A DNA stretch of 49,626 nt, from assembly GCF_001897685.1 (NCBI RefSeq), contig NZ_MKUG01000131.1:1-49626 (forward strand). The letters are read 5' to 3'. The position numbers and the translations under genes are program-made. Below the pieces are notes generated by a model. That model had not been told where the DNA came from and searched no databases. It saw nothing but the letters and a program-made list of their open reading frames with translations. Of this stretch, positions 1-49,626 are shown one piece after another (position 1 is the first letter of the stretch; each line of letters opens with the position of its first letter). Source of the DNA: Thiobacillus sp. 65-1402 (GTDB lineage Bacteria > Pseudomonadota > Gammaproteobacteria > Burkholderiales > Thiobacillaceae).

Positions 1-1345
1 GCCCGATCAGCATGCCGGGGCCGCCCAGCTGGATCAGCAGCGTGCCGACCGGCAGCATTTTCTTCTCGACGTGGTCGGCGCGGATGCTGCCGACGCCGCC
101 CGCCAGCATGATGGGCTTGTGGTAACCGCGCCGCTGCTCCGCCACGGTCTCTTCGAAGGTACGGAAATAGCCGGCCAGGTTGGGACGGCCGAATTCGTTG
201 TTGAACGCCGCCGCGCCGATCGGGCCTTCGAGCATGATCGCGAGCGGCGTGACGATGCGCGCCGGCTTGCCGTAGGCGCCGGCTTCCCACGGCTGCTCGA
301 AGCCGGGAATGTTGAGGTTGGAAACCGAGAAGCCGGCGAGGCCGGCCTTGGGCTTGGAGCCGATGCCGGTCGCGCCCTCGTCGCGGATTTCGCCGCCGCT
401 GCCGGTGGCGGCGCCGGGGAAAGGCGAGATCGCGGTCGGATGGTTGTGCGTTTCCACCTTCATCAGCACGTGGGTGAGTTCGCTGCTGTAAGCGTAGCTG
501 CCGTCGGCGCGCGGGTAGAAGCGATCGATCTGCGCCCCCTCGATCACCGACGAGTTGTCGGAATACGCCACCACCGTGCCCGCGGGATGCGCTGCGTGGG
601 TGTCGCGGATCATGCCGAACAGCGACTTGGCCTGTGCCGCGCCGTCGATCACCCAGGCGGCGTTGAAGATCTTGTGGCGGCAGTGCTCGGAGTTGGCCTG
701 CGCGAACATCATCAGTTCGACGTCGGTGGGGTTGCGCCCGATGCGGGTGAAGTTGTCGACCAGGTATTCGACTTCGTCGTCCGACAGAGCCAGGCCGAGA
801 TCGCGGTTGGCGGCCTCCAGCGCGGCACGGCCGCCCGCCATCACGTCGATGGCGGTCAATTCGCGTGGCGGCACGTGCTGGAACAGCAGCTGCGCGGCTT
901 CCAGCGAGTCCATCACGGCTTCCGTCATGCGGTCGTGCAGCAGCGGCAGCAGCGCCGCCAGCGCCTGCCCCGAAAGCGCGTCGCCCTGCGGATCACACAA
1001 GCGATAGGCCACCCCGCGTTCGATCCGGCGCAGCTGGGCCAGGCCGCTGTTTCTGAGGATATCCGTCGCCTTGGACGACCACGGCGAAATCGTGCCCGGA
1101 CGCGGCGTGACCAGCAACTGCATGTCGTTCGCCGTCGGGCTGTCGGCGGGGGTGCCGTAATCCAGCGTTTTGTCGAGCTGCCGCGCGGCAGCCGCGTCCA
1201 GTTCGGCGTCCAGCTCCAGGAAATGCCAATGGCGCGCCGTCAATTCGCCCAGCGCAATGCCCAGCCGGGCGGCCTCCTGGCGGATTTTATCGATGCGGAA
1301 AGACGACAGCGCAGCACTGCCGGGGAGCGATACGATGGAAGACAT
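1..1345 (-). CDS. purL: Phosphoribosylformylglycinamidine synthase, 5' part
   Basis: ATP- and glutamine-dependent conversion of FGAR to FGAM in purine synthesis (cytoplasm). Only the first 448 codons are inside the window, out of roughly 1300 in the large single-chain proteobacterial form; the gene runs off the left edge. Reading from ATG at 1345, the N-terminal PurS-like and linker part is followed by the synthase-domain signatures [10 protein letters not shown] and [17 protein letters not shown], then a glycine-rich stretch ([12 protein letters not shown]) near the edge. These motifs are diagnostic of the family. It is the last visible gene of a minus-strand series after the DUF3330-like gene, 64 bp away. 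Confidence 0.96.
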
Positions 1346-1409
1346 GAGCGCCTTTGCAAACAGGGCAAAGGCGCTATTTTAGCCGATTGGAGCGCTTGAC
1401 CGGACGGGC

Positions 1410-1616
1410 CTAGCGGCGAATCCGGCTCTGCTTCTGCCAGGCTTCGAGGCAGTCGAGCCCGCAAAAATGGTGGACGTAGTCCTGCGCGTCCGTCAGCTTG
1501 GCCGCATCGGCGGGGATTTCCTTCAAGCAGACTTCGCAGTTGAAAACCGTACAACTGTTTTCATCGGTGCATTGCGCCACCAAAGCGCCGGCAGGGGTGC
1601 GATGACGAGTATCCAT
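1410..1616 (-). CDS. Small DUF3330-like cysteine-rich protein
   Basis: A 68-residue protein with a cysteine layout typical of a small zinc-binding finger: CTVFNCEVC in the middle (residues 22-30) and HFCGLDC (50-56). The core EVCLKEIPADAAKLTDAQDY matches, from memory, the DUF3330 family, also found in mercury-resistance transposons. Its function is not established; metal binding is inferred from the cysteines. ATG at 1616. It lies between the PhnD-like gene and purL on the same strand, with no mobile-element remnant visible around it. Confidence 0.8.
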   Translation of the reverse strand: MDTRHRTPAGALVAQCTDENSCTVFNCEVCLKEIPADAAKLTDAQDYVHHFCGLDCLEAWQKQSRIRR

Positions 1617-1699
1617 GCGTATTCCAGAAAGTTTCGCAACACCTTGCAGTATAAGCCGCCGCGGGTATCCCGCAAGCCGGCCGGACAGGCCCGCGCGGG

Positions 1700-2497
1700 T
1701 CAGTAGCCGGCCTCCCGGATTGCCTGCTTGATCAGCTGGTAATCCGCCTGCTTGTCGATCACGAACCCCGTCACCTTGCTGTGGATGGTTTTTTGCAGGG
1801 ACTGGATGACGTCCGGGCTGAGCGCGGCGGCAGCGTTCCCCAGTTTGTCCTGCTCGGCCGCGGAGAAACGATTGCTCGCCATCAGGGTGAAATCCGGGGT
1901 TGCGGGCAAGGCATACCAGGTCTCGAACTCGCCCCTGGCGACCAGTTCGTCGGCCAGCTTGCTGCGCAGGCTGCCGGCCTGGGCAAAATCACGCTGCATC
2001 GCCAGCACCACCTCCTCCTGGGTTTTCAGGTTGAGGATCTGCACTGCATCCTGCCTGTTGCGCCTGAGCGTGTGGCGCGCCATCACGTCGAGCCAGGATT
2101 CCTTCTCGGTGAGCGCCACCGTCGCCACCGCGGCCCCCTTGCGGCGCACCAGAACGCCGGTGGCCTGGTCGCGCACCCGCGCCACCGGCGAGTAGCGGTG
2201 GTCCAGCGCGGCCACCGCCACCGACGGCGGCACAAGATACATGTCCAGCCGGCCGCCCTCCATGGAGCGCGCAATGCTTTTGATGCTGCGGAACAGGGTC
2301 AGCCCCGGTTTCGCGCCCATGGCCGCGCCAAGGGCCTGGGCAAAAGGCATCGCCCAGGCGCGGAAATCCCCCATGAGCACATCCGCCTTGCCGGTGCCCG
2401 GGTATATGCCCAGGTTCAGCTCCGTCCTGGCTGCATGCGCCGCCAGCGGCAGCGCGGGAAGCAGCGCCAGAGCGGCCAGAAAGTGTCGTCGTTGCAT
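1700..2497 (-). CDS. PhnD/SsuA-like periplasmic substrate-binding protein
   Basis: A secreted 265-residue protein. The basic start MQRRHFLAALALLPALPLAAHA is a signal peptide ending about residue 22. The mature part begins with LNLGIYPGTGKADVL, then a second-lobe segment LDMYLVPPSVAVAALDHRY, as in PhnD-type (phosphate/phosphonate, type 2 periplasmic-binding) proteins. Two ATGs are possible. The one at 2497 is preferred because GGAGA lies about six bases upstream; the ATG at 2503 would start almost on top of it. No ABC permease or ATPase gene is adjacent, so this may be an orphan binder, for example a sensor or scavenging protein. The ligand is unknown. Confidence 0.78.
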   Translation of the reverse strand: MQRRHFLAALALLPALPLAAHAARTELNLGIYPGTGKADVLMGDFRAWAMPFAQALGAAMGAKPGLTLFRSIKSIARSMEGGRLDMYLVPPSVAVAALDHRYSPVARVRDQATGVLVRRKGAAVATVALTEKESWLDVMARHTLRRNRQDAVQILNLKTQEEVVLAMQRDFAQAGSLRSKLADELVARGEFETWYALPATPDFTLMASNRFSAAEQDKLGNAAAALSPDVIQSLQKTIHSKVTGFVIDKQADYQLIKQAIREAGY

Positions 2498-2687
2498 CTT
2501 CATTCTCCATTTTCCGGGCTGGACGCGCGGCAAACCATCAACGGCATTGCGCAAGCTGCGCTGGATACCAGGCGACGTAGTCATTTTCAACCAGTCCGGT
2601 GTGCCGCCACGGGAACGCTGCACGCAATCGCGCCGCCGCCGGGATTAAGATGTCCGCTGCGCCCCGACTTGATCCCCCTGTCTGCCC

Positions 2688-4100
2688 ATGCCGACCACTC
2701 CCGCTTCCCTCGTTTCTCCGCCGCTGTTCACAGCCGCCGACATCCGCATCGTCGAGCGGCATTGGGCGGACACCCGCCCCGCAACCTCGTTGATGGAACG
2801 GGCGGGCGCCGCGGCCGCCGAACTGGCGGGCGCGCTCGCCCGCGAATCGGGCGAGCCGATACTGCTGCTGGCCGGCCCCGGCAACAACGGCGGCGACGCC
2901 CTGGTCGCCGCGCGACACCTGATGGCGCAGGGTTTCCGCGTGCTCGTCGCCAGCCGTGCCGACCCCGCGCGCCTGCCGCCGGATGCTGCGCATGCCTGGG
3001 CCGCCTGGCGCGAAAGCGGCGGTGCGATCCTGGCGGACATCCCGCCGTCGCAGCGATACAGCCTGGTCGTCGACGGCCTGTACGGTGTCGGCCTGCAGCG
3101 CGAGGTCACGGGCGAGGACGCACGCTGGATCGCGCAGGCGAACCGGCTCGACTGCCCGCGCCTGGCGCTCGACGTGCCGAGCGGGCTGGACAGCGACCGC
3201 GGCTGCGTGCGCGGCTGCGCGTTCGCCGCCGACCACACGCTGACCTTCCTCGGCCTCAAGCCGGGACTCCTCACCGCGGACGGCCCCGACCACGCCGGCA
3301 CGCTTCATCTCGACATGCTCGACGTCGACCCGGCCGCCCTGCCCGCCGTGCCGGGGATCGCGCTGACGCAGCTGGAAGCGCGCCACGGCCTGCCGCCGCG
3401 CAAACGCAACAGTCACAAGGGCAGCTACGGCCATGTCGGCATCGTCGGCGGCGCCCGCGGCATGGTCGGCGCGTGTCTCATCGCCGGGCGCGCGGCGCTC
3501 GCGCAGGGCACGGGCAGCGTCACCCTGGGGGTGCTGGACGAGCGCATCGTGGTCGATTACGGCGAGCCGCGGCTGATGTTCGCCGCCCCGGAGAATCTGC
3601 TGGAGGCGGGCCCGAGCGTGCTGGCGATCGGTCCCGGGCTGGGTCAGGGCACGCGTGCGCATGCGCTGCTGGAAGCTGCGCTGGGGGCGCCCTGCCCGCT
3701 GGTGCTGGATGCCGATGCGCTGAACCTGCTGGCCGGCGATGCGGCCCTGGCGGGCCGGGCGGCGCAGCGCACCGCGCCCACCCTGCTCACCCCGCATCCC
3801 GGCGAAGCCGCGCGCCTGCTCGGCGCATCCAGCGGCGACATCCAGGCGGACCGGATCGGGGCGGCACAACGGCTGTGCACGCAATTCCACGCGCACGTCG
3901 TGCTGAAAGGGACTGGCAGCGTGATCGCCCACCCCGGCGGCCGCTACGCCATCAACACCACGGGCGGGCCGTGGCTGGCGCAGGCGGGCTCGGGCGACCG
4001 CCTGACCGGCATGGTCGCCGCGCTGCTGGGCCAGGGAATGGAGGCAGGGGATGCGCTGGAGGCCGCCGCCTGGCTGCACGGCGGCGCTGCGGCGGGCTGA
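2688..4100 (+). CDS. nnr: Bifunctional NAD(P)H-hydrate epimerase / ADP-dependent dehydratase
   Basis: Repairs hydrated NAD(P)H: the N-terminal YjeF_N half epimerises R/S-NAD(P)HX, and the C-terminal half dehydrates S-NAD(P)HX using ADP. The N-domain shows LLLAGPGNNGGDALVAARHL (about residues 62-82). The kinase-like C-domain shows GSYGHVGIVGGARGMVGA, AIGPGLGQG, LVLDADALNLLAG, LLTPHPGEAARLLG and the phosphate-binding AGSGDRLTGM near residue 445. The protein is 470 residues and ends directly after WLHGGAAAG, where family members usually continue for about 30 more residues, so the C-terminus looks short. It is the only plus-strand gene in the left part and converges on galU with no spacer. Confidence 0.93.
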   Translation: MPTTPASLVSPPLFTAADIRIVERHWADTRPATSLMERAGAAAAELAGALARESGEPILLLAGPGNNGGDALVAARHLMAQGFRVLVASRADPARLPPDAAHAWAAWRESGGAILADIPPSQRYSLVVDGLYGVGLQREVTGEDARWIAQANRLDCPRLALDVPSGLDSDRGCVRGCAFAADHTLTFLGLKPGLLTADGPDHAGTLHLDMLDVDPAALPAVPGIALTQLEARHGLPPRKRNSHKGSYGHVGIVGGARGMVGACLIAGRAALAQGTGSVTLGVLDERIVVDYGEPRLMFAAPENLLEAGPSVLAIGPGLGQGTRAHALLEAALGAPCPLVLDADALNLLAGDAALAGRAAQRTAPTLLTPHPGEAARLLGASSGDIQADRIGAAQRLCTQFHAHVVLKGTGSVIAHPGGRYAINTTGGPWLAQAGSGDRLTGMVAALLGQGMEAGDALEAAAWLHGGAAAG

Positions 4101-4970
4101 TCAGCAGACACGGTTTTTCAGATACGCGGCGAAGTCCTCGCTGACTTCGCTGTGGCGCAACGCATATTCCACCGTCGCCTGCAGGTAGCCGAGCTTGCTG
4201 CCGCAGTCGTAGCGCACGCCGTCGTAGGCGTAGGCCAGCACCTGCTGTTCCTTCAGCAGCGCGGCGATGGCGTCGGTGAGCTGCAGTTCGCCGCCGGCGC
4301 CCGGCTTGAGATGCTGGATGTGGTGGAAGATGCGCGGCGTCAGGATATAGCGGCCGACCACGCCGAGGGTCGACGGCGCTTCCTCCGGCTTGGGCTTCTC
4401 GACGATGGCGTTGACGCGCGACACGCGCTCGGCCATCGGGCTGGCGTCGACGATGCCGTAGGACGCGGTGTCCTCCGGCGCCACCTGCTGCACCCCGAGC
4501 ACCGAGCACTGGTAGTAGTTGTACTGGTCGACCATCTGCTTCATCACCGACGGCGTGCCGTCGAGCAGGTCGTCGGCGAGGATGACGGCAAACGGCTCGT
4601 TGCCGACCACCGGCTGCGCGCACAGCACCGCGTGGCCGAGGCCCAGCGCCTCGGCCTGGCGGATGTAGATGAAGTTGACGCCGGCCGGGCGGATCGACTG
4701 CACCAGTTCCAGCACGCGCTTCTTGCCGCGCGCCTCCAGTTCGGTCTCCAGCTCGTAGGCCTTGTCGAAGTGGTCCTCGACGGTGCGCTTGGTGCGGCTG
4801 CTGATGAAGATGATGTCGGTGATGCCGGCGTCCATCGCCTCCTCGACCGCATACTGGATCAGCGGCTTGTCGACGATGGGCAGCATTTCCTTGGGGCTGG
4901 CCTTGGTGGCGGGCAAAAAACGGGTGCCCAGGCCGGCCACCGGAAATACGGCTTTTTTTACTTTTTGCAT
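4101..4970 (-). CDS. galU: UTP-glucose-1-phosphate uridylyltransferase
   Basis: Makes UDP-glucose from UTP and glucose-1-phosphate for envelope polysaccharide and LPS precursors. The N-terminal nucleotidyltransferase signature [19 protein letters not shown] (residues 14-32) is followed by [18 protein letters not shown] and [12 protein letters not shown], all characteristic of bacterial GalU. Length 289 residues, normal. ATG at 4970 has GGGAAG upstream. It is the last gene of the pyrG-to-galU series; its stop touches the stop of nnr (TGA and TGA back to back, reading TGATCA on the plus strand). Confidence 0.97.
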
Positions 4971-4995
4971 GTCGCTTCCCTGTCTGTCCTTTGGT

Positions 4996-9904
<4,909 letters not shown>

Positions 9905-9926
9905 CTATCCTTCAAATTCAATTCTT

Positions 9927-10027
9927 ATCCGCGAATACCCGAAGGGCATGAAGGGCGCTAAGGGGCGCGAAGGAAAAACAAGACCAAACTCCGGGTTTTC
10001 TTCGCGTTTCTTCGCGTCCTTCGCGGA

Positions 10028-10028
<1 letters not shown>
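9927..10028. repeat. REP-like imperfect inverted repeat built on GCGAAG units
   Basis: About 102 bp between kdsA and eno. The ends are a perfect 9-bp inverted pair, ATCCGCGAA (9927-9935) and TTCGCGGAT (10020-10028). Inside, GAAGGGC/GCGAAGG-type units on the left face CTTCGCG units on the right, giving a long imperfect hairpin. The right end overlaps the first base of the kdsA stop codon. Similar GCGAAG-rich intergenic elements are common in many bacterial genomes (recalled, not searched). It may be a mobile repeat or an mRNA stem that separates kdsA and eno expression. Confidence 0.7.
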
Positions 10029-12618
<2,590 letters not shown>

Positions 12619-13899
12619 TCAGGGGCGGCGCCGGTCGATCAGGATTTTCACGCCGCTCGCGCCCACCGTCACGTTGGCGGCGGTGCCCTCCAGATCGCCC
12701 GGCTGGGCCATCGGGTTGCCGGATCGGGAAAGGCGAGCCACCAGCGTCACCTGCCTGTGCTGCGAAAGGGCATTGCCGGGGTTCATCGCCGCCCTGTCGT
12801 CGAGTTCGAATTCCAGCGGCAGCCGGCCGGCACTCGCGCGGATCGCAGCGACCGGCGGACCGCCTGAACCCGCGCGCGCGAAGAGAAAGAGCACGTCCGT
12901 CTCCGCGAGGCTGGACTTCAGCGCCGGAGCGACGTCAACGCTGCCCCGGATCGTTGCGCCCGCGGCGATCGGCGCCGCTCCGCCGTCAGCGGGGGGCGGA
13001 CTGGCCAGTCCGGACACACCCGGCCGGGCCAGGCGTTCGGCTTCGGTCAGCGCGGCCAGCACGCTCTGGGCAACGGGTGATTCCGGCGGCAGCAAGCCAT
13101 GCATGCGCTTCAGATACACGCTGGCCCTGGAAAAGTCGCCTTCCTGCAAGGCATTGAAGCCGGCCATTTCCAGGGCCTTGAGGTCTTCGGGATCGATCTC
13201 CAGCGCCTGCCGCACCAGTTCCATCGGCCTGCCTGCCAGCACAAACCGGTTGGCGATGGCCAGCGCCTCGGCATAGCCGGACAGCACCGACGCATCCTGC
13301 GGCAAGAGCCGGGCCGCCCTTTCGTACGCCTGCAACGCTCGGGGCCACTGCTCCGTCGCCGCGTAGGAGCGGGCCAGCATCGACCATGCCTCGCCGTCAC
13401 CCGGATTGGCCCGGGTTTTTTCTTCCACCTTGCGGATCAGGTCCATGAAATCATGCCCGTTCGCCGCGCCGGCCATGGCGGAAGGGGCCGTCACGGACTG
13501 CGCATCGGCAATGGCAAGCAGGGAAGCGGGGTTGCCCAGCCAGTAATAGAGAGCGAAGGCGGCGGCGGGCAGCACCGCGCCCAGGGCATATCCCAGCTTG
13601 CGGCTGCCGGACGGGGCGGGTTCGGGATGCGCTTCCGCGGCCAGGGCATCGTCGGCCAGGCGGGTTTCCAGTTCCAGCCTGGCGCTTTGGTACTGCGCAT
13701 CGGAAAGCAGGCCGTTGGCGCGATCGGCTTCCATTTCCTTCATCTGGTCCCGGTAAACGGCGATATTGACGTCGCGCCGGACAGCCTTGCCTGCCCCGCC
13801 CCGCGCACGCAACAAGGGAGGCAGCACGAAGGCCAGGGCAACGACGACGCAGACGGCGGCGGCAATCCAGAACAGGGACACGGTCCAGAGCGGGTTCAT
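12619..13899 (-). CDS. ccmI: Cytochrome c maturation protein CcmI (CycH)
   Basis: Apocytochrome c chaperone of the haem ligation complex. 426 residues: two N-terminal membrane segments (about 5-27 and 98-118) with the cytoplasmic CcmI signature between them (NIAVYRDQMKEMEADRANGLLSD, positions 46-68), then a periplasmic TPR region (AWSMLARSYAATEQWPRAL and following) and a C-terminal domain with FLFARAGSGGPPVAAIR. It overlaps ccmH by four bases (ATGA) and is the last gene of the ccm operon. Confidence 0.93.
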   Translation of the reverse strand: MNPLWTVSLFWIAAAVCVVVALAFVLPPLLRARGGAGKAVRRDVNIAVYRDQMKEMEADRANGLLSDAQYQSARLELETRLADDALAAEAHPEPAPSGSRKLGYALGAVLPAAAFALYYWLGNPASLLAIADAQSVTAPSAMAGAANGHDFMDLIRKVEEKTRANPGDGEAWSMLARSYAATEQWPRALQAYERAARLLPQDASVLSGYAEALAIANRFVLAGRPMELVRQALEIDPEDLKALEMAGFNALQEGDFSRASVYLKRMHGLLPPESPVAQSVLAALTEAERLARPGVSGLASPPPADGGAAPIAAGATIRGSVDVAPALKSSLAETDVLFLFARAGSGGPPVAAIRASAGRLPLEFELDDRAAMNPGNALSQHRQVTLVARLSRSGNPMAQPGDLEGTAANVTVGASGVKILIDRRRP

Positions 13900-14375
13900 T
13901 TTTCTTCCAGAAGTTGGGCGGCAGCGGCGCGTTTTTTCTCGTCCAGCGGGACGGCCGGCACGTCGCGGCGCCGCCGCAGGGTCAGGTACCAGGCGCCGCC
14001 GCCGATGCCCAGGAACAGCACGGGGCCAAGCCAGAGCAGCCAGGTCACCGGCTTGAACGGCGGGCGATACAGCACGAAATCGCCGTAGCGCTCGGTGAGA
14101 TAGGCGACGACCTCGCGGTCGTTTTTGCCGGCCTTCATCTGCGCGCGGATCTCGCGCCGCAGGTCCTCCGCCAGCGCGGCTTGCGAGCCGGCCAGAGACT
14201 CGTTCTGGCAGACCAGACAGCGCAGGTCTGCCGCCAGATTGACCAGGCGCTGCTCGATGACGGGGTCGTCCGCGCTGGGCAGCGCCGCCTTCGGCGCCGC
14301 TTCGGCGGCCTGCGCCGGCAGCGAAACCGCCAGCAGAATGGCCAGCAGGGCGGGTTTGATGCGGCCAGGTTTCAT
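13896..14375 (-). CDS. ccmH: Cytochrome c maturation protein CcmH (CycL)
   Basis: Thiol oxidoreductase handling the CxxCH motif of apocytochromes c. 159 residues: signal peptide (about 1-23, ending AQA), then the family motif LRCLVCQNESLAGS with the redox pair C53/C56, QMKAGKNDREVVAYLTERYGDF, and a C-terminal membrane segment (about 111-130). ATG at 14375 overlaps the end of ccmG by four bases. A much longer open frame continues upstream across ccmG and ccmF, but it is out of frame with those genes and is not a fusion. Confidence 0.96.
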   Translation of the reverse strand: MKPGRIKPALLAILLAVSLPAQAAEAAPKAALPSADDPVIEQRLVNLAADLRCLVCQNESLAGSQAALAEDLRREIRAQMKAGKNDREVVAYLTERYGDFVLYRPPFKPVTWLLWLGPVLFLGIGGGAWYLTLRRRRDVPAVPLDEKKRAAAAQLLEEK

Positions 14376-14893
14376 GCGCCCAGCTCCTTGAGTTTCGGTT
14401 CGAACTTGGTCTGCCATACGTCGGGGCCGATCGGGCCGACGTGCTTCAGCCGCACGATGCCCTCGCGGTCGATGATGTAGGTCTCGGGCGTACCGGTGAC
14501 GCCGTAATCGATGCCGACCCGGCCGTCGAGGTCGTCCGGCACGGCGACATAGGGGCTGCCGGTGCGCGCCAGCAAGGCCTGCGCCTCGCGATCCGCGTCC
14601 TTCCAGTTGAGGCCGACGATGGGGATGCGGCCGCTCTGTGCAAGCTGCATCAGGAAGCCGTGCTCCTGGCGGCACGACACGCACCAGGGCGCCCAGATAT
14701 TGAGCATCCAGATCTTGCCCTTCATGTCGGCCGGGCTGAAGGACGCGCCCGCATCCCCCACCAATGGCAGCGTGAAGGCGGGCGCCGTACGGCCGATGAA
14801 GGGCGAAGGCACCTCGCGCGGATTGAGGAACAGGCCTTTGGCGAAAAAGCCGACAAGGACGAGGAAAAGGACGAGCGGCAGCCAGCGCTTCAT
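14372..14893 (-). CDS. ccmG: Thiol:disulfide interchange protein CcmG (DsbE)
   Basis: Membrane-anchored periplasmic thioredoxin-like reductant for cytochrome c maturation. 173 residues: one N-terminal anchor (residues 4-22), TAPAFTLPLV, the active site APWCVSCRQEH (C71/C74), GLNWKDA, and the cis-proline loop GVTGTPETYIIDREG. The CVSC active site is a usual DsbE variant. ATG at 14893, three bases downstream of the ccmF stop; its stop overlaps the ccmH start. Confidence 0.96.
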   Translation of the reverse strand: MKRWLPLVLFLVLVGFFAKGLFLNPREVPSPFIGRTAPAFTLPLVGDAGASFSPADMKGKIWMLNIWAPWCVSCRQEHGFLMQLAQSGRIPIVGLNWKDADREAQALLARTGSPYVAVPDDLDGRVGIDYGVTGTPETYIIDREGIVRLKHVGPIGPDVWQTKFEPKLKELGA

Positions 14894-14896
14894 GAT

Positions 14897-16876
14897 TCAG
14901 GCTCCCTGCGCCGCGAGATGCTTCGGCACTTCGCTGCGCCGCAGCGCGATGCGGTAGCGTTTGTCGGAGGCCGCCATGAATCCGCCCGCCACCATCAACA
15001 GGGCACCGAGCCAGAGCCAGTTGATGAACGGCTTGTAGAACAGACGCACGGTCCAGGCGCCGTCCGACCCGTCGAGCGGTTCGCCCATGGCGACATAGAT
15101 ATCGCGGAAGAGGTTCGGATGCACCGAGGCCTCGGTCATCCCCATGCCCGAGGCGTTGTAGACGCGCTTTTCGGGGTGCAGCGTGGCCACTGGCTTGCCG
15201 TTGCGGCTGACCTCCACGGTGCCGCGGGCGGCGCGGTAATTGGGACCCTCGTGCGCGGCGGCGCCGCGGAAGGTGAAGGTGTAGCCGGCGAGCTCGGCAG
15301 CGCTTCCCACCTCCATGCGCACGTCGCGCTCGGCCGAGTAGTTGGCGACCGCAGCGATGCCGGCGACGCCGACGGCGATGCCCAGGTGCGCCAGCTGCAT
15401 CCCCCAGAAGCTGCGCGGCAAGCCAGCCAGCTTCCGCATCGCACCGCCCTGACCGTGTTTGAGCCGCTCGCCGAATGCCGCCAGCACCGTCAGCGCGATC
15501 CAGGCGGCGAGGAAAAATCCCAGGCTCGCCCAGGGATTGAAGCCGTCCAGCGTCAGCGGCAGCAGCAGGCCGGCGGCAAGCGCCACGCCGAGCGCCCACT
15601 TCAGACGGGTGGCGAGGTCCGGCAGGCTGGCTTCCTTCCAGCGCACCAGCGGGCCGACGCCCATGAGAAACAGGGCCGGCGCCATCAGCGGCACGAACAC
15701 GGCGTTGAAGTAAGGCGGGCCGACGGAGATCTTGCCCAGCCCCATGGCGTCCATGAACAGCGGATACAGCGTGCCGAGCAGCACCGAACCCAGCGCCGCG
15801 ATCAGGATCGCGTTGTTGGCCAGCAGCAGCGACTCGCGCGAGAACCAGGTGAAGCCGCCGCCGCTGATCATTTTCGGCGCGCGCCAGGCATACAGCGCGA
15901 GCGAGCCGCCGATGACGACGGCGAGGAAGCCGAGAATGAAGGCGCCGCGTGCCGGGTCGGTGGCGAAAGCGTGCACCGACGACAGCACGCCGGAACGCAC
16001 CAGGAAGGTGCCGAGCAGCGACAGCGCGAACGCGGTCAGCGCGAGCAGCACGGTCCAGGCCTTGAAGGCGCCGCGCTTTTCGGTGACGGCGAGCGAGTGC
16101 ATCAGGGCAGTACCGGCGATCCACGGCATGAACGAGGCGTTCTCGGTGGGATCCCAGAACCACCAGCCGCCCCAGCCCAGTTCGCGGTAGGCCCACCAGC
16201 TGCCGAGCACGATGCCGAGGGTGAGGAAGGCCCACGCCACGGTGGTCCACGGCCGCGACCAGCGTGCCCAGGCGACGTCCAGCTTGCCGGAAAGCAGCGC
16301 GGCGATGGCGAAGGCGAAGGCCACCGCGAAACCGACGTAGCCCATGTACAGCATGGGCGGGTGAATGATCATGCCCCAGTCCTGCAGCAGCGGATTCATG
16401 TCGTTGCCGTCCATGGCGGCAGGCAGCAGGCGCTCGAACGGGTTGGAGGTGGTGAGCAGAAAGGCGAGGAAGCCGACCGAGATCAGCCCCATGACGCCGA
16501 TCACGCGCGCCGCCATGTCCTCCGGCAGGTGGCGCGAGAACACCGACACCGCGGTGCTCCAGAAGCCGAGGATCAGCACCCACAGCAGCAGGGAGCCTTC
16601 GTGCGAGCCCCAGGTGGCGGTCAGGCGATAGATCTCGGGCAACTGCGAGAACGAGTTGCGCGCCACGTTCTCGACCGAGAAATCGTTGGTCAGAAACGAA
16701 TACGCCAGGCAGGCAAAGGCAACGGCGACGAACACGAACTGGCCCCGCGCGGCGGGCCGCGCCACCGCCATCAGCGTGAAATTGCCGCGCTGCGCGCCGT
16801 ACAGCGGCAGGATGGCCTGGGTCAACGCCAGCAGCAGCGCGACAATCAGGGCGAAATGGCCGAGTTCGGGGATCAT
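14897..16876 (-). CDS. ccmF: Haem lyase subunit CcmF
   Basis: Large multi-pass inner-membrane subunit of the cytochrome c haem lyase. 659 residues with many hydrophobic segments. The tryptophan-rich haem-handling motif WGGWWFWDPTENASFMPW is present, with flanking conserved histidine regions IHPPMLYMGYVG and TWGSHEGSLLLW, and FLVRSGVLSSVHAFATDP. Length and motifs are canonical. Its ATG at 16876 lies 73 bp after the ccmE stop. Confidence 0.97.
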   Translation of the reverse strand: MIPELGHFALIVALLLALTQAILPLYGAQRGNFTLMAVARPAARGQFVFVAVAFACLAYSFLTNDFSVENVARNSFSQLPEIYRLTATWGSHEGSLLLWVLILGFWSTAVSVFSRHLPEDMAARVIGVMGLISVGFLAFLLTTSNPFERLLPAAMDGNDMNPLLQDWGMIIHPPMLYMGYVGFAVAFAFAIAALLSGKLDVAWARWSRPWTTVAWAFLTLGIVLGSWWAYRELGWGGWWFWDPTENASFMPWIAGTALMHSLAVTEKRGAFKAWTVLLALTAFALSLLGTFLVRSGVLSSVHAFATDPARGAFILGFLAVVIGGSLALYAWRAPKMISGGGFTWFSRESLLLANNAILIAALGSVLLGTLYPLFMDAMGLGKISVGPPYFNAVFVPLMAPALFLMGVGPLVRWKEASLPDLATRLKWALGVALAAGLLLPLTLDGFNPWASLGFFLAAWIALTVLAAFGERLKHGQGGAMRKLAGLPRSFWGMQLAHLGIAVGVAGIAAVANYSAERDVRMEVGSAAELAGYTFTFRGAAAHEGPNYRAARGTVEVSRNGKPVATLHPEKRVYNASGMGMTEASVHPNLFRDIYVAMGEPLDGSDGAWTVRLFYKPFINWLWLGALLMVAGGFMAASDKRYRIALRRSEVPKHLAAQGA

Positions 16877-16949
16877 GGTGCCTACCTCAAGTTAAACCAT
16901 GGGGTTCCTGCCGCAGCAGCAACGTTATGCATGAAGCGCCGGACCGCTC

Positions 16950-17402
16950 TCACTCCGCGACCGTGCGCTGCGCCTTCTGCGCCTGTTCGATGGCGCTGGC
17001 GGCTTCCGGCGGCATGTAGTTCTCGTCGTGCTTGGCCAGCACCTGGGTGGCGTCGAACAGTCCGTCGGTTCCCAGCCTGCCTTCGGCCACCACGCCTTTA
17101 CCCTCCTTGAACAGGTCGGGCAGGATGCCGGTGTAGACCACCGGTATCGACTGTGCGGTATCGGTGACGACGAAACGCGTGGTGAGCCCATCCGCCTCGC
17201 GCCGCACGCTCCCCGCCTCGACCAGGCCGCCGATGCGGAAAGCGCGGCCGGCCGGCGCCTCGCCGTTGGCGACCTGGGTGGGCGAGAAAAAGAACACCAG
17301 ATTGCTGTTGAAGGCATTGAGCACCAGCGCCAGCGCAACCCCAAGCGCGGCGACGACCAGGAATATCAAGGCGAGTTTTCTGTGACGTGGTTTCATTGCC
17401 AT
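16950..17402 (-). CDS. ccmE: Haem chaperone CcmE
   Basis: Periplasmic haem carrier between CcmABCD and CcmF. 150 residues: N-terminal anchor (residues 9-29), beta-barrel core with [12 protein letters not shown] and [21 protein letters not shown], and the haem attachment region [13 protein letters not shown] with covalent-haem histidine H125 and tyrosine Y129. ATG at 17402 has GGAAA upstream; the ATG two codons later is also possible. Sits between ccmD and ccmF. Confidence 0.97.
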
Positions 17403-17421
17403 GCTGTTTCCGGATGAAAAA

Positions 17422-17595
17422 TCATTGCGAGTCCCATGTCTTCATGCGCTTGAGCCGCCGCCAGACTTGCAGGCGATGGCTGCGCAGCAGCCCGATCTCG
17501 GCCGCGAGGCAGAGCAGCGTCATGCCGAACGAGCCCCACACATAGAGGCCGTAGCCGCCCATGGCCCAGAAGGCCTGCCAGCTTTCCCAGTTCAT
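17422..17595 (-). CDS. ccmD: Haem exporter protein CcmD
   Basis: Small membrane protein that helps release holo-CcmE from CcmABC. 57 residues: one membrane segment with the family look ([20 protein letters not shown], residues 13-32) followed by a basic cytoplasmic tail ([15 protein letters not shown]). ATG at 17595 overlaps the ccmC stop by four bases. Recognition relies on size, topology and position between ccmC and ccmE. Confidence 0.92.
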
Positions 17596-18326
17596 GGCTG
17601 CTCCTCCAGCCGGGCCCGCACCCATTCGCTCTGCCGCTCGCGTTCGAGGGTCAGGGTGCGGGCACGGGCGAGGGCGACGGCGATGGTGTACATCCAGGCG
17701 GCGAGCGCCATGATCAGCATGCCCCAGAGCATGGTCTGCGCCATCGAGGGCGCACGGGTGAGGCTGACCGAAGAGCCCTGGTGCAGGGTGTTCCACCATT
17801 TGACCGAAAAGTAGATGATCGGCACGTTGATGACGCCGACCAGGTTGAGCAGCGCGCCAGCGCGGTCGGCGCGGCGCGGGTCGTCGATCGCTGCCTGCAG
17901 GGCCATGACGCCGACATAGAGGAACAGCAGGATCAGCTCCGAGGTGAGCCGGGCGTCCCACACCCACCAGGCGCCCCACATCGGCTTGCCCCATAGCGCG
18001 CCGCTCCACAGCGCGACGAAGGTGAACATGGCGCCGGTGGGCGCCAACGCGCGCGCCATGACGAAGGACTGGCGGGTGTTCCAGGCCAGACCGATGGCCG
18101 ACCAGAAGGCCATGACGACGTAGATGAACATCGACATCCAGGCCGCCGGCACATGGATGAAAATGATGCGATAGCCTTCGCCCTGCTGGAAGTCGGTCGG
18201 CGCAACGAAGAAACCGAGGTAGAGCCCCGCTATCGCCAGGATGAACGCCAGCGCGGCAAACCACGGGATCAGCTTCCCGGCCCAGGGATAGAAAGTCGAC
18301 GGCGAAGCGTAGTGGTATAAGTTCAA
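17592..18326 (-). CDS. ccmC: Haem ABC exporter permease CcmC
   Basis: Inner-membrane protein that presents haem to CcmE. 244 residues, six membrane segments, with the tryptophan-rich motif WGAWWVWDARLTSELIL and conserved histidine regions IIFIHVPAAWMS and WWNTLHQGSS. The start is TTG at 18326: GGAG with a six-base spacer precedes it and overlaps the ccmB stop (GTGGAGTAG). No ATG is in frame before conserved sequence. Confidence 0.96.
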   Translation of the reverse strand: MNLYHYASPSTFYPWAGKLIPWFAALAFILAIAGLYLGFFVAPTDFQQGEGYRIIFIHVPAAWMSMFIYVVMAFWSAIGLAWNTRQSFVMARALAPTGAMFTFVALWSGALWGKPMWGAWWVWDARLTSELILLFLYVGVMALQAAIDDPRRADRAGALLNLVGVINVPIIYFSVKWWNTLHQGSSVSLTRAPSMAQTMLWGMLIMALAAWMYTIAVALARARTLTLERERQSEWVRARLEEQP

Positions 18327-18329
18327 AAG

Positions 18330-18998
18330 CTACTCCACAGAAACCCTGAGGGCCATTGCGCTCACCCAGGGAGCCAGCAACAGCGACAACACCAGACACG
18401 CCCCCAGCAGCGAAAGGTGCGCTTCCGAGCCGCTGCCGGAGAGCACCCCCTCCACCGCGCCGGCACCGAAAATCAGGGCTGGCACATAAAGCGGCATGAT
18501 CAGCAGGGTGACCAGCGCGCCGCCGCCGCGCAGGCCCAGCGTCAGCGCGGCGCCGATACTGCCGAGCAGCGACAGGATCGGCGTGCCGATGGCAAGCGAC
18601 AGGACGAGCATCCACAGCGCCTCGGCCGGCAGATTGAACTGAACCCCAAGCAGCGGCGCAATCAGCAGCAGCGGAATCCCGTTGATGACCCAGTGCGCGA
18701 TGGCTTTCCCCAGGGTCAGCAGTGCGATGGGACAGGGAGACAGCATCGCTTGTTCCAGGGTGCCGTCGCGATAGTCGTCGGCGAACAGCCGGTCCAGCGA
18801 CAGCAGTGAGGCCAGCAAGGCGGCGACCCACACCACCCCCGGCCCGATGCTGCGCAGCATGCCCGGCTCCGGCCCGATGCCGAGCGGAAACATGCTCACC
18901 ACGATGACGAAGAAGAATTGCGCGGTCAGCCAGTCACCGCGCCGCCGCGCCGCCAGCAACACGTCGCGGCGAATGACGGTGAACAGGAATTTCAGCAT
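18330..18998 (-). CDS. ccmB: Haem ABC exporter permease CcmB
   Basis: Membrane subunit of the CcmAB transporter. 222 residues from ATG 18998 (MLKFLFTVIRRDVLLAARR), six predicted membrane segments, family motifs FPLGIGPEP, GVVWVAALLASLLSLDRLF and PLYVPALIFGAGAV. An in-frame ATG eight codons earlier exists but adds only non-family residues. It follows ccmA by 58 bp. Confidence 0.95.
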   Translation of the reverse strand: MLKFLFTVIRRDVLLAARRRGDWLTAQFFFVIVVSMFPLGIGPEPGMLRSIGPGVVWVAALLASLLSLDRLFADDYRDGTLEQAMLSPCPIALLTLGKAIAHWVINGIPLLLIAPLLGVQFNLPAEALWMLVLSLAIGTPILSLLGSIGAALTLGLRGGGALVTLLIMPLYVPALIFGAGAVEGVLSGSGSEAHLSLLGACLVLSLLLAPWVSAMALRVSVE

Positions 18999-19056
18999 CG
19001 GGGCCCACGCCAAAGCGGCCATGCCCGTAAAGCCACCGCAGCGTCAACGATTCCGC

Positions 19057-19686
19057 TCATGTCCCGACCGAAAGGGTTTGCGGCGTCAGGCCGTCGAGCG
19101 ACATCGGCTGATGCGTCGTCATGATCGCCAGGCCGCCCGCCATGACGTGATCGCGGATCATCCGCTCCACCAGTGCGACCCCCTCGACGTCGAGCCCGGT
19201 CAGGGGTTCGTCGAGAATCCACAGCAGCGCGCCGGCCGTCATCAGCCCAGCCAGCGCGACGCGCCGGCGCTGGCCAAAGGACAGCACGCGGGCGGGCAGA
19301 TCCATGCAACGCGACAGGCCGATCCGCTCCAGCGCAGCCGTCGCCGCCGCGACATCCAGCGCACGGCCGTTCAGCGCCGCCGCGATGCGCAGGTTTTCCA
19401 TTGGCGAGAGATCGTCCTTGATGCCGTTGGCATGGCCGAGGTAGGCCATCTCCCGGGCATAGCGTTCACGCGTCCTGCCGATGGGTTCGCCGCGCCAGCG
19501 CACGGTGCCGGCGGCAGGCGCAGACAGGCCGCAAAGGATGCGCAACAGGCTGGTCTTGCCGCGGCCGTTTCCCCCACCCACCAGCAAAGCCTCGCCCCTC
19601 CCCAGCTCGAAGCCCAGATTCCTGAACAGCAGGCGTTCGCCACGCTCGCAAACCAGTTCATTGGCAGAAAACATACTTGGCATCAT
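19057..19686 (-). CDS. ccmA: Haem ABC exporter ATPase CcmA
   Basis: ATPase that powers release of haem-loaded CcmE. 209 residues with Walker A GGNGRGKT (38-45), signature LSFGQRRRVALAGL, Walker B LLWILDEP and the D-loop TGLD. The Walker A has R where the family usually has A, still within the G-x4-G-K-T pattern. Start uncertain among ATG 19686, ATG 19683 and ATG 19674 (MFSANELVCERGERLLF, closest to the family N-terminus). First gene of the ccm operon; gspN ends 123 bp upstream. Confidence 0.96.
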   Translation of the reverse strand: MMPSMFSANELVCERGERLLFRNLGFELGRGEALLVGGGNGRGKTSLLRILCGLSAPAAGTVRWRGEPIGRTRERYAREMAYLGHANGIKDDLSPMENLRIAAALNGRALDVAAATAALERIGLSRCMDLPARVLSFGQRRRVALAGLMTAGALLWILDEPLTGLDVEGVALVERMIRDHVMAGGLAIMTTHQPMSLDGLTPQTLSVGT

Positions 19687-19710
19687 GGATCGTCAAACGT
19701 CGTCCGGAGC

Positions 19711-19806
19711 TTATCGCAAACATGCGCCATTGAGCATGGCGATTTCGCGGCGCTGCTGCCGCATGCGCCGCACGGGCGCGGCCTGGTTGCGGAACACACG
19801 GGCCAT
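19711..19806 (-). CDS. Candidate small protein between gspN and ccmA
   Basis: A 31-codon ORF. ATG at 19806 is preceded by GGGAG with a seven-base spacer, and the GGGAG overlaps the end of gspN (GGGAGT-TGA), so ribosomes finishing gspN are well placed to start here. The peptide begins MARVFRNQAAP and is strongly basic (eight arginines), with one cysteine near the end (NGACLR). I do not recognise it. It could be a small protein, or a leader whose translation affects ccmA 25 bp downstream. Confidence 0.4.
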   Translation of the reverse strand: MARVFRNQAAPVRRMRQQRREIAMLNGACLR

Positions 19807-19809
19807 GTC

Positions 19810-20589
19810 TCAACTCCCGATGCGGATCGCACGGTCGCCGTCCGGCCGAGCCGGACCGATCAGGTTCAGAAGCCCGCCCAGTTCCGCCCTGCTGTCCGCT
19901 GCGGCACGGGCCACGCCATTGAAAACCACGCCGCGCTTGCGGTCCCAATTGCCCTGTCCCTGCAGGGACAGAGGACCCGACTCGGTCGACAGCGTGAACC
20001 TCAAGCCGCGTTCCACGCCTTCGATATCCGCACGGTAGCTGCCGAGCCGCGATTGCGACCGGCCCGAGGCGGCGTCCAGCCAGCGCAGCGCGGCTTCGCC
20101 CCGGGCTTCCGTCGGGTTGAAGGCCATGCGGTCGGCCGTCAAGACCAGCCGGCCGCCCGGTTGCCACCACGCGAAGTCGGGCGCCAGTTGCGCCAGCCGC
20201 CTGGCCGGCATTTCGATCCGGGCTTCAAGCAATTCCGCGCTGTTCGCGCCGGCGCGCAACACGCCCTGCGCATGGATGCCCGCGCCGGCCAGGTGCAGCC
20301 GATAGCCGAGACGGGCGGCGAACAGGTCGAGCGGCCGCACGGTCCAGCTCACGCGGCCAAGCTGCAGGTCGCCGGGCAAACCCGCGGCGCGCACCCGCAG
20401 CGCCGCAGCCTGGCCGCGCCACACGCTCCCCGTCGCCTGTTCGAGCGATACCGCCTGCCGGGTGAAGTGCGGCAGCGCCCACGCCAGCAGGCTGGCCGGC
20501 GCCCATGCCAGCAGCAGCGTCAGATACGCCAGCAGCGCCAGCAGGTAGTGGCGCCAGCGCAAACGGAAGGGTGCGCGATCCGCCATCAT
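19810..20589 (-). CDS. gspN: Type II secretion system protein GspN
   Basis: Bitopic inner-membrane accessory protein of the type II secretion system. 259 residues: N-terminal anchor (about 15-33, YLLALLAYLTLLLAWAPASLL), then a periplasmic domain with SLEQATGSVWRGQAAAL and LGRVSWTVRPLDLFAARLGY, typical of GspN. ATG at 20589 overlaps the gspM stop by four bases. Last gene of the gsp operon. Confidence 0.9.
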   Translation of the reverse strand: MMADRAPFRLRWRHYLLALLAYLTLLLAWAPASLLAWALPHFTRQAVSLEQATGSVWRGQAAALRVRAAGLPGDLQLGRVSWTVRPLDLFAARLGYRLHLAGAGIHAQGVLRAGANSAELLEARIEMPARRLAQLAPDFAWWQPGGRLVLTADRMAFNPTEARGEAALRWLDAASGRSQSRLGSYRADIEGVERGLRFTLSTESGPLSLQGQGNWDRKRGVVFNGVARAAADSRAELGGLLNLIGPARPDGDRAIRIGS

Positions 20590-21071
20590 CCGCCCGCCAG
20601 CACCGCATCGACCCGGACCGTCCCGGCGACGTCGCCCGCCTCGATGCGCGCCGAGTCGACCCGCACTCCATGGCGCGCCTGCAGTTCGCCGAGCCAGCCG
20701 ATCCACGCGTCGAACCCCACCTGCGGCAACACGACGCGGACGCGGCCCGCATCCTGCGACGCGATGGTTTCGATACGCCCGCGCAGTCCCATGGCCAGCG
20801 CATGCTGTTCGACGGCGGACGCGAGGCTGCCCGCCCCCGGGTGCGCCGCGGGCCGCGCCTTGAGGCGCGCGACTTCCTGCGCCTCCTGCTGCAGTTGCGC
20901 GGCCTGCGCGCGCAACTGCGGCAGCGCCTGCCGCAGTTGCGCCACCTCGCGCTGCATCGGCAGCCAGCCGTAGGCGAATCCCAGGACCGGCACCAGCAGC
21001 GCCGCGCCGGCAAGGACCCGGCGCTCGCGCGGCGCGCGCGCGCGCCAGAACTGAATCAGCGCGTCTTTCAT
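20586..21071 (-). CDS. gspM: Type II secretion system protein GspM
   Basis: Inner-membrane platform protein that partners GspL. 161 residues: short cytoplasmic N-terminus (MKDALIQFWRARAPRERRVL), membrane segment (about 19-37), a coiled coil (QREVAQLRQALPQLRAQAAQ and following), and a ferredoxin-like periplasmic domain. Overlaps gspL and gspN by four bases each side, so translation of L-M-N is coupled. Confidence 0.92.
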   Translation of the reverse strand: MKDALIQFWRARAPRERRVLAGAALLVPVLGFAYGWLPMQREVAQLRQALPQLRAQAAQLQQEAQEVARLKARPAAHPGAGSLASAVEQHALAMGLRGRIETIASQDAGRVRVVLPQVGFDAWIGWLGELQARHGVRVDSARIEAGDVAGTVRVDAVLAGG

Positions 21072-22309
21072 GGCCGCCCCCCCGTAACCGCGATATGCGC
21101 CACGGATTGCGGCGCCGCGCCGCTGACGCCTTGCAGCCGGCTGCTCAGGCCGGCATCGGTCAGCCGCTGCAACAACTGCTCCGCCGCCGCCTGATCGGCC
21201 ACCGGCACGTCGAGGCGGAGCTGGCCGGACTCGTAGTGGATCGCGCGCAGGCCGCCGCGGCTGCCGGCGTCGAGCGCAGCGGCCGTCTGCGCCAGCAGGG
21301 GCAGAAAATCGGTCGGCGACATCTGCCCGGTGGCGCTGCGCAATTCGGCCAGCTTGCGCTGCATCTGCAGCGGCGCATCGACGACCACGCGCGCGTCCGG
21401 GAAGGCCTCGCGGAAGCGCTGTTCCATCGCCGCCTGGAGGGTTTGCTTTTCACGGCTCAACAGCCACCACTCGGTCGCCGTCGCCCCGATCTGCAGCAAG
21501 GCGATCAGTCCGGCCAGAATCAGCGGCAGCCGCAAACCGGACCAGCCGCCGCGCACCACGCCCGCTGGCGCGAATGCCCCCTGCAGCAGATCGATGCCGC
21601 CGCGGATGAGGTCCGGATGCCGCAACGGCGCCCATTCCGTCCCCAGCTCGACCGCCACGCCCAGCGCGCGGCCCCAGGCTTCGACGTCGGGCGGCGGCGT
21701 GCCCTCGCGCAGACGCAGCAACAGGCGATGCGGCAGGGCTGCCGCCGCACGCGCTTCCGCCACGCGCAGCGCAAGCGCGGCGGGGGGCTGCATGGGCGAG
21801 CCGCCGTCCAGGCTCATGCCCGCATGCTCGCCGCTGCGCAGAAAGCCGCCATGGCCGTCCCACACCATCACCCAGCCATCGGCCGGCAACGCGGGCAGCA
21901 GGGTTTCCGGCCAGGCGCTGCGCGGGCGCAGGCCGGCCCCGTTGAAACACGCCAGCAGCCGCGCCAGCCAGGCCTTGTCGACCACCGCCAGCGCAGTCTG
22001 GCCAGCGCCCGACGCCGGGCCGGCGGCCACATGCACCGCATCGGGTTCGGCCACCAGCCGGTCTTCGATCGCGTAAGCCAGCAACTGCCGCAGTTTCTGC
22101 TTGCTGCCGCGCGGCAGGCTGGCACGGGTCAGCAGCACGGCATCCGCCGGCAGCACCAGTTCGCAGGCTTCGCTGAGCGGCAGCTCGGCGAGCGAGGCGA
22201 GGCCGGCGCCGAGCGACTCTCCGCGTGCGCCAAGCCTGCACCAGGGCAACGGGGCGTCCGGCTCGGTGTCGGGCCAGGAAGGGGGAATATGGATGCGCAG
22301 CAGGCTCAT
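21068..22309 (-). CDS. gspL: Type II secretion system protein GspL
   Basis: Inner-membrane protein linking the GspE ATPase to the platform. 413 residues: actin-like cytoplasmic domain in the first two thirds (LTRASLPRGSKQKLRQLLAY, then AIEDRLVAEPDAVHVA), membrane segment around 255-275 (LPLILAGLIALLQIGATA), and a periplasmic domain with a coiled-coil entry. ATG at 22309 (MSLLRIHIPPSW) fits the family N-terminus better than the upstream ATG at 22345. Follows gspK by 17 bp. Confidence 0.93.
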   Translation of the reverse strand: MSLLRIHIPPSWPDTEPDAPLPWCRLGARGESLGAGLASLAELPLSEACELVLPADAVLLTRASLPRGSKQKLRQLLAYAIEDRLVAEPDAVHVAAGPASGAGQTALAVVDKAWLARLLACFNGAGLRPRSAWPETLLPALPADGWVMVWDGHGGFLRSGEHAGMSLDGGSPMQPPAALALRVAEARAAAALPHRLLLRLREGTPPPDVEAWGRALGVAVELGTEWAPLRHPDLIRGGIDLLQGAFAPAGVVRGGWSGLRLPLILAGLIALLQIGATATEWWLLSREKQTLQAAMEQRFREAFPDARVVVDAPLQMQRKLAELRSATGQMSPTDFLPLLAQTAAALDAGSRGGLRAIHYESGQLRLDVPVADQAAAEQLLQRLTDAGLSSRLQGVSGAAPQSVAHIAVTGGRP

Positions 22310-22326
22310 GGTCGGGTTCGATCGGG

Positions 22327-23241
22327 TCAGATATTCTTTTGCCACACCAGCTTCGGCCAGGCGGTCGCTTCGCGTTCCAGCAGGGCCTGGCAGCCCGCTT
22401 TCGCGCGGCCGAAACGGGCGTGGCCGGTAACCAGAAAATAACGGCTGCCGACGCTCAGCAGCGTTTCATTCACTTGCGCCGCCGGCTGCGGCAGCCGCGC
22501 GCGGAAATCGGCAAGATCCGTGAAATGCCGCGCCTTGCGCGACGCCACCAGCGCCCGCGCCTGGTCGAGCGACAGGTCGGCGATCGCCGCCGCCAGCACT
22601 TCCGCCGGCGCGGTATTGACGTTGACCGGCGTCGCTTGCGGCAGCGCGGTCACGAAGGCGCGCAGGCGCGCCACCCGCGCCGCGTCGAAGCCCTTGATGC
22701 GATACAGCCCGTCCACCGTCGTCAGCGCCCGGTTGGCGGCGCGGTAAGGCGGATCCAGTGCCAGATAATCCATGTCTTCGGCGCCGCCCGGATACGTTGC
22801 CTCGGCGTCGGGGTCGATCCAGTCGGCCACCGCGCTGGCGAGGCCGGGCGGCAGCTGCAGCAGTTCCAGCAGCTTGCGGAACGCCGCCAGATCGGCCGCG
22901 CTGGCCTTGCCCTCGCGCACCAGGCTGTTGAGGTTGAACAGCCCCTGCTGATCGCTCAGCCCGCCGCTCAGTTCGCCCCCTTCCACCGGCAGCGGCGACA
23001 GCGCCTGCGCCCAGCCCTCGCCCAGGTGGTCCACGCTGCTGCTGCGCGCGTCCTGCGCCAGCACCGAGCGCGCCCACTGCAGCGCCGCCAGCACCACCAC
23101 CCGGCTCTGCGCCTGCGCGGCGAGATTTTCCACCTGGCGCAGCCACAACTGCTGCTGCCACGCCATGAACGAAGCCGCGCTCGCCACCAGCGCGACCACC
23201 AGGATGGCGGTGATGACGGCCATGCCGCGCTGGCGCCTCAT
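22327..23241 (-). CDS. gspK: Type II secretion minor pseudopilin GspK
   Basis: Tip component of the pseudopilus. 304 residues. The prepilin-like N-terminus RRQRGMAVITAILVVALVAS lacks the Glu+5 of other pseudopilins, which is normal for GspK, and the large globular domain contains GLFNLNSLV, VADWIDPDAEATYPGGAED, the proline-rich YRAANRALTTVDGL, and NVNTAPAEVLAA. ATG at 23241 overlaps the gspJ stop (ATGA). Confidence 0.95.
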   Translation of the reverse strand: MRRQRGMAVITAILVVALVASAASFMAWQQQLWLRQVENLAAQAQSRVVVLAALQWARSVLAQDARSSSVDHLGEGWAQALSPLPVEGGELSGGLSDQQGLFNLNSLVREGKASAADLAAFRKLLELLQLPPGLASAVADWIDPDAEATYPGGAEDMDYLALDPPYRAANRALTTVDGLYRIKGFDAARVARLRAFVTALPQATPVNVNTAPAEVLAAAIADLSLDQARALVASRKARHFTDLADFRARLPQPAAQVNETLLSVGSRYFLVTGHARFGRAKAGCQALLEREATAWPKLVWQKNI

Positions 23242-23828
23242 GGCAGGGCAAACACCCGCGTCACCGCGACGCCGCCGTCGAGTTCGAGCACCACCTCCAG
23301 CGCCGCCGGCAGCGCCGCCATCCCGGGCAGCGGCCAGCGCGACTGCCAGTTGCCGCTGCCGTCGAGGTAGCGCAACTCGAAGCGGCGCACCCGTTCCAGC
23401 AGCGGATGCACCGCGGGCTCGCTGCGCGGCGCCTGGTCCAGAACCGGCCACACCAGTTGTTCGAGCGTGCCCTTGTTGAGCCGGTAGCCGTGGCGCTGCA
23501 CGTCGGCCAGCACGCCGCTCTGCCATGCCATTCCCATGCGGCTGAAGCTGAGCTGGGCGTCGTTGGCGCCGAAGGCCTGCGCGTTGCCGACCAGTGCGGG
23601 CAAGGGCAGGCCGCCGCTGCCGCGCACCGGGCGGTTCACCGCCAGCCCCAAGTCCTGCTCCAGTTGCGCCAGCGTCAGGGCAATGTCGCGCCAGCGCCGG
23701 TTGTCCTCGGTCAGATGCGCGCGCGTCTGCAGCGCCGCGTCGAGCCCGCGGTAGGCCAGCACCGACATCAACGCGAAGATCGTCAGCGCCACCAGCATTT
23801 CCACCAGGGTGAAGCCGCGCTGTCTCAT
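23238..23828 (-). CDS. gspJ: Type II secretion minor pseudopilin GspJ
   Basis: 196 residues. Prepilin cleavage and methylation motif RQRG-FTLVEMLVAL at the N-terminus followed by the hydrophobic helix, then the conserved RGLDAALQTRAHL and DLGLAVNRPVRG region of GspJ. ATG at 23828 overlaps the end of gspI by four bases. Confidence 0.95.
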   Translation of the reverse strand: MRQRGFTLVEMLVALTIFALMSVLAYRGLDAALQTRAHLTEDNRRWRDIALTLAQLEQDLGLAVNRPVRGSGGLPLPALVGNAQAFGANDAQLSFSRMGMAWQSGVLADVQRHGYRLNKGTLEQLVWPVLDQAPRSEPAVHPLLERVRRFELRYLDGSGNWQSRWPLPGMAALPAALEVVLELDGGVAVTRVFALP

Positions 23829-24202
23829 TTGTCCTCGGCGCGGGCCAGATAGCCGGTCAGCCGGGCCAGCGCGCGGGCGTCGCGCCCGGCTGCGGCAACG
23901 CTGATTTCGATGCGGCGAAACGCCCGGTTCTGCGTGGCGCTGACGGCCTCGCGCCAGACCATCTTCACCCCCGCCTGCTCCACCTCGCCTTCGCGGATGC
24001 CGGCATCGGGCCAGGCGCGCCGCGCCTGCAACTCGGCCAGGCGGTTCTGTGCCACCCAGCTGGCCAGCAGGCGTTCGCGCAGCTCGGCCGAACTGTCCGC
24101 CATCATGGCCGATGCCCGGCTGGCGGCGGCAAGCGCGACCGCCAGGATGGCCAGCGCCACCAGCACCTCGATCAGAGTGAAGCCGCGCGGCCGCCGGTTC
24201 AT
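23825..24202 (-). CDS. gspI: Type II secretion minor pseudopilin GspI
   Basis: 125 residues. Prepilin motif RRPRG-FTLIEVLVALAIL, then SWVAQNRLAELQARRAWPD and MVWREAVSATQNRAFRRIEI, characteristic of GspI. ATG at 24202 overlaps the gspH stop by four bases; stop overlaps gspJ. Confidence 0.95.
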   Translation of the reverse strand: MNRRPRGFTLIEVLVALAILAVALAAASRASAMMADSSAELRERLLASWVAQNRLAELQARRAWPDAGIREGEVEQAGVKMVWREAVSATQNRAFRRIEISVAAAGRDARALARLTGYLARAEDK

Positions 24203-24690
24203 TCGGGCGCAGCCTCGCGGGTTTCGATCCGCACCCGGCCGAGGCTGTCGCCGCGGATGCGCGCATGCGCCGCATTGAGCGCCAGATCGGCGCTGAACGG
24301 CGCGTTGCTGCCGGACGGCAGGAACAGCAGGCGCTCGCCTGCCGCCAGGCTGGCCTGGTTCACCCGCAGCGCCGCCAGCCGCACGTCGCCCGCCAGCGGG
24401 CGATCCCGCAACAATTCGTCGCCCGCGCGCGGCACCCAGCGGTTCTCGGCGTCAAGCGACCAGAATCGGTAACCACGCTGTTCCGCCGAAAACGCGATCG
24501 GCTCGCCCGACGCCACCGCCTGATCGCGCGCCTGTTCGAGCAGCAGCGCCAGCCGCTGCGCCTCGCCGTGCACCGTGCGATCGTCGTCCGGCATCATGCG
24601 CACCCCCGCCAGACCCACCATGATGCCGATGATCGCCAGCACCACGAGAATCTCGATCAGGGTGAAGCCGCGCTGGCCTACAACTCCCAC
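24199..24690 (-). CDS. gspH: Type II secretion minor pseudopilin GspH
   Basis: 163 residues. Prepilin motif GQRG-FTLIEILVVLAIIGIM, then AQRLALLLEQARDQAVASGEPI typical of GspH. The start is GTG at 24690, inside the last codons of gspG (13-bp overlap), with AAGGA nine bases upstream. No ATG precedes the prepilin motif in frame. Confidence 0.94.
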   Translation of the reverse strand: MGVVGQRGFTLIEILVVLAIIGIMVGLAGVRMMPDDDRTVHGEAQRLALLLEQARDQAVASGEPIAFSAEQRGYRFWSLDAENRWVPRAGDELLRDRPLAGDVRLAALRVNQASLAAGERLLFLPSGSNAPFSADLALNAAHARIRGDSLGRVRIETREAAPE

Positions 24691-25124
24691 GAACCGATGT
24701 CCTTGTTGTTGCCCTCGCCGCCCGCCGCGCTGTCCGCGCCGAGGCTGAAGACGTCGATTTCGCCGCGCAATCCGGGGTTGAGGTACTGGTACGGCGCCCC
24801 CCAGGGGTCGTTGGGCAGGCGTTCCAGATAGCCGCCGCGTTTCCAGTTGCCGGGGATCGGAGCCGAAACCGGTTTTTCCACCAGCGCCTGCAGCCCCTGC
24901 TCGGTGGTCGGGTAGCGCACATTGTCGAGACGGTACAGGTTCAACGCCTGCTTGATCGCGGCGATGTCCTGCTTGGCGGCGACGATGCGCGCCTCGTCCG
25001 GACGGCCCATGATCTTCGGCACCACCAGTGCGGCAAGAATGCCGAGAATCGCGACCACCACCATGATCTCGATCAGGGTGAAGCCGCGCGCGGGGCGGCG
25101 CGGATGAACGAGTCTGAATTTCAT
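24678..25124 (-). CDS. gspG: Type II secretion major pseudopilin GspG
   Basis: Main subunit of the periplasmic pseudopilus. 148 residues: RPARG-FTLIEIMVVVAILGI prepilin motif (residues 11-28), conserved VPKIMGRPDEARIVAAKQDI, LYRLDNVRYPTTEQGL, and the calcium-site region LPNDPWGAPYQYLNPG. ATG at 25124, 32 bp after gspF. Confidence 0.97.
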   Translation of the reverse strand: MKFRLVHPRRPARGFTLIEIMVVVAILGILAALVVPKIMGRPDEARIVAAKQDIAAIKQALNLYRLDNVRYPTTEQGLQALVEKPVSAPIPGNWKRGGYLERLPNDPWGAPYQYLNPGLRGEIDVFSLGADSAAGGEGNNKDIGSWEL

Positions 25125-25156
25125 GCCATGTCCTTATGTAAATGCCGGTTGGCGCA

Positions 25157-26374
25157 TCAATGCACCAGTTGGTTCATCTCGAAAATCGGCAGCAGGATCG
25201 CCAGCACGATCACCAGCACCACCGCCCCCATCGCCACGATCAGCAAGGGCTCCAGCAGGCTGGTCAGCCCCATCACGCGGTTTTCCATTTCCTGGCTCTG
25301 CTGCGCGGCGGCGCGCTCCAGCATGTGCGCCAGGCGGCCGCTCGCCTCGCCGCTGGCGATCATGTGCACCAGCATCGGCGGAAACAGTTTGGCAGCGGCG
25401 AGCGCGCGGGAGAGGCTGCCGCCTTCGCGCACCTTGCGCGCCGCCTCCTCCACCGCCTGCCGCATCGGCAGGTTGTTCACCACCCCGGCGCCGGCCTGCA
25501 GCGCCGCCAGCAACGGCACCCCGCTGCCGACCAGAATGGCCAGCGTGCTCGCCAGCTGCGCGCTGTTGACGCCGCGCACCAGCGCCCCCGCCAACGGCAG
25601 CCGCAGCAGCCAGCGGTGAAAACGCAGGCGCGGCTGCGGCCGGGCGAGCGCGCGCCGCGCCGCCCACACCGCCGCGCCGGTCGCGGCCAGCCACAGCCAC
25701 CAGCTGGCGCGCAGAAAATCGCTCACCCCGATCAGCGCGCGCGTAAGCCACGGCAGGGTCTGCTGCGTGTTCTGGAACACGTTCACCACCTGCGGCACCA
25801 CGTAAGTCAGCAGGCCGAGCACCACCGTGCCCGCCACCAGCGTGACGATCGCCGGATAGACGAAGGCCAGCCCGACCTTTTGCCGCAGCGCCTGGTGCGA
25901 TTCGGTGTAGTCGGCCAGCCGCTCCATCACCTCGCCCAGCCGCCCCGACTGCTCGCCTGCCGCGACCAGGGTGGCGTACAGCTCGGGAAACACGCGCGGA
26001 TATTTCTGCAGTGCGCGCGCCAGCGAATGTCCCGCCAATACCTCGGCGCGCACACCGGCCAGTACCTGGCGCTGATAATCGGTATCGGCCTGCTCGATCA
26101 AGGCGTTGAGCGTCTGCTCCACCGGCAGGCCGGCGGCCAGCAGGGTGGCGAACTGCCGCGTGACCAGGCAGAGCTGCGTGCCGGACAAGCCGCGCCGCCA
26201 GTGCCAGCGGCTGCCGCCGTGCCCCATCGACGCGTCGGACACGCTCGCCACCTCGGCTGCCAGCCAGCCCCGCTCGCGCAGCCGGGCGCGCAACTGGCGC
26301 GCGGTGTCGGCTTCCAGCACGCCCTTGTGCAGACGGCCGGCGGCATCGTAGGCCTCGTAGCGAAAGGCAACCAT
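25157..26374 (-). CDS. gspF: Type II secretion system inner-membrane protein GspF
   Basis: Polytopic platform protein. 405 residues with the two repeated T2SF domains: LCLVTRQFATLLAAGLPVEQ (first) and ASTLAILVGSGVPLLAALQAG (second), three membrane segments, and the hallmark GEASGRLAHML / AGEQSGRLGEVM pair. Starts at ATG 26374 (MVAFRYEAYDAAGR), the canonical N-terminus. 13 bp after gspE. Confidence 0.97.
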   Translation of the reverse strand: MVAFRYEAYDAAGRLHKGVLEADTARQLRARLRERGWLAAEVASVSDASMGHGGSRWHWRRGLSGTQLCLVTRQFATLLAAGLPVEQTLNALIEQADTDYQRQVLAGVRAEVLAGHSLARALQKYPRVFPELYATLVAAGEQSGRLGEVMERLADYTESHQALRQKVGLAFVYPAIVTLVAGTVVLGLLTYVVPQVVNVFQNTQQTLPWLTRALIGVSDFLRASWWLWLAATGAAVWAARRALARPQPRLRFHRWLLRLPLAGALVRGVNSAQLASTLAILVGSGVPLLAALQAGAGVVNNLPMRQAVEEAARKVREGGSLSRALAAAKLFPPMLVHMIASGEASGRLAHMLERAAAQQSQEMENRVMGLTSLLEPLLIVAMGAVVLVIVLAILLPIFEMNQLVH

Positions 26375-26387
26375 GCGTCCGCCTCCC

Positions 26388-27902
26388 TCAGCTCTCGCGC
26401 GTCACGCGCAGCACTTCTTCCAGCGCGGTGTCGCCGGCACGCACCCAGCGCATTCCGTCCTGACGCAGGTTGACCATGCCATGCGCCATCGCATAGGCGC
26501 GCAGCGCCTGTTCGGCGGCACCGTCGTGAATCATGCGGCGCAGCGTTTCGTCGACAGTGAGCAGTTCGTATATCCCGGTGCGGCCGCGGTAGCCCGTCGA
26601 ATTGCAGTTGGGGCAGCCCGCTGCCCGGTACAGCGGCCCATTCAGGGCGGGCTGCCCCAGCACCGCGATTTCCCTGTCGCCCGCTTCGTGCGGCTGGCGG
26701 CACAGCGGGCACAGCCTGCGCACCAGGCGCTGGCCGAGCACGCCCAAGAGGCTCGACGCCAGCAGGAAGGGCTCGATCCCCATGTCGATCAGGCGCGTCA
26801 CCGAACTGGCGGCGTCGTTGGTGTGCAGCGTCGCCAGCACCAGATGGCCGGTGAGCGAGGCCTGCACCGCGATCTGCGCGGTCTCCAGGTCGCGGATCTC
26901 GCCGATCATGATGACGTCCGGATCCTGCCGCAGGATGGCGCGCAATGCCCGGGCGAAGCTCAGGTCGATGCGCGGATTGGCCTGGGTCTGGCCGATGCCG
27001 TCGAGGTCATACTCGATCGGATCCTCCACCGTCATGATGTTGAGCGCCCCGGCGTCAAGCCTTGAGAGCGCCGCATACAGCGTGGTGGTCTTGCCCGAGC
27101 CGGTCGGCCCGGTCACCAGCACGATGCCATGCGGCCGGTGGATCAGTTCGTCGAGCCCGGCGAGCGCGGGTGGGCTCATGCCGAGCCGTCCCAGTTCCAG
27201 CTGCCCCGCCTGCTTGTCGAGCAGGCGCAGCACCACGCGTTCGCCGTGGCCGGTAGGCAGCGTCGACACCCGCACGTCGACCGGTCGTCCGGCCAGGCGC
27301 AGGGCGATGCGGCCGTCCTGCGGCAGGCGCTTTTCGGCAATATCGAGCTGCGCCATCACCTTGATGCGCGACACGATCGCCGCATGCAGCGCGCGCTTCG
27401 GCTCGATCACGTCGCGCAGCGCGCCGTCCATGCGGAAGCGCACCACCGAGCGCGTCTCGAACGGCTCGATGTGGATGTCGGACGCATTCTCGCGCAGCGC
27501 CTGCGTCAGCAGCGCATTGATCAGGCGGATGATCGGCGCGTCGTCCTCGCTTTCCAGCAGGTCGGCCACCTCGGGGATGTCCTGCGCCAGCTGCCGCAGA
27601 TCCATCCCCTGCTCCATGTCGTCGACCAGATCGGCCGCCTGGTTTTCGCCGCGCGCATAGGCCTGGGCCAGGACCTGCTCGAACTGCTCCGGCGTCAGCA
27701 CCTGCGGCTGCAACGGACATTTCAGGATGCGCCGCACCTCGGCGAGCGTCGTCGACTCGGCCCCCTCGCGCAGCCATATCTCCATTTCATCGCCGACGCG
27801 CCGTCCCGCCACCACCCCGCGCATTCGGGCAAAACCGTAGGGCAGCAGCGTGGCAAGCTGCGGATCCGGGACGGGGAGCGCGGATGTGTCCATGGCGTTC
27901 AT
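26388..27902 (-). CDS. gspE: Type II secretion ATPase GspE
   Basis: Cytoplasmic hexameric ATPase driving pseudopilus assembly. 504 residues: N1E domain, then [12 protein letters not shown] (139-150), Walker A GPTGSGKT (265-272), Asp box [14 protein letters not shown], Walker [15 protein letters not shown], His box [14 protein letters not shown], and the four-cysteine metal site CPLC…CPNC near 400-430. ATG at 27902 overlaps the gspD stop by four bases; an ATG three codons later is also possible. Confidence 0.97.
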
Positions 27903-29971
27903 CGGGGTGCCGGCGATTGCGGCTGGTCGGCGGGCACGGGCAGCGGCGGATTGGCCAGCTCGGGCAATGGGCTCATCTGCATGTCGGGTAGAATGAAATG
28001 CGGCTGCATACGGAACTCGGCCTGCTTCTGGCGGATGAAGTCGTAGCGTTCGCCGGTCATCGCATCGGCGCTCACCGTGTCGCGCAGGACGTGTGGCCGC
28101 AGGAACACCATCAGGTTGGTTTTCATGCGCTTGCGCTTTTCCGACTTGAACAGATGGCCGAACAGCGGGATGTCGCCCAGCACCGGAACCTTGTCGACGC
28201 CATCCTGCATGCTGTCCTGGATCAGGCCGCCGAGCACGATGATGCGGCCGTCGTCGACCAGCACCGTGGAATCGATCGAGCGCATGTCGGTGATCACGTC
28301 GGTCGCCGTGGTGGTCGGGCGCAGGCTGGAAATTTCCTGGTAGATCTGCATCTTGATCGATCCCCCTTCCGACACCTGCGGACGCACCTTGAGCGTCAGC
28401 CCGACGTCGCGGCGTTCAATGGTCTGGAACGGGCTGGGCGTCGTGGTGGAACCGGTCTGCGCATACTGGCCGGTGATGAACGGCACGTTCTGGCCGACGA
28501 CGATTTTCGCCTCCTCGTTGTCCATGGTCATCAGATTGGGCGTCGACAGGATGTTGGCATTGGCGTCCGACTCGAGCGCGCGCGCCAGCACGCCGAGATT
28601 GAGTACCTCGCCCAGGCCGGGGATGTTGATCGTTCCGCTGACGACGCCGATGTTCAGCCCCTGCCCCACGGTGCCGAGGTTGGCCGCGGCGTCGATGATG
28701 TTGCTGCCGGTGTTGCGGCCGCCGAGGTTGGTGCCGCCGATGAAGTTGGTGCCGCTTTTGCGGATGTTGCTCAAATCCTGCCACTGGATGCCGAACTCGG
28801 CCGCCTTCTCGGCCGTGATTTCCACCACCAGCGCCTCGACGAACACCTGTGCGCGGCGCGCATCGAGCTTGTCGATCACCGCGCGCAGGGCGTTGTAGGT
28901 CACGTCCGGCGCGCTGATGACGAGCGAGTTGGTGGCCGCGTCGGCGAGGATCATGCTGCCGCCCGCGGCGCCGGAAACCGGCGCGATGGCCGGCGCCGGG
29001 CTGGCGGACGGCGCGGCGGACGGCGTGGTGGCCGCCGCGCCGGCACGCTCCAGCGCGGCCGGCGCCTCGCCTGCCAGAATGCCGCGCAGCGTCTCGGCCA
29101 GCTTGGTCGCTTCCGCATTGCGCAGGTACACCACATGGATGTGGCCGCCCGCCGCGCCCGCCACATCGAGGCCGGCAACCAGGCCGCGCAGCGTCTGGAT
29201 GCGCGCGGGGTTGTCGCTGCGCACCAGCAGCGAATTCGAGCGCACGTCCGGCACGATCGTCAGCCGCGCGCTGCCCGGCTGCCCCGCCGCCGCTGCGCCG
29301 TCGTTCATCAGCCGTCCCAGCGACTGCGCCACGTCGACCGCCGACACATGATTCAGCCGGATCAGGGCGGCGTCGTTCGCGCCCGGCTGGTCGACCGCCG
29401 CGATGATCGCGTTCAGGCGCCGCACGTTGTCGGCGTAGTCGGTGATCACCAGGGTATTGCTGCCGGCGAGCGCCGCGACGGCATTGTTGGGGCTGATCAG
29501 CGGCCGCAGGGCCGCCATCAGCTGGGCGGCGGACTCATACTGCAGCGGGTACACCTGGGTGACGATGCGGTCGCCGCTCTCGTTGATCTGCTTGCCCCGG
29601 GTCACGCTGAAATCCTGCTTGGCGTCTCCCTCCGGCACGATTTTCACCATGCCGTGGCTCTCGATCGCGGCGAAGCCCTGCATGCGCAGCGCCGACAACA
29701 GGATCGGGTATACCTGGCTGCGCGGCACCGGCCTGGCCGAGGTGATGATCACCGTGCCCTTGACGCGCGGATCGATGACGAAGTTCTTGCCGGTGAGTTC
29801 GCCCACCGCCTTGATCACCGAGGGGATGTCGGCATTGACGAAATTGAGCGCCACCGGATCGCGCGGAGCCTGGGCCTGGGCCTGCACGGGGGACCAGGCC
29901 AGCGCGATCAGCAGCGCGCCCAGGGTGAGACGGCGAGACAAGCCCGATCGTGTTTTATTCATGTCGTTCAT
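27899..29971 (-). CDS. gspD: Type II secretion outer-membrane secretin GspD
   Basis: Forms the outer-membrane channel. 690 residues: signal peptide (about 1-32, ending QAQA), N0 domain ([20 protein letters not shown]), repeated N1-N3 domains ([25 protein letters not shown]), and the secretin core with NAFSTPNL-type region [28 protein letters not shown] and the family-defining [15 protein letters not shown]. Start taken at ATG 29971; ATG 29962 is an alternative. Four bases after the gspC stop. No pilotin gene is seen nearby. Confidence 0.97.
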
Positions 29972-29975
29972 CGTT

Positions 29976-30758
29976 TCACTGCAGCCTGTAAGAAAGAATA
30001 AGCGGCCTGCCCTGACGCTCGCCCACCACGCTGAGGCGCTGCACGCCTGCCGTGCCGGACAATTGCCGCGCGAAATCCTGCATGCTGGCAACCGGCATGC
30101 CATTGACCATGCGCAGCGTGTCGCCGCTCTGCAGGCCCAGCCGCGCCGCCAGCCCGTCGCCGGCCACCGAGGTCAGCAGCAGGCCGGACAGCGGACCGCT
30201 CTCGACGCGCGCCTGCACCCCGAGCCTGCCCGGGTCGGCCAGTGCCTGCTCGAACTCCCGGCGCGTGACCGGCATATCGCCATCGCCCGGCGTGAGCGGC
30301 CGCCCCAGCGCATCCAGGTCGAGGCGTTCACGCACCCCGCGGTTGAGCAGAATCAGGTGGTCGGGCGCGATCGCATCCAGCACCACGCCCGGCACGACCT
30401 CATCGCCGAGAGCGACCGCCCGATCCTGTCCGTCCCCGCCTACAATCGCCATCGCCTTGCCGCCCAATGCGGCAAACACCCCGCGCAACTTCAGGTCAAG
30501 CGCGGTCGCCTGCTCGGCAGGCGCATCCGTCCGCCCCTGCGCCGCGCCAAACAGATGCGCCGCATGCAGCGACGCCAGCGACGCCTCCGGGACGCTGCCG
30601 GCGCCCGCACTGTTTGCCGGCAGCGGCGGCAGCGGCGCGGCAAAGCGCCAGGTCCAGTGCGCCAGCGAGGCGGCCAGCCCCAGCAACAGCAGCAGATTCA
30701 GCGGCGCGCCCAGCCAGGGAATGCGGCGCAATGCGCCTACCAGGGTGTCAAGCGACAT
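29976..30758 (-). CDS. gspC: Type II secretion system protein GspC
   Basis: Inner-membrane protein coupling the platform to the secretin. 260 residues: membrane segment (about 20-38), homology region (DLKLRGVFAALGGKAMAIVGGDG, with GDEVVPGVVLDAIAPDHLIL) and a C-terminal PDZ-like domain (AARLGLQSGDTLRMVNGMPV). ATG at 30758 preferred over a longer frame because it begins at the family N-terminus. First gene of the gspC-N operon; the sigma-54 regulator gene ends 98 bp upstream on the same strand and no terminator is visible between them. Confidence 0.93.
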   Translation of the reverse strand: MSLDTLVGALRRIPWLGAPLNLLLLLGLAASLAHWTWRFAAPLPPLPANSAGAGSVPEASLASLHAAHLFGAAQGRTDAPAEQATALDLKLRGVFAALGGKAMAIVGGDGQDRAVALGDEVVPGVVLDAIAPDHLILLNRGVRERLDLDALGRPLTPGDGDMPVTRREFEQALADPGRLGVQARVESGPLSGLLLTSVAGDGLAARLGLQSGDTLRMVNGMPVASMQDFARQLSGTAGVQRLSVVGERQGRPLILSYRLQ

Positions 30759-30856
30759 CGCGTTCACCCCGGAAACCGCAGCTGGGCGCGCACGCTGCCG
30801 GGCGGCTGCCGCAAACATCGCGGGGCCGGACATGACGCGGGAAATCTTTCACTGCC

Positions 30857-32275
30857 CTACTCCTCAATGCCATAGCGCTTGACCTTGCGCCACAAGGTCG
30901 ATTTGTCGATGCCGAGGATTTCCGCTGCCAGGGCACGGTCGCCGTGCGTCTCGCGCAGGGTCTTGCGGATGAAATAGGCTTCCACCTCGTCCAGGCTTTG
31001 CGGCGGCAGATAGTCGAGGGCGCGGCCGCGCGGATCCTTCTGTTCGGTCAGTCGCGACGGCAGCACGGCGGTGTCGATATGGTCCGCTTCGGCGAGAATG
31101 ATCATGCGCTGAACGATGTTTTCCAGTTCGCGCACATTGCCGGGCCAGTCATAGCGCATCAGCGCGCCGAGCACGGCGGTGCTGACGCCGCCGATGTGCT
31201 TGCCGAGGCGCAGCGTATGCTTGTTCAGCAAGTAGTAGGTCAGGAGGGCGATGTCTTCGCGCCGCTCGCGCAGCGGCGGGACGCTGATCTCCATGACCGA
31301 CAGGCGATAGAACAGGTCTTCGCGGAACTGGCCGGCTTCCACCAGCTCGGGAATCTGCCGGTTGCTGGCGGCGATCACGCGGACGTCGACATGAACCGGT
31401 TCGGTGGCGCCGGTCGGATAGAAGCTGCCATCCTGCAGCACGCGCAGCAGCTTGGCCTGCAGGGCCATCGGCGCATTGTTGATCTCGTCGAGGAACAGGG
31501 TGCCGCCGTCGGCGATCTCGAACAGGCCGGGTTTGTTGCGCTCGGCGCCGGTAAACGAGCCCTTGCGGAAGCCGAACAGCTCGCTTTCAATCAGGTTTTC
31601 CGGGATCGCCGCGCAGTTGATGGCGACGAAGGGCTTGCCGCTGCGCTTGCCGCGCTGATGGATCTGGCGCGCCACCAGTTCCTTGCCGCAGCCGCTTTCG
31701 CCGAAGATCAGCACACTGGAGTCGTAAGCGGCGGCGGCGTCGATCAGACGGTCGACGCGCTCCTTCGCCTGGGATTGGCCGATGATTTCGCCGCTTTCCT
31801 CATAGGCACGGGTTTGCCGGCGCAGGCGCTGATTCTCGGTCGAGATCAGGAAATAATCGAGCGCCTTTTCCACCACGGAGCGCAGCTTGATGGTGTCGAA
31901 CGGTTTCTGGACGTAATCGTAGGCGCCCTCCTTGAGGGCGTCGACGGCCGACTCGACGGTGGCGTAACCGGTAACCAGCACGACCTGGGTCTGCGGATTC
32001 CGCGATTTCACGAACTTGAGCAGTTCAAGGCCATCGGCGCCCGGCATGCGGAGATCGGTGAGAACGACGGCGGCGTCGTTGTTCTCGAGAAAATCCATCG
32101 CCTCGTGCGCATTCTCGGCGCTGGCCACCCTGAAGGCCATCGACGATTCTGCCAGCACGGCAAGGATCAGCTCGCGCATGTTGCGGTCGTCTTCGGTGAC
32201 GAGAATGGTCGGCATGGCGTCGGTCATAGCGGCGTCCTTGCCGTCGTCGCGAAGGACGGGGGCATCCTGTTTCAT
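30857..32275 (-). CDS. NtrC-family sigma-54-dependent response regulator
   Basis: 472 residues. Receiver domain (about 23-135) with acidic pair E28-D29/D30, phospho-acceptor D74 (VLTDLRMPG), T102 and K124. AAA+ domain (about 163-390) with Walker A GESGCGKE (192-199), sigma-54 contact loop GSFTGA (239-244; usual form GAFTGA), Walker [10 protein letters not shown] (D263/E264) and arginine-finger region REDLFYRL. C-terminal Fis-type helix-turn-helix [23 protein letters not shown] at 32275 overlaps the kinase stop (ATGA). With two -24/-12 promoters 3.5 and 9.6 kb away, it is the obvious candidate to activate them. Target assignment is inference. Confidence 0.95.
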
Positions 32276-33765
32276 GATTTTGCACGCTCCAGATCGACTG
32301 CCGGAATCCTGACGGTGAAGCACGCGCCTTCGCCATGCGCGGCATCGTAAGCGATAAAGCCGCCACGTTTCGTGACGATTGCCTGGCTGATGGACAAGCC
32401 GAGCCCGGACCCCTGCCCCACCTCCTTGGTGGAAAAGAACGGGTCGAACAAGCGGTTGCGGATATCCAGCGGCACACCCGGGCCGTTGTCCGCAATGGAG
32501 ATGGCGGCATAGGTGTCTTCCATCCAGGTGCGCACGACGATGCGCGGCGACGGCGTTTTGTCGAGCGCGTCGATGGCATTGACCAGCAGATTGCTCAGGA
32601 CGATATCGAGCTGGCCGCACCCGCCCTCGACAATCAGGAGCCCTGGGCACAGATCCAGCACGATTTCTATACGGTAGCGCTTCAGCCTGCAGTTGATGAA
32701 GGTCTCGATCAGCTCCCGTGCCAGCTGGTTCAGGTCGCAGGTCTCGCCGCTGCACTTGTCCTTGCGCGCGTAGTCGAGCAATTCCTGCACCACATGCGAG
32801 CAGCGCTGCGTCTCGTCGGCGATGATGCGGGCATATCCCGCCAGCTTCGGATGCTCGGCCGCGCCCCGGTCGAGCAGTTGCGCATAGCCGAGGATGTTGC
32901 CGAGAGGAGTATTCAATTCGTGCGCGACGCCCGCCGCCAACTGGCCCATCGCCACCAGCTTCTCACGCGTCGCGACGCTCTCCATCAGCTGCCGGTACTC
33001 GGTGATGTCCTGCAGGATCAGCACGCCACCCATGTCGTTTTCCTCGTCGCTGTAGAAGGCGAGGTTGAGCGAGAAAAAGCGCTTGCCGCCGCCGACGTTG
33101 AGCGCGATTTCCTGATTGCGGATGGCATGCTTGTAAAGAAATGCGTCGCGCAGCAGTTCGCGGTCGCGCTCGTTGATGTCGAGCAGCTCGAACAGGTTCG
33201 CGTCGATCAATCCACCCGGCCGCACGCCGAACAGCGCGTCCGCCTGGCGGTTGGCGATGGTGACGCGCAAATCGTCGGCCAGGCTCAGCAAGGCGCCCGG
33301 CAGGCTCTGCAGAATGGTGTTGCTGCGGTTGCGCTCGTTGAGAAAGCGCCCCTGGCATTCCTCCACGGTCTGAAACATCAGGCGCAGGGTGGCGATCGTG
33401 GTGTTGTATTCCGGGATGAGATGGCCAACGCTGGTCCATGCGTGAGGCTCGACCGGCGTCGGCTCCAGCAGGCCTTCGCGCGCGCGCAGAATGCCAAGCT
33501 CGAGCCGCCTCAGCGCGGCCCGTTCGCCGCGCAGGCGCACCGCCAGATAGGCCAGCACGGCGCCGGACAACCAGAGCAGGTGCGGCTCGTCCCGGAACGG
33601 GCCGAGCAAGGCATACAGCGCGCCGAGCAACAACGCAATCGCGGCCGGCAGCGGGTAGCCGGGAAAGTACGGGATCGAGGGGCGCCGGTTGGCCGTCCCC
33701 CGCAAGCTCAGCGATTTGATGGCGACACCTCTTGGCTGTTTGATCGACGCATCACAAAAAAGCAC
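32272..33765 (-). CDS. PAS-domain sensor histidine kinase
   Basis: Up to 497 residues. Two adjacent membrane segments near 38-55 and 62-77 with only a short loop, so sensing is likely membrane or cytoplasmic. PAS domain about 145-255 (LPGALLSLADDLRVTIANRQ), HisKA H-box AAGVAHELNTPLGNILG (H282), N-box LSNLLVNAIDAL, G1 ADNGPGVP, G2 GQGSGLGLSI. Partner of the downstream NtrC-type regulator by four-base overlap. Start is unsure: the only early start in frame is GTG 33765, whose first base is the last base of the porin terminator stem; TTG 33705 is an alternative, and AGAGG sits seven bases before an ATC at 33720. Confidence 0.93.
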   Translation of the reverse strand: MLFCDASIKQPRGVAIKSLSLRGTANRRPSIPYFPGYPLPAAIALLLGALYALLGPFRDEPHLLWLSGAVLAYLAVRLRGERAALRRLELGILRAREGLLEPTPVEPHAWTSVGHLIPEYNTTIATLRLMFQTVEECQGRFLNERNRSNTILQSLPGALLSLADDLRVTIANRQADALFGVRPGGLIDANLFELLDINERDRELLRDAFLYKHAIRNQEIALNVGGGKRFFSLNLAFYSDEENDMGGVLILQDITEYRQLMESVATREKLVAMGQLAAGVAHELNTPLGNILGYAQLLDRGAAEHPKLAGYARIIADETQRCSHVVQELLDYARKDKCSGETCDLNQLARELIETFINCRLKRYRIEIVLDLCPGLLIVEGGCGQLDIVLSNLLVNAIDALDKTPSPRIVVRTWMEDTYAAISIADNGPGVPLDIRNRLFDPFFSTKEVGQGSGLGLSISQAIVTKRGGFIAYDAAHGEGACFTVRIPAVDLERAKS

Positions 33766-33788
33766 GGCCGCCAGTCACCCGGCGGCCG
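33756..33788 (-). terminator. Rho-independent terminator after the porin gene
   Basis: On the minus strand CGGCCGCC, an eight-base loop, then GGCGGCCG (perfect 8-bp stem, plus-strand 33765-33788), followed after three bases by six Ts (33761-33756). It lies 24 bp past the porin stop and overlaps the proposed GTG start of the histidine kinase, so it would separate or attenuate kinase-regulator expression from the porin operon. Confidence 0.85.
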
Positions 33789-33812
33789 CATATCACGACG
33801 GCGAGGGACCGA

Positions 33813-34982
33813 TCAGAAAATGAACTGCAGCCCGAGCGTAGCCTGATTGTAATCCTGCAGCGCCGGGTTGGTCGGATGCTGGGTATCGAAGGCGATGTCC
33901 GCGTATTCGAAGCTGATCTTCAATCTCTGTCCGTCGAGATAGTAGTTCGCGCCCACGCTGTTCCATTTCTGGTCGTAGTACTCGGCGCCGCCGGTCGTGA
34001 TGCCGTAATCGGACTTTTCGTGGCGCGCGAAGAACTGCAGGCGGCCGGTGCCGACCTTGTTGGGCAGCATGTAGCCGGCCTTGACGTAATAGCCCTTGAG
34101 ATCGGCGCCAATCGGCAGGCTCGGGTCGGGCGACGCGGTATTGGTGGCGCCGCCGGTGTCGTATTTGAAGCTCGCGCCGGACAGCGTATAGACCCCGCTC
34201 GTGGTCGGATATTCCATGAACGCGTCCACGGTCCAGGCCTTGTAATCCTTGATGTCGCTGCGCGCCAGATAGTTGCCGTAGACAACGTCTTTCTGCATGT
34301 CGTAGCCGGCGCCGATGGTCAGCACCTTTTTCGTTCCCAGATAGGTTCCCAGGTAGCCATAGCTGAATTCCGGCTCCCAGAAGCTGTAATGCACGCGGCC
34401 CGTCAGACGGGGATTGTCCTTGGCCACGTCGTTGCCTTCGCGGCCGTCGGCGATCATGAAGCGATACTGGAACTTGGCATCCATCAGGTTGCCCCAGATC
34501 GCCAGGCCGGTGTCGCGGCTGCCGCCGAACGGCGTGTAGGCAAGCGCTTCCGCACGGTCCAGCGTCAGCGGCTCAAGGCACGCCTCCAGGTTCTCCCGCG
34601 AGAAGGTGTTCTTGAAACGGCCGACAATGAAGCGCAGGTCGTCGCGGTAGTCCAGCGTCACATACGCATCGCGGTAATAGACGCTCTTGTCGTCGTTGCC
34701 GAGCTTGCTGTCGTTGCCGGCCTCGATCTGGGCATAAAACCCCACGAAGTCGTTGTACTGGCCGGAAAAGGTCAGGCGGTTGCGGCGCAAAAAGGCGTCG
34801 TTCGACGAGCCGTTATCGGTTGCCGAGGTGAACCCCTTGTGCTGCAGCCAGCCTTGCAGGGCATAGGTAAAGGTAAGCGAACCCTGCTCGCCGAACTCGA
34901 TAGTGGGGCCGGCAACCGCGCTCAGCGGCAGCAAACCGGCGAGGAGACCAACCGCACGGGCGCGGGACAGTGAAAGTTTCAT
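33813..34982 (-). CDS. Outer-membrane porin of the cytochrome locus (ExtI-like candidate)
   Basis: 389 residues: signal peptide (1-24, …PLSAVA-GP), then alternating beta-strand sequence rich in aromatic residues and a terminal phenylalanine (TLGLQFIF), typical of outer-membrane barrels. Strand-like stretches include DDLRFIVGRFKNTFSRENL and RLKISFEYADIAF, as in phosphate-selective (OprP/OprO-type) porins. ATG at 34982 lies one base after the triheme cytochrome stop. Sitting with multihaem cytochromes and a rhodanese lipoprotein, it resembles the porin of Geobacter ext operons (ExtI) recalled from the literature; conduit function is inference, and a plain anion porin remains possible. Confidence 0.85.
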   Translation of the reverse strand: MKLSLSRARAVGLLAGLLPLSAVAGPTIEFGEQGSLTFTYALQGWLQHKGFTSATDNGSSNDAFLRRNRLTFSGQYNDFVGFYAQIEAGNDSKLGNDDKSVYYRDAYVTLDYRDDLRFIVGRFKNTFSRENLEACLEPLTLDRAEALAYTPFGGSRDTGLAIWGNLMDAKFQYRFMIADGREGNDVAKDNPRLTGRVHYSFWEPEFSYGYLGTYLGTKKVLTIGAGYDMQKDVVYGNYLARSDIKDYKAWTVDAFMEYPTTSGVYTLSGASFKYDTGGATNTASPDPSLPIGADLKGYYVKAGYMLPNKVGTGRLQFFARHEKSDYGITTGGAEYYDQKWNSVGANYYLDGQRLKISFEYADIAFDTQHPTNPALQDYNQATLGLQFIF

Positions 34983-34983
34983 A

Positions 34984-35487
34984 TTATTTCGCTCCAGGAA
35001 TGGTGTGGTAAGCGCCCTGCACCTTGGCAAGATCGCCCTTGTGGCAGCTGCCGCAGGCGTCAGCCGTGTTGTCGCGAGGCTTGGCGAGCATCTTCGCGTG
35101 CGCCACCTCCTCCTTCATGATGCGCGAGTTCCCCTTGTGGCAGCCCACGCACGAGTTGTTCACCTTGGAATGCTGCGCATGCCAGGGCGCCTTGGCGGCA
35201 TCCATCTCCGGCGCAGCGGCGCGCTTGCCGTTATGGCACTTGAAGCAGCTCGACGCCCCCAGGCCGCAGGCATTGGCGAGCGCAATCGGCGACAGTTGCG
35301 CCACCCCCTCCGCCAGCGCCACCGTTGCCTCACCGCCCCAGCCCGCGGCCACTTGCCCGGCCGAGTCTTCAGCGTGCCGGCCGGCCAGACTGGCGAGCAT
35401 TGCGACCCCCAGACCCAGCAGCGAGAGCATGACACCGCCGCGCCAGATTTTCCCCAACAGACCACCCCTACCTTGGTTGCGCTTCAT
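34984..35487 (-). CDS. Triheme c-type cytochrome, membrane-anchored
   Basis: 167 residues. N-terminal hydrophobic segment (about 15-35) that could be an uncleaved anchor or signal. Three CxxCH haem sites: CFKCH (81-85), CVGCH (113-117), CGSCH (145-149), with extra histidines (HAQHSK, EVAHAKM, AYHTIPG) able to be distal ligands. ATG at 35487 is set by AGGAG eight bases upstream and removes a non-family extension. It overlaps the end of the CxC protein gene by 20 bp and is one base from the porin gene. Probably moves electrons in the periplasm to or from the porin complex (inference); needs the ccm system. Confidence 0.92.
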   Translation of the reverse strand: MKRNQGRGGLLGKIWRGGVMLSLLGLGVAMLASLAGRHAEDSAGQVAAGWGGEATVALAEGVAQLSPIALANACGLGASSCFKCHNGKRAAAPEMDAAKAPWHAQHSKVNNSCVGCHKGNSRIMKEEVAHAKMLAKPRDNTADACGSCHKGDLAKVQGAYHTIPGAK

Positions 35488-35740
35488 CTTCCCTTCTCCT
35501 TTGCTCGTCACGCGTTGCGGGAAGCCCGTCCAGCCCATCCAGACGGACACCTTCCGACTGCTTAAACCGGGCGGCCCATGCCTTGCTTATCTCCGCCTCG
35601 CTCGTGCCCGTGGCACACGTACACGCCAGCGCCTTGCCGCGGTACTTGAGCCTGGGCTGCCCCGGCTCGGCCGCATCGATGGCCGGTGCCGCCAGCAGCA
35701 GGGCAAGGGCCATCGCAGTGACTACGCCAGTTGGTCGCAT
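35468..35740 (-). CDS. Small secreted CxC-motif protein
   Basis: 90 residues with a signal peptide (MRPTGVVTAMALALLLAAPAIDA) and a mature part starting AEPGQPRLKYRGKALACTCATG, holding one CxC pair, then SEAEISKAWAARFKQSEG and a charged tail. Not a haem site. I do not recognise the family with certainty; position in a porin/multihaem operon suggests an ExtJ-like role. Start at ATG 35740 is chosen because the predicted sigma-54 start site is about 35771, which leaves only seven bases before ATG 35764. First gene of the operon. The CxC could bind metal, selenium or sulfur species (inference). Confidence 0.72.
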   Translation of the reverse strand: MRPTGVVTAMALALLLAAPAIDAAEPGQPRLKYRGKALACTCATGTSEAEISKAWAARFKQSEGVRLDGLDGLPATRDEQRRREDEAQPR

Positions 35741-35781
35741 GGGTTTCCGGTCCCCTTTCGTCATATCGACACCCAAACTTA

Positions 35782-35797
35782 AGCACGTATCGTGCCT
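35782..35797 (-). promoter_or_regulatory. Sigma-54 (-24/-12) promoter of the CxC-cytochrome-porin operon
   Basis: Minus strand AGGCACG-ATAC-GTGCT fits TGGCACG-N4-TTGCT with the invariant GG and GC at correct spacing. Predicted start about 35771. It shares nearly the same sequence with the site at 41908-41923, including the following TTAA. It is also a short inverted repeat (GCACG-N3-CGTGC), so a protein-binding site is an alternative reading. Confidence 0.75.
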
Positions 35798-35900
35798 GTG
35801 TTGATTATTCTTTTATAACAAGATCTTACAAAAAACTGCCCTGCCGATCCGATTGCACAGCAAGCGGAACAAACCGCAATCTTTCAAATTGCAATCGCAC

Positions 35901-35929
35901 GGGGCCAGCGCCGGGCTGCAGCCGGCCCC
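35901..35929. other. Hairpin in the 295-bp gap between pentahaem and CxC genes
   Basis: GGGGCC (35901-35906) pairs with GGCCCC (35924-35929), enclosing the perfect palindrome GGCTGCAGCC (35914-35923). No T run follows on either strand. It lies 130-160 bp upstream of the predicted start of the CxC operon, so it could be an activator region or an mRNA 3' structure of the cytochrome gene. Nearby are three GCAATC/GATTGC hexamers (35851, 35876, 35891). Nothing else is recognised in this gap. Confidence 0.35.
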
Positions 35930-36035
35930 CGCTGCCACCGCTCCGGCACGCCGCAACGGGGACGCTCATTCCGAAGGCGCCGCCGCCGTTGCCAGGGCAG
36001 GCCAACCCCAGCGAACAACGATGCAAGGGCCATGC

Positions 36036-37259
36036 TCAAGGCTCCGCCCCGACCTCGAGGCGCAACAGCTCATAGCGCGTTGCCACGGCCTCGTCGAGCG
36101 CGCGCCGCAACAGCGGCAGCGCCGCTGCCGGCAACTGGTCGGCGCGCCCCAGCGCATCGCGGTAGATGCGCTCGTAATGCTCGGCCGGCAGCACCCGCAC
36201 GACCAGTTCCACGCGCCAGTCGCCGCCCGCTGCGTTGAAGGGCTGCCGGAAATCGCGCGCTTCCCCGGCGGCAATGCGGGTATCGGACAGCTCCTGCGTG
36301 ATCGGCGTGTCGACGTTCCAGCCGATGACGTGGCGCCCCAGTTCGACGCTGCCGCCATCGACATCGCGGCGGTAAAACGCAAGCTCGACCTTGGGCACCA
36401 TGTAGGTCGGGAAATGGTGGCCGGCACCGCGGTTGCGGACGTTCGCCCGCGCCTCGTAGCGGCCGCCGCCGAGCGCTTGCAGTTTCAGCGACACCTCGAT
36501 CGCGCGCCGCGTCATTTCGGGGTCGTGAATGCCGCGCCAGCGATGCTGGCGATCCGGCATGTGGCAAGACTGGCAGGTCTGCTTGCCGGCCCCCTCCTTG
36601 GCATACGGGCCGGCAAGCCATTGCCGGTAGGTGTCTTCCAGCAATTTGCCGGCGATGCGCGGGCCGCTGTCCGGAAACTGGTGGCAATGCGCGCAGAAGC
36701 GGCTGTCCTGGAAGGCCTCGGCCACCACGAAGCCGCCATGCGGGCCGTCCTTGACCGCCTCGTTGCGCGGCGGCGGACCGAAGCGCCGGTGCCCGCGCAC
36801 GTGGCAGGCGGCGCACACCAGGCCCTGATGCCCCAGGTCGGAGGGGACGAAATCCGGCGGCGGCTGCTTCGGCGCGTTCGGCCAGCCATGCTCCAGCGCC
36901 AACAGCGCCTTCTGTTCGGCCAGCGGCGTATGGCAGCGCAGGCAGCGGTTGCCCTGCTCCTGGTCCATCAGCATCAGCTGCCAGCGCAAGCCGGGGCCCA
37001 TCGCTTTGCTGTGCAGGCTGGTGCGCCAGGCCGCGTACTGCTCGGCGTGGCATTGCCCGCAGGCCTGCGGATCCAGCGACGCCTCCAGCGGCGAGAACGC
37101 CGCCGGAGGCGTGCCCTGCGGCGGCATCGGCTCGGCCCAGTGGCGTTGCAGAAAAGCCTCGGCCGCAGCCTCCGGCTTGTTCCCGCAGCCCGCCAGCAGC
37201 GCGAGCGCGCAGGCCGCCAGCAGCCGCAGCGGACCCGCATGCGAAGTGAACTTCAACAT
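36036..37259 (-). CDS. Pentahaem c-type cytochrome lipoprotein
   Basis: 407 residues. Lipoprotein signal with lipobox LLAGC (C25), then five CxxCH haem sites: CGQCH (67-71), CLRCH (106-110), CAACH (149-153), CAHCH (189-193), CQSCH (229-233). The last 170 residues have no haem and look beta-rich (RYEARANVRNRGAGHHFPT, KVELAFYRRDVDG). Similar architecture, recalled from cytochrome lipoproteins of ext-type and other extracellular electron-transfer clusters. ATG at 37259 with AGTCAGGG upstream. It begins 14 bp after the T run of a terminator that follows the rhodanese gene, so it may depend on read-through or its own promoter. Confidence 0.93.
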   Translation of the reverse strand: MLKFTSHAGPLRLLAACALALLAGCGNKPEAAAEAFLQRHWAEPMPPQGTPPAAFSPLEASLDPQACGQCHAEQYAAWRTSLHSKAMGPGLRWQLMLMDQEQGNRCLRCHTPLAEQKALLALEHGWPNAPKQPPPDFVPSDLGHQGLVCAACHVRGHRRFGPPPRNEAVKDGPHGGFVVAEAFQDSRFCAHCHQFPDSGPRIAGKLLEDTYRQWLAGPYAKEGAGKQTCQSCHMPDRQHRWRGIHDPEMTRRAIEVSLKLQALGGGRYEARANVRNRGAGHHFPTYMVPKVELAFYRRDVDGGSVELGRHVIGWNVDTPITQELSDTRIAAGEARDFRQPFNAAGGDWRVELVVRVLPAEHYERIYRDALGRADQLPAAALPLLRRALDEAVATRYELLRLEVGAEP

Positions 37260-37272
37260 CCCTGACTCCATG

Positions 37273-37299
37273 AAAAAAGCCCACGAGAGTATCGTGGGC
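37273..37299 (-). terminator. Rho-independent terminator or attenuator between rhodanese and pentahaem genes
   Basis: On the minus strand GCCCACGA, loop TACTC, TCGTGGGC (perfect 8-bp stem, plus-strand 37279-37299) followed directly by six Ts (37278-37273). It lies 33 bp past the rhodanese stop and only 14 bp before the next start codon on the same strand, the position expected of an intra-operon attenuator. Confidence 0.85.
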
Positions 37300-37331
37300 C
37301 AGAGGAGGAGTAGCAATAGTTCAGACGCTTG

Positions 37332-38828
37332 TCAGCCGCCGCACGGGTTCGCTGCCGGCGCACGCGTTCCGGCGGTCGGAATGGTCTCGCCGTACTTGTA
37401 GGCCTTGTCGGCGTTGACGATGGCATTGGCCGAATTGGCGTACGCGTCGGTGATGTAGCGCTGGGCCACCAGCGTGTTGCTGGTTGCGGCGCGGTAGAAG
37501 GACTTCACGTCGGTGCGCCACGGCGAATTGTCCGGCAGGATCGCGTTGCCCGTCGCATCGGTCATGACGCTGCCGCCGGTCAGCGAGTTCCATTCCACCA
37601 TCGCGCCGTCGTAGAAACGGGTCGGCTTGCCGAGGATGACTCCGCTGGCCACGCCGGTGATCATCGCACGGAAAGTCGTCTCGCAATAGGCGTAGACGGT
37701 GTCGCCGTCCTGGTAGGCGTTGCCGGCCCCGACCAGCGTATAGTCGGCGCCGACGAATCCAACGCCCTGGGCGTTGGTGCCGCCTGCCAGCAGCGCGGCC
37801 AGTTCCGCCTTGGGCCGGTAGGCGAAGCCCTTGGTGGAGTCGAGCATGTGCGTGTACTGGAGCTGCAGCGTGCCCCACGGGTGCCCCTGGCGCGAGCCGC
37901 TGTTCTGGAAGGTCCACATGTAGTTGGCCGGGTTGAGCGGCACGCAGTATGCGGTCGCACACGCCTGAGTGCCGGCGAGATCGGAATTGGTGTCCTCGCC
38001 GAGTTCAACCATTTCGCCGGCGCTGTACTGGCCGAGGCTGCGCGCATCCCAGATGAAGACGCCGTCGTTCTTCACGTTGCTGTCGCCCGACGGAACCACC
38101 GCGGCCAGCAGATCCTGCACCGTGGCCTGCAGCTGGGTGTTGTCGACCAGCAGGTCCTTGACCGAGGCGTGGCCGGTGTTGGGCGCCACGCTCGCAGCTA
38201 CCTGGAAGTCGCCAGCAGCCATGCCGTTGCCGTTGATCCACTGGTTGCCGCCGTTGAGGATGGCCAGGTTCTTCTTGTCCACGCCCCAGTAGCGCAGCGC
38301 ATACCAGATGCGGCCCTGCGCCATCGCATTGCTGGTGCTGCCGGTGCCCATGGCGGCGACGATCATGTCATTCTGCGGATCGATGTTGAATTTCTTCAGC
38401 AGCGCGTCCATGCTGGTGCCGTCCGGCACCATGCTGGGCGTTTCGATCACGCCGTTGCTGCGCGTCTGGATCCAGTCGCTCGACGGCGACAGATAGGTGA
38501 ACACGTTGGTCCCGTTCGGCTTGATGTATTCGGCGCCCGCCGGGCCCGCCGAAGCCTGCAGGATGATCAGCTTGCCGGTAACCCCCGCCGGACGGTTGGC
38601 GAGCCAGTTGTCCTTCCAGCTTTTCAGCGTCGCTGCGGTGATCAGGCCGTTGACGTTGTTGTCGTAATTATCGTCCGACACCTGGGCGATCGCCGCCGGC
38701 GTATTGACCGGGATATTCTTCACCGGGGCGGTCGTATCCTCGCCGCCTCCCCCGCCGCAACCCTGCAGGCTCAACACCAAGGTCAGCGCCGCCAGGCCGC
38801 TCCATCCCCTATTCATCTGCTTGTTCAT
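37332..38828 (-). CDS. Rhodanese-domain lipoprotein (ExtH-like candidate)
   Basis: 498 residues. Lipobox LSLQGC (C24) followed by a glycine-rich linker, so anchored in a membrane. Two rhodanese-like halves: the first (about 60-235) has MGTGSTSNAMAQGRIWYALR where the catalytic loop should be and no cysteine; the second (about 250-470) has FIWDARSLGQYSAGEM and the loop VYAYCETTFRAM with candidate persulfide cysteine C382. C290/C295 may form a disulfide. ATG at 38828 is fixed by GGAGG with a seven-base spacer. Moves sulfane sulfur or selenium outside the cytoplasm (inference). Its position beside multihaem cytochromes and a porin matches Geobacter ext loci. Confidence 0.85.
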   Translation of the reverse strand: MNKQMNRGWSGLAALTLVLSLQGCGGGGGEDTTAPVKNIPVNTPAAIAQVSDDNYDNNVNGLITAATLKSWKDNWLANRPAGVTGKLIILQASAGPAGAEYIKPNGTNVFTYLSPSSDWIQTRSNGVIETPSMVPDGTSMDALLKKFNIDPQNDMIVAAMGTGSTSNAMAQGRIWYALRYWGVDKKNLAILNGGNQWINGNGMAAGDFQVAASVAPNTGHASVKDLLVDNTQLQATVQDLLAAVVPSGDSNVKNDGVFIWDARSLGQYSAGEMVELGEDTNSDLAGTQACATAYCVPLNPANYMWTFQNSGSRQGHPWGTLQLQYTHMLDSTKGFAYRPKAELAALLAGGTNAQGVGFVGADYTLVGAGNAYQDGDTVYAYCETTFRAMITGVASGVILGKPTRFYDGAMVEWNSLTGGSVMTDATGNAILPDNSPWRTDVKSFYRAATSNTLVAQRYITDAYANSANAIVNADKAYKYGETIPTAGTRAPAANPCGG

Positions 38829-38856
38829 CCAGAATCCTCCATCCATTTTCAAGCCC

Positions 38857-38882
38857 GCGCCAGCCTTGCCAGTTGGCAAGGC
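38857..38882 (-). promoter_or_regulatory. Possible third -24/-12 site with perfect palindrome before the rhodanese gene
   Basis: A perfect 9-bp inverted repeat with a two-base centre (GCCTTGCCA-AC-TGGCAAGGC, 38863-38882). Its right half starts TGGCAAG-GCTG-GCGC (38871-38857), which keeps GG and GC at sigma-54 spacing but has a poor -12 box. A start near 38845 would give a 17-base leader containing the GGAGG of the rhodanese gene. The palindrome could equally be an operator. Confidence 0.35.
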
Positions 38883-38979
38883 GACGCACCCATAGCGGCC
38901 GGCCCGCTGGAGACACGTGAAAACCCGGCCCCAGTCATGCGCGACCTCTACCGCGACCATGGCCGCGGGCAAAACACTT

Positions 38980-39165
38980 TCAATCCAGCGGCGCTTTCAG
39001 CACCACCGGCATCCAGTCCTGTTGCAGCGCATCGAGCAATGCGCCGTAATCGTCCACGTTCATTTCCCGCACTTGCGCACCGGCGGCGCGCAAGGCTTCG
39101 GCCAGGCCCGGCATCGCCGGCGCCGCCGCGGGATTGACCAGCAAAACCCGTTTTCCCGTGCTCAT
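38980..39165 (-). CDS. Small unknown protein at the end of the TusA-YeeE-DsrE operon
   Basis: 61 residues, start MSTGKRVLLVNPAAAP, alpha/beta look with one hydrophobic strand and a helix (GLAEALRAAGAQVREMN), no cysteine. I do not recognise it. ATG at 39165 overlaps the preceding stop by four bases (ATGA), which strongly supports real, coupled expression. It resembles only the first part of a DsrE- or Rossmann-like fold, so it may be a reduced relative. Confidence 0.6.
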   Translation of the reverse strand: MSTGKRVLLVNPAAAPAMPGLAEALRAAGAQVREMNVDDYGALLDALQQDWMPVVLKAPLD

Positions 39166-39422
39166 ACGCAATACACCACATCGTTGTCGATGATCTGCCG
39201 CGCCAGCGTCGCCAGCGCGTCCTCTCCGCGGTCGAGTTCGGCCACCGGCACGTCGGCGAACTCGAGCGCCTCCATCTGTTCGGCCACCTCGCTCCCCCCC
39301 GGGAGCCTGCCCCATGCGGCGATGGCGACCGCGTCGTCCAGCAGGGTCAGCCCGCTGGCCATGCGCAGCGCCTCGGCCGGCTTCTGCACCGCCACCATCA
39401 GAATGCGTTTTTGATCTGCCAT
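39162..39422 (-). CDS. Small DsrE/DsrF-like protein
   Basis: 86 residues beginning MADQKRILMVAVQKPAEALRMASGLTLLDD, with a fold pattern like the small DsrE/F/H family (strand, helix, GLTLLDDAVAIAAWG) and an ending DNDVVYCV that holds its only cysteine, C85. Sulfur-carrier function is possible but rests on neighbours. Nine bases after the DsrE-like gene; overlaps the 61-residue ORF by four bases. Confidence 0.65.
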   Translation of the reverse strand: MADQKRILMVAVQKPAEALRMASGLTLLDDAVAIAAWGRLPGGSEVAEQMEALEFADVPVAELDRGEDALATLARQIIDNDVVYCV

Positions 39423-39431
39423 GTCGCGTCC

Positions 39432-39743
39432 TCAGAAAACCAGAACCTTGTCGCACTTCTTCACCAGTTCGGCATCCTGGTACTGGCCGCCGACGACGAC
39501 GAAGTCGGCGAGCGAATTCAGGTCGAAGCGTCCCTCGGCATAGCGCTCGGCGCTGTGTTCGCACAGCGCGACGCTGTTCGGGCGCGCCCGGGCGCGCCCA
39601 ACGAAGCCGACGTCGGCGAGCAGGTTGACGCCGGTGTCGGTGAGGAAGCACTGCGGGTCCCAGCCGCGCGCGATCGCGGCGTCGAGCAGGCCGTTGGCGT
39701 GCACGAGGTAGCGCTCGTCGGTGATGACTATGCCCAGCTGCAT
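39432..39743 (-). CDS. DsrE-family sulfur relay protein
   Basis: 103 residues: start MQLGIVITDERYLVHANGLLDAAIARG, FLTDTGVNLL, and cysteines C32 (DPQCFLTDTG), C61 (VALCEHSAE) and C97 (VKKCDKVLVF). The arrangement matches DsrE/TusD-type proteins that accept persulfide sulfur from TusA. ATG at 39743, three bases past the TusA stop. Works in the cytoplasm, probably with the adjacent TusA proteins and the YeeE permease (inference). Confidence 0.8.
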   Translation of the reverse strand: MQLGIVITDERYLVHANGLLDAAIARGWDPQCFLTDTGVNLLADVGFVGRARARPNSVALCEHSAERYAEGRFDLNSLADFVVVGGQYQDAELVKKCDKVLVF

Positions 39744-39746
39744 CGC

Positions 39747-39998
39747 TCAGGCCTTCCTGATCTTCCAGACGAAGGAGCCGCCGGCGTCCTGCCGATCGAT
39801 GAGGTCGCTGCCCTCGGCTTCGCACATCGCCATGATCGACTCGCCCGACGAGGGGTTGTCGAATATCAGCGACAGCACGTCGCCGCTCTCGATCTTCTGC
39901 AGCGCCTTCTTGGTGTACATCTGTGGGTGCGGGCAGGTGTAGCCGCACACGTTCAGCTCCCATTCGTGGTCGCCGGTCTTGTTGAAACTCATGGCCAT
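39747..39998 (-). CDS. TusA-family sulfur carrier protein
   Basis: 83 residues with the TusA signature WELNVCGYTCPHPQMYTKKAL; the CPxP motif is C22-P-H-P, and C18 is a second cysteine. Remaining pattern LSLIFDNPSSGESIMAM is typical. Carries persulfide sulfur (or selenium in related YedF proteins) between enzymes. ATG at 39998 has AAGGAG eight bases upstream; an ATG two codons later is possible. 47 bp after the yeeE-type gene. Confidence 0.92.
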   Translation of the reverse strand: MAMSFNKTGDHEWELNVCGYTCPHPQMYTKKALQKIESGDVLSLIFDNPSSGESIMAMCEAEGSDLIDRQDAGGSFVWKIRKA

Positions 39999-40045
39999 GG
40001 GGTTTGCTCCTTAATCCAGTGTGTCGAAAATCCGTGGGCGCGCCC

Positions 40046-41497
40046 TTACAGGCCGCACTCCGATCCCTTGCGGGCGGTGCTCCAGTCCATCCACCAGGTG
40101 AACACCTTGACGCCGATGTAGGCGCCTATCGTCATGCCGATCAGGAAGACCCAGCCGCTGGGGTCGCCGTTGGTCACGGTGGCGAAGAAGGCGCCGATGT
40201 TGCAGCCCATCGCCAGGCGTGCGCCGATGCCCATCAGCGTGCCGCCGACGATGGCAAAGAAGGCGGTTTCCCAGCTCGGCAGTTTCCATTTGAATTCGCG
40301 GCGGGAGAGCGCCATGATGGCGGCGCCGAGAATGATGCCGATCGACATGAAGCCGGGCGCGTTCAAGAGCGGGTTCGGCAGGCCGTTGTCGAGGCCGAAG
40401 AAGATGCTGTCCATGCTGTCGATGCCGAGCTTCTGCATGATCCAGCCACCCCACTGCGCCTCCTGGGTGGTGATGTACCAGTAGCCCGGGTCGAACACGG
40501 TGTCCTGGATCGACAGGCCGCTGGTGTAGCCCATCGCCACCAGCAGTTCGCCGAAGTTGAAGATGCCGTAGTGCTCGCGCAGCGCGCCGGTCACGTACAT
40601 GTGCAGGCCGGCGAGGATGCCGAGGCCAATGCCGGCCAGGGCGGTATTCTTGGATGACGTGCACATGGCCCACATGCCCGCCAGTTCGTCGCGCAGCGAC
40701 GGGCTGGCCTTGCCGGAACGGCGCAGGTAGCCCTTGCGGTAGTAGAGGACATACAGCGCGACCAGGATGATCATGACCGGCAGGATCGCGGTCAGCAGCG
40801 TGTTGGCCAGGATGATGCCGCGAGCGGTCTCGGCCATGCCCAGCACCTCGGCCATGGTGGTGCCCTTGAGGCCCCAGATGTAGCCGGCGGTGAAGATGTC
40901 GAACCAGCCCTGCGTGATCGTCAGCTCGGCCGGCATGTCCTGGGCCGCGGCAGCGTCAAGCCACGACTGCGGCACCAGCGCATCCCACCAGCCGCTGGCG
41001 CTGACGACGATGGCCTGCGAGAAGGAGATGGCGAGGATCACCAGCATCGAGTTCATGTTGCCCTCGCCCGCCTTGTAGAGCGAGCCGGACGCACAGCCGC
41101 CGGTGAAGACGATGCCGAAGCCGAAGATCGCGGCGCCGATGACGATGTGCCAGCCCATCGCGTTGGGATGGAAGGTGCTGAAGCCGGCCAGGGAAACAAC
41201 GGCGGCCACGACCGCATACAGCGCCACCGCGATCATCACGCCGACCGCCATGCGCGGCACCTTCACCGCAAACAGGTCGCGCACCGCCGACGCCATGCAG
41301 AAGCGGCCGTATTGCAGCAGAGCGCCGTAGGCGAGGCCGAACCAGACATAAACCAGCAGGTAGGCAAAGCGCGTGTCCTGCGCCAGCGCCCACAGCGAGC
41401 CAAGGGCAACGAACAGGAAAACCCCCATCGCCTGCACGCTGCTCTTGCGGAGCAGCCAGTGCGTTTCGGTTGCGATACTCGTCGACGCTACATTCAC
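40046..41497 (-). CDS. YeeE/YedE-family sulfur-compound permease
   Basis: 483 residues, about ten or more membrane segments. Conserved cysteines sit where YeeE (TsuA) thiosulfate-uptake proteins have them: GRFCMASAVRDLF (C67), FTGGCASGSLYKAGEG (C135) and ARLAMGCNIGAFF (C432). It is longer than the about 350-residue E. coli protein. Start is GTG 41497, fixed by AGGAG with a seven-base spacer. Flanked by TusA-like genes on both sides, as in tsuAB pairs. Substrate is inferred as thiosulfate or another sulfur/selenium oxyanion; the related YedE is linked to selenium. Confidence 0.9.
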   Translation of the reverse strand: MNVASTSIATETHWLLRKSSVQAMGVFLFVALGSLWALAQDTRFAYLLVYVWFGLAYGALLQYGRFCMASAVRDLFAVKVPRMAVGVMIAVALYAVVAAVVSLAGFSTFHPNAMGWHIVIGAAIFGFGIVFTGGCASGSLYKAGEGNMNSMLVILAISFSQAIVVSASGWWDALVPQSWLDAAAAQDMPAELTITQGWFDIFTAGYIWGLKGTTMAEVLGMAETARGIILANTLLTAILPVMIILVALYVLYYRKGYLRRSGKASPSLRDELAGMWAMCTSSKNTALAGIGLGILAGLHMYVTGALREHYGIFNFGELLVAMGYTSGLSIQDTVFDPGYWYITTQEAQWGGWIMQKLGIDSMDSIFFGLDNGLPNPLLNAPGFMSIGIILGAAIMALSRREFKWKLPSWETAFFAIVGGTLMGIGARLAMGCNIGAFFATVTNGDPSGWVFLIGMTIGAYIGVKVFTWWMDWSTARKGSECGL

Positions 41498-41548
41498 TCA
41501 CACTCTCCTCAGTCAAACCGACGGCCCCGGCAGGCCGCCCGACAATGT

Positions 41549-41881
41549 CTACAAACCCTTGCGCAGGTAAACCCGCCAGCAACCGGACTCCCGCACCGCG
41601 GCGAGATGCGTGCAGCCAAGCGTCTGCGCCAATGCAGGAAACCCCTCGACTGCCGTGGGGTTGTCAAGCACCACTTCGACGACCTCCCCCGGCCCGACTT
41701 CGCTCAACACCTTCATGGTCAGCAACTGCGGCCGCGGGCACATGGCCCCCAGGCAATCGACCGCATGCACCACATGCACACGCCCCAAGCCGGGAACATC
41801 GACGTCCTTGACGACCGGGCTGCTCGTGCCGGCTGGCCGGTCATGAAACAGATCGAGCAAACTGGCAACGTGCACACCCAT
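41549..41881 (-). CDS. TusA-like protein with N-terminal extension
   Basis: Up to 110 residues: about 35 N-terminal residues of unknown role, then the TusA core VDCLGAMCPRPQLLTMKVLSEV with CPxP motif (C48-P-R-P, plus C43) and VVLDNPTAVEG. Two more cysteines near the end (LGCTHLAAVRESGCW) are unusual. ATG 41881 is directly against GGAGG; GTG 41875 is six bases from it and may be the true start. Both fit a transcript start near 41897. First gene of the sulfur operon. Confidence 0.88.
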   Translation of the reverse strand: MGVHVASLLDLFHDRPAGTSSPVVKDVDVPGLGRVHVVHAVDCLGAMCPRPQLLTMKVLSEVGPGEVVEVVLDNPTAVEGFPALAQTLGCTHLAAVRESGCWRVYLRKGL

Positions 41882-41907
41882 CCTCCGCTTGGCGACACGC
41901 AGTATTA

Positions 41908-41923
41908 AGCACGTTGCGTGCCA
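41908..41923 (-). promoter_or_regulatory. Sigma-54 (-24/-12) promoter of the TusA-YeeE-DsrE operon
   Basis: Minus strand TGGCACG-CAAC-GTGCT, a one-mismatch fit to TGGCACG-N4-TTGCT with GG and GC at the required spacing. Predicted start about 41897, giving a 16- to 22-base leader. Thirteen of 16 bases equal those of the site at 35782-35797. An A/T-rich stretch lies just upstream of both (AAAGGAAAAATCAA and AAAGAATAATCAA). Confidence 0.82.
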
Positions 41924-42011
41924 AATTGATTTTTCCTTTGTAAACATAGCGTTGTCCCAATCGGTGATTTTCGGGTCAATGAAAAATGCAACGACACCGG
42001 TTTTCGGGTTT

Positions 42012-42045
42012 GACACGGGTGTCTTTTGCAACAGACAAAATTGTC
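42012..42045. promoter_or_regulatory. Two similar inverted repeats, likely upstream activator sites
   Basis: GACAC-GG-GTGTC (42012-42023) and GACAA-AA-TTGTC (42034-42045). Both are perfect 5-bp arms with a two-base centre, and the centres are 22 bp apart (two helical turns). They lie about 120 and 142 bp upstream of the predicted start at 41897, the usual place for NtrC-type activators. No equivalent pair is seen before the promoter at 35782. Confidence 0.5.
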
Positions 42046-42316
42046 CGTGCCTTCGCAATCTCCACGGCATCGGCCCGAGGCGGGCCTCCTGCACCGGCGT
42101 GGATCTGCGGGCTCAAACGGCATCCTCTGCGGGAGCGGCGCCTCGCCACGATTGCTGTGGCGCCGTGGCGCCGCGATACGGCATACGCCTCCCGGTTTCC
42201 GCCCATGGCGGACAGGACTCCTGCAGCGCAAACCGGGCCCTCTGCGGCCTAGGGCCGGGCTGGCGCGTTTCGATGGGCGACCGGCCGATTCGCGCGCTTG
42301 CTCAAGGCGCGGGAAG
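42046..42316. other. Non-coding stretch between ppsA 3' end and the activator sites
   Basis: About 270 bp with no ORF of convincing protein character on either strand and no clear terminator for ppsA. Open frames here are GC-driven and lack ribosome binding sites. Confidence 0.5.
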
Positions 42317-44653
42317 TCAGACGGCCAGCCGCCGCCAGGTCGCCACCACCGTATCCGGATTGAGCGAAATCGAGCCGATCCCGGCGGCCACCAGCCAGTC
42401 GGCCAGATCGGGGTGATCGCTCGGGCCCTGGCCGCAGATGCCGATGTATTTGCCGTGGCGCTTGCAGGCGGCAATGGCCTCGGCCAGCAGCTTCTTCACC
42501 GCCGGGTTGCGTTCGTCGAAGCCTTCGGCCACCAGCCCGGAATCGCGGTCGATGCCGAGCGTGAGCTGGGTGAGGTCGTTGCTGCCGATGGAGAAGCCGT
42601 CGACGTACCGCAGGAAATCGTCGGCCAGCAGCACGTTGGAGGGAATCTCGCACATCATGATCAGGCGCAGGCCGTTGTCGCCGCGCGCGAGGCCGTTGGC
42701 CGCCAGCAGGTCGACCACCGCCGCGCATTCCTCGACGGTGCGCACGAAAGGGATCATCGCCTCGACGTTGGCGAAGCCGAGCGTTTCGCGCACCTTCTTC
42801 AGCGCGCGGCATTCCAGCTCGAACGCCGGACGGAACAACGCCGACACATAGCGCGCCGCGCCGCGCAGCCCGAGCATGGGGTTCTCTTCCTTCGGCTCGT
42901 AACGCTCGCCGCCGACGAGATTCGCATACTCGTTGGACTTGAAGTCGCTCAATCGCACGATCACCGGCTGCGGCCAGAACGCCGCCGCCAGCGTGGCGAT
43001 GCCCTCGGCCAGCTTGTCGACGTAGAACGACACCGGGTCGGCGTAGCCCGCTGTGCGCCGCTCGATTTCGTCGCGCACCTCCGGCGTCTGGCCGGCAGGG
43101 TCGAGCAGGGCCAGCGGGTGCACGCCGATGGTGCGCGCGATGATGAACTCCAGGCGCGCGAGGCCGATGCCGTGGTTCGGGATCTGCGCGAACTCGAAGG
43201 CGCGCTCCGGATTGCCGACGTTCATCATCAGCTTCACCGGCGGCTCGGGCAGCGCCTCGTTCGCCAGCGCCTCGACCGTGAACGGCAGCCTGCCCGCGTA
43301 CACGTAGCCGGTGTCGCCCTCGGCGCACGACACCGTCACCGTCTCGCCATCCTGCAGCACCGCGGTCGCCTCGCCGGTGCCCACCACCGCGGGGATGCCC
43401 AGTTCGCGCGCCACGATCGCGGCATGGCAGGTGCGGCCGCCGCGGTTGGTGACGATCGCCGCGGCCCGCTTCATCACCGGCTCCCAGTCGGGGTCGGTCA
43501 TGTCGCTCACCAGCACATCGCCCGGCTGCACGCGGTCCATTTCCGCCGGGCTGGCGATCACCCGCACCACGCCGGTGCCGATTTTCTGGCCGATGGCGCG
43601 GCCGCTGATACGCACCTCGCCGGCGGCTTCCAGCGCATAGCGCTCGCCGCCGCTTTTCTCGCGCGCCTTCACCGTTTCCGGCCGCGCCTGCACGATGAAG
43701 AGTTCGCCGGTCTCGCCATCCTTGGCCCACTCGACGTCCATCGGCCGGGCATAGTGGCGTTCGATCTGCATCGCCTGGCGCGCCAGCTCCAGCACTTCGG
43801 CGTCGCTCAGCGCGAACTGCCGGCGCAGTCCCGGCGGGGTCTCCTCGACCGCGGTGGCGCCGTCGCGCCACACCATGCGGATGGCCTTTTCGCCCAGTTC
43901 GCGCCGCACCACGGCGGGGAAGCCCTGCGCCAGCATCGGCTTGTGCACGTAGAACTCGTCCGGGTTGACCGACCCTTGCACCACGGTTTCGCCCAGCCCG
44001 TAGGCGGCGGTGATGAACACCACGTCGCGAAACCCGGATTCGGTGTCGAGCGTGAACAGCACCCCGGCCGCGGCGAGGTCCGAGCGCACCATGCGCTGCA
44101 CCCCGGCCGACAGCGCCACCTCGGCATGGTCGAAGCCGTGATGCACGCGGTAGGCAATGGCGCGGTCGTTGTAGAGCGAGGCGAACACCTTTTTCACGTG
44201 CGCCAGCAGCGCGTCTTCGCCGCGCACGTGCAGATAGGTTTCCTGCTGGCCGGCGAACGAGGCGTCGGGCAGGTCCTCGGCGGTGGCCGACGAGCGCACC
44301 GCCACCGATACCGCATCGCCGAGAGCCGCATAGGCGGCGCGCAGGCCGCTTTCCAGCGCCGGCTGCAGGCTGGCCGCTTCCACCCAGGCGCGGATCTCCG
44401 CGCCGGCCGCGGCCAGCGCCGTCACGTCCGCCACGTCGAGCGCCGCCAGCCGCGCATGGATGCGCGCGCGCAAATCGTTATGATCGAGAAAATCCCAGAA
44501 CGCCTGGGCCGTGCTGGCAAAGCCGCCCGGCACCTTGACCCCCGCTCCCGCCAGATGGCGGATCATTTCGCCGAGCGAGGCATTCTTGCCGCCCACGCGC
44601 GGCACATCCGCGATCGACAAGGCATCCAGCGGCACAATATAGTCAGCAGACAT
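42317..44653 (-). CDS. ppsA: Phosphoenolpyruvate synthase
   Basis: Converts pyruvate and ATP to phosphoenolpyruvate, AMP and phosphate (gluconeogenesis). 778 residues: N-terminal ATP-grasp domain ([31 protein letters not shown]), phosphohistidine domain with [15 protein letters not shown], where H410 is the catalytic histidine and T408 the residue targeted by PpsR, and a C-terminal PEP-binding TIM barrel ([17 protein letters not shown]). ATG at 44653 with GGAG eight bases upstream; this site overlaps the divergent ppsR start codon region. Length normal. Confidence 0.97.
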
Positions 44654-44664
44654 AGGTGGGCTCC

Positions 44665-45441
44665 ATGAATGATTGCAGCGTATTTTGCGTGTCCGACCAC
44701 ACCGGCGTGACGGTCGAAGCCGTCGCCAAAAGCGTGCTGGCGCAGTTCCCGCGTCTTGAGTTTAGCCTGATTACGCTGCCCTTCGTCGACAGCGCCGGGA
44801 AAGCCCAGGCCGCCGCCGCACGCATTGCCGCCGCGCCCCGCGCCCTGGTGTTTTCCACGCTGACCGACCCTGCGCTGCGTGCCGTCTTGCGCAGCGCAGG
44901 GGCGGGGCTGTTCGACGTGTTCGAACTGCTCGCTCCCGCCGTCGAGACCGCGCTCGGCCAGAGCGCCACCCCCAGCGGCGGCCGCACCCACGGCATGGCG
45001 CCCGACTACGAGGCGCGCATGGACGCCGTCAACTTTGCGCTCAGCCTGGACGACGGCCTCAGCCCCGAGCGCCTCGGCCAGGCCGACCTCATCCTGGTCG
45101 GTGTCTCGCGCGTCGGCAAAACCCCCAGCGCGCTCTATCTCGCCCTGCAATACGGCCTGCGCGTCGCCAACTATCCGCTCACCCCGGACGACCTTGTCCA
45201 TCCCGTGCTGCCCGGCGTTCTGCTCGCCCACCTGCCGCGGCTGCGCGCCCTGACCCTGTCGGCCGAGCGCCTTGCCGCCATCCGCCAGGTGCGCTACCCC
45301 GACAGCCGCTACGCCAGTCCGCAACAATGCCGCGAAGAGCTGGTTGCCGCCGAAACGCTCTTCAGACGCCATGCCCTGCCCGTCCTCGACACCACCCGCA
45401 TGTCGGTGGAGGAAATCGCGGCGCGCCTGCGGTACCCCTGA
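44665..45441 (+). CDS. ppsR: PEP synthase regulatory protein (kinase/phosphorylase)
   Basis: Bifunctional ADP-dependent kinase and phosphate-dependent phosphorylase that switches PpsA off and on at the threonine next to its catalytic histidine. 258 residues, DUF299 family: [20 protein letters not shown] (10-29), P-loop GVSRVGKT (146-153), [16 protein letters not shown] and [14 protein letters not shown] 44665 has AGGTGGG upstream; a GTG three codons earlier is less likely. Divergent from ppsA with 11 bp between start codons. Confidence 0.95.
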
Positions 45442-45491
45442 ACGGCGCCGGCCGGCTGCCCGCCCGCTCTCAAGTTTTCCGCCCCCCGGCC

Positions 45492-45553
45492 GTTTGAACA
45501 GTCGTCTTGGCGTCGATGCAGCCTGCGGTGCGCATCCCCGCCCTTGTTCAAAC
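45492..45553 (+). other. Structured leader candidate before a 20-codon ORF
   Basis: GTTTGAACA (45492-45500) pairs perfectly with TGTTCAAAC (45545-45553) around a 44-base interior that itself holds GATGC…GCATC and GC-rich pairing. The fold would end 15 bases before the start codon of the small ORF at 45569. Could be a regulatory RNA structure or a pair of operator half-sites; no known riboswitch consensus is recognised. Confidence 0.4.
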
Positions 45554-45568
45554 ACCAGGAGTTTTCAG

Positions 45569-45631
45569 ATGTCCGGCCATTTTTCGAACCCCCGTTCACG
45601 CGCCGCCGCAGCAGGTTTGCGGACGGCTTGA
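45569..45631 (+). CDS. Candidate 20-residue leader peptide
   Basis: ATG 45569 follows AGGAG with a seven-base spacer, the best ribosome binding site in this gap. The peptide starts MSGHFSNPRSRAAA and stops 49 bp before the GGDEF-EAL gene. I do not recognise it; it is short and could be chance, but it comes directly after a predicted RNA fold. Confidence 0.4.
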   Translation: MSGHFSNPRSRAAAAGLRTA

Positions 45632-45680
45632 CGACCGCAAGCACCGGGAATTTCGCCCGAGAAATCACAGTTTGAGCAAC

Positions 45681-47693
45681 ATGCATACCGAGATCGCCGC
45701 CCCTGCGAAGGCCGGGCGGCGTCCGGCCCGTCCCTCAGCCTGGCAGCGCGCGCTGTTCGCGGGTTTCGTCAGCCAGTTGCTGCTGATCCTGTTCGTTACC
45801 GCCATCGGTCTGCAGCAGCTCAGGATGACCGCCGACAACCTCGGCACGGTTGTCGATGTCCACATGCGCAAGCTGAGCCTCACCAAGACCATGATGACCG
45901 CCGCCCGCGAACGCACGCTCAGCATGCTCAGGCTGGCCCAGAGCGACGACCCGTTCGAGCGGGACGGGTTTATCATGCAGTTCGACGCGGGCGCTTCGGC
46001 CTTTGCCAATGCGCGGATAGCGCTGCTGAACATGCCCCTGAGCAGCCGCGAACGCGAGCTGATCGCCCTGCAGGGACGGTTGACCGGCATTGCCCAGCAG
46101 ATTCACAACCGGGTTGCCGACACGTTCCGCAACGACGTCGGCCGAAAAGCCGAAGAACGCATCCTCGCCGATGCCATTCCGGCACAGAACAATGTTCTGG
46201 ACGTGCTCGCGCAACTCGACGCGGAAACCCAGAAAATCGCGCTGGCGGCCAGCCGCGAGGCGCACGAGGCGCACGGGGTGGCGCGTTTCTGGATGTATCT
46301 GTTGTCCGGCGTTGCCCTGCTGCTGGGGATCTTCGTCGCTGCAGCCGTCATTCATTACACCAATCGCGCCAGCCGCGAACGCGAACATCTCGCCACCCAC
46401 GACACCTTGACCGGCCTGCCCAACCGCATGCTGTTCATGGACCGCCTGGAGCAGGCGCTGGTGCGTGCGCAGCGGCGCAAAACGTTGGTGGGCGTCATGT
46501 TCATCGATCTGGACCGCTTCAAGCGCGTCAACGACACCCTCGGCCATGCCATGGGCGACACGCTCATCAGCGAGGTGGCCGGGCGCCTGCTGGCCGCCAC
46601 GCGCGCCGAGGACATCGTGGCGCGGCTGGGCGGCGACGAGTTCGTGGTGGTCATCGATGCCGCCAAGGTCAAGCATATCCTGCAGGTCGTGGAAAAAATC
46701 CTGGCCGTGGTAGGCAAGCCCTACCAGATCGCCGGGCGTGAGATTTTTGGCAGCTGCAGCATCGGAGTCAGCGTCTATCCGAACGACGGCGCCGACTCCG
46801 GCAGCCTGCTGAAGAATGCCGACACGGCGATGTACACCGCCAAGAACGGCGGCAGAAACCGCTTCCAGCTTTACGACACGGCGATGAACGCCATGGCGGA
46901 AGAAAGGCTGCAACTGGAAACCGAGCTGCACTATGCGCTGCAGCGCGACGAATTCGTGCTTCATTACCAGCCCCAGCTCAACCTGGAAACCGGGCGCATC
47001 CACGGCGTCGAGGCGCTGATCCGCTGGAACAACCCGCACAAGGGTCTGCTCGGCCCGGCTGTTTTTCTGGAACTGCTGGAAGAGTCCGGCGGGATCGTCG
47101 GCATCGGGCGGTCGCTTTTGCTTGCGGCCTGCCGTCAGACCGCAAGCTGGCACGCCGCCGGGTTCGCCGACCTGGGGGTTGCCGTCAACATTTCCAGCAA
47201 GGAATTCTGGCACCCATCGCTGCTCGCGAATGTACGCGACGCGCTAGCGCAATCCGGCCTGCCTGCGCAATCGCTGCAGCTCGAGCTGACCGAAGGCATT
47301 TTCATGGAAGACGTCGACGCGGCCGTGGAGAGAATCCTCGCCTTGAAGGCGCTGGGAGTCGCCGTGGCCGTCGACGACTTCGGTACCGGCTATTCGTCAT
47401 TGGCCCACTTGAAGCGCTTCCCGCTCGACGTCCTGAAAATCGACCGCTATTTCGTCAAGGACATTGAGCACGCCCCGGTCAACGAAGCGCTCATCGGTTC
47501 GATTCTCGCCCTGTGCAAGGGGCTGGATCTCGGCACCGTCGCCGAAGGGGTGGAGAACAGGGAGCAGCTCGAATCGCTGCGCAAACTCGGCTGCAACATC
47601 GTGCAGGGCTATTTCATCAGCCGGCCGGTTGCGGCAGAGCAGGTCATCGCGCTGCTGGGCCGCGACTGGCTGCGGGAGTTCGGCCAAGCTTGA
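45681..47693 (+). CDS. Membrane GGDEF-EAL cyclic-di-GMP protein
   Basis: 670 residues. Two membrane segments (about 24-44 and 205-224) flank a helical periplasmic sensor of the four-helix type. The diguanylate cyclase domain has an intact GGDEF (317-321) and an inhibitory site RxxD (R308-D311) five residues before it. The phosphodiesterase domain has EAL (444-446), the metal-ligand DDFGTGYSS and EGVENREQ. Both activities could therefore be functional. ATG at 45681 chosen because the upstream extension is not membrane-like; ribosome binding site weak (TTTGAGCAAC). Confidence 0.95.
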   Translation: MHTEIAAPAKAGRRPARPSAWQRALFAGFVSQLLLILFVTAIGLQQLRMTADNLGTVVDVHMRKLSLTKTMMTAARERTLSMLRLAQSDDPFERDGFIMQFDAGASAFANARIALLNMPLSSRERELIALQGRLTGIAQQIHNRVADTFRNDVGRKAEERILADAIPAQNNVLDVLAQLDAETQKIALAASREAHEAHGVARFWMYLLSGVALLLGIFVAAAVIHYTNRASREREHLATHDTLTGLPNRMLFMDRLEQALVRAQRRKTLVGVMFIDLDRFKRVNDTLGHAMGDTLISEVAGRLLAATRAEDIVARLGGDEFVVVIDAAKVKHILQVVEKILAVVGKPYQIAGREIFGSCSIGVSVYPNDGADSGSLLKNADTAMYTAKNGGRNRFQLYDTAMNAMAEERLQLETELHYALQRDEFVLHYQPQLNLETGRIHGVEALIRWNNPHKGLLGPAVFLELLEESGGIVGIGRSLLLAACRQTASWHAAGFADLGVAVNISSKEFWHPSLLANVRDALAQSGLPAQSLQLELTEGIFMEDVDAAVERILALKALGVAVAVDDFGTGYSSLAHLKRFPLDVLKIDRYFVKDIEHAPVNEALIGSILALCKGLDLGTVAEGVENREQLESLRKLGCNIVQGYFISRPVAAEQVIALLGRDWLREFGQA

Positions 47694-47700
47694 GGCGCAC

Positions 47701-47738
47701 CCCGGCAGCGCAAACCGCCTATCGCCTGCGCTGCCGGG
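47701..47738. terminator. Likely bidirectional terminator hairpin
   Basis: Perfect 12-bp inverted repeat CCCGGCAGCGCA / TGCGCTGCCGGG with a 14-base loop between the convergent GGDEF-EAL and methyltransferase genes. It overlaps the last codons of the latter. No T run, so rho-independent activity is uncertain. Confidence 0.55.
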
Positions 47739-48498
47739 CGGCCTCGAATACCGCCACCGCCAGCGCGGCCGACGCATTCAGCGACTCGATCCTGCCCGCC
47801 ATCGGAATCTGCGCGCTCAGCTGCGCCGCGCCGCGCACCGCGGCGGACAGCCCCGCGCCTTCGTTGCCGGCGACGAGGGCAAGCGGCCCGCCGAGGTCGA
47901 GCGCATAGAAATCGCTGTCCTCGGCCGGAGCGAGCGCGACGCTCTGGCCGGCAAAGCCTCGCAGCCACGCCACCAGATCCGTCCCCAGCCGCATCGGCAG
48001 CACGAACTGCGCGCCCTGTCCGCCGCGCAGCGCCTTGGGCGACCAGGGATCGTGGCAGCCCTTCGACAGCACCGCCAGCGTCGCCCCCGCCGCTGCGCCG
48101 GTACGCAGCATGGCGCCGAGATTGCCGGGATCCTGGATGTCGTCCAGCACGATGACGAGCGGAATGCCGCCCGACGGCGCCGGCGCGAGCCAGGCCGCTT
48201 CGGCGAGCAAGCCGGTCGGCGTGGCGACCGGCGCGAGCTCGGCAAACAGCGCGTCGGGCAAGACGATGGCCTTGGCGCGGGAACAGCGCGCAGCCAGCTG
48301 CGCGCCCCGCTCCCGGCCGAACGAGGCGGCGCGTGCCAGCGTGTGCGGCTGGCCGCCGGCGTCGAGGTAGGCCGCCAGCAGGTGCTCGCCGTCGAGTAGC
48401 GTCATCTGCGCCTCGCGCCGCGCGCGGGCCGACTCGGCGAGCTTCTTCAGCCGCTTGAAGATGGGATTGTCGCGCGAAGTAATGGGCATTTCGGTCAT
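47719..48498 (-). CDS. TrmH/SpoU-family RNA methyltransferase
   Basis: Ribose 2'-O-methyltransferase of tRNA or rRNA with a trefoil-knot fold. 259 residues: N-terminal substrate-binding part (ITSRDNPIFKRLKKLAESARAR), then motif 1 VLDDIQDPGNLGAMLRTG, motif 2 LALVAGNEGAGLS and motif 3 IPMAGRIESLNASAALAVA. The exact RNA target cannot be told from sequence. ATG 48498 or ATG 48489 (MPITSRDNP); neither has a strong ribosome binding site. Divergent from the senB-like gene, 43 bp apart. Confidence 0.93.
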   Translation of the reverse strand: MTEMPITSRDNPIFKRLKKLAESARARREAQMTLLDGEHLLAAYLDAGGQPHTLARAASFGRERGAQLAARCSRAKAIVLPDALFAELAPVATPTGLLAEAAWLAPAPSGGIPLVIVLDDIQDPGNLGAMLRTGAAAGATLAVLSKGCHDPWSPKALRGGQGAQFVLPMRLGTDLVAWLRGFAGQSVALAPAEDSDFYALDLGGPLALVAGNEGAGLSAAVRGAAQLSAQIPMAGRIESLNASAALAVAVFEAARQRRR

Positions 48499-48541
48499 GC
48501 GCCGATTATCCGCGATTCATCCGGCAAGCTACACTCACACG

Positions 48542-49501
48542 ATGCGCATCGCCCTCATCACGCCGTATGGCCGCGAACACCGCAACGGCAACTGGCACAC
48601 CGCCGCACGCTGGGCGCATTTCCTGCGCGAGGCGGGCCACACGGTGCGGGTGCAGGTGGAATGGGATGGACGCGCGGCCGACCTGATGCTGGCGCTGCAT
48701 GCACGGCGCAGCTTCGCTTCGATCCGCGCCTTTGCCGAGCGCTTTCCGAGCCGTCCCCTGTTGCTGGCGCTGACCGGCACCGACCTGTATCGCGACATCC
48801 GCGAAGACAGCGACGCCCGGCAGGCGCTGGAACTCGCGCACCGGCTGATCGTGCTGCAGGATCGCGGGATCGACGAGCTGGCCTCGCATCTGGCCGCCAA
48901 GGCGCGGGTGATTTACCAGTCGTCGCCCGACATCGACCGCCAGCCCTCGCCTGCCCACACCTTCGAGGTACTGGTGATCGGCCACCTGCGCGCGGAAAAA
49001 GACCCGTTCCGGGTGGCGCTAGCGACGGCCTATCTGCCCGAACACTCGCGCATCCGGGTGACGCATCTGGGCAGCGCCCTGAGCAAGGAGATGGCCGACA
49101 CCGCGGCGCTGGCGCAAAGCAAGCTGCCGCGCTGGCACTGGCTCGGCGAGGTGCCGCACAAGACGGTGCTGAAACGGCTGTCGCGCGCGCAGCTCATGGT
49201 CATCCCATCGGTGATGGAAGGCGGCGCCAACGTGATCTGCGAGGCCCTGGCGGCGGAGGTGCCGGTGCTGGCTTCGCACATGCCCGGCAACGTCGGCATG
49301 CTGGGCGAGGATTACCCCGGGTATTTCCCGGTGGGCGACGCAAGGCGGCTGGCCCGGCTGATGGCCATGGCCGAGACCGACCCCGATTTCTATGCCGATT
49401 TGCTCGGCCACGCGCGTGCCCGGCGCAGCCTGATGCGGCCGGAACAGGAAGCCAGCCGCTTGCGGCAGGCGGTGGCGGAGTTCGAGCAGCGCACGGGGTG
49501 A
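48542..49501 (+). CDS. senB: SenB-like glycosyltransferase (selenosugar synthase family)
   Basis: 319 residues. Start MRIALITPYGREHRNGNWHT, then WAHFLREAGHTVRVQVEWDG, ALHARRSFASIRAF, LTGTDLYRDI, VIGHLRAEKDPFR, HWLGEVPHK and VIPSVMEGGANVICEALAAE. These match, from memory, the TIGR04348 glycosyltransferases, whose characterised member SenB joins selenium (as selenophosphate) to a UDP-sugar in selenoneine synthesis. The senA and senC genes usually beside it are not in the window, so the selenium role here is inferred. ATG at 48542 is the conserved start. Confidence 0.85.
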   Translation: MRIALITPYGREHRNGNWHTAARWAHFLREAGHTVRVQVEWDGRAADLMLALHARRSFASIRAFAERFPSRPLLLALTGTDLYRDIREDSDARQALELAHRLIVLQDRGIDELASHLAAKARVIYQSSPDIDRQPSPAHTFEVLVIGHLRAEKDPFRVALATAYLPEHSRIRVTHLGSALSKEMADTAALAQSKLPRWHWLGEVPHKTVLKRLSRAQLMVIPSVMEGGANVICEALAAEVPVLASHMPGNVGMLGEDYPGYFPVGDARRLARLMAMAETDPDFYADLLGHARARRSLMRPEQEASRLRQAVAEFEQRTG

Positions 49502-49504
49502 CGG

Positions 49505-49626
49505 TCAGCTGTCGGCAAACAGGATGCCGAACAGGCGCGCGCGTTCGGCTGCGCTCAGGCCGCGCAGCACCCGCACCGCTTCGTGCGCCACCCGTGCGTC
49601 GCGCGTGATCGAATATTCGACCGCCA
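49505..49626 (-). CDS. Unrecognised gene, 3' end only
   Basis: The last 40 codons of a minus-strand frame that enters from the right edge and stops at 49505, three bases beyond the convergent senB-like stop. The visible C-terminus reads AVEYSITRDARVAHEAVRVL and ends LFGILFADS, helical and arginine-rich. Too short to assign. Confidence 0.5.
   Translation of the reverse strand, partial: AVEYSITRDARVAHEAVRVLRGLSAAERARLFGILFADS

Follow-up and report, generated by a model that had tools for sequence, protein, structure and literature searches.

What does a Thiobacillus gene cluster that encodes a porin, a rhodanese-type lipoprotein and two multihaem cytochromes c carry across the cell envelope? 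Outer-membrane sulfur intake by such sulfur bacteria is still poorly understood. We analyzed a window of 49,626 nt from Thiobacillus sp. 65-1402 (NZ_MKUG01000131.1), in which a sequence-only reading had taken five genes (33813-38828) for an outer-membrane electron conduit resembling the Geobacter extHIJKL set. We propose instead that the locus may encode an NtrBC-controlled system that takes up zero-valent sulfur and delivers it to TusA and Dsr, a function to which we give slightly less than an even chance, both substrate and direction being read from indirect evidence.

Gene content and conservation of the block

All five genes described earlier are present and open, on the minus strand, but they are only the outer half of a collinear block of 13 minus-strand genes (30857-41881); Chp2-Chp1-DsrE-TusA-YedE-TusA upstream (to 41881) and NtrB/NtrC downstream (to 30857) had been missed. 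The 13 genes are, in order:

41549..41881, minus strand: TusA1, an N-terminally extended TusA of 110 aa (Pfam TusA, 61.3 bits)
40046..41497, minus strand: YedE, a YedE/YeeE-family inner-membrane sulfur transporter (Pfam Sulf_transp, 160 bits)
39747..39998, minus strand: TusA2 sulfur carrier (Pfam TusA, 62.3 bits)
39432..39743, minus strand: DsrE-like protein (YTD/DsrEFH type II by synteny)
39162..39422, minus strand: Chp1, in the DsrF-like position of the YTD cluster (by synteny)
38980..39165, minus strand: Chp2, in the DsrH-like position of the YTD cluster (by synteny)
37332..38828, minus strand: ExtH-like tandem-rhodanese lipoprotein, with lipobox C24, active-site C382 and a flexible C-terminal NPCGG tail with C496
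36036..37259, minus strand: ExtKL-like pentahaem cytochrome c, with five CxxCH motifs and, in the window copy, a lipobox-like signal
35468..35764, minus strand: small secreted protein with an RLKYR...CxC motif (C48, C50)
34984..35487, minus strand: trihaem cytochrome c, with three CxxCH motifs and an extra non-haem C74 in ANACGxGA[ST]SCxxCH
33813..34982, minus strand: ExtI porin, a predicted 16-stranded barrel (NCBIfam ExtI, AF2, Foldseek)
32272..33765, minus strand: NtrB-like PAS sensor histidine kinase with an uncertain start codon (Pfam HisKA, HATPase_c, PAS)
30857..32227, minus strand: NtrC-like sigma-54-dependent response regulator (Pfam Response_reg, Sigma54_activat, HTH_8)

The set is not a chance assembly: relatives show the same gene order in every case where their contigs are long enough to reveal it. 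All 13 genes were matched in order in 16 of the 20 other family genomes with ExtI, and in the remaining four the block is cut by contig ends. ExtI and DsrE occur in the identical 21 of 117 family genomes, on different contigs in two of these. Across 57 evaluable, non-redundant loci, eight of which have a rearranged order, ExtH, both cytochromes, YedE and a TusA were found with ExtI in every case; Chp1 was found in 49 and Chp2, which is small and divergent, in 28 by tblastn. Eight core-only loci are without DsrE, Chp and NtrBC. Locus L084 is without NtrBC although 12 kb of downstream sequence are present, and YedE is divergent in loci L088 and L145. The suggested sulfur-oxidizer setting is borne out by two dsrA genes over the cut-off in the source genome, and dsrA exceeded the cut-off in 12/12 sampled DsrE-bearing genomes versus 0/8 core-only genomes.

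A survey of the block parts other than NtrB and NtrC found invariant cysteines in all except Chp1, Chp2 and, haem cysteines aside, the pentahaem protein. These include C67, C135 and C432 of YedE (64/64), C22 of TusA2 (67/67), C61 of the DsrE-like protein (60/60) and C48 of TusA1 (67/67 rows, possibly including some TusA2 cross-matches).

The porin and the cytochromes

ExtI scores 342.5 bits against its NCBIfam model (NF040900) over residues 10-389, passing the curated cut-off of 150. Its AF2 model has 16 long strands, and the best Foldseek folds are OprP, OprO and OmpF-like, the phosphate porin OprP being the best match. Whether ExtI is simply an ordinary phosphate porin, a question set by the sequence-only reading, has a divided answer: the fold is OprP/OmpF-like, but ExtI has an invariant cysteine (C135; 78/78) that is present in 0/30 related sub-cut-off porins. 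C135 sits in the long loop that joins strand 5 to strand 6, where residues 133-136 are modelled with low confidence (pLDDT under 50).

The haem counts of 3 and 5 given earlier are correct and are conserved in relatives. The trihaem cytochrome has three CxxCH motifs at 100/100 loci, duplicates included, and its extra non-haem C74 is invariant (77/77). Five CxxCH motifs are found in 69/69 unique full-length copies of the pentahaem protein, and at 91/97 loci when contig-cut and interrupted copies are included; only 31 of the 69 copies have a lipobox-like signal. This protein scores 54.4 bits (E 7.5e-15) against ExtKL (NCBIfam NF040886), short of the cut-off of 250. The RLKYR...CxC motif is present in 70/75 loci, with both cysteines in all 44 aligned CxC proteins; as a possible counterpart of Geobacter ExtJ, the protein has no convincing family match in NCBIfam or Pfam, and five relatives have no NCBIfam match.

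It is very improbable that porin and cytochromes relay electrons between the periplasm and an acceptor or donor outside the cell, as first proposed. A porin and two multihaem cytochromes are indeed encoded together, and the pentahaem protein has an MtrC/MtrF-domain match barely over the Pfam cut-off (32.3 versus 30 bits). Nonetheless, no outer-surface multihaem cytochrome is evident in the cluster, the genes conserved alongside encode sulfurtransferases and a YeeE/YedE transporter, and a 16-strand barrel is narrower than MtrB-type sheaths, which have 26 strands. We consider a conduit unlikely because ExtI models as an OprP/OmpF-like porin. A wide barrel around a multihaem cytochrome, of the MtrCAB/Pcc type, was considered and rejected, the fold predicted for ExtI by itself having 16 long strands and OprP, OprO and OmpF-like matches.

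The rhodanese lipoprotein and the transporter

Against NCBIfam NF040901, ExtH scores 106.1 bits (E 2e-30) and two relatives' copies score 96.8 and 129.6 bits, all below the curated cut-off of 200; on these scores the window protein is a homologue of that family and not an equivalog. The predicted fold is a tandem rhodanese (best Foldseek match bovine TST 8q5z, E 1e-11; 1e0c, E 1.2e-11), while the Pfam rhodanese match is below cut-off (18.2 versus 22.2 bits). As the sequence-only reading had stated, the first domain is without a cysteine and the second has C382 (CETTFR), which is invariant (66/66); the suggestion that the rhodanese transfers sulfane sulfur is also supported, if indirectly. The invariant C-terminal cysteine had been missed: all 66 copies have a cysteine among the last five residues, 61 of them within NPCG(G), and the tail is disordered in the predicted model. 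YedE is closest to a selenium-labelled NCBIfam model, YedE/FdhT (156.6 bits; cut-off 350), and scores 112 bits against the TsuA family (cut-off 400).

Several of these matches would suit uptake of thiosulfate or another soluble sulfur oxyanion, with ExtI as an anion porin, ExtH as a thiosulfate sulfurtransferase, YedE as the importer and TusA as its cytoplasmic partner. The best fold matches of ExtI and ExtH are OprP and bovine thiosulfate sulfurtransferase, YedE has both its Sulf_transp match and its TsuA-family similarity, and the core is present also in genomes without dsrA over the cut-off. We nonetheless regard thiosulfate uptake as unlikely; it would not account for the CxC protein, for the C-terminal cysteine arm of ExtH or for the conservation of two cytochromes, and no such partners are known to be required by E. 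coli YeeE/YeeD for thiosulfate uptake.

Candidate regulatory elements

Five further elements were noted within and upstream of the block:

42026..42031, minus strand: TTGCAA box, candidate NtrC enhancer, upstream of the first sigma-54 site (read from sequence)
41908..41923, minus strand: candidate sigma-54 promoter TGGCACGCAACGTGCT, upstream of TusA1, matching 11/12 consensus positions
37278..37300, minus strand: terminator-like hairpin between the ExtH and pentahaem genes
35889..35894, minus strand: TTGCAA box upstream of the second sigma-54 site (read from sequence)
35782..35797, minus strand: candidate second sigma-54 promoter AGGCACGATACGTGCT, upstream of CxC-trihaem-ExtI, matching 10/12 positions (read from sequence)

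On its own TGGCACGCAACGTGCT is not significant, since a search of the window gave one match with 0.81 expected, nor is the hairpin by count, with five terminator-like sites in the region and 5.6 expected. Both candidate promoters recur across loci. A sigma-54-like site scoring at least 10 lies upstream of TusA1 in 43/66 loci (0.8 in mononucleotide shuffles) and upstream of the trihaem gene in 49/75 (0.6 shuffled), and TTGCAA occurs within 200 nt upstream of the first site in 35/41 loci (1.4 shuffled) and upstream of the second in 49/49 (1.8 shuffled). The pentahaem gene stops at TGA in 60/68 loci and at TAA/TAG in eight. Inspection by eye of 25 read-through peptides, 3 to 50 residues long, revealed no conserved selenocysteine read-through; all that they have in common is a brief initial stretch encoded by the TTGCAA element.

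Relationship to the Geobacter ext genes

In Geobacter sulfurreducens, extHIJKL is described as a selenite/tellurite operon (PMC5877670, PMC6148476). The proposed kinship holds in part: both sets have an ExtI porin of the same equivalog, a rhodanese-family lipoprotein, a pentahaem cytochrome and a small periplasmic protein, but ExtH and the pentahaem protein fall below their curated cut-offs and, as compared by models and descriptions, the gene order differs. The window adds a trihaem cytochrome with an extra cysteine and the linked YedE-TusA-DsrE-Chp genes. That regulation differs, as had been noted, is supported by NtrBC and the sigma-54-like sites, in place of the LysR regulator described for the Geobacter clusters (PMC6148476).

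By analogy, ExtI might admit selenite or tellurite, the cytochromes reduce it, and ExtH and TusA/YedE handle Se(0) or selenide. The ExtI equivalog match and the selenium-labelled model closest to YedE favor such a role, and both reductions are reported to be impaired when extI is mutated in Geobacter (PMC5877670). We consider it rather improbable given the DsrE linkage and dsrA co-occurrence, and none of the ten window proteins scanned reached an ExtM, ExtN, ExtO or ExtS cut-off. Moreover, selD exceeds its cut-off in only 7/20 block genomes and 1/8 core-only genomes, so that in most of them the block does not serve to provide SelD with selenium. Family-wide, selD is present almost everywhere (104/117) and is uninformative.

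A model for zero-valent sulfur uptake

Under the zero-valent sulfur reading that we favor, sulfane sulfur, most likely polysulfide or mobilized extracellular elemental sulfur, would cross the outer membrane and reach the cytoplasm as protein-bound persulfide. The ExtI pore, with one cysteine in its constriction loop, would admit the substrate; ExtH would load sulfur on its rhodanese cysteine and carry it on the flexible Cys-Gly-Gly arm, as SoxY does; and the CxC protein and two cytochromes may set the thiol redox state, either by reduction of S-S bonds or by drawing off electrons. YedE would hand sulfur along its three channel cysteines to TusA, from which it would pass to a complex of DsrE, Chp1 and Chp2 and onward to the reverse Dsr pathway, or, in Dsr-less relatives, end at TusA. 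NtrBC and sigma-54 would control expression. Alternatively, the invariant cysteines could form disulfides or bind metal.

Several observations count against this model: the known ExtI phenotype in Geobacter concerns selenite/tellurite, with no sulfur phenotype known, the model does not explain why an uptake system should include two cytochromes, the loop that holds ExtI C135 is modelled with low confidence, L084 is without NtrBC and L088 and L145 have a divergent YedE, a canonical DsrE is already in the source genome, the closest YedE model is selenium-labelled, and just 21/117 family genomes have the block despite dsrA over the cut-off in 94/117.

That the parts make up a complete persulfide relay from cell surface to Dsr is possible but doubtful. 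In such a relay the YedE channel, TusA and DsrEFH type II would be supplied by a porin with a sulfur-reactive constriction-loop cysteine, a tandem-rhodanese lipoprotein with a SoxY-like Cys-Gly-Gly swinging arm, a CxC redox protein and a cytochrome whose cysteine binds sulfur. If it exists, elemental sulfur or polysulfide would for the first time have a fully defined way in through the outer membrane, and its portable core would be one that bacteria without Dsr have put to use again. The joining of these genes into a single conserved and regulated unit points to membership of the Geobacter "selenite" porin in a family of sulfur/chalcogen importers, and it singles out ExtI C135, ExtH C382 and C496, trihaem C74 and the CxC pair as testable residues.

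Comparison with sulfur-transfer systems

The yedE-tusA-dsrE-chp1-chp2 order, with conserved cysteines in TusA and DsrE, is shared with the YTD cluster and DsrEFH type II as described (PMC13293266, PMC13047784, PMC9751629, PMC12998232). YedE and TusA have the requisite family membership (Pfam Sulf_transp 160 bits, TusA 62 bits). The DsrE-like protein has no Pfam or NCBIfam match and the trio no convincing one; gene order, size and C61 fit DsrEFH type II, so that the DsrE/Chp identity is a putative one, from synteny and one cysteine. DsrEFH type II is reported to be persulfurated by TusA in vitro and to occur in some Pseudomonadota (PMC13293266); among the strains of PMC12998232, the complete YTD cluster is found only in Desulfobacterota and Nitrospirota. 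The window version, known by synteny, differs in its linkage to porin, rhodanese and cytochrome genes and to an NtrBC pair of its own, in a genome that has canonical DsrE as well.

A porin (RS05170), lipoprotein sulfurtransferases of rhodanese type and YeeE/YedE are also co-localized in Desulfurivibrio dismutans, for which outer-membrane polysulfide import has been suggested (PMC12142623). The likeness is one of description: that set is mentioned in passing for one genome, and the mention names no cytochromes, CxC protein, DsrE/Chp or regulators. RS05145, whose number suggests that it is the YeeE closest to the porin, was not detected in the proteome (PMC12142623), which speaks against the uptake model.

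Transfer from a SoxY cysteine to channel cysteines of SoxT1 has been proposed (PMC11582611), and SoxY carries a C-terminal GGCGG (PMC6067878). A C-terminal Gly-Cys-Gly carrier arm, proposed to deliver sulfur to a YeeE-family transporter that has three cysteines in its channel, is common to both systems. We considered ExtH as a SoxY and rejected it, NPCGG on a tandem-rhodanese fold appearing to be an analogous arm only. Unlike SoxYZ-SoxT1, the window system has a tandem-rhodanese lipoprotein as its putative carrier, and includes an outer-membrane porin and cytochromes.

The 13-gene unit

The window spans the complete contig C131 of a 3.1 Mb genome in 222 contigs, with estimated contamination of 9%. 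The sequence-only reading had described five genes here, for a porin, trihaem and pentahaem cytochromes, a small secreted CxC protein and a tandem-rhodanese lipoprotein; all five exist, are intact and were correctly described, and they lie within a longer collinear run:

30857-41881, minus strand: the block, 13 genes, comprising TusA1, YedE, TusA2, DsrE-like, Chp1, Chp2, ExtH (the lipoprotein), pentahaem cytochrome, CxC protein, trihaem cytochrome, ExtI (the porin), NtrB and NtrC
33813-38828, minus strand: the five genes from ExtH to ExtI
26388-30833: type II secretion genes GspE, GspD and GspC, directly after the NtrC gene
42317-44653: phosphoenolpyruvate synthase-like gene (PPDK_N, PEP-utilizers), upstream of the block

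ExtI scores as a member of its curated family, whereas the ExtH homologue and the pentahaem protein fall below the curated cut-offs for ExtH and ExtKL, and a family-model scan gave no convincing match for the CxC protein, considered as a candidate ExtJ. In Geobacter, extHIJKL includes a lipoprotein, ExtH, and has a LysR regulator (PMC6148476). The DsrE-like and Chp proteins had no convincing match to any family model in a Pfam/NCBIfam profile scan. The gene order YedE-TusA-DsrE-Chp1-Chp2 is nonetheless that of the YTD cluster, which encodes DsrEFH type II, has been proposed as a marker for sulfur disproportionation and, from work on the cable-bacteria proteins, includes a DsrE persulfurated by TusA at Cys67 (PMC13293266, PMC13047784, PMC9751629, PMC12998232). 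From order, size and invariant cysteine, we putatively assign the DsrE and Chp proteins of the block to this type.

Conservation and linkage

ExtI exceeds the cut-off in 21 of the 117 Thiobacillaceae genomes, and a DsrE search recovers the same 21 (in G116 and G039, DsrE is on a different contig from ExtI). In 16 of the other 20 family loci every one of the 13 genes is matched, in the same order, and the other four loci are interrupted by contig ends; ExtH looks frameshifted in L039 and L047, and such copies are few. Across the class sample, 9 of 369 genomes have ExtI above the cut-off, our own genome counted. The eight others come from eight families, with the block visible in six and cut by contig ends in two, in one of which (L084) NtrBC is absent on the open side; in the six, Chp2 and often CxC are under tblastn detection, and YedE is divergent in L088. 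In the phylum sample (398 genomes, including our own), only our own genome has ExtI at E<=1e-40. None of the remaining block genes was found at two below-cut-off porin loci, L089 and L090, each with most of its visible sequence on a single flank of the porin.

Named loci, taken as the top 80 of 92 relatives, extend the range to Gallionellaceae, Thiohalobacter, Thiogranum, Burkholderiaceae and others; the nearest is Thiobacillus sp. 63-78, with 90% ExtI identity. Family loci recur among the named contigs; the cysteine, sigma-54, 57-locus linkage, ExtH-tail and TTGCAA counts refer to unique sequences, and the gene-order survey of named loci, the CxxCH counts and the GspD and PEP-synthase neighbour counts include duplicates. 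There are 84 non-redundant loci, 57 evaluable and 27 too cut. ExtH, both cytochromes, YedE and one TusA are present in 57/57 (TusA1 counts, for linkage as for cysteines, include TusA2 cross-hits), and DsrE, Chp1, NtrB and NtrC in 49/57. The remaining eight, from Solimonas, Cellvibrio mixtus, Hydrocarboniphaga, Rubrivivax gelatinosus and similar organisms, are core-only, with the order ExtH-trihaem-ExtI-YedE-TusA-pentahaem except in L167, where TusA lies between ExtH and the trihaem gene. The YTD part is inverted in six loci (L118, L121, L122, L124, L130 and L162). That the same set survives rearrangement argues for a joint function of the block genes. Since loci were collected through ExtI, the linkage figures are conditional on ExtI; the reverse direction was checked only with DsrE within the family.

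Among neighbouring genes, GspD matches occur near the block in 23/108 loci, mostly Thiobacillus-like but also the distant gammaproteobacterial L137, and the PEP synthase-like gene in 14/108. A gene that reads as rhodanese-like (272 aa; L147:5940-6758, minus strand) adjoins the core-only cluster of Cellvibrio mixtus.

Association with the Dsr pathway

We compared 20 genomes chosen by hand, all eight core-only genomes and 12 from the other 72 loci. dsrA exceeds the cut-off in 12/12 DsrE-bearing genomes versus 0/8 core-only genomes, and the DsrE-Chp segment thus goes with the Dsr pathway, in a sample that is not independent because seven core-only ExtIs form one clade (the eighth is missing from the tree). 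Weak dsrA-model matches, far under the cut-off (E about 1e-10 to 1e-12), occur in seven of the eight core-only genomes. In the window genome two dsrA matches exceed it, on contigs C178 and C179, one at a contig edge, and a canonical DsrE is encoded as well; some relatives (e.g. G052 and G053) have three dsrA matches. We considered the trihaem cytochrome, which we take to resemble DsrJ, as DsrJ itself: a search of our own genome with its model returned the trihaem protein (E 1.4e-68) plus two weak matches (E 0.0056 and 0.12). The idea was dropped rather than disproved, since DsrJ was not located in this genome.

A possible sulfur relay across the envelope

An AF2 model of ExtI (29 sequences; mean pLDDT 79, pTM 0.78) has 16 long strands, and its best Foldseek matches are OprP (E 4e-14, TM 0.65/0.61), OprO and OmpF-type porins. 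Given this fold, the model fits a solute channel rather than a cytochrome sheath, and does not support the outer-membrane electron conduit proposed earlier. Thiosulfate uptake is one of two main rival functions for the block, and we consider it unlikely. C135 falls within the long loop that joins strands 5 and 6 (pLDDT <50 at residues 133-136). In general porins this position is taken by L3, the constriction loop, and by analogy we give the ExtI loop the same name. None of 30 related porins below the cut-off, the subset of such matches with loci returned, has a cysteine there.

Invariant cysteines among unique sequences (residue numbers of the window copies)
ExtI C135: 78/78
ExtH C382 and C496: 66/66
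CxC protein C48/C50: 44/44
Trihaem cytochrome C74: 77/77
YedE C67, C135 and C432: 64/64
TusA1 C48 and TusA2 C22: 67/67 (TusA1 rows include TusA2 cross-hits)
DsrE C61: 60/60
Chp1, Chp2: none

The C terminus of ExtH is a Gly-rich tail whose last five residues include a cysteine in 66/66 sequences, as NPCG(G) in 61/66; pLDDT exceeds 90 over most of the modelled core and is <50 over the tail (484-498). The ExtH family model aligns as far as the start of the tail, with window residue 475 at model position 428 of 430, so the Geobacter protein may lack the tail. The sulfur carried by SoxY sits on a C-terminal GGCGG (PMC6067878), and its passage from the SoxY cysteine along three channel cysteines of SoxT1, a YeeE-like protein, has been described as conceivable (PMC11582611); a C-terminal cysteine arm and three channel cysteines are repeated in ExtH and YedE.

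Our best reading, held tentatively, is that the block is a trans-envelope sulfur uptake relay. The other main rival is chalcogen-oxyanion reduction: a Geobacter extI mutant reduces selenite and tellurite more poorly (PMC5877670). selD was uninformative as a selenium indicator in the family, exceeding the cut-off in 104/117 genomes; it does so in only 7 of the 20 sampled block genomes, a count that speaks against selenium supply and has no such bearing on selenite reduction. We regard chalcogen-oxyanion reduction as rather improbable. ExtI homologues have been named in sulfur bacteria, among them Desulfurivibrio, Desulfocapsa and Thiohalobacter (PMC5877670), and outer-membrane polysulfide import is not a new idea, having been suggested for Desulfurivibrio dismutans, where a porin is co-localised with rhodanese-type lipoproteins and YeeE/YedE (PMC12142623). 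The words porin, cytochrome and rhodanese are absent from the main text of PMC13293266, and searches joining ExtI with TusA, or the YTD gene cluster with a porin, returned nothing relevant. In the portions of the ExtI, YTD and Sox literature consulted, we found neither the 13-gene unit nor its cysteine series or regulation described.

Regulation

Sigma-54-like sites (score at least 10 of 12; shuffles preserving single-base composition only) lie 5' of TusA1 in 43/66 loci (0.8 shuffled), 5' of the trihaem gene, with CxC between, in 49/75 (0.6) and 5' of ExtH in 16/67 (0.2); the pentahaem gene has none in 69 loci. The window's single match is at chance level (0.81 expected), so the case for sigma-54 comes solely from conserved position. 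TTGCAA occurs within 200 nt upstream of the site in 35/41 site-bearing loci for TusA1 and 49/49 for the trihaem gene (1.4 and 1.8 shuffled). Sites, TTGCAA and the adjacent NtrC look like a self-contained circuit, and we infer that NtrC binds TTGCAA.

Terminator-like hairpins lie 3' of ExtH (37278-37300) and ExtI (33763-33790); the former would interrupt the block between the ExtH and pentahaem genes. Inspection of 25 of 60 TGA cases led us to reject selenocysteine read-through at the pentahaem stop codon. Many pentahaem proteins end in IAN-stop (L033, L034, L036 and other loci), and the 3' end of the gene and a conserved TTGCAAATTGA element apparently overlap.
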